Shown: piece after piece, positions 1 through 39,469 of the stretch | Position numbering within the stretch: position 1 is the stretch's first letter | Layout: each line of letters opens with the position of its first letter | Origin: a virus | Length of the DNA: 39,469 nucleotides | Strand: one strand, 5' to 3' | Virus record (IMG/VR): IMGVR_UViG_3300000563_000007 | Span: 1 to 39,469 of that record | Notes under the pieces: generated by a model | Seen by the model: the letters and a program-made list of their open reading frames with translations, nothing else | Told to the model about the DNA's origin: nothing | Database searches by the model: none | Program-made: the position numbers and the translations under genes

Positions 1-68
1 GGGATTTCATCAAGCTGAGTTACGCCCCAGGTGATGATGTTTGCGAGTTGAATAGTTTCTGAGTCCAT
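1..68 (-). CDS. Hypothetical protein, 3' part outside window
   Basis: An open frame starts with ATG at 66-68 and runs off the left edge without a stop; the visible peptide begins MDSETIQLANIITWGVTQLD. Nothing in these 22 residues identifies a family. The leader before this ATG is nearly the same as the leader before the next gene upstream (start at 452), and both proteins begin Met-Asp, which supports this start. Too little is visible to infer a function. Confidence 0.5.
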   Translation of the reverse strand, partial: MDSETIQLANIITWGVTQLDEI

Positions 69-80
69 AATGTTTAGGTT

Positions 81-452
81 TTAATGGCAGTAACAAACGT
101 TCCATTTGAAAATGTAAATATTTGGTTTTACGTTATAATAAGGTTTAACGCTACCTCCATGTATACAGTAAGTACTTTCTAATTCCCCATAAGGTCTGGT
201 CCAATCGCCCGATTGTAACCTGGTTAACAATGTCTCTTGAGTTAGTTTTAATATCGGAGAGTCAGTTACCAAGATTAACTTAAATTTCATGGGTTCACCT
301 TCTATATCGATATACAAAGGCAAGTGAGTGTAGCCACTATCCTCATCGAATAGGGGATATATGTCCATATCCAAAACCTCTATATTTCGTTCTTCGAGAT
401 ACCAGGTTACATGTTCGTGTAACTTTTTTTGCCATGTTTTGTAAGTGTCCAT
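81..452 (-). CDS. Hypothetical protein (123 aa)
   Basis: I do not recognise this protein. It is soluble-looking, rich in Tyr, Trp and Leu, with a helical N-terminus (about residues 4-22), a likely mixed alpha/beta body and a short Cys/His-containing C-terminus (VCYCH). It lies five bases downstream of the small basic gene 458-613 and 12 bases upstream of the partial gene at the edge, so the three are probably one transcription unit driven by the promoter at 661-691. The start is the only ATG in a suitable place. Function unknown. Confidence 0.65.
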   Translation of the reverse strand: MDTYKTWQKKLHEHVTWYLEERNIEVLDMDIYPLFDEDSGYTHLPLYIDIEGEPMKFKLILVTDSPILKLTQETLLTRLQSGDWTRPYGELESTYCIHGGSVKPYYNVKPNIYIFKWNVCYCH

Positions 453-457
453 AATGT

Positions 458-613
458 TTAAATTTTAGTGATAATGATTCGATTTTCCTCTTTGGCCTTT
501 TGTTTAGCCTTTATAAGGATGTCTTTTTTGGCTTGTCTCCTACGTTCAAAGGATTTACCCTTGAATTTAGAAGGAATTTGAATACTTCCGTTTGGGTTAA
601 CTAAGATTTCCAT
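458..613 (-). CDS. Small basic protein (51 aa)
   Basis: A 51-codon frame starts with ATG at 611-613 and ends with TAA at 458-460. The first half (MEILVNPNGSIQIPSKFKGK) looks like a short beta hairpin; the second half (residues 20-43) is a highly basic helix rich in Lys, Arg and Ala. It is the first gene after the host-type promoter at 661-691, about 50 bases away, and is followed closely by 81-452. Size, placement behind a strong promoter and the basic helix suggest an early phage regulator or nucleic-acid binding peptide, but that is inference only. Confidence 0.6.
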   Translation of the reverse strand: MEILVNPNGSIQIPSKFKGKSFERRRQAKKDILIKAKQKAKEENRIIITKI

Positions 614-651
614 ATTTTTGATGTTTTGGGTTTATGCAATATTGCATTTAT

Positions 652-718
652 ATTATAATGCAAATATAATATCCCTTATATCCTTATGCAACGATTTTGT
701 TTCCCTAAGTAACTTATT
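652..718. repeat. Promoter-bearing direct repeat, copy 1 (copy 2 at 3453-3519)
   Basis: These 67 bases are repeated at 3453-3519 with only two mismatches, both in the spacer near the -33 element. The identity covers the whole promoter and about 27 bases upstream of -33, farther than the core elements need, suggesting a conserved upstream element or recent duplication of the control region. Confidence 0.8.
661..691 (-). promoter_or_regulatory. Bacteroidetes-type promoter (TTG-N20-TATATTTG)
   Basis: On the minus strand a TTG (689-691) is separated by exactly 20 bases from TATATTTG (661-668), matching the Bacteroidetes primary-sigma consensus TTG-N17..23-TAnnTTTG. It faces the small gene at 458-613. 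The surrounding 67 bases recur at 3453-3519. Confidence 0.75.
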
Positions 719-731
719 AACTATGCATACT

Positions 732-761
732 TGCATTTATATTAAAAGGGATATAAATGCA
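732..761. repeat. Perfect inverted repeat (11-bp arms, 8-bp loop)
   Basis: TGCATTTATAT at 732-742 is mirrored by ATATAAATGCA at 751-761. It lies in the 233-bp non-coding stretch 614-846, between the stop of gene 847-1110 and the promoter at 661-691, about 40-70 bases upstream of that promoter's -33. No T-run follows on either strand, so it does not look like a terminator; an operator for a dimeric regulator is possible. Confidence 0.5.
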
Positions 762-846
762 TTTAAACCGGCATGTTCTAGTCTTTTATTTGCAAGTTTA
801 TAAGTAATTCTATAGTATGCATATTTATTAATTGCTAGCAGATAGC

Positions 847-1110
847 CTATTGTTTGGGTCTTTTAGGAGGATTGTCGATGACGGCAAGGAATTCCTCCCA
901 TCCTTCTGGATTCTCAATTATATTAAACCGATTATCCGGTAAGGCAAACCATATACCCGTTAATAAGCTCATCATCATCCCTATATCCTTATTATCCCTT
1001 GCCCTTGATAATTCCTTTTTTAGGTCTTTTGAAATAAACCATTCAAACTTATCAAAGTTTTTATCATATAACTTTAACCACTGACTGGGTGTAATCGAAC
1101 TGTTTGTCAT
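847..1110 (-). CDS. Hypothetical protein (87 aa)
   Basis: I take the ATG at 1108-1110, giving a protein beginning MTNSSITPSQWLKLYDKNFD. A longer frame starts at 1167 but would overlap the upstream gene (ending at 1121) by 47 bases and adds an implausible hydrophobic N-terminus. The protein is helical with several Trp and Phe residues and a Pro/Lys-rich end (PPKRPKQ, TAG stop). It lies ten bases behind 1121-1315 in a run of small unknown genes. No family recognised. Confidence 0.6.
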   Translation of the reverse strand: MTNSSITPSQWLKLYDKNFDKFEWFISKDLKKELSRARDNKDIGMMMSLLTGIWFALPDNRFNIIENPEGWEEFLAVIDNPPKRPKQ

Positions 1111-1120
1111 AAGCTTTTTT

Positions 1121-1315
1121 TTATTCCATAATACCATCATGTAACTGATTAGCGAGAACATAATCATAAGCTCTATCTAATGCTATATTATAATCCCAAT
1201 CTGTATCAGATAGGAACTTATCAACTATCTCATCCGATATTTGGGGGTTATCAATATAAGGATATTTGTTGTTAAATTTCTGCCAGAATGTTTGGTGACG
1301 AGTAAATTTGCTCAT
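1121..1315 (-). CDS. Hypothetical protein (64 aa)
   Basis: A short acidic and aromatic protein beginning MSKFTRHQTFWQKFNNKYPY. The body is rich in Asp and Tyr and probably helical (residues 27-60). It lies 12 bases downstream of 1328-1639 and 10 bases upstream of 847-1110, so co-transcription is likely. No recognisable domain. Confidence 0.6.
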   Translation of the reverse strand: MSKFTRHQTFWQKFNNKYPYIDNPQISDEIVDKFLSDTDWDYNIALDRAYDYVLANQLHDGIME

Positions 1316-1327
1316 AGCTAGACGATT

Positions 1328-1639
1328 TTAAATTGTTTCTTTAATACTATAGTATAATTCCAATCGGGATAATGACTCAGCATGATATTCAATTGTATTA
1401 ATAATGTAATTAACCAATTCCTTATCATCATCTGAAGGTTTTTTATACCATTCACCCGCATAATAAAGGGCCATACAGGCCAGAGGTTTCAGGGCATTAA
1501 TGGATAATTCTTTGATATACCCTTTATTAATACAATTTTCATTGTCCTTTAAATCAATCTTTGCACTATAAGATATCTTAGAACCTAATATTGTACCAGA
1601 TATGATAACTTTACTTGATTGTGTCATATATATTGCCAT
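1328..1639 (-). CDS. Hypothetical protein (103 aa)
   Basis: The protein has a beta-rich N-terminal half (residues 6-30, SSKVIISGTILGSKISYSAK) and a helical C-terminal half with Tyr/Leu-rich segments. A second in-frame Met at residue 5 (start 1627) is an equally good start. It lies three bases downstream of 1643-2230. No family recognised. Confidence 0.6.
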   Translation of the reverse strand: MAIYMTQSSKVIISGTILGSKISYSAKIDLKDNENCINKGYIKELSINALKPLACMALYYAGEWYKKPSDDDKELVNYIINTIEYHAESLSRLELYYSIKETI

Positions 1640-1642
1640 TGT

Positions 1643-2230
1643 TTAAAGATTTTTTCCGTCTTCAATCATCATTAGTAATTCCCTTAACATATCATATTGC
1701 TTTATACCTTCGGGTATAATATCCTCTTCATCCTCATCCAAATCCTCTTTATTCACATTATCCATTTTCTCTTTTATTGCGGATTCTATGAGAAATAAGT
1801 ATTGTTTATCGTGTGTTTTTAATAGATTATGAATCCAACCTAATGCTAATTTAGAATTCTCACGAACCACCCGGCAATTTTCACCAGCAATTTCAATTAT
1901 TTCTAACCAATGTTGTAACCCTTCCTGTACATCCTCTATAATTTCGCTGAAGATACTAAAGTCATTTGTATGATTATATAATAATCGCTCATTCAGATCT
2001 TCAAGAGCATTACTTTCTATTGTTTTATAGGCCGTATATAATGCATCATAAAATATCCGGGTTTGTTCGTAATTAAGCTTTAAATCAATAACCATTTCTC
2101 TGGTTAAACTTTTACCAGGTTCATTATCGTAATTATATAGGACATCCATTATTGTATCCAATAAATCTTCTGAAGTATCATTTGCATTTACAATACTTTC
2201 ATAAAGTTGTTCTCTAATAGCTTGTTCCAT
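1643..2230 (-). CDS. Hypothetical helical acidic protein (195 aa)
   Basis: I choose the ATG at 2228-2230 (MEQAIREQLYESIVNANDTS). A longer frame from 2305 would overlap the preceding gene (2214-2447) by 92 bases. The protein is almost entirely predicted helix, rich in Glu, Asp, Leu and Ile, with a strongly acidic patch near the C-terminus (KEDLDEDEEDIIPE). No catalytic motif is visible. The start overlaps the upstream stop by 17 bases, indicating translational coupling. Confidence 0.65.
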   Translation of the reverse strand: MEQAIREQLYESIVNANDTSEDLLDTIMDVLYNYDNEPGKSLTREMVIDLKLNYEQTRIFYDALYTAYKTIESNALEDLNERLLYNHTNDFSIFSEIIEDVQEGLQHWLEIIEIAGENCRVVRENSKLALGWIHNLLKTHDKQYLFLIESAIKEKMDNVNKEDLDEDEEDIIPEGIKQYDMLRELLMMIEDGKNL

Positions 2231-2447
2231 TTTCTTGTGGTTTTTTGTTAAGTTTAAAACAGATTGATTTAAGGAAATTAGGTATATCTTTGAGCAGCTT
2301 CCCATTAATTACTAAATTTTTGGTTTTAGCTACCTTTCCGACATATTTAGATATTACCCTTTTCTCATATACTATCAGACCATATAACCGATAATCATGA
2401 GTTAACAGGGTATACCTGTCATTATCATGGTTTTTAAATAATTTCAT
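2214..2447 (-). CDS. Hypothetical basic protein (77 aa)
   Basis: A small basic protein beginning MKLFKNHDNDRYTLLTHDYR, with beta-type sequence in the first half and a Lys-rich C-terminal half. It starts in an ATGA overlap with the stop of 2444-2770 and its end overlaps the next gene by 17 bases. No domain recognised. Confidence 0.6.
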   Translation of the reverse strand: MKLFKNHDNDRYTLLTHDYRLYGLIVYEKRVISKYVGKVAKTKNLVINGKLLKDIPNFLKSICFKLNKKPQENGTSY

Positions 2448-2770
2448 ATCTTGCCTAATGAGCGGCAGGCAATAGCTCTACCTTTTTCTTTAATTAAACC
2501 ATTGGTAATAACAAAATCATCCCTTTCAGGATAAAGTTCCGCAACTAACCTTGATACAAGGTAATAAGTTTCTTTTACTATCGGCGGTGGATTCTTAACT
2601 CTGATATAAATATTTTTGGTCAGAGGTACACTACCATAAGGGGTATTCAAATCTCCCAACTGCATGGTAGTGTACCTTACTCTGAACATAGGATCTTTGG
2701 CGGGTATTTTGATATCCCCATTGCCAGTCCTAACAATAACATCATGTCCAGTTAAATTAACAATATTCAT
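2444..2770 (-). CDS. Conserved 'NLTGHDV' phage protein (108 aa)
   Basis: The N-terminus (MNIVNLTGHDVIVRTGNGDI) and the C-terminal block (YYLVSRLVAELYPERDDF, then RAIACRSLG) match, from memory, a widespread uncharacterised phage and prophage family with NLTPH-V near the start and a Y-VS-LVA...R-D...G-VIGCR-L signature near the end. Length (about 100 aa) fits. It is a small all-beta-looking protein with no known enzyme motif. It is coupled to its downstream neighbour by an ATGA overlap. Family recognition is fairly secure; function is unknown. Confidence 0.7.
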   Translation of the reverse strand: MNIVNLTGHDVIVRTGNGDIKIPAKDPMFRVRYTTMQLGDLNTPYGSVPLTKNIYIRVKNPPPIVKETYYLVSRLVAELYPERDDFVITNGLIKEKGRAIACRSLGKI

Positions 2771-2772
2771 GG

Positions 2773-3072
2773 TTAAACCGCCATTGTGGGATCTGCCAAA
2801 ACATTTTCCCTGTATCTCTGTAATTTTTTGACCAAAACCTGAACCTTGTTATCCTTGCCTTTCTGATTAAGTTTCTGGAGATCCCTTTCCATACCCCTTA
2901 TTTTATTTCTAACCTTTTGACGGAATGCCTTCCGGGCTAAGGTATCCGTGCAACCTTCAGGGTAAAGATACTTAAGTTCCCGATTAACAATTGTTTGCTG
3001 AATCACCTTTGATTCTTGTGCATTCTGCACTTTCTTTTCCTTTTTAAGGGCTTTCTTCTTTGTTTTTGCCAT
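2773..3072 (-). CDS. Lysine-rich protein with YPEG motif (99 aa)
   Basis: Begins with a run of Lys (MAKTKKKALKKEKKV) and is basic throughout. Its centre reads YLYPEGCTDTLARKAFRQKV, a pattern (aromatic-Tyr-Pro-Glu-Gly-Cys followed by basic residues and R-x-K-x-R) that recurs in the proteins at 10533-11006 and, more loosely, 7656-8090. The C-terminal half is a basic coiled-coil-like helix. A nucleic-acid-binding or ribosome-associated role is plausible but not shown. It sits two bases upstream of 2444-2770. Confidence 0.65.
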   Translation of the reverse strand: MAKTKKKALKKEKKVQNAQESKVIQQTIVNRELKYLYPEGCTDTLARKAFRQKVRNKIRGMERDLQKLNQKGKDNKVQVLVKKLQRYRENVLADPTMAV

Positions 3073-3092
3073 AATAGTTGATTTTTAAGGGT

Positions 3093-3437
3093 TTATAAAT
3101 CCTCCCATACAACGGGGAGCTTAGAAATAATTATGAACTTATATTCGGGCGAATAGAAGGTATAAATATTACCTTCTATCGGACCGGGTATAAATACTGC
3201 ATTTACATTATGTTCTATGAACCTGTGAATCTCAACTAAACCTGCATACTTATTGTAGAAGTTAAACATCTCTTCCCTTATTTCCATATCTCCATTTAAT
3301 ACTTCTGTAAAGAATTCAGTCCTTCCTTCAGGGTCATTTGAATAACCATACCATTTAACTAATTCAATATATGAATTCTGACGACTCATTTCTGGATAGA
3401 AATGGGCAAGTTTAGTGTTAAGAATGATCTGTTCCAT
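3093..3437 (-). CDS. Hypothetical protein (114 aa)
   Basis: First gene after the promoter at 3462-3492, with a leader of only about 20 bases. It begins MEQIILNTKLAHFYPEMSRQ and is rich in aromatic residues, with a helical first half and a beta-type C-terminal half (NIYTFYSPEYKFIIISKLPV). No family recognised. It leads the run of small genes down to 847. Confidence 0.65.
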   Translation of the reverse strand: MEQIILNTKLAHFYPEMSRQNSYIELVKWYGYSNDPEGRTEFFTEVLNGDMEIREEMFNFYNKYAGLVEIHRFIEHNVNAVFIPGPIEGNIYTFYSPEYKFIIISKLPVVWEDL

Positions 3438-3452
3438 ATTTTTTTATATTTA

Positions 3453-3519
3453 ATTATAATGCAAATATAATATCCCTTATATCCCTGTGCAACGATTTTG
3501 TTTCCCTAAGTAACTTATT
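3453..3519. repeat. Promoter-bearing direct repeat, copy 2 (copy 1 at 652-718)
   Basis: 67 bases matching 652-718 except at two positions. Contains the promoter at 3462-3492 and a conserved flank upstream of -33. Confidence 0.8.
3462..3492 (-). promoter_or_regulatory. Bacteroidetes-type promoter (TTG-N20-TATATTTG)
   Basis: Minus-strand TTG at 3490-3492, 20-base spacer, TATATTTG at 3462-3469. It directs transcription into 3093-3437 and the small genes that follow. Confidence 0.75.
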
Positions 3520-3783
3520 TTACTCGGGGTCACCAATGAAAATTCGATATGAGGTCCGGAAAGAGGATTTGTCCATAAAGAAGAACATATCCTTTTTACC
3601 TTCTACATCATTATAAAAGACGCATCTATCAACCTCATATTCCTCTAAATGTATTTCAGCAATTACATTTCTCTGTTGTACAAAATACAATCCCTGGTAT
3701 TCCCCGTCTAAATTACAACGGGCATAGGTATTAATTATTTCACCAGGTAATATCTCAAATGATTCATTAGTTTTACTGTCCAT
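3520..3783 (-). CDS. Hypothetical beta-rich protein (87 aa)
   Basis: Begins MDSKTNESFEILPGEIINTY and is dominated by beta-type, aromatic sequence (GLYFVQQRNVIAEIHLEEYE, MFFFMDKSSF). Acidic overall. It follows 3796-4014 by 12 bases and is the last gene before the promoter repeat at 3453-3519, which begins at its stop codon. No family recognised. Confidence 0.6.
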   Translation of the reverse strand: MDSKTNESFEILPGEIINTYARCNLDGEYQGLYFVQQRNVIAEIHLEEYEVDRCVFYNDVEGKKDMFFFMDKSSFRTSYRIFIGDPE

Positions 3784-3795
3784 TTTTTCTGAGTT

Positions 3796-4014
3796 TTAAT
3801 CATCTAATATTTCATCTAATAATACTTTTCTTTTTTCACCTTTATAACTAATGCAGGCAACGGCAAAATTACCAAAGGATTCAAAGTATTCCACCTTCCG
3901 GCGTACAACCTTTCCACTCCAGGTACGTAGCTCGATACTGACTCTCTTTCCGTCAACCAATTGGACCCAACGATCCCCTCGGTTATTTAGGTAATATGTT
4001 CCAGTTCTTGTCAT
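3796..4014 (-). CDS. Hypothetical small beta-rich protein (72 aa)
   Basis: The sequence (MTRTGTYYLNNRGDRWVQLV...RTWSGKVVRRKVEYFESFG) suggests a small SH3-like beta barrel with alternating basic and hydrophobic residues. It is translationally coupled to 4011-4178 by an ATGA overlap. A nucleic-acid-binding role is possible by shape only. No family recognised. Confidence 0.6.
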   Translation of the reverse strand: MTRTGTYYLNNRGDRWVQLVDGKRVSIELRTWSGKVVRRKVEYFESFGNFAVACISYKGEKRKVLLDEILDD

Positions 4015-4178
4015 GATTTAGCTTTTAAGGATTGAATATCAGATTTTATCTCTTCAATAATCATAGCAGCGGATTCAAAATCATAATCTTCTCGATCTAA
4101 AAACTTATTCATTTCTTTTTCCGTGTCGTTTAACAATCGGATTAAATTAGATAAATCGTTGATTGTTCCTTTTTTCAT
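4011..4178 (-). CDS. Small acidic helical protein (55 aa)
   Basis: A 55-codon frame from ATG 4176-4178 to TGA 4011-4013. It begins MKKGTINDLSNLIRLLNDTE and is predicted almost entirely helical and amphipathic. Its stop overlaps the next start (ATGA), and it lies 18 bases downstream of the DUF932 gene, which supports it as a real gene. No family recognised. Confidence 0.65.
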   Translation of the reverse strand: MKKGTINDLSNLIRLLNDTEKEMNKFLDREDYDFESAAMIIEEIKSDIQSLKAKS

Positions 4179-4196
4179 GATAATAAGGTTTTAGGG

Positions 4197-5018
4197 TTAT
4201 CCCCAGGCTATGTAATCCACAATTTCCATATCCATTTTATGTAATTTATTAGGAGCCAAGTTAATCTCTTCATTATGATTTAACTGATAATTAAATCCGC
4301 AATAAACCATCCATCCATCCAAGGCACCTGTAGTTGCTTTTTCTTCAATAATCCTTTGCAATACCTTTTCATTTTGCCTTTTAGGAAATTTAACAAATTC
4401 ACCTATATCCTCAATATATTCCTGTAATTCTGCTTCATTTACTCTTCTTTCCTTAAGTACTTCAAAGGGTTGTAGGATTATTTTACTGTCACTTAAGTAT
4501 TCTTGAATTAATTCGACAGTATTTTCTAAGGATACTTCTGAAAAGCTAGTGGTATGTAATTTTTTAAGGGATTTAAATGAATCCTGATCAGGAGCCATCA
4601 TCCCATTACTGCATATTAATCTCCATATCCCGGCAGATAAATTATATTTCATTGAAAGGTCATAGGAATTAAACCAATCAATTTTAGGAATTACTTCATC
4701 AGGTTTTTTACCTGTTCCAAAATTGTTAGAGAAATCTGGAAATTGAATTGCAACATGGAACCGGGTATTATTAAAATTTCGGACTGCTAATTTGTATTTA
4801 AGTTTAGCATTATCCAGAGATTCCAGTAAAGGTAAAATCAATTCCTTATTAGAAATCAGCCCGTAATCTTCTGAGCATAGATTAGCCAAATGGGGGCCAT
4901 TGGGAGTGTCCACCACAATTGCGTGGTTTTTGCCTGAAGGAGTAGTATACCCCGGTAAAAGGTCCTCTATGGGTACCTTATTTACAGGCATCATGATTTT
5001 TTCTAGTTGTTTGTCCAT
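4197..5018 (-). CDS. DUF932 family phage/plasmid protein (273 aa)
   Basis: The central block, roughly residues 115-145 (SYDLSMKYNLSAGIWRLICS followed by NGM), is the hallmark of DUF932, a family of phage- and plasmid-encoded proteins whose function is not established. The N-terminal part (residues 28-60, with DTPNGPHLANLCSEDYGLIS) also fits the family's opening. The length of about 270 aa is typical of phage members. The gene follows 5074-5358 after a 55-base gap containing a weak copy of an ACTATTTA-type motif. Family call is confident; biochemical role is unknown. Confidence 0.8.
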   Translation of the reverse strand: MDKQLEKIMMPVNKVPIEDLLPGYTTPSGKNHAIVVDTPNGPHLANLCSEDYGLISNKELILPLLESLDNAKLKYKLAVRNFNNTRFHVAIQFPDFSNNFGTGKKPDEVIPKIDWFNSYDLSMKYNLSAGIWRLICSNGMMAPDQDSFKSLKKLHTTSFSEVSLENTVELIQEYLSDSKIILQPFEVLKERRVNEAELQEYIEDIGEFVKFPKRQNEKVLQRIIEEKATTGALDGWMVYCGFNYQLNHNEEINLAPNKLHKMDMEIVDYIAWG

Positions 5019-5073
5019 AAGCTAGTTAGATTAAGTTTATATATTAATAAATAGTACTAGTAAGAAATTAAAT

Positions 5074-5358
5074 TTAGTTACCTTCATCTATTTTCTCTAA
5101 TAAAGTAATGTGAGCCCTTACTCTTCTGCCTGTTCCCTCCTCTTTTAATTCAGCTCTTTTCCTTGCTATACGAGTAAGGATATAAACCTTATTATCGGCA
5201 CGGATGTGGTTAATCTTTACTCGATCATTAACCTTGAGATTCTTCTTTATTTCATGGGCCTTTTCATTTCTTAATTCTTTGATATGCCTAACTAACGCCT
5301 TGTTAATTTCAATTAACTCATCCAAGGAATACTGATCATAATCAATGGGTTGTTTCAT
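5074..5358 (-). CDS. Small phage protein, helix plus SH3/KOW-like barrel (94 aa)
   Basis: Residues 11-35 form a coiled-coil-like helix (LDELIEINKALVRHIKELRN) and residues 44-92 look like a small beta barrel beginning LKVNDRVKINHI and ending in basic strands. This layout resembles small phage proteins in which a basic helix precedes an SH3/KOW-like domain. It lies 11 bases downstream of the 38-aa membrane peptide gene. Function unknown; nucleic acid binding is the simplest guess. Confidence 0.6.
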   Translation of the reverse strand: MKQPIDYDQYSLDELIEINKALVRHIKELRNEKAHEIKKNLKVNDRVKINHIRADNKVYILTRIARKRAELKEEGTGRRVRAHITLLEKIDEGN

Positions 5359-5369
5359 AATAAGTTTGT

Positions 5370-5486
5370 TTAAAGGGTGAGAAAAATAATGGTTCCGAAA
5401 ATAGCAAAATAGATGAGTATGCCTATGACTACTCGATCCGCTTGCTTATTGTAATATTCGGCTGATCTGCGATAATATCGTCTCAT
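5370..5486 (-). CDS. Small membrane protein (38 aa, single TM)
   Basis: A 38-codon frame from ATG 5484-5486 to TAA 5370-5372. The first 18 residues are basic and Tyr-rich (MRRYYRRSAEYYNKQADR); residues 19-38 form one hydrophobic helix (VVIGILIYFAIFGTIIFLTL). The positive end would stay in the cytoplasm. It is the first gene after the promoter at 5527-5560. Such tiny membrane proteins in phage early regions often act on host membrane functions, but no homologue is recognised here. Confidence 0.6.
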   Translation of the reverse strand: MRRYYRRSAEYYNKQADRVVIGILIYFAIFGTIIFLTL

Positions 5487-5526
5487 AGCAGTAAGGTTTT
5501 AATATTTTATGCATTTAATTATAATG

Positions 5527-5560
5527 CAAATATAATATCTCTTATATCCCTATGAAACAA
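5527..5560 (-). promoter_or_regulatory. Bacteroidetes-type promoter, variant
   Basis: TATATTTG on the minus strand at 5527-5534. The usual position for TTG (20-base spacer) reads TTT here; a TTTG that continues the terminator's T-run gives TTG at 5558-5560 with a 23-base spacer, still within the known range. It faces 5370-5486. Confidence 0.6.
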
Positions 5561-5598
5561 AAAAATTACCCAATTAACAGATGGTCAATTGGGTAATT
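5558..5598 (-). terminator. Intrinsic terminator after 5621-6082
   Basis: AATTGGGTAATT and AATTACCCAATT (arms 5587-5598 and 5564-5575) form a perfect 12-bp stem with an 11-base loop on the minus strand, followed by seven T. It lies just past the stop of the membrane protein gene at 5621. Its T-run merges with the -33 element of the next promoter. Confidence 0.8.
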
Positions 5599-5620
5599 CA
5601 ATAGGGTTATTATATGAACC

Positions 5621-6082
5621 TTAGAAGTCATAATCTATTTCCATTTCCAGCTCTTCCATTAATTCATCTCTAGCTTGATCTTGATAATAATCCCTTAGCC
5701 TTTCAATATGTCTTCTTTCTTTTATTGACGAACCCCGATACCTGCGTTGTTGATCACGGGGTGCAATGGTTCTAGATCCCCTAACAGTTCTATCCGAATA
5801 GGAATCTCTACTAATAGTTCTATCCGAATGAAAATCAATTTCATCCTTATAAGTATATTCTTGAGTTTCATAATCAAATCTCCAAACCGTTCTACCAGGT
5901 TCCGATCTTGGTGTACCATAGTAATGGGTTTCTGTTACCGATCCTTCCGGATTAAATCCCGCACTGGGTATTAATCCAACAATAGCCAAAATAATTAATA
6001 TCCCAAACAAGACAGCTTGCCAAACTGTAAGATCCAGTTTATTATTCTTATCCCCAAATATAAATTTATAACCCTCTTTCAT
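5621..6082 (-). CDS. Membrane-anchored phage protein (153 aa)
   Basis: One transmembrane helix at about residues 21-41 (WQAVLFGILIILAIVGLIPS) follows a short charged N-terminus. The remaining 110 residues are hydrophilic, rich in Arg, Asp, Ser and Tyr, with a local repeat (SDRT at two places about 11 residues apart, reflecting a short DNA duplication at 5790-5835) and a charged coiled-coil-like end. Strong terminator immediately downstream. Localisation to the inner membrane is likely; function unknown. Confidence 0.65.
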   Translation of the reverse strand: MKEGYKFIFGDKNNKLDLTVWQAVLFGILIILAIVGLIPSAGFNPEGSVTETHYYGTPRSEPGRTVWRFDYETQEYTYKDEIDFHSDRTISRDSYSDRTVRGSRTIAPRDQQRRYRGSSIKERRHIERLRDYYQDQARDELMEELEMEIDYDF

Positions 6083-6158
6083 ACCTAGTATTTTAATTAT
6101 TAATAACTTATATAATGCATTATTTAATTAACTAGCATTAAAAATAGGTATTCCAGAA

Positions 6159-6380
6159 TTACTCTATTTTTTCATATGAATGAGATTTTTCTATCTCCTG
6201 TTTAAAAAACTTCCCCACGCTTTCCGCATTCAAGAGAGAGTTAAATAAATCTTCGGAGACTTGGTCATACTTATAAACTGACCCACTCTTAAATTTTATG
6301 TATAACTGTTCATTATCTTTATCATAAGCAACAGCTTCCAAATTGCTTGAAGATACTAAAGTCATTTGCAATCCTTTCAT
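6159..6380 (-). CDS. KTSC domain protein (73 aa)
   Basis: The sequence SSSNLEAVAYDKDNEQLYIK followed by FKSGSVYKY, and a helix ending ESVGKFFKQEI, fits the KTSC domain, a small fold of S-S-x-(I/L)-x-x-(I/V)-x-Y-D strands plus a LL-A-S-G-K-F helix found at lysyl-tRNA synthetase C-termini and as stand-alone phage proteins. Here it makes up the whole protein. Met6 is an alternative start. The first ATG overlaps the stop of 6377-6772 (ATGA). Function of stand-alone KTSC proteins is unknown. Confidence 0.75.
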   Translation of the reverse strand: MKGLQMTLVSSSNLEAVAYDKDNEQLYIKFKSGSVYKYDQVSEDLFNSLLNAESVGKFFKQEIEKSHSYEKIE

Positions 6381-6772
6381 GATAAATATGGTTTTTCGGA
6401 GTTAGTAATTAATTCCCTTATAATACTAAGTTTATTTAGTAGGCCTGCTACTTCCATATCATTCCAATCTTCTTCTTTAGCCCATTGGTGTATAATAAAC
6501 TGAATGATATAAATATCTTGGAGCTTAAACCCCAATATAATATCCGGATTATTTGGTATATCTGACATGTTGATAAAATCATCCTCCAGGGCCTTTATAA
6601 TACTATCCGGTGTAAATCCCGCCGATTCTATCATTTCAGTCAATTCCTTTAACCTTCCTGTATTACCCCTAAACTGGTTATATACAATGGTCAGGTTTTT
6701 AATGTAGATCTTTGATACTTTACGGAGTATCTCTATCTGCCCATCTGATAAATCAATATGATTAATTATCAT
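6377..6772 (-). CDS. Hypothetical helical protein (131 aa)
   Basis: An Ile-rich, mostly helical acidic protein beginning MIINHIDLSDGQIEILRKVS. No catalytic motif is seen. The start overlaps the end of 6762-7553 by 11 bases and the stop overlaps the KTSC gene start, so the three are tightly coupled. No family recognised. Confidence 0.6.
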   Translation of the reverse strand: MIINHIDLSDGQIEILRKVSKIYIKNLTIVYNQFRGNTGRLKELTEMIESAGFTPDSIIKALEDDFINMSDIPNNPDIILGFKLQDIYIIQFIIHQWAKEEDWNDMEVAGLLNKLSIIRELITNSEKPYLS

Positions 6773-7553
6773 CTATTCGCTTTAACATTTCAGGTTTATC
6801 TTTAAATTCTACATCCTTAATCCATCTCTTAAAGAACTTAGAGGGTTTTTTATCAGAATTTTGCCTTAGTTGATAGAGTTCTACTCGGAATTTATCTTTT
6901 TCTTCCTGTATCATATATGGAGCAAACTTAATCATTTCCGTATTCTTAAAGGATAGTTTCCTCTTATCTTCCCAAGGTAATTTGACTACCTTATGCTTCT
7001 TTTTATATAGGTAAATAACAAAGGTATTAATCTTTTGACCTACCAGTTTAAATCCAAAACATAAAGTAGGATCATATTTATTATTCAACGGATTCTTTGC
7101 CTTCTTTACCAACTTCATCATCCATTGGTATTTCTCCTTATGTTTATCAGATATTCCTGTATCCAATTCTAAAGAATTAATATAATCAAACGTAAGGAAT
7201 TCAAATCCTTCTTCCCTTAAATATTTAATAATAGAGTCTTGATTTTCAAGGGTAAGGGTATGATTGATAATATCTTCTCGATGTTGGGGTTCCAGTATAG
7301 TCTGGGTACTAGTAGATTTAGGTTTTTTCTTGCCTGGTGTATATAAAGGTAGTTTTCCCTGTAACTTTTTAAGATATTCAATAAATCCATCCACATCTTT
7401 TTGTTCGAATAGATTTACCTCTACTTTCATAGGCCCTTCATGAATTTTTTTGGGGCCTTGGTAAAGTTCTATATCTTGTTCTACTAGCCTATCTTCAATT
7501 TGATAACCCTCATCATCGAATAGTTGCAACCTAAGTTTTTTCTTAGTTTTCAT
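6762..7553 (-). CDS. Hypothetical lysine-rich protein (263 aa)
   Basis: A basic protein. The N-terminal 60 residues are beta-type (KLRLQLFDDEGYQIEDRL), then comes a Lys/Thr-rich linker (residues 72-90, PGKKKPKSTSTQTI) and a larger alpha/beta domain with basic C-terminus. No known motif is visible. It lies just beyond the terminator of the 7656-8090 gene, so it depends on read-through or an unseen promoter. No function inferred. Confidence 0.6.
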   Translation of the reverse strand: MKTKKKLRLQLFDDEGYQIEDRLVEQDIELYQGPKKIHEGPMKVEVNLFEQKDVDGFIEYLKKLQGKLPLYTPGKKKPKSTSTQTILEPQHREDIINHTLTLENQDSIIKYLREEGFEFLTFDYINSLELDTGISDKHKEKYQWMMKLVKKAKNPLNNKYDPTLCFGFKLVGQKINTFVIYLYKKKHKVVKLPWEDKRKLSFKNTEMIKFAPYMIQEEKDKFRVELYQLRQNSDKKPSKFFKRWIKDVEFKDKPEMLKRIDDN

Positions 7554-7579
7554 ATCCGATAATTTATTTTAAAATGGGT

Positions 7580-7631
7580 AAAAAAGTGGCCCCAAATAAA
7601 CCTCCCAAAGGTGATAATAATTGGGGCCACT
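7580..7631 (-). terminator. Intrinsic terminator after 7656-8090
   Basis: Arms 7621-7631 (TTGGGGCCACT) and 7585-7595 (AGTGGCCCCAA) pair perfectly over 11 bp, with a 25-base loop that can form a small inner ACCT/AGGT stem, then six T on the minus strand. Confidence 0.8.
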
Positions 7632-7655
7632 AATTCATAAAGATTATCCAGGATA

Positions 7656-8090
7656 TTAATCCTCGTCTTCTTCTTCAACAGCTTTTTTCTTCTTCTTCTT
7701 TGCAGTCTTTTCCTTCTTAGCTGTCTTTTCTTCTTTGGGAGTTTCTCCTTTTTCGGCTTTTTTCTTCTCTGACCGAGCTTTGGTACGAAACCTCTTTTTC
7801 TCTTTGGCAGTCATTTCCCTTTCCTCTCCAGTTTCCTCATCAACTACCAAAGGATAATCATACTTCTGCTTGAATCCCCTTTTGGGTTTTTCTGCCTTTA
7901 TTTTTTCTTTGATTTCCTTAACCGCTTTCTCAGCAGTTTCCACTGCCTTGTTAAGCTTGGCAAAGGTTTTGGCTTCCTTTTCCCCTTCGGGTTCCTGACC
8001 GGCTTTCAGTTTGTTTGCTTTACGGAACTTCTTAAGAGCTGCCTTTGCTTCTCTGAGTTCCTCTTTCAATGTGATTAGTTCTTCTTTCAT
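7656..8090 (-). CDS. Lys/Glu-rich coiled-coil protein (144 aa)
   Basis: Residues 1-70 form a charged coiled coil. Residues 75-107 hold a conserved-looking element (KQKYDYPLVVDEETGEEREM then TAKEKKRFRTKAR) that resembles an element I remember from Bacteroidetes phage proteins and is related to the YPEG motif at 2773-3072 and 10533-11006. The tail contains a Lys-rich run (KKEKTAKKKKKKA) capped by EEEDED. It has its own promoter (8183-8213) and a strong terminator, suggesting high, independent expression. Nucleic-acid or nucleoid association is a reasonable guess. Confidence 0.7.
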   Translation of the reverse strand: MKEELITLKEELREAKAALKKFRKANKLKAGQEPEGEKEAKTFAKLNKAVETAEKAVKEIKEKIKAEKPKRGFKQKYDYPLVVDEETGEEREMTAKEKKRFRTKARSEKKKAEKGETPKEEKTAKKEKTAKKKKKKAVEEEDED

Positions 8091-8182
8091 TTGTGATAAT
8101 GGTTTAAATTAAACAATGGATTAATAAATAGTGGCACATAGAATTTCATGAACCTTAAATATTATATTAATTAATAATAATG

Positions 8183-8213
8183 CAAATATAATTTCAGCAA
8201 TATCCCTATGCAA
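8183..8213 (-). promoter_or_regulatory. Bacteroidetes-type promoter (TTG-N20-TATATTTG)
   Basis: Minus-strand TTG at 8211-8213, 20-base spacer, TATATTTG at 8183-8190. It drives 7656-8090 through a leader of about 85 bases, the longest leader in this promoter family here. Confidence 0.75.
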
Positions 8214-8225
8214 CGATTTTTTAAC

Positions 8226-8561
8226 CTAAATATCACGGGGTTCACCCAGTGGGATTTTATTAATAGATTGAATTATCAAGTCCGGATATTTTAGAGTAAT
8301 AAGGTCCTTTATAATATCCGTAGTTATATTGGTAAAGAAAATTTCCTGATTATTTTTGCATATTACCCGGTATAATATCCCTTCACAACCAAGTTTACCC
8401 AACTTATTAATAGATATCTCGATTTGTTCTCTAAGATTCAATATCTTTTTCTGATATGCTCTGCCTCTTATCTTTCCGGGTTTATTATAAGATAATTCCA
8501 AATCATTAATCTTATTAGCCAGAAACTTGATTCTCTGTAAAATCTGATTTACATCTTTCAT
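8226..8561 (-). CDS. Hypothetical protein (111 aa)
   Basis: Basic, helical N-terminal half (MKDVNQILQRIKFLANKIND) and an Ile-rich alpha/beta C-terminal half. Its start lies 47 bases inside the end of 8515-9186 in another frame; there is no better ATG later, so either this is a true overlap or translation starts at a non-ATG codon. No family recognised. Confidence 0.55.
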   Translation of the reverse strand: MKDVNQILQRIKFLANKINDLELSYNKPGKIRGRAYQKKILNLREQIEISINKLGKLGCEGILYRVICKNNQEIFFTNITTDIIKDLITLKYPDLIIQSINKIPLGEPRDI

Positions 8562-9186
8562 AATTCTTAATTGTTAATGGGTAATCCTTAATCCGCATAT
8601 TATCTACCCAGTTTTGAGTTTCTGCTTGCATAGTCTTTAAAACTTTAAAATTTGGCATTTCTCTCTGTCTTGCTAGTACATCTTTTAAGTATTTATTGCA
8701 ATACTTATATTCCATCATATGCGCCTCTCTAGCACATGCCTTAACATTAGGGATTAGCGGATATAATTTCGGATAATGCCAGTTTATCCTTTTCTTCCAA
8801 AATTTATAATCCTCTACGAGTTGTTGCCTCGTAATTTGTTCATTGTTGATCACATCGAGTAATGTATTTTTAAAGAAAACAATCATTTCTTCATATCCCG
8901 CCACTTTAAGGGTGATAATAGCTATACCTTGGTAATTAAAAGTAGTACCTACAAACATATGTAATCCCAATGTTTTACCTAAATGACGGGCAAGTTTCAC
9001 ATGTCTCTTACTTATATCACTATTCAGATGTACAATCACTGAATACATAATAAACCCTCTTTCCTTTATATCGGGCAATTGGTTTATCAACTTACGGTAA
9101 CCGGATTTAAACTTGGTATAAAAGCCATCCCAATAATATGGTTCTGATTCTTTTTTAAATAATTGCTTAGAGAGAGTCATAATCAA
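8515..9186 (-). CDS. Hypothetical protein (223 aa)
   Basis: An alpha/beta protein beginning MIMTLSKQLFKKESEPYYWD (Met3 is an alternative start). The middle has strands such as FIMYSVIVHLN and GIAIITLKVAGYEEMIVFF, and the C-terminal half is basic and helical, with Cys and His residues near 150-165 (CAREAHMMEYKYC). No known family is evident. It overlaps the preceding zinc-binding gene by 20 bases. Confidence 0.6.
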   Translation of the reverse strand: MIMTLSKQLFKKESEPYYWDGFYTKFKSGYRKLINQLPDIKERGFIMYSVIVHLNSDISKRHVKLARHLGKTLGLHMFVGTTFNYQGIAIITLKVAGYEEMIVFFKNTLLDVINNEQITRQQLVEDYKFWKKRINWHYPKLYPLIPNVKACAREAHMMEYKYCNKYLKDVLARQREMPNFKVLKTMQAETQNWVDNMRIKDYPLTIKNYERCKSDFTENQVSG

Positions 9187-9379
9187 TCTGCTTTAACATA
9201 CATGAACAAGGTACCTTTTCTCCTGTCTTTTCCATTATCCCCGTGTAACCTCTACCATAACATTTATTGCAACCTATTTTAAAAGAATGTTTGACATCCT
9301 TTTTACCCAGTACTTTATTAATTAGTTTTTTGGCTTTTACCCTTTGGGCAAATGGGATCCGTTTTTGTGGTTTTAACAT
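9167..9379 (-). CDS. Small DnaJ-zinc-finger-like protein (70 aa)
   Basis: Residues 36-60 contain IGCNKCYGRGYTG followed about 12 residues later by VPCSC. The CxxCxGxGxxG half matches one zinc-binding repeat of the DnaJ cysteine-rich domain, and the later CxC could complete a four-Cys zinc site. The N-terminus is basic (MLKPQKRIPFAQRVKAKKLI). Small proteins of this form are common in phages. Zinc binding is likely; the partner is unknown. Confidence 0.7.
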   Translation of the reverse strand: MLKPQKRIPFAQRVKAKKLINKVLGKKDVKHSFKIGCNKCYGRGYTGIMEKTGEKVPCSCMLKQIDYDSL

Positions 9380-9393
9380 GATTTAAGAAATTT

Positions 9394-9426
9394 AAAAAAA
9401 AGGGGACAGGCCTGAACCCATCCCCT
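9394..9426 (-). terminator. Intrinsic terminator after 9446-9997
   Basis: AGGGGA (9421-9426 read on the minus strand) pairs with TCCCCT (9401-9406), with extra GC pairing possible inside, followed by eight T. It lies 20 bases past the stop of the acidic protein gene. Confidence 0.75.
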
Positions 9427-9445
9427 AATCAACTATGGAAATAAA

Positions 9446-9997
9446 TTACTTTTTCTTTTTCTTTTTCTTGTCTTCTTTAGCCGGAATAGCAATATCCATA
9501 GCAGCAGCAACTGCCAGTCTGAGCTCCTCTTCGGTTTTATATTTATTAACCTTAATCCTCAGGGCTTCTTCCTCTGCTAATTCGGCCAATTCTTCTTCAT
9601 CCATTTCCTTTAGATCTTCCCAATCTAATTCCTCTTCATCCTCTTCCTCTTCCTCATCCTCTTCCTCTTCCTCATCCTCTTCATCCTCTTCCTCTTCCTC
9701 ATCCTCTTCATCCTCTTCCTCTTCCTCATCCTCTTCATCCTCTTCATCCTCTTCCTCATCCTCTTCATCCTCTTCATCCTCTTCATCCTCTTCCTCTTCC
9801 TCTTTGGGGTCTTCATCCTCTTCATCCTCTTCCTCTTCCTCTTTGGGGTCTTCGGTAACAGTAGGTACTGATTTAGCCAAGAAAGTGGCAATGGATACAA
9901 TTACGGATGTATTATCACCAAGCACCAGTTTAACATAACCAGTTGAAAGGATAATAACATCAACAATCTTTTTGTTTTTTAGTGATTTAGCTTGCAT
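9446..9997 (-). CDS. Acidic low-complexity protein with Lys tail (183 aa)
   Basis: Three parts: residues 1-47, a compact beta-type domain (KIVDVIILSTGYVKLVLGDN); residues 48-124, a Glu/Asp run encoded by a GAG/GAA/GAT microsatellite with two DPKEEEE insertions; residues 125-175, a helical domain (DWEDLKEMDEEELAELAEEE then EEELRLAVAAAMDI) resembling SAP/HeH or Rho-N-type helix-extension-helix folds; and a final Lys run after AKED. The acidic stretch could mimic nucleic acid or act as a flexible spacer. A strong terminator follows. Family not recognised. Confidence 0.65.
   Translation of the reverse strand: MQAKSLKNKKIVDVIILSTGYVKLVLGDNTSVIVSIATFLAKSVPTVTEDPKEEEEEDEEDEDPKEEEEEDEEDEEDEEDEEEDEEDEEDEEEEEDEEDEEEEEDEEDEEEEEDEEEEEDEEELDWEDLKEMDEEELAELAEEEALRIKVNKYKTEEELRLAVAAAMDIAIPAKEDKKKKKKK
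9628..9846. repeat. Coding microsatellite (TCC/TCT/TCA repeats)
   Basis: About 220 bases of imperfect repeats built from CTCTTC and CTCATC units, coding for Glu/Asp on the minus strand. A longer unit containing CCTCTTTGGGGTCTTC appears twice near the left of the coding direction. Length variation by slippage in multiples of three would keep the frame. Confidence 0.85.
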
Positions 9998-10016
9998 AGA
10001 TTTCGTTTTTTAAGGG

Positions 10017-10271
10017 TTAATTATTTAATAATCGTTTTTGCTTTGCTGCGGGTATTACACCTTGATCTTTTAATTTCTCCTGTCGCTTATTATAAATAGC
10101 AATCTGTTTAATCTTAGACTCTAAATCTAATGCGGATTTGATATCTATAGATTCCTCATAGACCCGTTTGTAACAAATTTCTTCCTCCTCCTCAACAATT
10201 AGATAAGTTACAATAGAATAAGAACCTTTTACAGGGTCTTCGGCTCTATGAAAGTTAATATTATCTGACAT
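10017..10271 (-). CDS. Hypothetical protein (84 aa)
   Basis: Begins MSDNINFHRAEDPVKGSYSI, with a beta-type core (SYSIVTYLIVEEEEEICYKR) and a helical basic C-terminus ending KQKRLLNN. It lies 19 bases upstream of the acidic protein gene. No family recognised. Confidence 0.6.
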   Translation of the reverse strand: MSDNINFHRAEDPVKGSYSIVTYLIVEEEEEICYKRVYEESIDIKSALDLESKIKQIAIYNKRQEKLKDQGVIPAAKQKRLLNN

Positions 10272-10314
10272 ATCAATCCTATTTAATTATTAATAGTTCT
10301 AAGTAAATTAGTTA

Positions 10315-10515
10315 CTACTCTATCTCTACATATTCGGATATAAGATTTAAGGCTTCCCCATAACTTTTTGCCTCTTTCATTACCTTTTCCGTTAATTCCT
10401 TGCCTTTTTCAGCTAAACCTTGTTTCCTTAGCTCACGATTAACAATTCCCAATAGATTAAAGATATTACCATCTTCTCCTATTAGTTTAACAGTTGGTTT
10501 TGTTTTCTCTTCCAT
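10315..10515 (-). CDS. Conserved 'VKLIGEDGN' phage protein (66 aa)
   Basis: The N-terminal block PTVKLIGEDGNIFNLLGIVN, followed by a basic helix and ending in SEYVEIE, matches from memory a very widespread small phage/prophage family (PTVKLVGEDGNAF-ILG-V..ALR..G....). Length of about 65 aa is right. The family has no known function. It is compact alpha/beta with no catalytic residues evident. Confidence 0.75.
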   Translation of the reverse strand: MEEKTKPTVKLIGEDGNIFNLLGIVNRELRKQGLAEKGKELTEKVMKEAKSYGEALNLISEYVEIE

Positions 10516-10532
10516 TATGTAAGTGTTTAGGG

Positions 10533-11006
10533 TTAATAAATATAACGAATTTTCTTATAGAATTGCCTACGGTACCATACTCGGTATGCTTTCTTTTGAT
10601 TATATGTAACACATCCTTCGGGATATTCGTATCTTTCAACTTTAGGTCTCTTTAATCCCCATTCTTTTGCTTTTTGTTTCCTTAATCTCCTTCTGTTAAT
10701 TACCCTTAATCTTACCTTACCGGGATCAGAAAAGACTGGGATCTTACGATAATCATGTTTAATTACCTTTGTTGAATACGGGGGCTTTTTAAATTGCAAA
10801 TCCTTTTTATGTTCTTTAATGAATTCCCCCGTCACTATAAAATACCTCTTGTTCTTATCTAATTTATTTTTAAAGCAAGCCTTAGCTACTACCTTTAATT
10901 CAAAAAGATCCCTTAATACTTTAGGCCTTAAAGGGTCTTTTAAATCCATGATATAAAAATAATCAGGTATAATTTTTATACGAGTTTTCTTGCCTTGTTG
11001 AACCAT
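10533..11006 (-). CDS. Basic protein with YPEG motif (157 aa)
   Basis: A very basic protein with a C-terminal segment YEYPEGCVTYNQKKAYRVWY that parallels YLYPEGCTDTLARKAFRQ in 2773-3072. The middle carries an Arg-rich stretch (RLRVINRRRLRKQKAKEW). The first ATG (11004-11006) overlaps the upstream gene by 31 bases; Met20 (start 10949) would leave a 26-base gap and is a good alternative. An RNA- or DNA-binding role is likely from charge alone. No family recognised. Confidence 0.6.
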   Translation of the reverse strand: MVQQGKKTRIKIIPDYFYIMDLKDPLRPKVLRDLFELKVVAKACFKNKLDKNKRYFIVTGEFIKEHKKDLQFKKPPYSTKVIKHDYRKIPVFSDPGKVRLRVINRRRLRKQKAKEWGLKRPKVERYEYPEGCVTYNQKKAYRVWYRRQFYKKIRYIY

Positions 11007-11500
11007 ATCGAAATAGATTTCTCCTTTGCTTCCGGAAATTTCTCTATCACCATTTTAATAGCTTCCGATTTTTCTATTCCTTGCTTTGCCAATTCATATG
11101 TATAAGCCTTTTTAGTACCTGTAAATATTCCATCCACCGTTCTTGATTTCTTTTTCTTTTTCTGAGGATTAACTTGCCTGATCCGTTTTTTAACAATTTG
11201 TCCCGTTTCATTTTCGGTAGAACCCAGATTTAACGACGGATGAATTAAATCATCTCTTCCCAATTCGCTTAGTTCGGTATCTAACCATCTATCATATTCA
11301 TCTATTGCCTCCCTTCGAATTGGATTATCCCAATTTTGAATTAACCAAGAATGTAATCTGAGTATGCTGCATTCAGCAACCTTTTTAAATTCCATTCCTC
11401 TTAATACACATTCTCTTTGTAAATCCTTTAATCGTAATCCCTTTAAGATAACATCCACTCTAACACTGTGGGATAGAGGTTTCTTTTTCTTTTTAGCCAT
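10976..11500 (-). CDS. Conserved phage protein, possible DNA-binding (174 aa)
   Basis: Begins MAKKKKKPLSHSVRVDVILK. Residues 20-75 are helical (GLRLKDLQRECVLRGMEF); a middle block reads DDLIHPSLNLGS; a basic KKKKKS linker follows; residues 130-172 contain two helices ending KFPEAKEKSISIWFNKARK, resembling a helix-turn-helix. This overall arrangement (SHSV..GLR..DL...C..RG, HPSL-LG, IWFN-A+) is one I recall from other phage hypothetical proteins. First gene after the promoter at 11537-11567. A transcriptional role is plausible but unproven. Confidence 0.65.
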   Translation of the reverse strand: MAKKKKKPLSHSVRVDVILKGLRLKDLQRECVLRGMEFKKVAECSILRLHSWLIQNWDNPIRREAIDEYDRWLDTELSELGRDDLIHPSLNLGSTENETGQIVKKRIRQVNPQKKKKKSRTVDGIFTGTKKAYTYELAKQGIEKSEAIKMVIEKFPEAKEKSISIWFNKARKLV

Positions 11501-11536
11501 AGCAGTGAGATATTAAAAATATATTAATATATAATG

Positions 11537-11567
11537 CAAATATAATATCTTATATATCATTTAGCAA
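11537..11567 (-). promoter_or_regulatory. Bacteroidetes-type promoter (TTG-N20-TATATTTG)
   Basis: Minus-strand TTG at 11565-11567, 20-base spacer, TATATTTG at 11537-11544. It lies in the 75-base gap between 11576-12553 and 10976-11500 and starts the accessory small-gene region. Confidence 0.75.
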
Positions 11568-11575
11568 CCAATTAG

Positions 11576-12553
11576 TTACCAAAATTTTTCACTATTGGTC
11601 GTTTGAGTAACTGAGGATTTCTCTTTTTTAAGTCTATTACGTTTCCTAACAATAATCTCATCCTTATCATTAAACTCGGGTTCAAAGAAATCCCTCTTCG
11701 GTTTTAAATTCTGTAACCGCTCATAGTTAACAGCCCTTTTTAATAATACTCTATATTCGGGCCAGAATTTTATCCCCGATATTTTAAGGTGGTCCCATTT
11801 TGGCCTAGTATAATCCTGAACCAACATTACAAATTCTTTGGCGATTTCTTTTTTCTTAAAAAAAGGTAATCCCAATTCGGAAATAGCAGCAGTATGGGTA
11901 TAATCAGATTTTATTGGAATTATGATAAAGCCATTTTGATATAGGTTAGTAACTAAAGGTAAATAATATTTCTTTCCTTTAGATTTAAACTTATATCGAT
12001 TAATTATTAACTTAACAGAGGCTTCAGGTAACTTTGATACTAACCTAATCCTATTTTTTTCCTTAGTTTTATTCCTTCTCTTAAATGCAGAGGGTTCTTG
12101 TAAATTAGGGGGTAATATTCTATGGTTATTCCATCTATCGAATTCAAGAATCAAATCATAAAGCCCTCTACCTTTTGGATGAGGTTTTATGATTTTCATT
12201 TTCTCATTTAGTTGTATATTACGTTTTTTAAATACCTTATAATCCGAGTTATCCATAGTATTTACCGCTGTCTTAACAGGCAAACGTTTTAAAATACATT
12301 TTTCTATATACTCCTGAAAATCAGGGTCTATAATTAATTTCTCTGGAAAAAGGGTTTCGTATTTGGTATAATATTCCGTAAATAATTTGAAAAAGCGTTG
12401 GGCTCTGGCAGCAATTTCTAGGTACTTATAATGGGATTTACCCATTATCTCTCCCACTTCCCAAGAGGATTTCCCATGAGAGAGTGCTAAAGTAATTGCA
12501 GTCTGTTCATCAGAAGTTAATATGTCCCAAACCTTTTTATCTATTCCTTCCAT
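11576..12553 (-). CDS. HTH-containing phage protein of unknown function (325 aa)
   Basis: Residues 12-45 (LTSDEQTAITLALSHGKSSW then EVGEIMGKSHYKYLEI) read as a sigma-region-4/LuxR-like helix-turn-helix, followed by a helical segment rich in Phe and Tyr. The remainder is a large basic domain with strands around residues 195-225 and a Lys/Arg-rich C-terminus. It overlaps the NusG-like gene by 17 bases, so the two are probably made together. A DNA-binding regulator or replication accessory are the main options. Confidence 0.6.
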   Translation of the reverse strand: MEGIDKKVWDILTSDEQTAITLALSHGKSSWEVGEIMGKSHYKYLEIAARAQRFFKLFTEYYTKYETLFPEKLIIDPDFQEYIEKCILKRLPVKTAVNTMDNSDYKVFKKRNIQLNEKMKIIKPHPKGRGLYDLILEFDRWNNHRILPPNLQEPSAFKRRNKTKEKNRIRLVSKLPEASVKLIINRYKFKSKGKKYYLPLVTNLYQNGFIIIPIKSDYTHTAAISELGLPFFKKKEIAKEFVMLVQDYTRPKWDHLKISGIKFWPEYRVLLKRAVNYERLQNLKPKRDFFEPEFNDKDEIIVRKRNRLKKEKSSVTQTTNSEKFW

Positions 12554-13193
12554 CTTTAGTTCTTTTATATTGGAAACGATCTAATGAATTTTTATATCTA
12601 GATTCGATTTCATCTAAAGAGTTGGAATTAAGGGATTCATCGAAATTGGTATAAATTGAATAAAATACATTTTCATAACTTACTTCTACTTGACGAATAG
12701 AGTCCATGATCTCTAAATCAACTAATACCCTTTTACTTTTATGGTTAACGGATTTAATTCGAGCCTTTAATCCTTCAAAAGGGTATCCCCTTAACACTAT
12801 AAAATCACCCGTTTTTATCCTATTAAATTCACCAGCAGAGAAAATAGATAATTCCTTAGATTTCTTATCCAATTCTTTCACTACTTTTTCAGGAACAGTC
12901 TCCACTATAAACCCCGCTTTACAGGGTGATTTATACATCCAATTATATATAGCGGGGATTTTATCCTTAATGTCGATTAATGTTTCCCGGGATTTTATTG
13001 TATGGCGAGGCAAGCGAATAAAGCCATAATTAAATAAAAGGGGAACTGTTTCAAAGTATTGTTTATTTTTAAACCTTTTCTTTAGGACTTTTATAACAGG
13101 GATACCTATCTCATGTTCAATTTTTAAGGACTTAAAATCCTTATATATAGTTTCCCTTTTTTTGTTATCTATAAAAGCAACGGCCCATTTCAT
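12537..13193 (-). CDS. NusG/RfaH-like protein (NGN-like plus KOW)
   Basis: The N-terminal 60 residues (KWAVAFIDNKKRETIYKDF...FNYGFIRLPRH) have the pattern of a NusG NGN domain: W-A-V start, basic helix, then a hydrophobic strand with a GF(I/V) ending. Residues 125-180 (IKTGDFIVLRGYPFEGLKAR and what follows) match the KOW motif: G-D-x-V-x-(L/I)-x-G-x-P/F-F-x-G, then a strand, VLVDLEI. Length (218 aa) fits NusG paralogues with an extended C-terminus. NusG proteins bind RNA polymerase at the clamp and alter pausing and termination. A phage copy next to an HTH protein suggests a processive antiterminator or a host-transcription modulator. The N-terminal call is weaker than the KOW call. Confidence 0.65.
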   Translation of the reverse strand: MKWAVAFIDNKKRETIYKDFKSLKIEHEIGIPVIKVLKKRFKNKQYFETVPLLFNYGFIRLPRHTIKSRETLIDIKDKIPAIYNWMYKSPCKAGFIVETVPEKVVKELDKKSKELSIFSAGEFNRIKTGDFIVLRGYPFEGLKARIKSVNHKSKRVLVDLEIMDSIRQVEVSYENVFYSIYTNFDESLNSNSLDEIESRYKNSLDRFQYKRTKDGRNR

Positions 13194-13690
13194 AGAGATT
13201 GGTAAATTTTAGTAAAATCGCTATTAAATAGGTCTACCGAATTAAATATAACGAATTCTTTGTTATATTTAAGGAACCCATATGAAAATTTAATATACTT
13301 CTTTAATCGGAGAAATAATTTGTGGCTAATGACCACATAGTATACATCCCGTGGCATCCCATTATACCTCATAAATAATATGGGTACCTTATCTCCTCTC
13401 TCTGCATCTTCTTTACACTGATTCCAGAATTTAATTACTGGGTTCTTCTTCATATTCAATAACAGATAGTTAAATTCTATTTCATTATGAAATTTCAATT
13501 CAATAGAAAACCTAAAATCATATATCCCTTTCTCAGTGCATATAATATCTCCGGTAATATCATCAGTCTTTTTCCACCTTAACCCCCCTGAAGCGGGCAC
13601 TCTACTAAATTCCCAGCCGGTCCAAGCTTGCCATAGCTTAGCCCCTCTTAATTCATTTCGATTTCCTTTTTTCTTGGAATTAATACCCAT
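13190..13690 (-). CDS. PD-(D/E)XK nuclease, Holliday-junction-resolvase type
   Basis: The order of residues fits an Hjc/RecB-type PD-(D/E)XK fold: Glu13 in GNRNELRGAKLW, a Ser-Gly loop (RVPASGGLRW) at 30-39, Asp48 in TGDII, and E-x-K at 64-66 in FSIELKFHN. The length (166 aa) is typical of phage resolvase-like enzymes. The role would be cutting branched DNA or trimming DNA in recombination and packaging. It is coupled to the NusG-like gene by a 4-base overlap and lies just past the SbcC gene. It could alternatively be a VRR-Nuc or restriction-type nuclease. Confidence 0.7.
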   Translation of the reverse strand: MGINSKKKGNRNELRGAKLWQAWTGWEFSRVPASGGLRWKKTDDITGDIICTEKGIYDFRFSIELKFHNEIEFNYLLLNMKKNPVIKFWNQCKEDAERGDKVPILFMRYNGMPRDVYYVVISHKLFLRLKKYIKFSYGFLKYNKEFVIFNSVDLFNSDFTKIYQSL

Positions 13691-13731
13691 ATCATCAAGG
13701 CTTTAAAATTAAAAATAGTACTTGATGGTCC

Positions 13732-15609
13732 TTAGTGGGATGTTTCTACTAGGGTATGCCCTAATTGCTTTTTGAGCCTTATAATATTTGAATTGTAAGG
13801 ATTAAATTCATTTCTATGGGTAATAAGATATACGGATAGGTTACCTAATTTATCCTGAATGATATCATTAACCTTCTCTATATTAATTTTACTAAGGTTT
13901 TCAAATATCTCATCCATTAATAATAAATTAGTGGCTTTGTGCCCCTTAGCCACAATATCATGAAGGGCGAATGCCATTATTACAGAAACAAATTGACCTT
14001 CACCACCAGATAAATCAGAATAAGGTATAATTTCATCTTCTTGGAAAATATAGGCATCAATATCCTTTCTAGCTGACTCCATATTTACATCAAATTTGAC
14101 TGTAAATCCAAAATATTTGGAATATACCGACATTCTTTCATTAAGGATATGGATCATATCATTAAATATAAATGCTTTCAATCCTGAATTTGATAACGGG
14201 TCTTTTATTAGCCATTCCAATACCTCTAACTCTCTCCTTAATCCTTTAAGTTCTAATTTAATGGGTTTTATTTTCTTCTTTAATCTCCTTATATCGAGTT
14301 TAATTTTGGTACTTTTCTTAACTAAACTATCCTCTTCCACAAGTTTTAAATCCTCTTTAAGTTTATTGAGACTTTTTTCGTGTTGTTGGATTTCATTAAG
14401 TCCCTTGTTGATCACTTCCTTATTTCTTTCTAGTTTTTTATTATTGTTTTCTATAGTGGTAATACTATCTTTAACTTGTTTTAAGCTAGCAAGTTGCCTT
14501 TTTATGCTCTTTAATTTCGAGTTTATAATATTTAATTGATTAGAATATTCTTGTTTTTCTTCGGATAGTTTTTTCTTGTCTTGTTTTAATCCCTCTTTGA
14601 CCTCTTTTTTAGCAACTCCACTAACAGCCTGTTTACATCTATCACATTTTTTAATGGGTTTTTCCAAGATTAATTCAATCTCTTCAATCATCCCATTTAA
14701 TTTCTTTATTTTCTTCTTTAACTCCTCAATCTGTGAAACTAACAGATTATATTCTGATAAATGAGATTCGTATTTAATCTCTTGTTTACGAAATTTAATT
14801 AATTCTTGATTATTGGTAAATATTTGTTTTCCTACGGATTTTAAATCCTCTTCAGAATTCATCCCTTGCTTTAAACTTAAATCCTTCTCTGCTTCTTTAA
14901 TCTCATCCTCCAACTCTTTAATCCTTTTCTCTTTTTTAATCTCAAACTCAACTTCGCTCTCCAAAGCTTGAGATAGTAATTCCTTTTTGCCTTGGAGTTG
15001 CATCTTAATAGTTTCATATTTTAATTCTATCGGCCCATATTTTTTAAGTTTCTCTTGCTTATGTTTCTTTGCCTTATCTTGAGCTTCTTGAATAAAATAC
15101 ATTTCAAAAGCCTGTTCTAATATATCCTTCTTATTAGTACCCGATTCATCAATTAGCCTTTTTAATTTTTGCCCAAATACTAAGGTATTTTTTAATAGGT
15201 CGGGAGTATATCCCAGAATTTTAATGATAGTATTCTGTATTTCTTGTTTCTTTTTATTTTTAACTATCTCTCCATCCCTCTTAAGGATTAATCGATTATT
15301 ACCTTTTGCACCCTCTACCTTACCTATATAATCCTGACATCTTATAATTTGGTACTGATGTTCGCCATCATTAAAATTGTTGATCACTTTGGTTCCCTTA
15401 TAATCCAGGGGTCTTACATGATCCCAAGTGGTTATTGAGCAATTAGGTTTTAATGTCTGACCTGTTAGTGACCAGAACCAAGCATTGAAGATAGTGGTTT
15501 TACCCATACCATTATCTGCCTTAATTATATTTAACCCCTTTTTAAAAGGAAATGTTAAATTTTGGATTGACCCAAACCCCTCTATATGAACATCCTGAAA
15601 ATTAATCAT
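13732..15609 (-). CDS. SbcC/Rad50-like ATPase (T4 gp46 type)
   Basis: SMC-type ATPase subunit of the Mre11-Rad50-like nuclease. Residues 31-38 (ADNGMGKT) are Walker A; long coiled coils run on both sides of a CxxC zinc hook (Cys322 and Cys325 in KKCDRCKQ); the ABC signature LSGGEGQ is at 533-539, Walker B LLLMDE at 562-567 and the H-loop His in LITH at about 598. At 625 aa it is close to phage gp46 (about 560) and much shorter than bacterial SbcC. Together with gp47 it resects ends for recombination-dependent replication. It overlaps 15602-16567 by eight bases. Confidence 0.93.
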   Translation of the reverse strand: MINFQDVHIEGFGSIQNLTFPFKKGLNIIKADNGMGKTTIFNAWFWSLTGQTLKPNCSITTWDHVRPLDYKGTKVINNFNDGEHQYQIIRCQDYIGKVEGAKGNNRLILKRDGEIVKNKKKQEIQNTIIKILGYTPDLLKNTLVFGQKLKRLIDESGTNKKDILEQAFEMYFIQEAQDKAKKHKQEKLKKYGPIELKYETIKMQLQGKKELLSQALESEVEFEIKKEKRIKELEDEIKEAEKDLSLKQGMNSEEDLKSVGKQIFTNNQELIKFRKQEIKYESHLSEYNLLVSQIEELKKKIKKLNGMIEEIELILEKPIKKCDRCKQAVSGVAKKEVKEGLKQDKKKLSEEKQEYSNQLNIINSKLKSIKRQLASLKQVKDSITTIENNNKKLERNKEVINKGLNEIQQHEKSLNKLKEDLKLVEEDSLVKKSTKIKLDIRRLKKKIKPIKLELKGLRRELEVLEWLIKDPLSNSGLKAFIFNDMIHILNERMSVYSKYFGFTVKFDVNMESARKDIDAYIFQEDEIIPYSDLSGGEGQFVSVIMAFALHDIVAKGHKATNLLLMDEIFENLSKINIEKVNDIIQDKLGNLSVYLITHRNEFNPYNSNIIRLKKQLGHTLVETSH

Positions 15610-16567
15610 CGAGTATTTGTTTTAGTGCCTTAATTTTCTTTTTATCATTTATCCCCTTTTCTTCACAATACCTCTTAGCCAACTTTTTTCTAGATATATT
15701 ATTAGTAAACCTTCTAGGGATTTCGGATTCATCGGAATCCTCCATTTTATTTATAGGTACCCAATAATGGTAATCGTTAATCGTATCTTTAGTCGGGTCA
15801 TAAAATTTGAATTCGGGTGTAGTGAGTTTCTTAAACTTAGTGGTCATATCCTCGTATATTTCCCAATATCCAAATTTACCCCCCATATCACTTTTCTTTT
15901 GCTGATTAGGTGAACCCACCATAATTATACTGGGTCTTATTCTTTGAGGTTTATGAATATGGCCACATAATACTAAATCGAATCCTTTAAATAGCTTGTA
16001 AAGATCTTTATCTAAATTCTGTACAGAATCAATTCTTCTACCGTCTGTTTCCCTGGCTCCATGTAGATCGGTGTGTATTAAAAGGATTTTCTTTTTAAAT
16101 TTCTTTAACTTTCCATTTTTCCTAATTTTATTAAGATAATCCTCAAATCCTATATTATATGTAAGATAAGGTATACCTGTAATACAGACATCGGGATGTG
16201 ATGTAAGTGTGATTAGCTCAAAATCTATACAATTAATCCCCTTTGTCATCGTGGCTAATGACTTAAACAATGATGGAGATTGATTATCGATTGTATTAGT
16301 TTCACTCATATCATGATTGCCTGATATACCCCAGACATTTAAACCCATTTTCCCTAAATGAGTTGAATAATCGAATAACTTATTGGAAATATGTTGATCT
16401 TCATGAAACCAATCTCCAGCAAATAACATAGGTAACCTCTTTTTTTTGAGTATCTCTAAAATACCGAGAGTTACCTTTATCCTTTTATCATTTTCATTAA
16501 ACTGATTAAAATCATGAAAATGTAAATCGCTAAAAACTAGAGCTATGGGCTTGGTTTTATTTGGCAT
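15602..16567 (-). CDS. SbcD/Mre11-like nuclease (T4 gp47 type)
   Basis: Calcineurin-like metallophosphoesterase. Motifs in order: FSDLHFHD at 12-19, GDWFH at 51-55, GNHD at 83-86, HTDLHG at about 165-170 and GHIHKP at 202-207, which supply the two-metal site. The length of 321 aa fits phage gp47. It forms a complex with the adjacent SbcC-like protein for end processing. Its start overlaps the stop of the P-loop kinase gene by 11 bases. Confidence 0.93.
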   Translation of the reverse strand: MPNKTKPIALVFSDLHFHDFNQFNENDKRIKVTLGILEILKKKRLPMLFAGDWFHEDQHISNKLFDYSTHLGKMGLNVWGISGNHDMSETNTIDNQSPSLFKSLATMTKGINCIDFELITLTSHPDVCITGIPYLTYNIGFEDYLNKIRKNGKLKKFKKKILLIHTDLHGARETDGRRIDSVQNLDKDLYKLFKGFDLVLCGHIHKPQRIRPSIIMVGSPNQQKKSDMGGKFGYWEIYEDMTTKFKKLTTPEFKFYDPTKDTINDYHYWVPINKMEDSDESEIPRRFTNNISRKKLAKRYCEEKGINDKKKIKALKQILDD

Positions 16568-17138
16568 TTATATAATCCTCCACAATTTGTTTACGTTTTT
16601 CAAAATCTGTTATCCCTGCTAATGATAAGTAATTACCCATAGTGAAATGTTGTAATACATCTTCATATTTCTTAGATATCCCCTTTTGATATTCCGTATC
16701 CACTACTCTTACCTTATCATCCTCAATCTCCCAATGATCTATCCAAGGAATAAATATTATACAGTCAAATAACCGATTTATCAATTCAGAAACAAATTCC
16801 ATATGTTCATATACCTTATCACTAATATCCTTACATTGAGTTAGAGTATACACCATCGAATCAATATGCCCCCTATCGGTAACAAAACCTTTATACTTAT
16901 ATAAATTGAATTTAAAAGCTCTTTCACGCAATAATTCCCATTGGATTATTAAGGCTTTTTCTGGCTCTTTTTCAGAAAATTCAATGAATTGCTGGTGAGT
17001 TTTAATTTTATAACAAGGACAAATCTGTTTTAATACAGAAACACTAACAAAAGTTAACTCCCAATGGTTAGCCACCCATTTAGCTAAAGTAGTTTTTCCC
17101 ATTCCAGAGGGTCCAGTGATTAATACATTTACACTCAT
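16557..17138 (-). CDS. P-loop kinase, deoxynucleotide-kinase-like (193 aa)
   Basis: Walker A GPSGMGKT at 9-16, then a lid-like helical region; TDRGHIDSMVYT at about residues 87-98 resembles the DR-(S/x)-x-D-xxY motif of thymidylate/deoxynucleoside kinases, and FDCIIFIPW (about residue 127-135) is the strand before the adenine loop. This points to an AAA_28-type NTPase or a phage deoxynucleoside (mono)phosphate kinase. It is ATGA-coupled to the flap exonuclease gene. If the TS-fold proteins make a modified dCMP, this would be a natural candidate for the kinase step, but substrate is not shown. Confidence 0.65.
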   Translation of the reverse strand: MSVNVLITGPSGMGKTTLAKWVANHWELTFVSVSVLKQICPCYKIKTHQQFIEFSEKEPEKALIIQWELLRERAFKFNLYKYKGFVTDRGHIDSMVYTLTQCKDISDKVYEHMEFVSELINRLFDCIIFIPWIDHWEIEDDKVRVVDTEYQKGISKKYEDVLQHFTMGNYLSLAGITDFEKRKQIVEDYINAK

Positions 17139-18022
17139 CGTAGAGATTTAAAAGTTTGTAAGAAATCTTTTTTGTTAAAGGTAAGGATATCATATTCCTG
17201 AGCAATTTGCCGAATTTCGATGTTATCAAAATTAGGTTTAATTAACGGTATCTTATTACCTCTATTAAATTTTCTATAATAATATGCAAGATCAATCAGG
17301 CATTTATTCTGCTTGTATAGGCTTGCCAGTAGTGCATTATCTAGCTTTTTATATTGCATATTACTTTTTAAATAATTAGCAATACTAGAATAAGTATCTA
17401 AGAATTCCCTGATCTTTACTGGACCCATTCCAATATACCCTGGGATGTTATCAGATTTATCTCCTGAAAGAATTAAATAGTCAACACATTCCCGAGGAAT
17501 ATATCCATATCTGTGTTGCATATTTTTTTCCGTAATCTCAATACCCTTATGAGGATTATGACATACGATATGAGGTGTTACCAATTGATTAAAATCCTTA
17601 TCGGAAGAAACAATAATTATGTTATACTTTTTCCTTAATTTCCTAACTAATTGATAAATCAAATCATCAGCCTCTTGGTATCTCTCCCAAGTTACATAAG
17701 TGTTTAAGTAAGGCAATAGGTTTTTAACTATTTCTTTTTGTTCACGAAAATCATCAATATCAAACCCTAATTTGGGTTCTCTTTCCTTATAAGAAGGTAA
17801 TATCTCTAATCTTTTTCGTGATCTACCACCATCAAAAACATTATAAACCTTAACGGGCTTAAATTTACTAATCAGAGATTTTAACACATAGGGATAACCA
17901 AATACCATCGAGGATGGCTTCCCCGATTTTGAAGCTATCCCCGAAAATTTAAAATAACAACGGTACAGTAAGTTGTTTCCGTCTACTATAATAATGGTTT
18001 TATTCTTCTGATTGCCTTTCAT
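17135..18022 (-). CDS. 5'-3' exonuclease / flap endonuclease (T4 RNase H type)
   Basis: FEN-family metal sites in order: VDGNNLLYR at 13-21, FDGGRSRKR at 63-71, EADDL at 117-121, SSDKDFNQL at 139-147 and GDKSDNIPG at 187-195 (helix-hairpin-helix start). This matches the Pol I N-terminal 5' nuclease and T4 RNase H, which remove RNA primers and flaps. The family A polymerase in this window lacks its own 5' nuclease, so this gene supplies it. The start lies 23 bases inside the end of the RecA gene. Confidence 0.92.
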   Translation of the reverse strand: MKGNQKNKTIIIVDGNNLLYRCYFKFSGIASKSGKPSSMVFGYPYVLKSLISKFKPVKVYNVFDGGRSRKRLEILPSYKEREPKLGFDIDDFREQKEIVKNLLPYLNTYVTWERYQEADDLIYQLVRKLRKKYNIIIVSSDKDFNQLVTPHIVCHNPHKGIEITEKNMQHRYGYIPRECVDYLILSGDKSDNIPGYIGMGPVKIREFLDTYSSIANYLKSNMQYKKLDNALLASLYKQNKCLIDLAYYYRKFNRGNKIPLIKPNFDNIEIRQIAQEYDILTFNKKDFLQTFKSLR

Positions 18023-19133
18023 ATCTAGCCCCTCTAACTGGGTATAGGTTTTTTTCTTGGTTTTTAATATGATTTTTCAGTTTAGATATTGTGTGAATTC
18101 CAGATTTACTTATCAGAGTTTTCCGTATTCCTTTATCCTCATATAACAGATTAACCAATTCCTCTTCAGATTTAGCTATATCCTTACCATCCATTTTATA
18201 AGGTGAACTTCCCTTGCCTCGGGTCAATGCCCCCGTTTTCAAAAGTAAATCGGGTAATCCCAAATACCTATCAATACCCACAGGTTTATAATATTCCGGA
18301 TTAAAATAGATTTTAGTTTTAAAAGTGGGACGAGGTGGTGCTACCTTATTTTTCTTTAATCGGATAGAGGTTTCAATTCCCACCCTTTCCTCTTTCTTTT
18401 TAATTTTTTCTTTTACCTGCTTCCCACCGTATACACCTATCCTTTGAGCAGCATAAAATTTCATAGCATGTCCGCCGGGGGTTGTATCCGGATCTTCAAA
18501 TTTAGAGGCTCCCACTTTGCTTCTAATCTGATTTATAAATATAGATATGATCCCCAATTCATATAACAGTTTATTCCTTATTCGAAGCATTTTGTAGATA
18601 GCCTTTGCCCTATTACCCATTTCCGCTTTAGCATCTGATTGTCTGGAATTAATATTAACCTCACAATCTAAGGCAGCCATACTATCCTGAATAAATAGAA
18701 TAGGTTCGTTATTGGTTAACTTAGATCGGTAATATAAGGCCATATCTAATAACCAATCTGAAATAGGTTCAACAGCAATATCATTAAATAACTCAATCTT
18801 ATTCATATCGAGTCCATTTTGTTCTGCCCAAGCAGTTGTAAAACTTTGTTCGGCATCATTCCATAAAATAATACCACCAGCCCTTTGAGCGGCATAACCA
18901 AAATCTTGAGCGATAAGGGTTTTTCCAGAAGACTCCATTCCGAATATCTCAACACATCTTCCATAAGGTATTCCTCCGCCCAGTACGTAATTTAACATAA
19001 GACTACGTGAAGGAAGCCATAGTTGTTGATCAGTAGGAACACTTATTTCACTGGCTAAACCAGAATGATATTGGCTTCTAATTTTACCTATAGAACCAAC
19101 TTTAGGTTTATTGCTTTTATTTTTCTTTGCCAT
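18000..19133 (-). CDS. RecA/UvsX family recombinase (377 aa)
   Basis: Strand-exchange ATPase. Walker A GMESSGKT at 65-72; IILWNDAEQSFTTAWAEQNG corresponds to the RecA strand with catalytic Glu near 97; Walker B EPILFIQDSMAAL at 143-155; L1/L2 region INQIRSKVGAS then DTTPGGHAMKFYAAQR at 200-231, more like bacterial RecA (INQLR-K, TT-GG-ALKFY) than T4 UvsX. The N-terminal Lys-rich start (MAKKNKSNKPK) is followed by the MAW-like helix. It is placed beside SSB, the UvsY-like candidate and exonuclease, as expected for recombination-dependent replication. Confidence 0.93.
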   Translation of the reverse strand: MAKKNKSNKPKVGSIGKIRSQYHSGLASEISVPTDQQLWLPSRSLMLNYVLGGGIPYGRCVEIFGMESSGKTLIAQDFGYAAQRAGGIILWNDAEQSFTTAWAEQNGLDMNKIELFNDIAVEPISDWLLDMALYYRSKLTNNEPILFIQDSMAALDCEVNINSRQSDAKAEMGNRAKAIYKMLRIRNKLLYELGIISIFINQIRSKVGASKFEDPDTTPGGHAMKFYAAQRIGVYGGKQVKEKIKKKEERVGIETSIRLKKNKVAPPRPTFKTKIYFNPEYYKPVGIDRYLGLPDLLLKTGALTRGKGSSPYKMDGKDIAKSEEELVNLLYEDKGIRKTLISKSGIHTISKLKNHIKNQEKNLYPVRGARYERQSEE

Positions 19134-19146
19134 ATAATTAGGGATT

Positions 19147-19187
19147 AAAAAAGGGAGGGACTAGCATATAGGCCAGCCCATCCCTTT
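19147..19187 (-). terminator. Intrinsic terminator after the SSB gene
   Basis: AAAGGGA (19181-19187 on the minus strand) pairs with TCCCTTT (19150-19156), extended inward by GC-rich imperfect pairing, then six T. It separates the SSB gene from recA, which would permit higher SSB output with partial read-through into the recombination genes. Confidence 0.75.
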
Positions 19188-19204
19188 AAAGTCCAACCTC
19201 ACTG

Positions 19205-19951
19205 CTAAATGTCACCGGACTTTTTCTTTTTCTTCTTTTTGGTTTTCTTGGATTTCTTTTTTGGTTTTTCATCCTCATCATCAGGGCCATGGAGGAATGT
19301 ATTAAGAGCTTCTGCTGTTTCCTCGTAAGAAGGAATAACATCTCTTATCATTTCGGGAAGATCAACCTCTTTATTATACCCTTTTGCAATAGGTGTATTT
19401 TTACAAGGTTGAACATCATATTCGGTATCATATTGACCAGTACCCGAACGAATCAATTTAATATCATAACCATTATCATCGATTGCAGTCATATCCCCCC
19501 ATTCATCGGTATCCAAGAAAAGGTCGATAATTTTATCATACTGGGCATTGGTTAATAGAACAAGTTTACCCGAATTATCCTTATCTACCTTTTTACCTTT
19601 AAGATCAGAATATACCAAAACCGGAGCCAGATATCTTTTACGAGGGGAAAAACCTTTTGCCAATTCCTTATCATCAGGGTCATCTGACTCCCTTAATTCC
19701 TGATATTTTTCCATAATAGCACAAGGTTCCCCAAGAGAATCGGGGGATATTACTCCCTTAACTTCGGGTCCTAAATAGAACTGTGTTACCTCATAAACAA
19801 ATTCCTCATCATCCCCTGTCGGTAACAATCTAACCCTCAAGGTACCTTCCTTTTGGAAAATAATTTTTTGATTACGTGAACCCCTTTCTCGAAGTTCCTT
19901 TTGCTTTTTAGCAAGCCTCTCTCTTAAAGAAGATTTTTTCTTTTTAGCCAT
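19205..19951 (-). CDS. Single-stranded DNA-binding protein, gp32-like (248 aa)
   Basis: The order fits T4 gp32-type SSBs: basic N-terminus (MAKKKKSSLRERLAKKQKEL), an OB-fold opening with LRVRLLPTGDDEEFVYEV, a zinc-region-like insert, KRYLAPVLVYSDLKGKKV, then SGKLVLLTNAQYDKIIDLFL and GDMTAIDDNGYDIKLIRSG near residues 150-175. It coats ssDNA during replication. Oddly, the C-terminus has a short acidic patch (GPDDEDEK) followed by a Lys-rich run and SGDI, whereas gp32-type proteins normally end acidic. Strong terminator downstream; UvsY-like gene upstream. Confidence 0.8.
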   Translation of the reverse strand: MAKKKKSSLRERLAKKQKELRERGSRNQKIIFQKEGTLRVRLLPTGDDEEFVYEVTQFYLGPEVKGVISPDSLGEPCAIMEKYQELRESDDPDDKELAKGFSPRKRYLAPVLVYSDLKGKKVDKDNSGKLVLLTNAQYDKIIDLFLDTDEWGDMTAIDDNGYDIKLIRSGTGQYDTEYDVQPCKNTPIAKGYNKEVDLPEMIRDVIPSYEETAEALNTFLHGPDDEDEKPKKKSKKTKKKKKKKSGDI

Positions 19952-19954
19952 AGT

Positions 19955-20407
19955 TTAATCATTTCTAATATTTGCACTAAGTGTCTGAATTAAATAAGAT
20001 CTCTCTTGAAAGGCATTGGAACAAGCTTTAATAGTGTTAGCATTTTCCTCAGCCTGTAAATATTCGGATAAAAGTTTCTGATAACCCGAGTTAGATATAA
20101 CCATAGATTTAGCAAGGTCATCAGAGGGAGGTCTACCGCTATTGGTAATTTTCCCTTTATATTTCACAAACAATCTGTTATATTTCTTATTTAGTTCGGC
20201 TTCCTTGTCCTTTTTAATCCTATCTAATTTTACCAATAGGGTACCAAGAAAACCTGATATTGAAGGTTGTGATTTTAATTCATCATTAATTATATTCTCA
20301 TTAATCACCAATTCTTCATACAAATTAAACTTAAAAACTTCCCCTGCAAACCTAATCTGAATATTCATCAGATTGGCCTTCAATGCATACTTAGCCAACT
20401 TTTTCAT
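19955..20407 (-). CDS. Possible UvsY-like recombination mediator (150 aa)
   Basis: A helical, basic protein. Residues 55-90 (TLLVKLDRIKKDKEAELNKK) form a charged helix; GKITNSGRPPSDDLAKSMVI follows, then QKLLSEYLQAEENANTIKAC and NAFQERSYLIQTLSANIRND. The layout (Lys/Glu helix, G-(R)-P-(S) turn, then helices with A-x-x-x-R-S near the end) resembles T4 UvsY, which loads UvsX on SSB-covered DNA. UvsY is about 137 aa. The location between SSB and polymerase, next to recA, supports it. Sequence similarity is low, so this is inference. Confidence 0.45.
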   Translation of the reverse strand: MKKLAKYALKANLMNIQIRFAGEVFKFNLYEELVINENIINDELKSQPSISGFLGTLLVKLDRIKKDKEAELNKKYNRLFVKYKGKITNSGRPPSDDLAKSMVISNSGYQKLLSEYLQAEENANTIKACSNAFQERSYLIQTLSANIRND

Positions 20408-20417
20408 TGATAATTAT

Positions 20418-22580
20418 TTAATTATAAATAGTATCCGAATTAACCAGGGATGAACAATCTTTATCCCACTGATAATTTGATAGATCCCCCCAATTTGAAC
20501 CCAATTCAAAATCCACCGCCATTGCAATTCCCTTCAATTTAAAGCCAAACCATTTTTCTGTTTCAGGATCTTGACATATTTTATTAATAATTGGTATAAC
20601 TGTATGAACATCTTCGGGATATAATTCATAAATAAGTGAGTCATGAACCGTAGCTAATTGCTTTAACCCCATTGGTAATTCCCCTTTTTTAACAGCTTCC
20701 CATATTAATATAGAAGCAAACAATGTATAATCCGAAGCCGTGCCCTGTACAATTGCATTAACTGATTGTCTTTGTGCTTCTGCCTTTTTACCCCAATTTG
20801 GAGAATGTATTTCAGGTAACCTTCTTTTACGTCCAAAGGGAGAAGTTACAAACCCATCAGTTTTAGCTTTCCTATGTTGGCTTTTAATAAACTTCTTAAT
20901 ACGAGGGAAATCTCGGAAGAATTCATCAAGGAATTTTTGAGCTTCTTCTTGAGATACTGCATAATCATCAGTTGAGAGGGATTCAGATAAATGTTTTGCA
21001 CCCTGCCCATAAACAATTCCAAAATTAATCGTTTTTGCTTGCTTCCTTCGCTTACTCCATTCTATATTTTCCGGGTGATTTTCATCCTTATATATTTTAT
21101 AAATTTTATCATAATCTTCACGATATTTTTTAACTGCCGAGGCTAAGTGAATATCCCTACCTTCTTTAAACCATTTAAGCATTGTCTTTTCCTTAGCCAT
21201 TGCCGCCAATACCCTTAACTCTGCCTGAGAATAGTCTACTTGCATTAATATCTTGTTGGGAGAAGGAACGAATAATCTTTTAATATAGGGATTAGTGGTA
21301 ATACGGGGTATTTGTTGAGCATTAGGATTACGGCTAGATAATCTACCTGACACCGTCCCATGGATAAGATATGAGGGATGTAATTTCCCATTATACATTT
21401 TCTCAATAAAGGAATCTATAAAGTTATTACGGATATGCAATAAGCCACGATATTCCAATAATAAATCAATAAATCCTGTATCATCCCTTTTATTTAATTT
21501 ATTCAATACCTCTTCATCTGTAGAAGGATTATCAGTCTCATTATTGTACTTATCGGTAGTATACTTAATGATATCAAATTCAAATCCGTAAGGAGATAAG
21601 AATAATAGTTTCTTTAATTGATCGGGGCTACCAAAATTAAAGGGTGCGAATATGGCCTGATCTTTTTTGGATAAGTTTTGTTCGAAAATGATGTTATTAA
21701 TCTTCTGCTCTCTATTTTGTATTTTACGTAAATTACCCAGATAATCCTCATCTGTAAGGGATTTAATTTCCCGTTTTAATTCTTTAATATAATTCTTTTT
21801 GGCTTCTTTAATCCTCAGCTTTTCATATTTCCTAATTTGTTTATGATCCTGTAAAGCCAATAAACAGTTATCTATTTTTTCTTTATATAAATCTCTAACC
21901 TCATATAGTTTTTCCACATTAATTGGAAACCCGTGGTAACTACTTTCCGCTAATACCCGAGCACCCATCATTAATAGATTACGAAATATTTTATAAAATC
22001 CCTTTTTAATAAGTCTTTCCTCAAACATAAGGAATAACCGGAATTCTAAGTCTGCATCTAATCCCGCATATTTACATAGGATATCTAAAGGAACATTAGC
22101 CCACCCGTATTTCTTAACCACATTTTCTATTTCATGTTCATATTGTGAAAATTCTGGGAGATACTTGGTAACCATAGATTTAAGGTCATTAGGACGAGTT
22201 TCATCTAAAAGGTATTTAGCTAACATTGCATCAAATAACCTACCCTTCGGATATATCTGGTATTTAAAACACCATTTTAATTCGAATTGTAAATTCCAAG
22301 CAATTTTAACTATCTTTTCATTTTCTAATACCTCTTTCCCAAACTTCCTTAATACCTTTTTAAATTTCTTAGAAAATGCGCTTTCCTTATGTTTTAAAGG
22401 GATAACCCAAGACCCTCCAGGCTGAAAGCTAACGGCTAATGCAGTGGGATATTCAGATTCTCGGTAATATTCTGTACTTGTAGTTTCAAAGTCAAAACAA
22501 CAATATCCCGTACGTTTACAGTGAGATATTAACTTATTTAGATCATCAGTATTCTCAACTATATATAAATCACTTTTCAT
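20418..22580 (-). CDS. Family A DNA polymerase with 3'-5' exonuclease
   Basis: Residues 27-33 (CCFDFET) give exonuclease motif I (Asp30, Glu32); GLDADLEFRLF supplies a later exonuclease motif. Polymerase motif A is VDYSQAELR near residue 450, motif B RRKQAKTINFGIVYGQG near 515-530 and motif C TVHDSLIYE near 645. The 720-aa length and lack of a 5' nuclease domain match T7-type replicative polymerases. It is the main replicative polymerase. The start overlaps the dCMP deaminase end by 11 bases; the stop lies 10 bases before the UvsY-like gene. Confidence 0.95.
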   Translation of the reverse strand: MKSDLYIVENTDDLNKLISHCKRTGYCCFDFETTSTEYYRESEYPTALAVSFQPGGSWVIPLKHKESAFSKKFKKVLRKFGKEVLENEKIVKIAWNLQFELKWCFKYQIYPKGRLFDAMLAKYLLDETRPNDLKSMVTKYLPEFSQYEHEIENVVKKYGWANVPLDILCKYAGLDADLEFRLFLMFEERLIKKGFYKIFRNLLMMGARVLAESSYHGFPINVEKLYEVRDLYKEKIDNCLLALQDHKQIRKYEKLRIKEAKKNYIKELKREIKSLTDEDYLGNLRKIQNREQKINNIIFEQNLSKKDQAIFAPFNFGSPDQLKKLLFLSPYGFEFDIIKYTTDKYNNETDNPSTDEEVLNKLNKRDDTGFIDLLLEYRGLLHIRNNFIDSFIEKMYNGKLHPSYLIHGTVSGRLSSRNPNAQQIPRITTNPYIKRLFVPSPNKILMQVDYSQAELRVLAAMAKEKTMLKWFKEGRDIHLASAVKKYREDYDKIYKIYKDENHPENIEWSKRRKQAKTINFGIVYGQGAKHLSESLSTDDYAVSQEEAQKFLDEFFRDFPRIKKFIKSQHRKAKTDGFVTSPFGRKRRLPEIHSPNWGKKAEAQRQSVNAIVQGTASDYTLFASILIWEAVKKGELPMGLKQLATVHDSLIYELYPEDVHTVIPIINKICQDPETEKWFGFKLKGIAMAVDFELGSNWGDLSNYQWDKDCSSLVNSDTIYN
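20421..20437 (-). promoter_or_regulatory. Candidate motif CGGATACTATTTA upstream of UvsY-like gene
   Basis: On the minus strand CGGATACTATTTATAAT overlaps the last codons of the polymerase gene and lies 14 bases before the next start (20407). Near-copies occur before 26026 and 30585. A TTG occurs about 21 bases upstream of TACTATTT. Promoter or translation leader; unproven. Confidence 0.35.
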
Positions 22581-23007
22581 ATCTGTGTATTAAAACCTGG
22601 CTTTTAAACAATAAATCCCTTCCATCGTGATTTGTATATTCTTTATCGTAGTAAACTTTTTTAATACCCGCTTGTATAATAAGTTGGGCACACTTTATAC
22701 AAGGTTCATGAGTGCAATATAAAATAGCTCCGTTTAAAGAAACTCCAGACTTTGCAGCAAAAGCAATTAAATTAGCTTCCGCATGGATTGCATTTGGACA
22801 TGAAGTAGCTTCACTTGAACAACCATTCTCAACAGTACAGTGTTCTTGCCCAGAAGGAGATCCATTATAACCTGTGGATATAATTCTGTTATCTAATATT
22901 GCCACTGCTCCTACTTGACCTCTTAAACAAGTAGATCTTTTTGCAAATAGCCAAGCTACACCCATAAAGACTTCATCTCGAGTGAACCTTTTATGTTTTA
23001 AATCCAT
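22570..23007 (-). CDS. dCMP deaminase
   Basis: Zinc-dependent cytidine deaminase fold. The zinc site is HAE at 75-77 (His75, catalytic Glu77) and PCIKC at 102-106 (Cys103, Cys106); an additional Cys/His group (Cys57, Cys63, Cys70 region) fits the second zinc site of the T4-type enzymes. STGYNGSPSGQEHC at 44-57 is the substrate loop. It turns dCMP into dUMP, supplying dTMP synthesis and shifting the C/T balance. Length 145 aa is close to family size. It overlaps both neighbours by about 10 bases. Confidence 0.92.
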   Translation of the reverse strand: MDLKHKRFTRDEVFMGVAWLFAKRSTCLRGQVGAVAILDNRIISTGYNGSPSGQEHCTVENGCSSEATSCPNAIHAEANLIAFAAKSGVSLNGAILYCTHEPCIKCAQLIIQAGIKKVYYDKEYTNHDGRDLLFKSQVLIHRYEK

Positions 23008-23483
23008 ATCGGTTTATCCCTTTTAGTATATGTTAATAAATGGGCTTTTTCTTGTAAATAATAATTACGATAAGCAATTACTGCATCATCAGGATGTTGA
23101 CAATGGTAAGGCATTGCCTGAACAAAGGGTGTCAATGATCCTTTGGAGAATTTTAATAAAGGATCGTGAGCAAATATATTAGCCGCCCTTTTTATAATTT
23201 CACTGCTTTTATGTTTACCACCATAACGATATGTAAATTCTTCAGATAAATAATAACCTAAAAGTAATAACCACCAAAAATTATTTTCCGATTCGCCTGC
23301 CCATAAAGTACAAGGGTGATTTTTATGAGTAGGTCTATATAATTCCCTTTTAAAATTAGGCATTAATCTCCATATAACCGTACTCAATATTTGAGCTGTT
23401 TCCAATATCATCTTAACTACATGCTTATCACAATGATATTGTGCCGCTTTCATAGGATCCTTATCTAATACGAAAATGTTCAT
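22998..23483 (-). CDS. Conserved 'NIFVLDxDP..DKHVVKM' phage protein (161 aa)
   Basis: Starts MNIFVLDKDPMKAAQYHCDK and continues HVVKMILETAQILS, then PTHKNHPCTLWAGESENNFW, FTYRYGGKHKS, QAMPYHCQHPDDAVIAYRNY and KRDKPIWI. From memory this set of motifs defines a widely distributed, uncharacterised phage family. I use the ATG at 23481-23483; an upstream in-frame ATG (23591) would prepend a false hydrophobic segment translated across the terminator and promoter. Conserved Asp, His, Lys and Trp residues suggest an enzyme. Its place among nucleotide enzymes hints at a metabolic role. Confidence 0.7.
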   Translation of the reverse strand: MNIFVLDKDPMKAAQYHCDKHVVKMILETAQILSTVIWRLMPNFKRELYRPTHKNHPCTLWAGESENNFWWLLLLGYYLSEEFTYRYGGKHKSSEIIKRAANIFAHDPLLKFSKGSLTPFVQAMPYHCQHPDDAVIAYRNYYLQEKAHLLTYTKRDKPIWI

Positions 23484-23515
23484 AGTCAGGTATTTATATA
23501 TAATATATAATAGTG

Positions 23516-23546
23516 CAAATATAAAAAAAGGGATTGCTAGAAGCAA
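23516..23546 (-). promoter_or_regulatory. Bacteroidetes-type promoter embedded in a terminator
   Basis: Minus-strand TTG at 23544-23546, 20-base spacer, TATATTTG at 23516-23523. The TTG lies in the stem of the preceding terminator and the T-run is the spacer. It drives the 23483 gene, dCMP deaminase and polymerase. Confidence 0.7.
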
Positions 23547-23554
23547 CCCCTTTT
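23523..23554 (-). terminator. Intrinsic terminator after the TS-like gene
   Basis: On the minus strand AAAAGGGGTTGC pairs with GCAATCCCTTTT around TTCTA, one G-U wobble, then a T-run. The wobble pairs only in minus-strand RNA, consistent with this orientation. It lies about 35 bases past the stop of 23588-24322. Confidence 0.75.
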
Positions 23555-23587
23555 TAACCAAAGTTTCACCCCTGAACTCTTCGGTTA

Positions 23588-24322
23588 TCACATTGATAAT
23601 TTTGGTACCTCGGGTTCAAAACAATGTAAACTTCCTATCCACATTTTTAAATCTCCCATCTGAAGATAAGGCAGTTCATCCATTAATTCAAGTCTCAATG
23701 TTTGAGCCAATCGGATTGTCATATAAATATCGTTATGAAAATGCCTGAAAATATCACATGACCTGATAAAGTAGGTACAGTGCAAATGCATTTTTATTAT
23801 ATGAAAGTAATAACCAAGTGTGCAGGGTAACCTTCTAATGCCGGGACTTTGATCTTCTGGGTGCCATATAGAAAAATAGTGCTGCCTTCCATGTGGATCC
23901 TGTTTAAACTTATCAATAAAATTATCCCAATTCCCCGCTGGATATCTTATCGATAAATTTGAAGGAGGCCAAAACCTTTCCATATATGTATGAGAAAATA
24001 ATCCCTTATTATCCTCATTTCTAAATAGGTTATCATTATCGATATCTCTATAATATGGCCAATTTTTATATTGTTTACCCGGATTTAAAGGTTTACCACA
24101 TATTCTTTCCTGAAAATGATCTTCTGCCCAAGGTAAATCGGCATTGGTTTCAATAGTCAATTCCCTAATACCCAAAGGCATTTCCATATTAAGGAATACA
24201 TCGAAAGTCTCCCATAATTTAGCCGGTGGCTCTATACCCTGCCATTTTTTGGACGGTCTTACAAGCCCTTTTTGTTTTAAAAGGGATTTTGCTGATTTAA
24301 TACTTTCTGATATTAATACCAT
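23588..24322 (-). CDS. Thymidylate-synthase-fold protein, dCMP-hydroxymethylase-like
   Basis: Matches the TS fold from about residue 108: FSHTYMERFWP (TS: Y-x-x-x-WR), DPHGRQHYFSIWHPED at 142-157 (TS: DPDSRR--SAWN), RRLPCTLGYYFH with catalytic Cys167, FIRSCDIFRHFHND at 185-198 (TS: QRS-D--LG-PFN) and GDLKMWIGSLHCFEPE at 223-238 (TS: GD-HIY-NH-EP). Cys-to-Arg spacing (20) equals that of ThyA. Asp198 falls on ThyA Asn177, the residue selecting dUMP; Asp there is typical of dCMP hydroxymethylase. A divergent thymidylate synthase remains possible, and Asn197 is adjacent. It is followed by a terminator and preceded by dUTPase four bases away. Confidence 0.75.
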   Translation of the reverse strand: MVLISESIKSAKSLLKQKGLVRPSKKWQGIEPPAKLWETFDVFLNMEMPLGIRELTIETNADLPWAEDHFQERICGKPLNPGKQYKNWPYYRDIDNDNLFRNEDNKGLFSHTYMERFWPPSNLSIRYPAGNWDNFIDKFKQDPHGRQHYFSIWHPEDQSPGIRRLPCTLGYYFHIIKMHLHCTYFIRSCDIFRHFHNDIYMTIRLAQTLRLELMDELPYLQMGDLKMWIGSLHCFEPEVPKLSM

Positions 24323-24325
24323 AAT

Positions 24326-24841
24326 TTATTTTTTATTGGTTGAACCAAACCCTCCGGAACCTCTTGAAGAAACTTCATCATATAATGTTTCTAATGAATC
24401 CACTTCTTCCAACGGATCTTGATTAATCTTAAATCGGACGAATTGAATGATCTTATCTCCGGACATAATATGTACAGGAGTTGTAGAGGTATTAACCAGG
24501 CTAATATGGACCTCACCTTGATAATGTTCATCTACTACCTGAGCCATCACATCCAACCCTAACTTAGTAGCAACTCCACTTTTATTCATAGCGATAAGGG
24601 CTATGCCGGGTTTTAATTTTACATGTATCCCTGAGGGTATAAGAATCCTATTATGTGGGGGAATTATTATTTTTATACCTTCTACCTTATCCCCACTTAG
24701 GAATATTCTATGATGGTCATTAATATTCCAAAAATCATTAAAAAACAAGTAATCCAACTCTGGAACAAAGAAATCTATTCCGGCATCCCCAGCATGAGCA
24801 ACATCAGGATCTTTAACTTTTCTAACTTTAGTAAATTTCAT
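24326..24841 (-). CDS. dut: dUTPase (deoxyuridine triphosphate nucleotidohydrolase)
   Basis: All five trimeric-dUTPase motifs are visible: AGDAGID at 17-23, NKSG at 86-89 (usually PRSG), GLDVMAQVVDEHYQGEV at 95-111, GDKIIQFV at 128-135 and the glycine-rich tail RGSGGFGST at 160-168. An insert of about 30 residues after motif 1 lengthens the usual form. It hydrolyses dUTP to dUMP and pyrophosphate, keeping uracil out of DNA and supplying dUMP. It sits between the two TS-fold genes. Confidence 0.95.
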   Translation of the reverse strand: MKFTKVRKVKDPDVAHAGDAGIDFFVPELDYLFFNDFWNINDHHRIFLSGDKVEGIKIIIPPHNRILIPSGIHVKLKPGIALIAMNKSGVATKLGLDVMAQVVDEHYQGEVHISLVNTSTTPVHIMSGDKIIQFVRFKINQDPLEEVDSLETLYDEVSSRGSGGFGSTNKK

Positions 24842-24848
24842 AATATTT

Positions 24849-25652
24849 TTATTTAGTTATTAATAAGTTTTTAGCCAATAGAGGGGGTGTTTTGGATATA
24901 CATTCACCATTTATTTTCTGTAATTGTTTGATAGACCTTAAGTGAACTTTATAGTTAATCGTGGCGGGATCTACCGTTTTAAAGTGATTTAGGATTTGTT
25001 TAGTTTTTGTTTGAAAAGGTTTGAGTCCGCCGTTTTTCTTTTCTAATTTCCTGAAAACCTTGTCCATAGGAAAATAATTATCCATCATCACCAGCCCTTC
25101 TGAAGTAGTATAAGCATTAGGAAGAAATACCTCAACTGCAATATGCCTATCATTACCATAAACATATTCCGCCATTCTTTGTATTAATAGGAAATCAAAT
25201 ATCAGACGTTTGGTAATCTCAGAGGACCTCAGAGTAAATTGCACTATGGGATCCAATTGTTTGGGCCTTCTTATAAAAATCAGAGAAATCAAACAACCAT
25301 GTCCTGTAACATGTGCATTATCAAATATAAAGGAAACGGTATATTCATTTTGGTTCTTAGCTTCTCTTGATAATACTTCAGATTTAACCAGATCGAGATA
25401 ATTTAGGTCTACGTAATTAGCAATTAACTTAGACCATTTTTGAATTTTATATCCGAACATTAATCCAAAATTAAATTCTGGGCTTACATAAGCCTTACGT
25501 ATTTTAAGAAATAGGTTATGACTGGCTATTTTTGAACCATATCTAACTCCGTTTCTGTTTACTATCTCTTCTTCCTTTACTAAAAAATATCGGTTTAATT
25601 TTGCCCAAGCCTCTTCTGTTGTTGCAAACTCAAATGTCTTTACTAGTTTCAT
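24849..25652 (-). CDS. Second, divergent thymidylate-synthase-fold protein
   Basis: Not obvious at first sight, but residues 116-185 line up with the TS core: TGHGCLISLIFIRRP with candidate catalytic Cys120 (TS: LPPCH), then LRSSEITKRLIFDFLLIQRM at 141-160 (TS: QRS-D--LG-PFN-ASYALL) and VEVFLPNAYTTSE (TS: HIY-NH). The Cys-to-Arg distance is 22 versus 20 in ThyA; Arg142, Ser143 and Glu145 replace Arg166, Ser167 and Asp169, and Asp153 falls exactly where ThyA has Asn177. The N-terminal 100 residues are not recognisable. It may be an inactive partner, a cytosine-specific enzyme or a nucleotide-binding protein. Confidence 0.5.
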   Translation of the reverse strand: MKLVKTFEFATTEEAWAKLNRYFLVKEEEIVNRNGVRYGSKIASHNLFLKIRKAYVSPEFNFGLMFGYKIQKWSKLIANYVDLNYLDLVKSEVLSREAKNQNEYTVSFIFDNAHVTGHGCLISLIFIRRPKQLDPIVQFTLRSSEITKRLIFDFLLIQRMAEYVYGNDRHIAVEVFLPNAYTTSEGLVMMDNYFPMDKVFRKLEKKNGGLKPFQTKTKQILNHFKTVDPATINYKVHLRSIKQLQKINGECISKTPPLLAKNLLITK

Positions 25653-26026
25653 AGATTTTTAATTACAGTTTTAGCCTTCACCTTTGAAATATCAAACTTC
25701 TTTATTGCTAATCTAATAACTCTGGGCTTGGAGTATTTAACTAATTTTTTGGACATGAATTGTCGGATCTTTTCCAAATCTGGTGTATCATTCAAATCTT
25801 TAAACTCAGTTTTCTTTTCTTCAAGTAACCTTGTCTTCTTTAGGTTTTCGGCTGTTACTATTTGACAGAATTCAAAATCCCCGCAAATCTGACACTCCTT
25901 TGCTTTGGGGTCATTGTATTTTCCAAAACATGGATCCTCTTCTCCGCCAAATTTGGTAATATCAAAAGGTTCTACTATTGGACCTTGTTGCTCTGCAATA
26001 ATCGATCTTGATCTTCTCTTTGCCAT
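25649..26026 (-). CDS. Conserved four-cysteine zinc-type phage protein (125 aa)
   Basis: Residues 31-56 (EEDPCFGKYNDPKAKECQIC followed by GDFEFC) provide Cys at four positions in the pattern C-x11-C-x2-C-x5-C, a probable zinc knuckle. From memory DPCFGK-YD...ECK-CGD-E-C is a conserved phage signature. The N-terminus is basic (MAKRRSRS), and the C-terminal 40 residues form a Lys-rich helical domain. It is ATGA-coupled to 24849-25652. A DNA-binding accessory role is plausible; function unknown. Confidence 0.65.
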   Translation of the reverse strand: MAKRRSRSIIAEQQGPIVEPFDITKFGGEEDPCFGKYNDPKAKECQICGDFEFCQIVTAENLKKTRLLEEKKTEFKDLNDTPDLEKIRQFMSKKLVKYSKPRVIRLAIKKFDISKVKAKTVIKNL

Positions 26027-26033
26027 AGTTTTA

Positions 26034-26050
26034 TTTATAAATAGTTTCCG
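26034..26050 (-). promoter_or_regulatory. Candidate motif CGGAAACTATTTATAAA
   Basis: In the short gap between the UvsW-like stop and the start at 26026, the minus strand carries CGGAAACTATTTATAAA, matching the motif before 20407 and 30585. Possible second promoter class or translation leader. Confidence 0.35.
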
Positions 26051-26051
26051 A

Positions 26052-27467
26052 TTAGTACAATCTAATAACCTTAAAACCTTCTTTACGATAAAAAGAGATT
26101 CTATGTTTTGAATGACGGCTTAGATATTTACCATCATCGAAAAAATCTTCGATAATGGTTTTCTTTTTACTTTCATGTTTCCTTTCCCCTCTACCCATAA
26201 TCTGAGATACATTTTCATGTGAGTCCCCCCCTGCCGCATTTATTATTACCTTAATTAAAGGTAAGTTCTGACCTCTTTTAACAATCATTGAGGAAATAAG
26301 TATATCTATCTTACCTAAGCGAAAATCATTAAATATATCTTTCCTATCTTTAATTTTATGGTGGGCATATCTAACCGAGAAATCTGCTGAAAATTCTTCA
26401 TTCACTTTATGGAATAACCTTTCTACATGTTCATGATATTGACATACCACCAATATAGGTATCCTACCTCTTGATATATTGAAATGCAATCTTTCTATAA
26501 CCTTATTTTCTCTGTAAATATTATTAGAGATTATATTAGAATATTCCTGACGATAATCACCGGGCACTGCTTCTCCTTTACCACCTGGTAACATTTTAAT
26601 TACCAAGTTAGATGAATGTCCTTTTTTGATTAGTTCTTTTTTAGATATTTTGAAAAGCTCATCTCCAAAGAATGAACGGATATTATTATTTTTTAATTGG
26701 TGTTTTTTAAGGCTACTCAGATATACAGTACCTGACATACCCACTCTTACCGAGGTATGATACATCTTAGTGATAATATTACGATATGTTTTATTATCCG
26801 CTAAATCACACTCATCAATAATACAGACATCATATTCCAAAAGTTTATTTCTATATCGCCTAATATCTCGGGATAATGTCTGAACCATTGCAATAGTAAA
26901 ATCTCCCCACTTCTGGTATTTCTGTCCTTTTATAAATCCAATATCGGTATCGGGCAGTAATTCTGGAAATTCTCTTAACCCTTGGTTAAAAAGGTCAGTG
27001 GAATTAAGTAATACTATAGTCTTTATACCCTTATAACTTTTATGTATTGCACTAGCAATAAGAGTTTTACCTGCATTAGTAGCCGCATTAATTACTCCGA
27101 TAGGAAAGGGTGTACCATCTATAGTGTTATGAACAATTTTGTTCGTGGCTAGTGACTGGTAAGGTCTTAACTTAAATTCCCCCAGTTTTTTTGGTATCCC
27201 TTTAAATTCAGGTAAAATCCTTTGGTCATTTATTTTGTACTTTATATTAAATTCATTACACTGCCTTATGAGCTTCGGTATTAAACCTACCCTTATAGTT
27301 CCATTTTCACTTATATCATTAACAAAACCATCCCAACCTCTAGGCATATGTTGCCTTAAAAACCAAGCATTGGGATGTCGGAATCTAAGTTCATTCCTTA
27401 ACTTATTAAGTTCCTTTAAATCACCTTTTAACTTACAATAAGTATTTGTCAGATTAATCGTTATCAT
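26052..27467 (-). CDS. UvsW-like SF2 DNA helicase
   Basis: Superfamily 2 helicase. LRPYQSLATNK (Q-motif-like) at 100-110, Walker A AATNAGKT at 128-135, Walker B box DECD at 218-221, motif III SGT in VRVGMSGTVY and motif VI QIMGRGERK near the C-terminal end. Length (471 aa) and an N-terminal domain preceding the motor (about 90 residues) resemble T4 UvsW (503 aa), which unwinds branched DNA and R-loops, helping the switch to recombination-dependent replication. It overlaps the hypothetical gene at 27454-28281 by 14 bases. Confidence 0.88.
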   Translation of the reverse strand: MITINLTNTYCKLKGDLKELNKLRNELRFRHPNAWFLRQHMPRGWDGFVNDISENGTIRVGLIPKLIRQCNEFNIKYKINDQRILPEFKGIPKKLGEFKLRPYQSLATNKIVHNTIDGTPFPIGVINAATNAGKTLIASAIHKSYKGIKTIVLLNSTDLFNQGLREFPELLPDTDIGFIKGQKYQKWGDFTIAMVQTLSRDIRRYRNKLLEYDVCIIDECDLADNKTYRNIITKMYHTSVRVGMSGTVYLSSLKKHQLKNNNIRSFFGDELFKISKKELIKKGHSSNLVIKMLPGGKGEAVPGDYRQEYSNIISNNIYRENKVIERLHFNISRGRIPILVVCQYHEHVERLFHKVNEEFSADFSVRYAHHKIKDRKDIFNDFRLGKIDILISSMIVKRGQNLPLIKVIINAAGGDSHENVSQIMGRGERKHESKKKTIIEDFFDDGKYLSRHSKHRISFYRKEGFKVIRLY

Positions 27468-28281
27468 TTCCCAATTTTTTTATGGCTTTCCAGTCAATCT
27501 TTGATTTTTTCTGTTTTAGGTTTATTCCCTTTTCATATAGGTATTTGTTTAAATTTTGTATTGCTTTATCATTAACTAATTGGGCTGGATCAGGATAGCC
27601 AGACCTCCACTCTAGTGCATAGAATTGTGCTTTAATATATTCTATTCCACTTATACCAATTTGTTCTGCTTGCTGCCTTGCTCGATAAAAATAAACATAC
27701 TTCTCCGGTCTCTCATAATTAACTCTTAAACCTGTCTTAGATAATATCTGATTCTGATAAAAAGTGTATAATTCTTTAGTCTTATTCGGATGGTCATCTT
27801 TATCCAATTCATTCATATAACCATAAATATCGATAATAGAGCTGGCCATATTTAAAAACTTAACCAGCATAAATTTATTCATCCTTTCAATACCGATATT
27901 AATAAAATGAATATATCCCTGTTTCTTTTCTAAATTATAAGCTTCACAAAACTCATTGGCTAATGACGTTATATCTTTAACTAAATTCCAATCTCTGGAG
28001 CCTGTTTTAATTTGCCTTAAACCCCTATGTTTTAAGGATCTCCTTTTATGTAATAGAATTAATGAAAATAATTCAGCATCGGCAATAGTTGAAACCGTTG
28101 CCTTTTTAACTTTTTTCTCTAATCTATCACTACTAACCGTAATACCTCTATGAACTGGAGTAAGTTTCCTAGCCTTTTTCATAATTTTATCCACAATCCC
28201 TTTACTATCTTCTACATCTAAAACCTTATTAAGGATTTTAATTAATTGGGATTTAGTTATATGTAAGGATGGATCTCTCAT
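27454..28281 (-). CDS. Hypothetical basic helical protein (275 aa)
   Basis: Basic and mostly helical, beginning MRDPSLHITKSQLIKILNKV and ending in a Lys-rich stretch (KQKKSKIDWKAIKKLGNDND). No Walker or nuclease motif is seen. It lies between primase (overlap 29 bases) and UvsW-like helicase (overlap 14 bases), so it is likely a replication accessory factor; a helicase loader or primosome component is one idea, but nothing in the sequence shows it. Confidence 0.6.
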   Translation of the reverse strand: MRDPSLHITKSQLIKILNKVLDVEDSKGIVDKIMKKARKLTPVHRGITVSSDRLEKKVKKATVSTIADAELFSLILLHKRRSLKHRGLRQIKTGSRDWNLVKDITSLANEFCEAYNLEKKQGYIHFINIGIERMNKFMLVKFLNMASSIIDIYGYMNELDKDDHPNKTKELYTFYQNQILSKTGLRVNYERPEKYVYFYRARQQAEQIGISGIEYIKAQFYALEWRSGYPDPAQLVNDKAIQNLNKYLYEKGINLKQKKSKIDWKAIKKLGNDND

Positions 28282-29218
28282 AATCGTGTTTCAATTTAAG
28301 ACATTCATTATACGTTAAATAACGGTTCTTAAATATCTTTTTCAAAGTCTGTTTCTTACCTAAATCATTTACATCTCTATCATCTTCAAAATAAATAGGT
28401 TTTACCCATTTATAAGGAGCAAGTTTTAAGCAAAGATATATACTATGAATCCAAGCATCATGATCCAATAACACTGTGAAATGGGTAGCCTCTGATTTTA
28501 TTAATTGAGTTAATTGATAAGAGGATAAGGTTTTTCCATTTATAGCAATAGCATTATCCCCTAAAGTTTCAGCATTCATTATAGATTCCACTATCCTAAT
28601 CTTATCATACATAAACAATGCCTCATGGTTATATATCACTAAATTCTTTCCTCGATCAGTTTCATCTAAAGATATATTAAAAAATTTAGGTCCGTTACCT
28701 ATAAATCTTCTCGAAGTAAAATAAACAAGTTCACCTTTAAAATATACAGGGATTATAATATATCCCTTATATTTACCCTTAACACAATAACCCCAACCTT
28801 TAAGCGACATTTCATCAGGATCAAATCCCCTGGATTTAATATAATTTCTAGCAGATTTTCCCATTTGACTTTTACCTGTATTTAATAACCTAAAGCCTTC
28901 AGGTAATTTTAAAGGCGGTTTATTTTCTATTTCTCTAACTACCGACTTTTCATAATAATCTAATCCCTGATAATTACCGAGAAATTTAAACGTATCAGCC
29001 TTAGAAGTAAATTCCTCTAAATCCATTACTAAATAAAAAGGTCTCAATTTCCCGCCGCATACAAAACAATTACTACGGTTAATAGCCAGATTTATTCCAA
29101 ATTTATCGTTTTTACCACAATAAGGGCAATCTCCTTTCATCCAATTCCTACGGTAATCTCTCATACCAATGGAACGAAAATAATTATATAAATAAGTTTT
29201 AAGCTTATTATTAATCAT
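28253..29218 (-). CDS. DnaG-type primase
   Basis: N-terminal zinc ribbon with Cys31, Cys34, Cys51 and Cys54 (DCPYCGKND and SNCFVCGGK), followed by a TOPRIM domain: Glu211 in IVESIMNAETL and DxD at Asp252/Asp254 in LLDHDAWIH. At 321 aa it is smaller than bacterial DnaG and lacks a helicase-binding C-terminal domain, like T4 gp61 and other phage primases. It makes RNA primers for lagging-strand synthesis. It is ATGA-coupled to the helicase gene. Confidence 0.9.
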   Translation of the reverse strand: MINNKLKTYLYNYFRSIGMRDYRRNWMKGDCPYCGKNDKFGINLAINRSNCFVCGGKLRPFYLVMDLEEFTSKADTFKFLGNYQGLDYYEKSVVREIENKPPLKLPEGFRLLNTGKSQMGKSARNYIKSRGFDPDEMSLKGWGYCVKGKYKGYIIIPVYFKGELVYFTSRRFIGNGPKFFNISLDETDRGKNLVIYNHEALFMYDKIRIVESIMNAETLGDNAIAINGKTLSSYQLTQLIKSEATHFTVLLDHDAWIHSIYLCLKLAPYKWVKPIYFEDDRDVNDLGKKQTLKKIFKNRYLTYNECLKLKHDYERSILTYN

Positions 29219-30585
29219 ATATCAGATGAATCAGTTTGTTGTTTCTTTTGCATACGGTCATATTCACTTCTTTGTTCTAAAGTAAATTCAATCATTCTTT
29301 GTGTTTTTGCATCAATTTCAAATAAGGCTCGAGCATCCTGTTCACCATCCCTTTGAGCAACCAATTCCATTCTTAATACATCCTCATCCTTCTCCTCATC
29401 AGTTCTATTTAACCCCCAGACAGCTTGAGCATGTCTTATTATATCAATACATTTAGCGATATCCCTATCTTTATATTTTGTGGCTTCATGTTTAAATGCT
29501 TCCCGAGTAACATGGTGGGCACTCCAGATATGTTCAATATCATATTCTATAGCCAAGTTGCTTGCATCAAGATATACATCAGAAATCCTTTTAGTATCCT
29601 CAGTTGCACCTGATAAGGAATTCATTAATGCCAAATAATCAAATATAACTACATCAAATCGTATACCAAATTCCCTATATACCAAATCTATTTCCCTTGC
29701 AACATCTGCCATTGTGATACTACTTGGAAATCTTTTTATATATAATTCGGTACCTAACCTTTTATATTTCCTTATTATCTTTTGTACATCCGTATCATAT
29801 TCACCCGATAATATCTGTTTCTTATCCTTATTGGCTAGAGCCTGTTCCATACGGGTAAACAGTTCATCTGCCCCATTCTCCAAATCCACATAAAATATTT
29901 TCTTTTTCTTTTTCAGATATCCTCTAGCTATATTAATCATTGCCGCAGTTTTAAACTGTTTAGGTTTATCTAATATCACTACTACACTACCTTTAGAATA
30001 CCCATTAGCATTTGTTGATCGGTTTATCTGTTTAAAAGGAGTCGGAATTATATTAGGGTTATCTTGTCTACGAAACTGTCGAATCTTTATATCCTTAACT
30101 AAAAAAGACCCGGCATCCCTTTTATGAGCATCTTTAATAGCAATTATCCGCTGTGCCTTTTTAGAAAACTCCCCATAGGCTTGGAAATTACTTAAATCAA
30201 ATCCCTCAATTAAATCTCTTAACTTAACATAGCTTACAAATTCTCGGCATTTGTTAAGAACTTCATCACCATCTTTAACATAACCCTTATACATCTGGTT
30301 AATAATACCAAGTATATCCTCTCTATCCTTTTTTGGAATCTCTTGATAAAACTTTTCAGATTTAATAACTTCCTTTACATATTCTTTAAATATACTAAGG
30401 TTATGAGGAACTTTCTTTTTGGATTTATAATATTTTTTCAGAGCAAAAGCGATGAGACTATGTTCAACTAAAGTGAAGTTAGATTCATCATATAATTCTA
30501 GTGCCTTATACCCTTGTTTATCGGTAACTGTAAACTTTAACAGATCAAACTGGTATTCGGTGGAGAACTCGAATTGTTTTTCCAT
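29215..30585 (-). CDS. DnaB-like replicative helicase with deviant Walker A
   Basis: RecA-fold motor resembling DnaB/T4 gp41. GYSKGSVVVILDKPKQFKTA precedes a helix; Walker A position reads DKPKQFKT (206-213), keeping Lys212-Thr213 but replacing the Gly residues of GxPxxGKT. FYVDLENG at 231-238 matches the H1a Glu; Walker B is FDVVIFDY at 310-317; IWSAHHVTREAF at 353-364 is the H3-like segment (Q/R region). The N-terminal about 150 residues form a helical domain as in DnaB. It sits directly upstream of the primase gene. Confidence 0.85.
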   Translation of the reverse strand: MEKQFEFSTEYQFDLLKFTVTDKQGYKALELYDESNFTLVEHSLIAFALKKYYKSKKKVPHNLSIFKEYVKEVIKSEKFYQEIPKKDREDILGIINQMYKGYVKDGDEVLNKCREFVSYVKLRDLIEGFDLSNFQAYGEFSKKAQRIIAIKDAHKRDAGSFLVKDIKIRQFRRQDNPNIIPTPFKQINRSTNANGYSKGSVVVILDKPKQFKTAAMINIARGYLKKKKKIFYVDLENGADELFTRMEQALANKDKKQILSGEYDTDVQKIIRKYKRLGTELYIKRFPSSITMADVAREIDLVYREFGIRFDVVIFDYLALMNSLSGATEDTKRISDVYLDASNLAIEYDIEHIWSAHHVTREAFKHEATKYKDRDIAKCIDIIRHAQAVWGLNRTDEEKDEDVLRMELVAQRDGEQDARALFEIDAKTQRMIEFTLEQRSEYDRMQKKQQTDSSDI

Positions 30586-30607
30586 AGATTAATTGCAATA
30601 AGGTAAT

Positions 30608-30622
30608 ATTAAATAGTATCCG
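30608..30622 (-). promoter_or_regulatory. Candidate motif CGGATACTATTTAAT upstream of helicase gene
   Basis: The minus strand carries CGGATACTATTTAAT 23 bases before the helicase start. A TTG lies 19 bases upstream of TACTATTT. Near-copies lie before 20407 and 26026. No TAnnTTTG promoter is present on this strand in the divergent region, so this may be the helicase operon promoter. Confidence 0.4.
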
Positions 30623-30669
30623 TAAGTTCCTGGATAACAATACTTAACACATAAGGTTAAAAATATTTT

Positions 30670-30698
30670 TTTGCAGTTAAAAAAATTATTTATATTTG
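30670..30698 (+). promoter_or_regulatory. Bacteroidetes-type promoter for the sigma-like gene
   Basis: Plus-strand TTTG at 30670-30673, 17-base A/T spacer, TATATTTG at 30691-30698. It is about 40 bases upstream of the ATG at 30741. The only plus-strand promoter of this class I see. Confidence 0.7.
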
Positions 30699-30740
30699 CA
30701 ATATAAATTTAATAGTAATCCCCCCCTAAACCCCTGAACT

Positions 30741-31370
30741 ATGGAATTACATCGATTAAAACCAATGCAAACTGGCTATGATGAAGACCTATTTAATGAA
30801 CTTTACGAGAAAACAAAATACCTCCGGAAATCTTTAGTTTACCAAATAGACACCCGGAGGTTTGGTGTAACACAGGAAGAAGTTTATAGCTGGTTCGACG
30901 ATAAATTCATTTATGTATTTAACAAATATTACGGAGAAAAAAAGCCTGACATTCTGTTAGGCTTTCTTATTAATTCCTTAAAACAATTTAAAAATAGGGT
31001 CCTTAGAAAAGCTTATCAAGAAGGTATTTATGCTAATGTAATCCGTTGGGATGAAACAGAATTAATTAATATTATATCCGATGAAAGGGAACCCGAAGAT
31101 AGGACAGTTTTAGTAGATTTAATAAATGAATTTTTCAAGAAGAGATTAACCCATGAAGCCTATCTCATATTTTCGGTAGAATTAAATCCACCCCCATATA
31201 TTATTGATAAAGTTGCCCACTCCAATTCAAAAATACCTGCATGGCTAATAGCCGACTATCTTGGCTGGCCCGATACTAAGTATACTTTAAAACTTATTAA
31301 TAAGTTTAGAAAAGAAGTAGAAAAAGTTACACTAGAAGCAAAAGCTTATTTCCAGACTTTGCCTGTTTAA
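30741..31370 (+). CDS. Sigma-factor-like protein (209 aa)
   Basis: Residues 25-95 resemble sigma-70 region 2: RRFGVTQEEVYSWFDDKFIY, then LLGFLINSLKQFKNRVLRKAY, comparable to the helical core that binds RNA polymerase and the -10 element. Residues 130-195 resemble a sigma-4-type domain (KIPAWLIADYLGW, then a basic helix LKLINKFRKEV). The length of about 200 aa fits small phage or ECF-like sigma factors such as T4 gp55. It is the only plus-strand gene, driven by a host-type promoter, and faces the late genes. A late-gene sigma is the leading idea; sequence identity is low. Confidence 0.6.
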   Translation: MELHRLKPMQTGYDEDLFNELYEKTKYLRKSLVYQIDTRRFGVTQEEVYSWFDDKFIYVFNKYYGEKKPDILLGFLINSLKQFKNRVLRKAYQEGIYANVIRWDETELINIISDEREPEDRTVLVDLINEFFKKRLTHEAYLIFSVELNPPPYIIDKVAHSNSKIPAWLIADYLGWPDTKYTLKLINKFRKEVEKVTLEAKAYFQTLPV

Positions 31371-31386
31371 TCTATAATGCATATAA

Positions 31387-31419
31387 AACAAAAAAGCTAA
31401 GCTGATTAGGCTTAGCTTT
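31387..31419 (-). terminator. Bidirectional hairpin between convergent genes
   Basis: AAAGCTAAG (31393-31401) and CTTAGCTTT (31411-31419) form a perfect 9-bp stem with a 9-base loop. Minus-strand transcripts of the late operon meet six T after the stem; plus-strand transcripts of the sigma-like gene meet only CTTTCCCC, so it is stronger for the late operon. Confidence 0.8.
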
Positions 31420-31438
31420 CCCCTAGTGGTAGTAAGGA

Positions 31439-32872
31439 TTACTCATCATTAACATTATAGTACATCTGCAATTCCATTCTCCGAATATAATTAGCCCCTG
31501 CACGACTTTTAAATTGAAGTATTCCAGTAGAGTGATTTAATTCCACAGTCTGTACATCTTCAGGGTGATTATTGCTACTTAATACCACCCCCCTAATAAG
31601 GCTTTGTTTAGGTCGGAAATCTGTGGGTATTTGGAATAAGTTATAATTACCTGCTCCGAGTGTTGGTTGTATATTAATCCTTAAATCAATCCTAACATTA
31701 CCCAGACCGTCTTTATAAATTGCAGTTTTGGAATAAGGAGCTGAAGTATCATTTAAAGAGAAATTACCGTGTATAAAATTCTCGATATTAAATGTATCAA
31801 TTGTTCTTATTTCATTTCTGAGTAAGTGAATAGCATTCCTTATAGTTGGATAAGGATCCACATAGGAAACAGAAAATCGGGCTATTTGAGTGGTGATTAC
31901 TTCCTCTAACCTAATAGTATAAAGAATATTATTTACGATACGTGTTGTTGATTCCCGACCTGTAAAATAAAATCCACTTTTTCTGTCAGAATCATAAGCC
32001 AAAAACTTAGCACTCTCAGATCCCGTAAATCTAACATTAATAGTAGTACCTGGTATAAGGTGTAATTTAGGATCGTTCCCATACGGGCGGTTAGCCTGTT
32101 TAAATCCTACATATTCTCCGTCTACATCTAAAGAAGTTAAGTCTACCGTATATTCCACCCCAATGTCTGAAGGGTCAGATCCAAGAATAAGATGGCCAGC
32201 TTCTTCAGTATCTATGCTTCTTATTTTCTTTTGAACTAAACCGTTAAAAAGAGTTTCACCTTCAAAAACATTTCTATCAGTAAAAATGTTTTCCCTGTTT
32301 TTATGGGCATACCCTGAAAGTGAAGGTAATTGTATATCCGGTTTATCAGCCAGATTAGGCACTCTATTCCGAATAAATCTAATCTGTTGCGAAGTTACTT
32401 CTACTATACCAATTAAAACCTGTTTTTCGGGATTAGTAAGGATACTTTCAATGTTTGTATCTATCCCAACATTATCTATTAATCTGACATCCACACCTTC
32501 TAAAACACTATAATAAAAATTAGCCCCAACAGTTAAAGGGTCGGCTATATAATTTATATTACCTACTATAGCATCAAATCTAATGGAGGCTCCACCTAAA
32601 TCCGATATATTAACTTCAGCAGGATCATTATCATGAACAGGCATACCATTAGGCATTATCAATACACCAGAAGGACTACTATCCGCTTGGTTATTAGATA
32701 AGGTCTTAACATATCCAGTTTTATTATGGTGGATTTTATAAGAATTTCCACCTTCAGAAGTTATAGAATCATAACCTCTATAACAACCAGGATGAAGAAG
32801 CCCCGCATAAGCTTCCCTTAATTCAAAGGATTTTACCTCGGCTTTATAAGGGGTAAATATTTTAATTGCCAT
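31439..32872 (-). CDS. Tail fibre / virion structural protein (477 aa)
   Basis: Begins MAIKIFTPYKAEVKSFELRE and is beta-rich throughout. A baseplate- or fibre-attachment-like N-terminus is followed by Asn- and Ser-rich strands, and near residue 420 by QIPTDFRPKQSLIRGVVLSS, a pattern typical of phage tail-fibre ends (L-x-(L/I)-P-x-G/D-FRP). This points to a structural adhesin-type protein exposed on the virion. Last gene of the late operon, before the terminator at 31387-31419. The exact position on the virion cannot be told. Confidence 0.6.
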   Translation of the reverse strand: MAIKIFTPYKAEVKSFELREAYAGLLHPGCYRGYDSITSEGGNSYKIHHNKTGYVKTLSNNQADSSPSGVLIMPNGMPVHDNDPAEVNISDLGGASIRFDAIVGNINYIADPLTVGANFYYSVLEGVDVRLIDNVGIDTNIESILTNPEKQVLIGIVEVTSQQIRFIRNRVPNLADKPDIQLPSLSGYAHKNRENIFTDRNVFEGETLFNGLVQKKIRSIDTEEAGHLILGSDPSDIGVEYTVDLTSLDVDGEYVGFKQANRPYGNDPKLHLIPGTTINVRFTGSESAKFLAYDSDRKSGFYFTGRESTTRIVNNILYTIRLEEVITTQIARFSVSYVDPYPTIRNAIHLLRNEIRTIDTFNIENFIHGNFSLNDTSAPYSKTAIYKDGLGNVRIDLRINIQPTLGAGNYNLFQIPTDFRPKQSLIRGVVLSSNNHPEDVQTVELNHSTGILQFKSRAGANYIRRMELQMYYNVNDE

Positions 32873-32874
32873 AA

Positions 32875-33282
32875 TTATACGATTATAATTTCAAGAATCC
32901 ATTCTACATTAAGATCATGATGAGCTGATATTTCATGAGAAAATCCTGTTAATTCTGAAAAGACACCTACGCTTGCCTTGAGTTGTAATTTATTAAAAGT
33001 ACCAGTAAAAGTTCCTCTGGGGAAAGTCTTGGTAAATTTAATCTTATTATGAGGTGCCTGATTTATTAACTCAATTTCCCCCGCACGAAAGGTTAAGGAG
33101 GCTAATGATGTATCATTATAGAGAGCCGCCATACTGTTAATATGGGATACAGGAAAGCCAGCTAAACACCTACGTATAATATTAGTTGAACCTGGCTGAA
33201 CTGCATTTAATTTTGATAAAATCTTCTTACCATCCTGATAAAAAGTTACCGAGCCTTTTATTTTAAATTTTGTTTGATCCAT
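32875..33282 (-). CDS. Probable virion structural protein (135 aa)
   Basis: A beta-rich protein beginning MDQTKFKIKGSVTFYQDGKK. Strands such as RAGEIELINQAPHNKIKFTK and GTFTGTFNKLQLKASVGVFS suggest a small jelly-roll-like tail or fibre component. It lies two bases upstream of 31439-32872. No known family is recognised; structural role is inferred from neighbours. Confidence 0.5.
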   Translation of the reverse strand: MDQTKFKIKGSVTFYQDGKKILSKLNAVQPGSTNIIRRCLAGFPVSHINSMAALYNDTSLASLTFRAGEIELINQAPHNKIKFTKTFPRGTFTGTFNKLQLKASVGVFSELTGFSHEISAHHDLNVEWILEIIIV

Positions 33283-33309
33283 ATTATAGGTTGTTCTGGT
33301 CTTGGTTTG

Positions 33310-33807
33310 TTAAATCCCAAATTGTCTTCTAAACCCCGCAATAATTAATAATACAGCTAAGGCACCTAAGAATACCTTACCAAGCCTTATCCATAATTCA
33401 TCCCACCATGTTTTAAAATGAACCGGAATCTCTACCGGGATAGTTTCAGTAACAGTTGTTACGGATTCTTTAATTGCATCCTCTATCAACCTTTCTAATA
33501 CCGTATCCTTTTGAATTAATTCCATATTATGAATATTATTCTCTATCCAGGATTCGGCTAAACATATTTCAGTAGATAACCTTTTTAAAGGCATATATGC
33601 AATACCTTCTGTAACTACTATAGTATCTCTTATAATTAATGTATCCCCAGGTATAGGAATATATATAGTAGTATCCCGATATATTATAACTTCTTTTATT
33701 TCTGTTTCAGTTTGAATGACAGGTGGAAATCGGTCATGACAATATTTTTTCATATCACAACCTGAAAATAAAAGAACGAATAAAATAAGTGTAATCAGAT
33801 ATTTCAT
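33310..33807 (-). CDS. Candidate unimolecular spanin (lipoprotein with C-terminal TM)
   Basis: From the ATG at 33805-33807 the protein opens MKYLITLILFVLLFSGCDMK, a lipoprotein signal with lipobox LFSGC and lipidation at Cys17. The middle 110 residues are periplasmic-looking with many Thr/Ile strands and an amphipathic helix (residues 88-120), and a transmembrane helix near the end (VFLGALAVLLIIAGF) is followed by RRQFGI. An outer-membrane lipid anchor plus an inner-membrane C-terminal helix in one protein is the definition of a u-spanin, which fuses the two membranes after endolysin action. Located right after the endolysin gene. Confidence 0.65.
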   Translation of the reverse strand: MKYLITLILFVLLFSGCDMKKYCHDRFPPVIQTETEIKEVIIYRDTTIYIPIPGDTLIIRDTIVVTEGIAYMPLKRLSTEICLAESWIENNIHNMELIQKDTVLERLIEDAIKESVTTVTETIPVEIPVHFKTWWDELWIRLGKVFLGALAVLLIIAGFRRQFGI

Positions 33808-33827
33808 ATATAATATATAGTATTTAA

Positions 33828-34406
33828 TTAGTTTAACCAATCCGCTACTCGATAAATTTGATTTTTGCTTCTAATCTTTTTATATACTCCATCTCCTTCT
33901 CGGGCTCCTGTGTCATTGGTATTTCCTTCACTTGTAACTACACTATTTCTCCTTTTATCCCAATCCTCAATAATCATTCCTACATGAGCTATTCTTCCAA
34001 GATTACTAAAATAAATCCCTATTACTGCACCAGCTTGAGCTTCTTCTTTGTTAATCACTTTATCAGATCTAAACCAACTTGGTGACCAAGCTGAAGCTAA
34101 AGGAACTTCTACATTTACCGAATCATGTAACCAGCACATCATTGCAGCACACCAAGCAAAACCCGGATCTAACCCGGAACAGGCTAAATAGACATCTATT
34201 TCAGGACCCGTATTACCATTAATTTGCCTTACACCTATTTGAGCTTTTGCTAATTCTACTATTGAATCCCTTTGAGTAAGGTACACTTCTGGTTCGGGTT
34301 TATAAAGAGGACCATATTCTATTCTTACGTAAGTATTAAGACCAGTAAGACCCAAGCAAATAAATGTCCAAAGTAATAACACAGCGAAAATTTTCCTTTT
34401 TGCCAT
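33828..34406 (-). CDS. Membrane-anchored endolysin, CHAP/NlpC-like
   Basis: Residues 6-23 (IFAVLLLWTFICLGLTGL) form an N-terminal hydrophobic segment without a clear cleavage site, so it may be a signal anchor (SAR-type). The catalytic part has VELAKAQIGVRQINGNTGPE, FAWCAAMMCWLHD with nucleophile Cys near residue 86, AGAVIGIYFSNLGRIAHVGM with His near 142 and SEGNTNDTGAREGDGVYKK. This order (FAWCA, HVG, EGNTN) matches the phage CHAP-like amidase/peptidase family. It cuts peptidoglycan. Its first 79 bases overlap the membrane protein gene 34325-34681 in another frame. Confidence 0.8.
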   Translation of the reverse strand: MAKRKIFAVLLLWTFICLGLTGLNTYVRIEYGPLYKPEPEVYLTQRDSIVELAKAQIGVRQINGNTGPEIDVYLACSGLDPGFAWCAAMMCWLHDSVNVEVPLASAWSPSWFRSDKVINKEEAQAGAVIGIYFSNLGRIAHVGMIIEDWDKRRNSVVTSEGNTNDTGAREGDGVYKKIRSKNQIYRVADWLN

Positions 34407-34681
34407 ATTGTTAAATTATCTTTTTCCCTTAATAAATAATCGTCCAATGTTTTGTATACCTTGGGTGCACCCATTTTAAGTAATAGCCATATAATGGGCT
34501 TTCCAAAAAAAAGGAATACCGTAGCCAGAAATACTCCCTGAATAGCTACAGGATCATGAGCACCTGCCCCTGGCTCCACCATCCTTATTAAATAAGGTAT
34601 TAAATGCCAAAGTAAGATTGCTATTGGTAATAGCAATAACTCATTCCATCTCCTCAATAAATTCATAAGTGCCATCTTCAT
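34325..34681 (-). CDS. Holin-like membrane protein (118 aa, about 3 TM)
   Basis: Three hydrophobic stretches: LLLLPIAILLWHLIPYLI at about 15-32, AIQGVFLATVFLFFGKPIIW LLL at about 46-66 and a C-terminal LFAWVLLVLILT at 107-118, joined by a charged loop (KTLDDYLLREKDNLT). Small multi-TM protein right before the endolysin gene fits a holin or antiholin. It overlaps the endolysin by 82 bases and the preceding gene by 41 bases. Met6 is an alternative start. Which of the two holin-like genes forms the hole is unclear. Confidence 0.55.
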   Translation of the reverse strand: MKMALMNLLRRWNELLLLPIAILLWHLIPYLIRMVEPGAGAHDPVAIQGVFLATVFLFFGKPIIWLLLKMGAPKVYKTLDDYLLREKDNLTIWQKGKFSLCYYFGHLFAWVLLVLILT

Positions 34682-35165
34682 AAATTATAATTGGTGTTTG
34701 ATTAGTATCGAATTCTGGGGATTTAATTTCAATAACTACCGGTTCTGTGGGTTCATAAGAAATCCCTAAAAAATTCATCCAATTAGGAAAACCACTTAAG
34801 AAAGCTATAATAGCCACAATAACAAAGAAAAACCATCTACTCCTTCCTATTGTTCTAATCCAGCCCGTTTCCTCATATATTTTAACTACATCCACATGCC
34901 CTGATTTTACGGGGCATCTTAACTCCTCTTCTTTTAATTCTCTCACTATTTTTTTAGTAAATCTTAAACTATTACGAGTTTCTACGCTGTGATCTACTGC
35001 CTTTTTAATATCTTTTTCATGTTGCGTAACAGTACCATTAATTCTATTGACACTGAGTCTTATATCATTACTGTGTTTGCAATTTTCCTCAATCTTGTCA
35101 ATAATAGGTTTAAGTTTACTGTCCAATAGTTCAGCAGTTGTTCGGTAATCCATTATATCACCCAT
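34641..35165 (-). CDS. Coiled-coil membrane protein in lysis cassette (174 aa)
   Basis: Residues 10-80 are helical, heptad-like and charged (SKLKPIIDKIEENCKHSNDI); residues 108-128 are a transmembrane helix (WFFFVIVAIIAFLSGFP); the C-terminal 45 residues are acidic and Pro/Ile-rich (TEPVVIEIKSPEFDTNQTPI). A coiled-coil plus TM layout between holin-like genes occurs in phage lysis cassettes. Met5 is an alternative start. Function not established; possible lysis regulator. Confidence 0.5.
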   Translation of the reverse strand: MGDIMDYRTTAELLDSKLKPIIDKIEENCKHSNDIRLSVNRINGTVTQHEKDIKKAVDHSVETRNSLRFTKKIVRELKEEELRCPVKSGHVDVVKIYEETGWIRTIGRSRWFFFVIVAIIAFLSGFPNWMNFLGISYEPTEPVVIEIKSPEFDTNQTPIIIYEDGTYEFIEEME

Positions 35166-35166
35166 A

Positions 35167-35202
35167 TAAAAATAATTTAAGGGGGATAATATATCCCCCT
35201 TA
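35167..35202 (-). terminator. Intrinsic hairpin after holin-like gene 35226-35606
   Basis: TAAGGGGGATA and TATCCCCCTTA (arms 35192-35202 and 35178-35188) make a perfect 11-bp stem with a 3-base loop, followed by an A/T-rich run with five T on the minus strand. The T-run is interrupted, so partial read-through into the lysis genes is likely. Confidence 0.65.
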
Positions 35203-35225
35203 TTAACAAAAACCTAACTTTATTC

Positions 35226-35606
35226 TTATTCCTCTTTTTTTCTACCCTGTACAAATAATGCCAAAATAAGTTTCGCTTGCTCAATAGTAAATACACCCAT
35301 AGCAGTAAATCCCGCAAGGGCACCTTTAAATATAACTATTGTCCAAGTAATCTCTAAAAAACCTAATCCTATAAATTGACTTATAAACATTAAACCAGTA
35401 GCAATAATAATCGCTGTGAAACGAGTATACCATCCGCTAGTACTAAGCCAATTTTTAACAATTTCCGTTAAAGGAAGTGTTAAGAGAGTTACCCCTGTAA
35501 AGGTGGCAAGGTGTGATACTACCTCATCGGGTGTTAGCGCCGCTACTACCGTAGAGATAAATGGAGGAATAAACAGTAACAGAAAACTTTTAATCCGATC
35601 TTTCAT
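35226..35606 (-). CDS. Holin-like membrane protein (126 aa, about 3 TM)
   Basis: Hydrophobic segments at about residues 6-24 (KSFLLLFIPPFISTVVAAL), 37-48 with polar breaks, 62-82 (TRFTAIIIATGLMFISQFIG) and 84-110, then a charged tail ENDING KKEE after FVQGRK. Small size, several TM helices and a charged C-terminus match phage holins, which form the hole that ends infection. It lies 12 bases downstream of the frame that continues the G9 gene. Another holin-like gene lies further on, so the pair may be holin and regulator. Confidence 0.6.
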   Translation of the reverse strand: MKDRIKSFLLLFIPPFISTVVAALTPDEVVSHLATFTGVTLLTLPLTEIVKNWLSTSGWYTRFTAIIIATGLMFISQFIGLGFLEITWTIVIFKGALAGFTAMGVFTIEQAKLILALFVQGRKKEE

Positions 35607-35617
35607 AATAATTTTTT

Positions 35618-35718
35618 TTAAGATGAAACAATAAAATCAACTGTATGTCTCATGCCTTCCGGCACAGTACATTTGAACAGATCCTCTTCCTTTATGTGCT
35701 TTTCAACTTCCCCCCCCC
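35618..35718 (-). other. Alternative-frame continuation past G9 tract
   Basis: G9 occupies 35710-35718. Reading on in the -1 frame gives EVEKHIKEEDLFKCTVPEGM followed by RHTVDFIVSS and a TAA at 35618-35620, just before the holin-like start at 35606. The continuation has normal protein composition and fills the otherwise empty gap. Confidence 0.6.
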
Positions 35719-36069
35719 TTTCTCCACAAAATCTATGATGTAATGTAGCTCTGACGGGTTTAACCCTGCCAGCTTCAGGTCTTCTTTCCTGACCGTGGCC
35801 AGCTTGAACTCAACCTCTTTGGTAGCACACATGATCTGATATTCTTTTTCAATGTCAATGCGCCCCTGCTTGTCTGCGTCAGCCGACTGTTGCCTGTAAG
35901 CGGTGAGAACTTTGTCATGGTTATCCATGATTTTTTTTAGCTCCGGAATAACTTGCTCGGCAATCTGGAGAGACCTGTCCCAGTCCGTTATGCGTGAATA
36001 CATTTTCTCAAAGGTAGAGTAGTTGCGTATGAACTCCCCCAATGTGATCTTTTTCTTTTTCAGCTGCAT
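35692..36069 (-). CDS. Hypothetical helical protein, frame broken by G9 tract
   Basis: Begins MQLKKKKITLGEFIRNYSTF and is helical and charged, with visibly higher GC content than its neighbours. Near its end nine consecutive G code for GGG and the frame stops six codons later (KLKST). Beyond the tract the -1 frame is open for 30 more sensible codons, to 35618. The broken version may be an indel in the sequence, a phase-variable tract or a programmed slip. Size and charged helices recall small phage tail-assembly or structural accessory proteins, but no family is clear. Confidence 0.55.
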   Translation of the reverse strand: MQLKKKKITLGEFIRNYSTFEKMYSRITDWDRSLQIAEQVIPELKKIMDNHDKVLTAYRQQSADADKQGRIDIEKEYQIMCATKEVEFKLATVRKEDLKLAGLNPSELHYIIDFVEKGGGKLKST

Positions 36070-36103
36070 AAGTTTGTTTTTTAAAATTTATAGTTACCTG
36101 GTT

Positions 36104-38005
36104 TTATATCTCTGACCAGTTAGCAGTAAGGGTACACGCCCCTTTAAATTTTATAGTTTGTTGCTGTAAATTTGGATTAAAATTGTCTGGTGTTTCACCA
36201 GAAGTAACTGTCCAATTAACAAATTCATATTGAGGCTCTTGCCCCACTTCAACATTTTCCCATGTATTAATATTAACATTAGCATCTATATCGTGAGTTC
36301 CCGCCCCAGATACATTTAATACCCCTACACTAGGATTAAGAAGTAAAATTAAATCTGCTTGAGGTAAAGGAGCTGGTTGCGCCCATTGATTTCTACTTAA
36401 AGCATTAGCCTCATCATTATTATAAGCACAATAAGCTCCCTCTTCAGTATTCTCCCAATCTAAATTATCTTCTATATAAGGAATATCTTCTCCCCCACGA
36501 TACTTTGTTGTTGCCAAATTTTGAATCATCCATACCAACTTCCCTATTTTTGTTGTATAATAAGTTCTCCCTTGATATACTAAATTACCAGCATTAACTC
36601 CATCATCCCATAGTTTTTCTGTTTCTGTTGCATCACGAACACACTTTACACTCATTCCGAAATGTTTATTAAGAACTGATGACATCCACACCCCTCCATC
36701 ATCATAGAACATATATCTGGCTACTCCTGCATGATTATATGTAGGAGACTGGGTAGATGTCCACCAATATCCGGCATACCCTAAGCTAAAGAAGAGAGCA
36801 GTACGATATCCTCCAGGAATAGCAGAGAAATGAAAATTGTCTGTTCCTTCATGTGTGCTATATTCTTCCCATCTTGGATGTTCATTTGTATCACAATACC
36901 CTCCTTCTGGTGAATTTATTTGTCTACAAGACTTCAATGCGTTCCCTACATTAATTAAAGTATAATTATGTTCCTCTATTAAACGCTCTATCAAATCATC
37001 CCAATCTTGTGCGGTTGCAACTCTCCACCCATCTGGAGCAAGAGCATAATCTTCACTATCTCCTACATAATCATCATTAAGACCATATGCACAACAAGCC
37101 CCACTTGTATCATTTTCCCAATCTAAATTATCTTCTATATAAGGAATATCTTCTCCATTACGATACTTTGTTGTAACTAAATTTTGCTTCATCCATACTT
37201 GCTCTCCTATTTTATAACATAAGTATACAACATTATAATAGAAAACAGCCTCCACATAATCCCCATCATCTAATTCTTGTTCTTCTGTTGTTGCATCACG
37301 AACACACTTTACACTTAATCCCATAGACTTTGATGTGGGTGAACCATATAAAAAATTATCATTATATATCATACTAAATCCTATAGGAGAGTCTCCAGGA
37401 CTTAATCCTGTACTCCACCAATGACCATGAGTTCCTAATTCTTGAAAGGTTCCACTACTGCTACGACTCCCTCCAGGTAAAGCAGAAAAATTCCAATCGT
37501 CTGTTCCATAATAAGTCTGGTGTTCATTCCATCTTGGATGTTCATTTGTATCACAATACCCTCCTTCTGGTGAATTTACTTGCCGACATGATTTGAGTGT
37601 GCCAGCTACCTCTTCCTCATTTATCTCGTGTTCTTCTACTAAATAGTCTTTTAAAGCCCACCAATCATCATTACTTGGAATTCTCCATCCTTCTGGGGCA
37701 AGACTATATCCCGAATCATTTTCATCAATATGTTTATTTATAGCATACCAATTATATAACTGTCCGTATACAAAATGTTTTTGATTCTCATTTATAGCAT
37801 ACCAATTATACAAGTACCCGTACTTTATGAAGGGAGCACCATAATTACGAAAATTTCGTAAACTATTTTTATCCCCTTTATACAGAGGATCAAAGAATTC
37901 ATCAACAGAGCTATTAAAACATTCTGATAAAGAATCCTCCAATGGTTTTATTACACTAACCACATCCGATAATAAGAACTGAAAATTGTTTGGTACTTTA
38001 ACCAT
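36104..38005 (-). CDS. FISUMP-domain tail protein (633 aa), receptor-binding candidate
   Basis: Repeated Fib_succ_major (FISUMP) modules of about 220 residues. Each carries GYSLAPEGWRIPSNDDWWAL-type, SPEGGYCDTNEHPRW, FSALPGGSR / FSAIPGGYR, GYWWTSTQSP-type and VKCVRDAT blocks; the linker pieces IGEQVWMKQNLVTTKYRNGE and IGKLVWMIQNLATTKYRGGE open modules two and three. Module one lacks its opening and module three is cut short. The C-terminal about 90 residues (YEFVNWTVTSGETPD to the end TLTANW) look like a Listeria-Bacteroides B-repeat. FISUMP folds are C-type-lectin-like adhesins, so this is a likely host-binding protein. Start overlaps the previous stop by one base. Confidence 0.8.
   Translation of the reverse strand: MVKVPNNFQFLLSDVVSVIKPLEDSLSECFNSSVDEFFDPLYKGDKNSLRNFRNYGAPFIKYGYLYNWYAINENQKHFVYGQLYNWYAINKHIDENDSGYSLAPEGWRIPSNDDWWALKDYLVEEHEINEEEVAGTLKSCRQVNSPEGGYCDTNEHPRWNEHQTYYGTDDWNFSALPGGSRSSSGTFQELGTHGHWWSTGLSPGDSPIGFSMIYNDNFLYGSPTSKSMGLSVKCVRDATTEEQELDDGDYVEAVFYYNVVYLCYKIGEQVWMKQNLVTTKYRNGEDIPYIEDNLDWENDTSGACCAYGLNDDYVGDSEDYALAPDGWRVATAQDWDDLIERLIEEHNYTLINVGNALKSCRQINSPEGGYCDTNEHPRWEEYSTHEGTDNFHFSAIPGGYRTALFFSLGYAGYWWTSTQSPTYNHAGVARYMFYDDGGVWMSSVLNKHFGMSVKCVRDATETEKLWDDGVNAGNLVYQGRTYYTTKIGKLVWMIQNLATTKYRGGEDIPYIEDNLDWENTEEGAYCAYNNDEANALSRNQWAQPAPLPQADLILLLNPSVGVLNVSGAGTHDIDANVNINTWENVEVGQEPQYEFVNWTVTSGETPDNFNPNLQQQTIKFKGACTLTANWSEI
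36453..36493. repeat. Internal direct repeat of FISUMP gene (copy at 37116-37156)
   Basis: 41 identical bases recur 663 bases away (37116-37156), coding the IPYIEDNLDWEN segment. The spacing equals 221 codons, one module. Confidence 0.85.
36869..36918. repeat. Internal direct repeat of FISUMP gene (copy at 37529-37578)
   Basis: 50 identical bases recur 660 bases away (37529-37578), coding NSPEGGYCDTNEHPRW in both modules. Identity at the DNA level points to recent duplication or gene conversion. Confidence 0.85.
37737..37810. repeat. 54-bp tandem duplication at the FISUMP N-terminus
   Basis: The sequence coding YNWYAIN occurs twice 54 bases (18 codons) apart, in LYNWYAINENQKHFVYGQLY and the following copy. 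The N-terminal remains of a module appear to have been duplicated. Confidence 0.75.
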
Positions 38006-39469
38006 TATTCTTTAAGTTTAAAATCAGAAGCTTCAACTATTCCTGAACTTCCTTCTATTTCCAAAACTGTCTCCCAAATATAATATCCGTTCATTCTTTG
38101 AATTTGAAAAACGCTACGATTAGAAGGAACAAAAATACACCAAGAACCTATTACTGGAGATCCTGTAAATCCTAATATTATTCTCTGCTCCGATCTAAGA
38201 TTAATATTTGCATCCATTACACTAACTTGAGAACCAGAGACTTCTAAAGTATCTGTTGTATCTAAAACTCCTCCAGAACCTGTAACAATTACTTTGTTTG
38301 AGGTACTGCCTATTTTTCCATCTCTTGTAATATTGCCGTGTGTATGGTTTCCTGGCGTTACCTGTGTGGCTCCAGTTCCAAAATCAATGCTCCACGTCCT
38401 GTTAGCACTGCCATTGTAACTGCTTCCTGATATACCATTGCCCGTGCTCAATGTTGCCAAATCGATCACCTCGGTAAGATCACTCAACCCCTCTCGTGTT
38501 AATTTAAGGCTGCGGGTGTTTGTGGTAAAATCTATACCGCTAACATAATAGTTAGTCCCATTGCCCGAAGGTGCATCAACAAACTCAAGGGCTGTCTGTC
38601 CACTGTTGACAGCCACAAACTTTCCAGCAGCACCTGTATAATTGCCCGGCGTGTCGGTTAGCCCTGTAAAACTTGTCACCCCGTTTTCCCCTGCTGGCGT
38701 GTCCCATGACGGAGCACTGCTCGTGCCATTACTCTTTAAGAATGTACCGTCAGCACCAAGGGCAAGCTCTATAATGTTTTTACCTGCATCAGCGTAAAAC
38801 ACCCTCCATGTGTTTGCACTCTCATGGTCGTCCGTTTCACTTATAGTATGTTTTCTTACATGCCGGGCAGCATAGGCATCGTCCCATTGCCCCTGTTTTG
38901 TCAGTGTAGGTAAGCCGTACCCTGATGCATAAGACAGTGTAAGTGTTCCTAATGTAGTTACTGGCGATCCGCTCACGCTAAACCCTGTAGGGGCTGAAAG
39001 TCCCACCTCTGTAACCGTCCCACCCCCTTCACCTTCGGGAGGTGCAGAGTTTTCCCAGTTGCCTGTACTTAAGTTATAATACAGCCCATGTCCGTCTTGC
39101 AGGTTGTCTATGTCGGTATCTGTCAGCGCAGATAATGTGGTTGCAGCCCCTCCCAGCTCACTGGGGTCAACCTCATAAACCATCCCAGAACTCCTAATGG
39201 CAAGAATGTTATTTGTCTTCAGACCGATGTTATCCCTAAGGCCAGGCATATAAACATCGCCGCCCATATCAACTTGAAACAATGTATCGCCCCCGCTATT
39301 TTCTATAACAGTGGCAATCTGCCCGTTTGAAGAAAAAGGAGCACGCATAGCAAGCCCACTAAGCTCATTACCTGCTATAATCTCCTGCAATGTCTGGCTG
39401 ATGTTGCCCAGCACAATAACATTATGCACCCCCTTGATAGCATCACGAGAATTAGCACCAAGTACATAC
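38005..39469 (-). CDS. Tail fibre protein, 5' end outside window
   Basis: The frame runs to the right edge with no stop (upstream residues YVLGANSRDAIKGVHNVIVL), so the gene begins outside; GTG at 39427-39429 is an internal codon, not the start. The visible part is a Gly/Ser/Thr-rich beta fibre with repeats such as LGANS...VHNVIVLGN (a trimeric fibre motif), LSALTDTDIDNLQDGHGLYY, TSFTGLTDTPGNYTGAAGKF and LEVSGSQVSV. Its N-terminal part is GC-richer than the C-terminal 100 residues, a composition break at about 38340. It is followed with a one-base overlap by the FISUMP gene, as for a fibre and its adhesin tip. Confidence 0.75.
   Translation of the reverse strand, partial: YVLGANSRDAIKGVHNVIVLGNISQTLQEIIAGNELSGLAMRAPFSSNGQIATVIENSGGDTLFQVDMGGDVYMPGLRDNIGLKTNNILAIRSSGMVYEVDPSELGGAATTLSALTDTDIDNLQDGHGLYYNLSTGNWENSAPPEGEGGGTVTEVGLSAPTGFSVSGSPVTTLGTLTLSYASGYGLPTLTKQGQWDDAYAARHVRKHTISETDDHESANTWRVFYADAGKNIIELALGADGTFLKSNGTSSAPSWDTPAGENGVTSFTGLTDTPGNYTGAAGKFVAVNSGQTALEFVDAPSGNGTNYYVSGIDFTTNTRSLKLTREGLSDLTEVIDLATLSTGNGISGSSYNGSANRTWSIDFGTGATQVTPGNHTHGNITRDGKIGSTSNKVIVTGSGGVLDTTDTLEVSGSQVSVMDANINLRSEQRIILGFTGSPVIGSWCIFVPSNRSVFQIQRMNGYYIWETVLEIEGSSGIVEASDFKLKE

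Follow-up and report, generated by a model that had tools for sequence, protein, structure and literature searches.

In enzymes of the thymidylate synthase (TS) superfamily the choice of cytosine over uracil is determined by an aspartate at the position numbered 177 in E. coli ThyA (PMC6400193, PMC5175136), and the equivalents of Ser167 and Arg126 favour deoxyribose over ribose (PMC5175136). The C-terminal tail of ThyA seals the active site for hydride transfer, and T4 dCMP hydroxymethylase is built without it (PMC6400193). In both TS and T4 gp42-type enzymes Glu58/Glu60 activates methylene-tetrahydrofolate. An independent metagenomic study (eLife 2021, PMC8670742) reports that contigs with modified cytosine are marked by Asp177 TS genes accompanied by genes for PRA-PH and dCMP deaminase, and cites Liu and Santi (1992) for the finding that the Asn-to-Asp change suffices to make a dCMP methylase out of thymidylate synthase. 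This substitution, which the initial annotation had taken as its yardstick, fits the phage enzymes of known specificity: T4 gp42 and AfhB of Escherichia phage HY126, which act on dCMP, carry Asp, and SPO1 gp29 and M6 gp58, which act on dUMP, carry Asn.

The window analysed here, a stretch of 39,469 nucleotides from a bacterial virus, encodes two TS-fold candidates in neighbouring genes on the minus strand, which we call TS-A (244 aa; 23588..24322) and p2 (267 aa; 24849..25652). Both open reading frames lie at the coordinates first claimed for them and flank, with gaps of a few bases, a trimeric-type dUTPase (24326..24841; PF00692 2.5e-15, phrog_135 1.8e-29). We consider it about 64% probable that this pair belongs to a phage pathway yielding a 5-modified deoxycytidine nucleotide for phage DNA; in our best reading of sequences and predicted structures, TS-A would be an enzyme of the dCMP hydroxymethylase type, joined in this pathway by p2 as another enzyme acting on a cytosine nucleotide. 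All genes of the surrounding neighbourhood described here are also on the minus strand. A pyrimidine-dimer DNA glycosylase-like protein (22998..23591; PF03013 1.4e-5, phrog_624 5.2e-62) lies between TS-A and a dCMP deaminase (22570..23007; PF00383 7.7e-26, phrog_174 4e-54), and further downstream are a family A DNA polymerase (20418..22580) and a candidate, thymidylate-kinase-like dNMP kinase (16557..17138; phrog_2107 1.5e-19). The dCMP deaminase and the P-loop protein originally assigned to the cluster are both confirmed by their Pfam or PHROG matches. Upstream of p2 are a small 125-aa protein (25649..26026), for which a Pfam scan gave no match above cut-off, and a 471-aa helicase-like protein (26052..27467) whose homologue in phage DP SC_6 is annotated 'putative helicase'. 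Homologues of the polymerase, the small protein and the helicase-like protein occur at 56, 50 and 46 of 57 p2 loci, respectively. The window has no dimeric dUTPase/MazG-type NTPase, though most of its relatives have one, and no DNA-glycosylating or carbamoylating genes were found among the window proteins scanned.

TS-A is a member of the TS superfamily, matching PF00303 at 1.5e-8 (34.6 bits against a curated cut-off of 24.3) and phrog_160, 'thymidylate synthase', at 1.3e-23, and Foldseek searches with its predicted model (pLDDT 92.5) returned TS, MilA and 9iqc. Its Cys167, Arg187, Asp190 and Asp198 correspond, in a gap-free alignment, to ThyA Cys146, Arg166, Asp169 and Asn177, as had been proposed from spacing. 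A check of whether Asn197 could instead occupy the 177 site favoured Asp198: T4 gp42 carries the same 'ND', with Asp179 as the site residue. Asp is found at this site in 101 of 102 TS-A relatives, the one exception being a genuine full-length ThyA with Asn that is present alongside TS-A on contig L125. The equivalents of the catalytic Cys (C167), the phosphate-binding Arg (R187), the trans Arg126 (R146) and His207 (H233) are each conserved in 102/102 relatives, and S188, the other deoxyribose-selecting residue, in 96/102. Glu67 (E in 70 and D in 23 of 102) is the likely motif counterpart of Glu58/Glu60, with an uncertain alignment of the helix that bears it. Thr at site 147 is common to TS-A, T4 gp42 and AfhB. 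TS-A terminates 11 residues past His233, so that the folate-closing C-terminal tail of ThyA is missing. It thus lacks both features of a thymidylate synthase proper, Asn177 and the tail, and combines instead the Asp and the tailless terminus of the T4 gp42 type.

The same comparisons bear on whether TS-A might rather be a flavin-dependent dCMP 5-hydroxylase like AfhB, whose product would be 5-hydroxy-dC and not 5-hydroxymethyl-dC. AfhB is the best PDB profile match of the TS-A family (9iqu 3.7e-17, 9iqc 3.8e-17), it aligned with TS-A in hhalign over a longer stretch and at a lower E-value (5.8e-15) than T4 gp42 (4.6e-11), and 9iqc had the top target-normalised TM-score (0.75) among the TS-A matches listed. 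AfhB has Asn at the 169 site, however, where 101 of the 102 TS-A relatives keep Asp, as do ThyA, T4 gp42, SPO1 and M6, although Asn169 is known from one AfhB sequence only and so amounts to no proven family rule. Among the window proteins scanned, none corresponds to the D-arabinose-5-phosphate isomerase encoded near AfhB in HY126. Taken together, we regard a 5-hydroxylase as unlikely.

For the second protein, p2, no Pfam match, to PF00303 or any other family, was obtained for the 89 members scanned; one member matches the NCBIfam thymidylate synthase model TIGR03283 at 3.2e-4; and PDB sequence searches with the single protein and with its profile gave nothing usable, the ferritin and citrate synthase matches (E 0.1-1) being rejected as noise. 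The AlphaFold model of p2 (pLDDT 96.3, pTM 0.93) was assigned a TS fold by Foldseek at probability 1.00 in two libraries, with an E-value of 5.8e-6 to AfhB, so that the TS fold first suggested from the motif is borne out in prediction. All 12 PDB matches at E <= 0.001 were AfhB, T4 dCMP hydroxymethylase or the CMP hydroxymethylase MilA, with every thymidylate synthase ranking below them, and a BFVD search gave a similar picture. Superposition on known TS folds is only moderate (TMq 0.41-0.47), which counts against our reading of p2. The divergent, possibly undescribed branch that the initial annotation had seen in p2 is supported by the missing Pfam match. The window protein matches phrog_34294, annotated as function unknown; of 89 members, 40 fall to PHROG 34294 (the near half of the family) and 39 to PHROG 13667 (the far half). 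The family thus unites two PHROGs that the libraries searched neither link nor assign a function.

In an alignment of 95 diverse p2 sequences the invariant positions are Tyr80, Cys120, Arg142 and Asp153, and no others. The ThyA-like motif originally read in p2 consisted of four residues, and three of these stand: Cys120, Arg142 and Asp153 are present in 95/95 sequences each, the last fixing Asp at the 177 site, whereas Glu145, at the 169 site, is E/D in the near group but Tyr in 37 of 43 far-group members, and the match is therefore one of three residues. Profile-profile alignment with hhalign places the three against TS-A Cys167, Arg187 and Asp198. The Cys-Arg spacing is 22 instead of 20 and the Arg-Asp spacing 11, the same as in ThyA; when amino-acid identity is ignored, only about 0.15% of random placements of four invariant columns reproduce such spacing (20±2, then 11). 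Aligned separately with TS-A, the near half of the family gave an E-value of 0.0025 and the far half 0.0015, against 0.03-0.9 for control families. Cys, Arg and Asp each pair with their TS-A counterparts when the far half or the whole family is aligned; on the other side, the whole-family profile match to TS-A has a probability of only 61%. Among the 95 sequences we found no second invariant acidic residue for folate at the Glu58 or Asp169 sites beyond Asp153, and the 126/127 site is not a fixed Arg. The His207/Tyr209 pair that holds the 3'-OH is likewise not kept; the window protein has Asp191/Tyr193, and His occupies the 207 site in 36/43 far and 19/52 near members. Since the folate-activating residues of TS and T4 gp42 are not conserved in p2, it should not be called a dCMP hydroxymethylase.

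The p2 proteins form a large family without a name, found together with TS-A-type enzymes in numerous phages, some of them well known in culture; carriers include dozens of Gordonia phages, among them Emalyn and Troje (gp50 and gp51 of Troje being its TS-A and p2 pair), as well as Mycobacterium phage Muddy and Serratia phage Serbin. TS-A lies just downstream of p2 at 40 of 44 distinct p2 loci and p2 just upstream of TS-A at 44 of 58 distinct TS-A loci, and all 90 pairs are on the same strand, many of them overlapping by 1-4 bases. A literature search that reached few subscription journals returned no paper on p2 and no base composition for Muddy or the Gordonia phages. The tight linkage, often with a 4-base overlap, of two TS-fold proteins raises the question of whether p2 merely partners TS-A in a heteromer, regulating it or completing its active site, without chemistry of its own. 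In favour, ThyA-type enzymes are dimers that swap phosphate-binding arginines, and p2 has no fixed Arg at its 126/127 site. Against this, TS-A is missing from three p2 contigs, one of them 61 kb long, and p2 from 11 contigs with TS-A, among which are the closest relatives of the window TS-A; all of these contigs may be fragments. The window TS-A falls in a p2-less clade (SH-aLRT 99) while the window p2 groups with this locus type, so the partners have probably been exchanged, which together with the single-gene contigs weakens an obligate heterodimer. The invariant Cys, Arg and Asp of p2 also resemble those of a catalyst, and we hold a p2 without its own chemistry to be rather unlikely.

These observations allow a provisional outline of the proposed cytosine pathway. 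TS-A would bind dCMP, with Asp198 reading the cytosine and Arg187 and the partner-subunit Arg146 holding the phosphate, and Cys167 would attack C6. Most likely C5 would then receive a one-carbon unit donated by methylene-tetrahydrofolate, with water ending the reaction, to give 5-hydroxymethyl-dCMP as T4 gp42 does. The dUTPase, dCMP deaminase and dNMP kinase could keep the nucleotide pools in balance and phosphorylate what TS-A makes. p2, as a second and divergent TS-fold enzyme, would bind a cytosine nucleotide through Cys120, Arg142 and Asp153; because it is without the folate-activating residues it probably makes no one-carbon transfer, and may act otherwise on dCMP or on the product of TS-A. 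A possible, though doubtful, extension is that p2 represents a new folate-free class of TS-superfamily enzyme that replaces or decorates the C5 group of the TS-A product (5-hydroxymethyl- or hydroxy-dCMP), or of the base once in DNA, through a covalent Cys-C6 intermediate; if so, many cultured actinophages and environmental phages would carry an undescribed hypermodified cytosine.

Two further readings concern the product of the pair. A dCMP methylase, with TS-A yielding 5-methyl-dCMP and p2 as an accessory, would agree with the single-residue conversion of Liu and Santi (1992) as cited in PMC8670742. TS-A is nevertheless without the tail that closes the ThyA site for hydride transfer (PMC6400193), and a DHFR gene is found in none of 50 p2 contigs whereas the Asp177-bearing Pamexvirus PaMx28 has one nearby. 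The absence of DHFR fits a reaction that leaves folate unoxidised, and is weak evidence given that the contigs are fragments and that a host enzyme could serve; on balance we find a methylase improbable. That TS-A and p2 are alternative thymidylate synthases making dTMP, with the Asp tolerated, would suit the label 'thymidylate synthase' carried by TS-A homologues in cultured phages and the adjacent dUTPase and dCMP deaminase, which could feed dUMP. Known dUMP enzymes carry Asn, however, as does the ThyA that coexists with TS-A in L125, and a separate ThyX (9/50) or full-length ThyA (2/50) accompanies the pair in 11 of 50 p2 contigs; in addition, a ThyX sits between two p2 genes in L069; the pair is thus unlikely to make dTMP, and we consider this reading very improbable. 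That p2 has no TS fold and matches the motif by chance, as the missing significant Pfam and PDB sequence matches might suggest, is scarcely credible against a confident model, the Foldseek matches at probability 1.00, invariant residues that fall on the TS nucleotide site and the TIGR03283 match.

The pathway to a modified cytosine remains our preferred reading. The hedged proposal of the initial annotation, that one or both proteins may act on dCMP and that the phage DNA may carry a modified cytosine, finds support in the sequence and model tests run, in that dCMP and CMP enzymes head the structure searches with p2, some contigs encode a dTMP synthase besides the pair, and Asp177 TS genes with similar companions are linked to contigs with modified cytosine in PMC8670742. 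TS-shaped proteins with an active site set for cytosine suggest that the DNA probably holds altered cytosine, which would be predicted for many isolated phages with a gene labelled 'thymidylate synthase', among them the Gordonia phages, Muddy and Serbin. Cytosine modification matters for restriction and Cas cutting, and therefore bears on phage survival and on the study of phages in their hosts. The p2 family, until now two unlinked PHROGs of unknown function, would gain a predicted fold, a putative active site and a candidate pathway.

Among known systems, T4 gp42 resembles TS-A in its Asn-Asp pair with Asp on the 177 site, its Thr at 147, its Cys, Arg, Asp169 and His207 equivalents and its tailless terminus, at about 20% identity in the profile alignment. 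T4 differs from the window in its glucosyltransferase, which was not found here, and in the part of T4 examined the annotation shows no p2 homologue next to gp42. The MetaGPA Asp177 TS genes (PMC8670742) share with TS-A the Asp and the company of genes for dCMP deaminase and the MazG-like PRA-PH, and the passages of that study name no second TS-fold companion. Carbamoyltransferase, common on the MetaGPA contigs, is absent here; as a downstream modifier it was rejected, the gene being found in none of 51 records (the window and 50 kin). AfhB (9iqu, 9iqc) is the best solved relative of TS-A by profile and of p2 by fold, and has the Asp177 and short C-terminus of TS-A, but differs in its Asn169 and the nearby isomerase gene; the gene next to AfhB in HY126 was rejected as a p2 on the absence of a profile match. 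MilA, finally, shares with TS-A the TS fold and an Asp at the base-selecting site, but selects ribose through Ala176 and Lys133; TS-A carries Ser and Arg instead, as the deoxyribose enzymes do.

The thymidylate synthase (TS) superfamily protein at 23588-24322 (TS-A, 244 aa) and its distant partner at 24849-25652 (p2, 267 aa) lie in a single minus-strand cluster of this 39,469-base virus record, transcribed in the order helicase-like protein (26052-27467), 125-aa protein (25649-26026), p2, dUTPase (24326-24841), TS-A, pyrimidine-dimer glycosylase-like protein (22998-23591), dCMP deaminase and family A DNA polymerase, with a thymidylate-kinase-like protein (16557-17138) encoded farther downstream. 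The window also encodes a UvsX-like recombinase, gp32-like SSB, SbcC-like and SbcD-like proteins, a primase and a DnaB-like helicase, a replication kit that is partly T4-like. The small, Cys-rich and conserved 25649-26026 protein is found upstream of p2 in 50 of 57 loci and perhaps belongs to the modification pathway; the glycosylase-like gene is uncommon in relatives (two loci by phmmer). Judging by the Fib_succ_major domain (PF09603, 2.4e-50) of a 633-aa protein at 36104-38005, the host may belong to Bacteroidota or Fibrobacterota.

TS-A is assigned by its sequence to the TS superfamily. Its PF00303 match lies above the Pfam cut-off, its predicted model is confident (pLDDT 92.5), and a profile of 99 relatives matched TS-fold structures in the PDB at 4e-17 and weaker, with AfhB, the flavin-dependent dCMP hydroxylase of Escherichia phage HY126, ranked best, followed by S. 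aureus TS, the CMP hydroxymethylase MilA and the L. casei N229D mutant. Across a 102-sequence alignment Cys167, Arg187, Arg146 and His233 are invariant and Asp190 almost invariant, and the Asp that the initial annotation had placed at the dUMP-selecting position (Asp198, site 177 in E. coli ThyA numbering) is kept in 101, the single Asn being that of a full-length ThyA. When the Asp/Asn rule was checked against phage enzymes whose specificity is known, site 177 was Asp in T4 gp42 (dCMP hydroxymethylase) and AfhB, and Asn in ThyA and the dUMP hydroxymethylases SPO1 gp29 and M6 gp58. Site 147 is Thr in TS-A, T4 gp42 and AfhB and His in ThyA. The metagenomic MetaGPA study (PMC8670742) gives sites 177 and 147 as the top two separating TS genes of modified-cytosine contigs from others. 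Ser188 and Arg146 of TS-A are deoxyribose-type residues under the rule that Ser167/Arg126 equivalents mark such enzymes (PMC5175136), and TS-A, like T4 dCMP hydroxymethylase (PMC6400193), has no C-terminal tail. The 'thyA' of Pseudomonas phage PaMx28 (1084-1980), accompanied by dCMP deaminase and DHFR genes, has Asp at 177, Pro at 147 and a longer C-terminus, and may be a dCMP methylase with 5-methylcytosine as product.

By analogy with known TS chemistry, TS-A would convert dCMP and methylene-THF to 5hm-dCMP. Alternatively, TS-A could be an FAD-dependent hydroxylase like AfhB, its closest solved relative, which shares Asp at 177 and Thr at 147; it counts against this reading that AfhB has Asn at site 169, where TS-A has Asp. 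No DHFR was found in 50 p2 contigs, which weakly favours a hydroxymethylase over a methylase.

For p2, the TS fold, the same selecting Asp and the much more divergent branch proposed at the outset are all borne out. By sequence, p2 matched neither a Pfam family nor a PDB entry, and of the 95 aligned members, collected from viral contigs, phage records and the neighbourhoods of TS-A genes, many are 12-20% identical to the window protein. Its AlphaFold model (pLDDT 96.3, pTM 0.93) points to a TS-fold protein: the 12 Foldseek PDB matches at E <= 0.001 are AfhB, T4 dCMP hydroxymethylase or MilA only, thymidylate synthases rank below them, and the search of viral models returned three uncharacterised phage proteins followed by phage TS/dCMP hydroxymethylases. 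The model superposes moderately well on solved structures (TMq 0.41-0.47), in keeping with a deep branch. Both the near (46 members; E 0.0025) and far (43 members; E 0.0015) halves of the family prefer TS-A over six control families (0.03-0.9), and one member matches an NCBIfam thymidylate synthase model (3.2e-4). Tyr80, Cys120, Arg142 and Asp153 are invariant across all 95 members, and profile-profile alignment with TS-A places Cys on Cys, Arg on Arg and Asp on Asp in register.

Glu58 activates methylene-THF in TS and T4 gp42, and the 95-member alignment holds no invariant acidic residue at its p2 counterpart. At site 169 near-group members carry E or D, and most far-group members carry Tyr; site 207 is Asp191 in the window protein, variable in the near group, and a mostly kept His in the far group. 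Judged from these residues, p2 thus retains a nucleophilic Cys, a phosphate Arg and a cytosine-type Asp without the folate apparatus, and for that reason we withhold the name dCMP hydroxymethylase from it. We propose that p2 acts on a cytosine nucleotide and that its Cys becomes covalently linked to C6 in the process. A covalent intermediate of this kind enables DNA cytosine methyltransferases to exchange the 5hmC hydroxyl, and by a comparable exchange p2 could elaborate the TS-A product.

The two genes are tightly linked. With p2 as query, TS-A lies within 3 kb downstream in 40 of 44 distinct loci, and in a 41st (L076) it follows just past the end of the compared stretch; with TS-A as query, p2 is upstream in 44 of 58. 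Every pair (90/90) is on the same strand, many overlapping by 1-4 bases, and a dimeric dUTPase/MazG-like NTPase and DNA polymerase are regular in the cluster, with dCMP deaminase in part of the loci. Cultured carriers include Gordonia phage Troje (gp51-gp50), Mycobacterium phage Muddy (gp47-gp46) and Serratia phage Serbin (gp51-gp50), in each of which the p2 family HMM confirms p2. A Troje-type p2 query matched 85 phage records, and p2 is called 'hypothetical' in the annotated rows among the matches listed. All other members of the clade that holds the window TS-A (SH-aLRT 99) are from contigs that have no p2 close by, and the window p2 groups, with modest support, with the helicase/polymerase locus type, so TS-A has probably been exchanged in this phage. 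p2 occurs without TS-A in L127 (61 kb) and the short L087 and L090, and TS-A without p2 in 11 records of up to 46 kb, all of which may be fragments; together with the probable exchange, these contigs make it more likely that the two are enzymes in a common pathway than that they form an obligate complex.

Several neighbouring genes also drew our attention. Between TS-A and polymerase, L070 (18125-19745) encodes an IspD-like cytidylyltransferase (PF01128, 1.4e-26) and LicD (PF04991, 8e-39), possible decoration enzymes. The 1421-aa family A polymerase of gut phage DP SC_2_H4_2017 (17353-21618) has long insertions that by eye look like inteins or homing endonucleases, with a comparable insertion in L070 (19866-23144). 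A p2 phage without TS-A (L001) encodes beside its kinase gene a 186-aa protein (8450-9010) that by eye reads like a CYTH-type triphosphatase.

Asp177 TS enzymes of phages are already known. New, in the libraries and literature searched, are p2 as a TS-superfamily branch joining PHROGs 34294 and 13667, its tight pairing with an Asp-type TS, and the prediction, which follows from this, that many cultured phages contain modified cytosine. A role for the pair in dTMP supply is unlikely, since ThyX is additionally encoded in 9 of 50 p2 contigs and full-length ThyA in 2. In DP SC_2_H4_2017 (13094-14727) ThyX is flanked by two p2 paralogues, with TS-A after them, and the L125 cluster (2667-6352) runs p2, full-length ThyA (Asn177), p2, TS-A, holding two p2 paralogues and both TS kinds. 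T4 encodes a thymidylate synthase of its own in addition to gp42, a coexistence mirrored by the p2 contigs with ThyX or ThyA.
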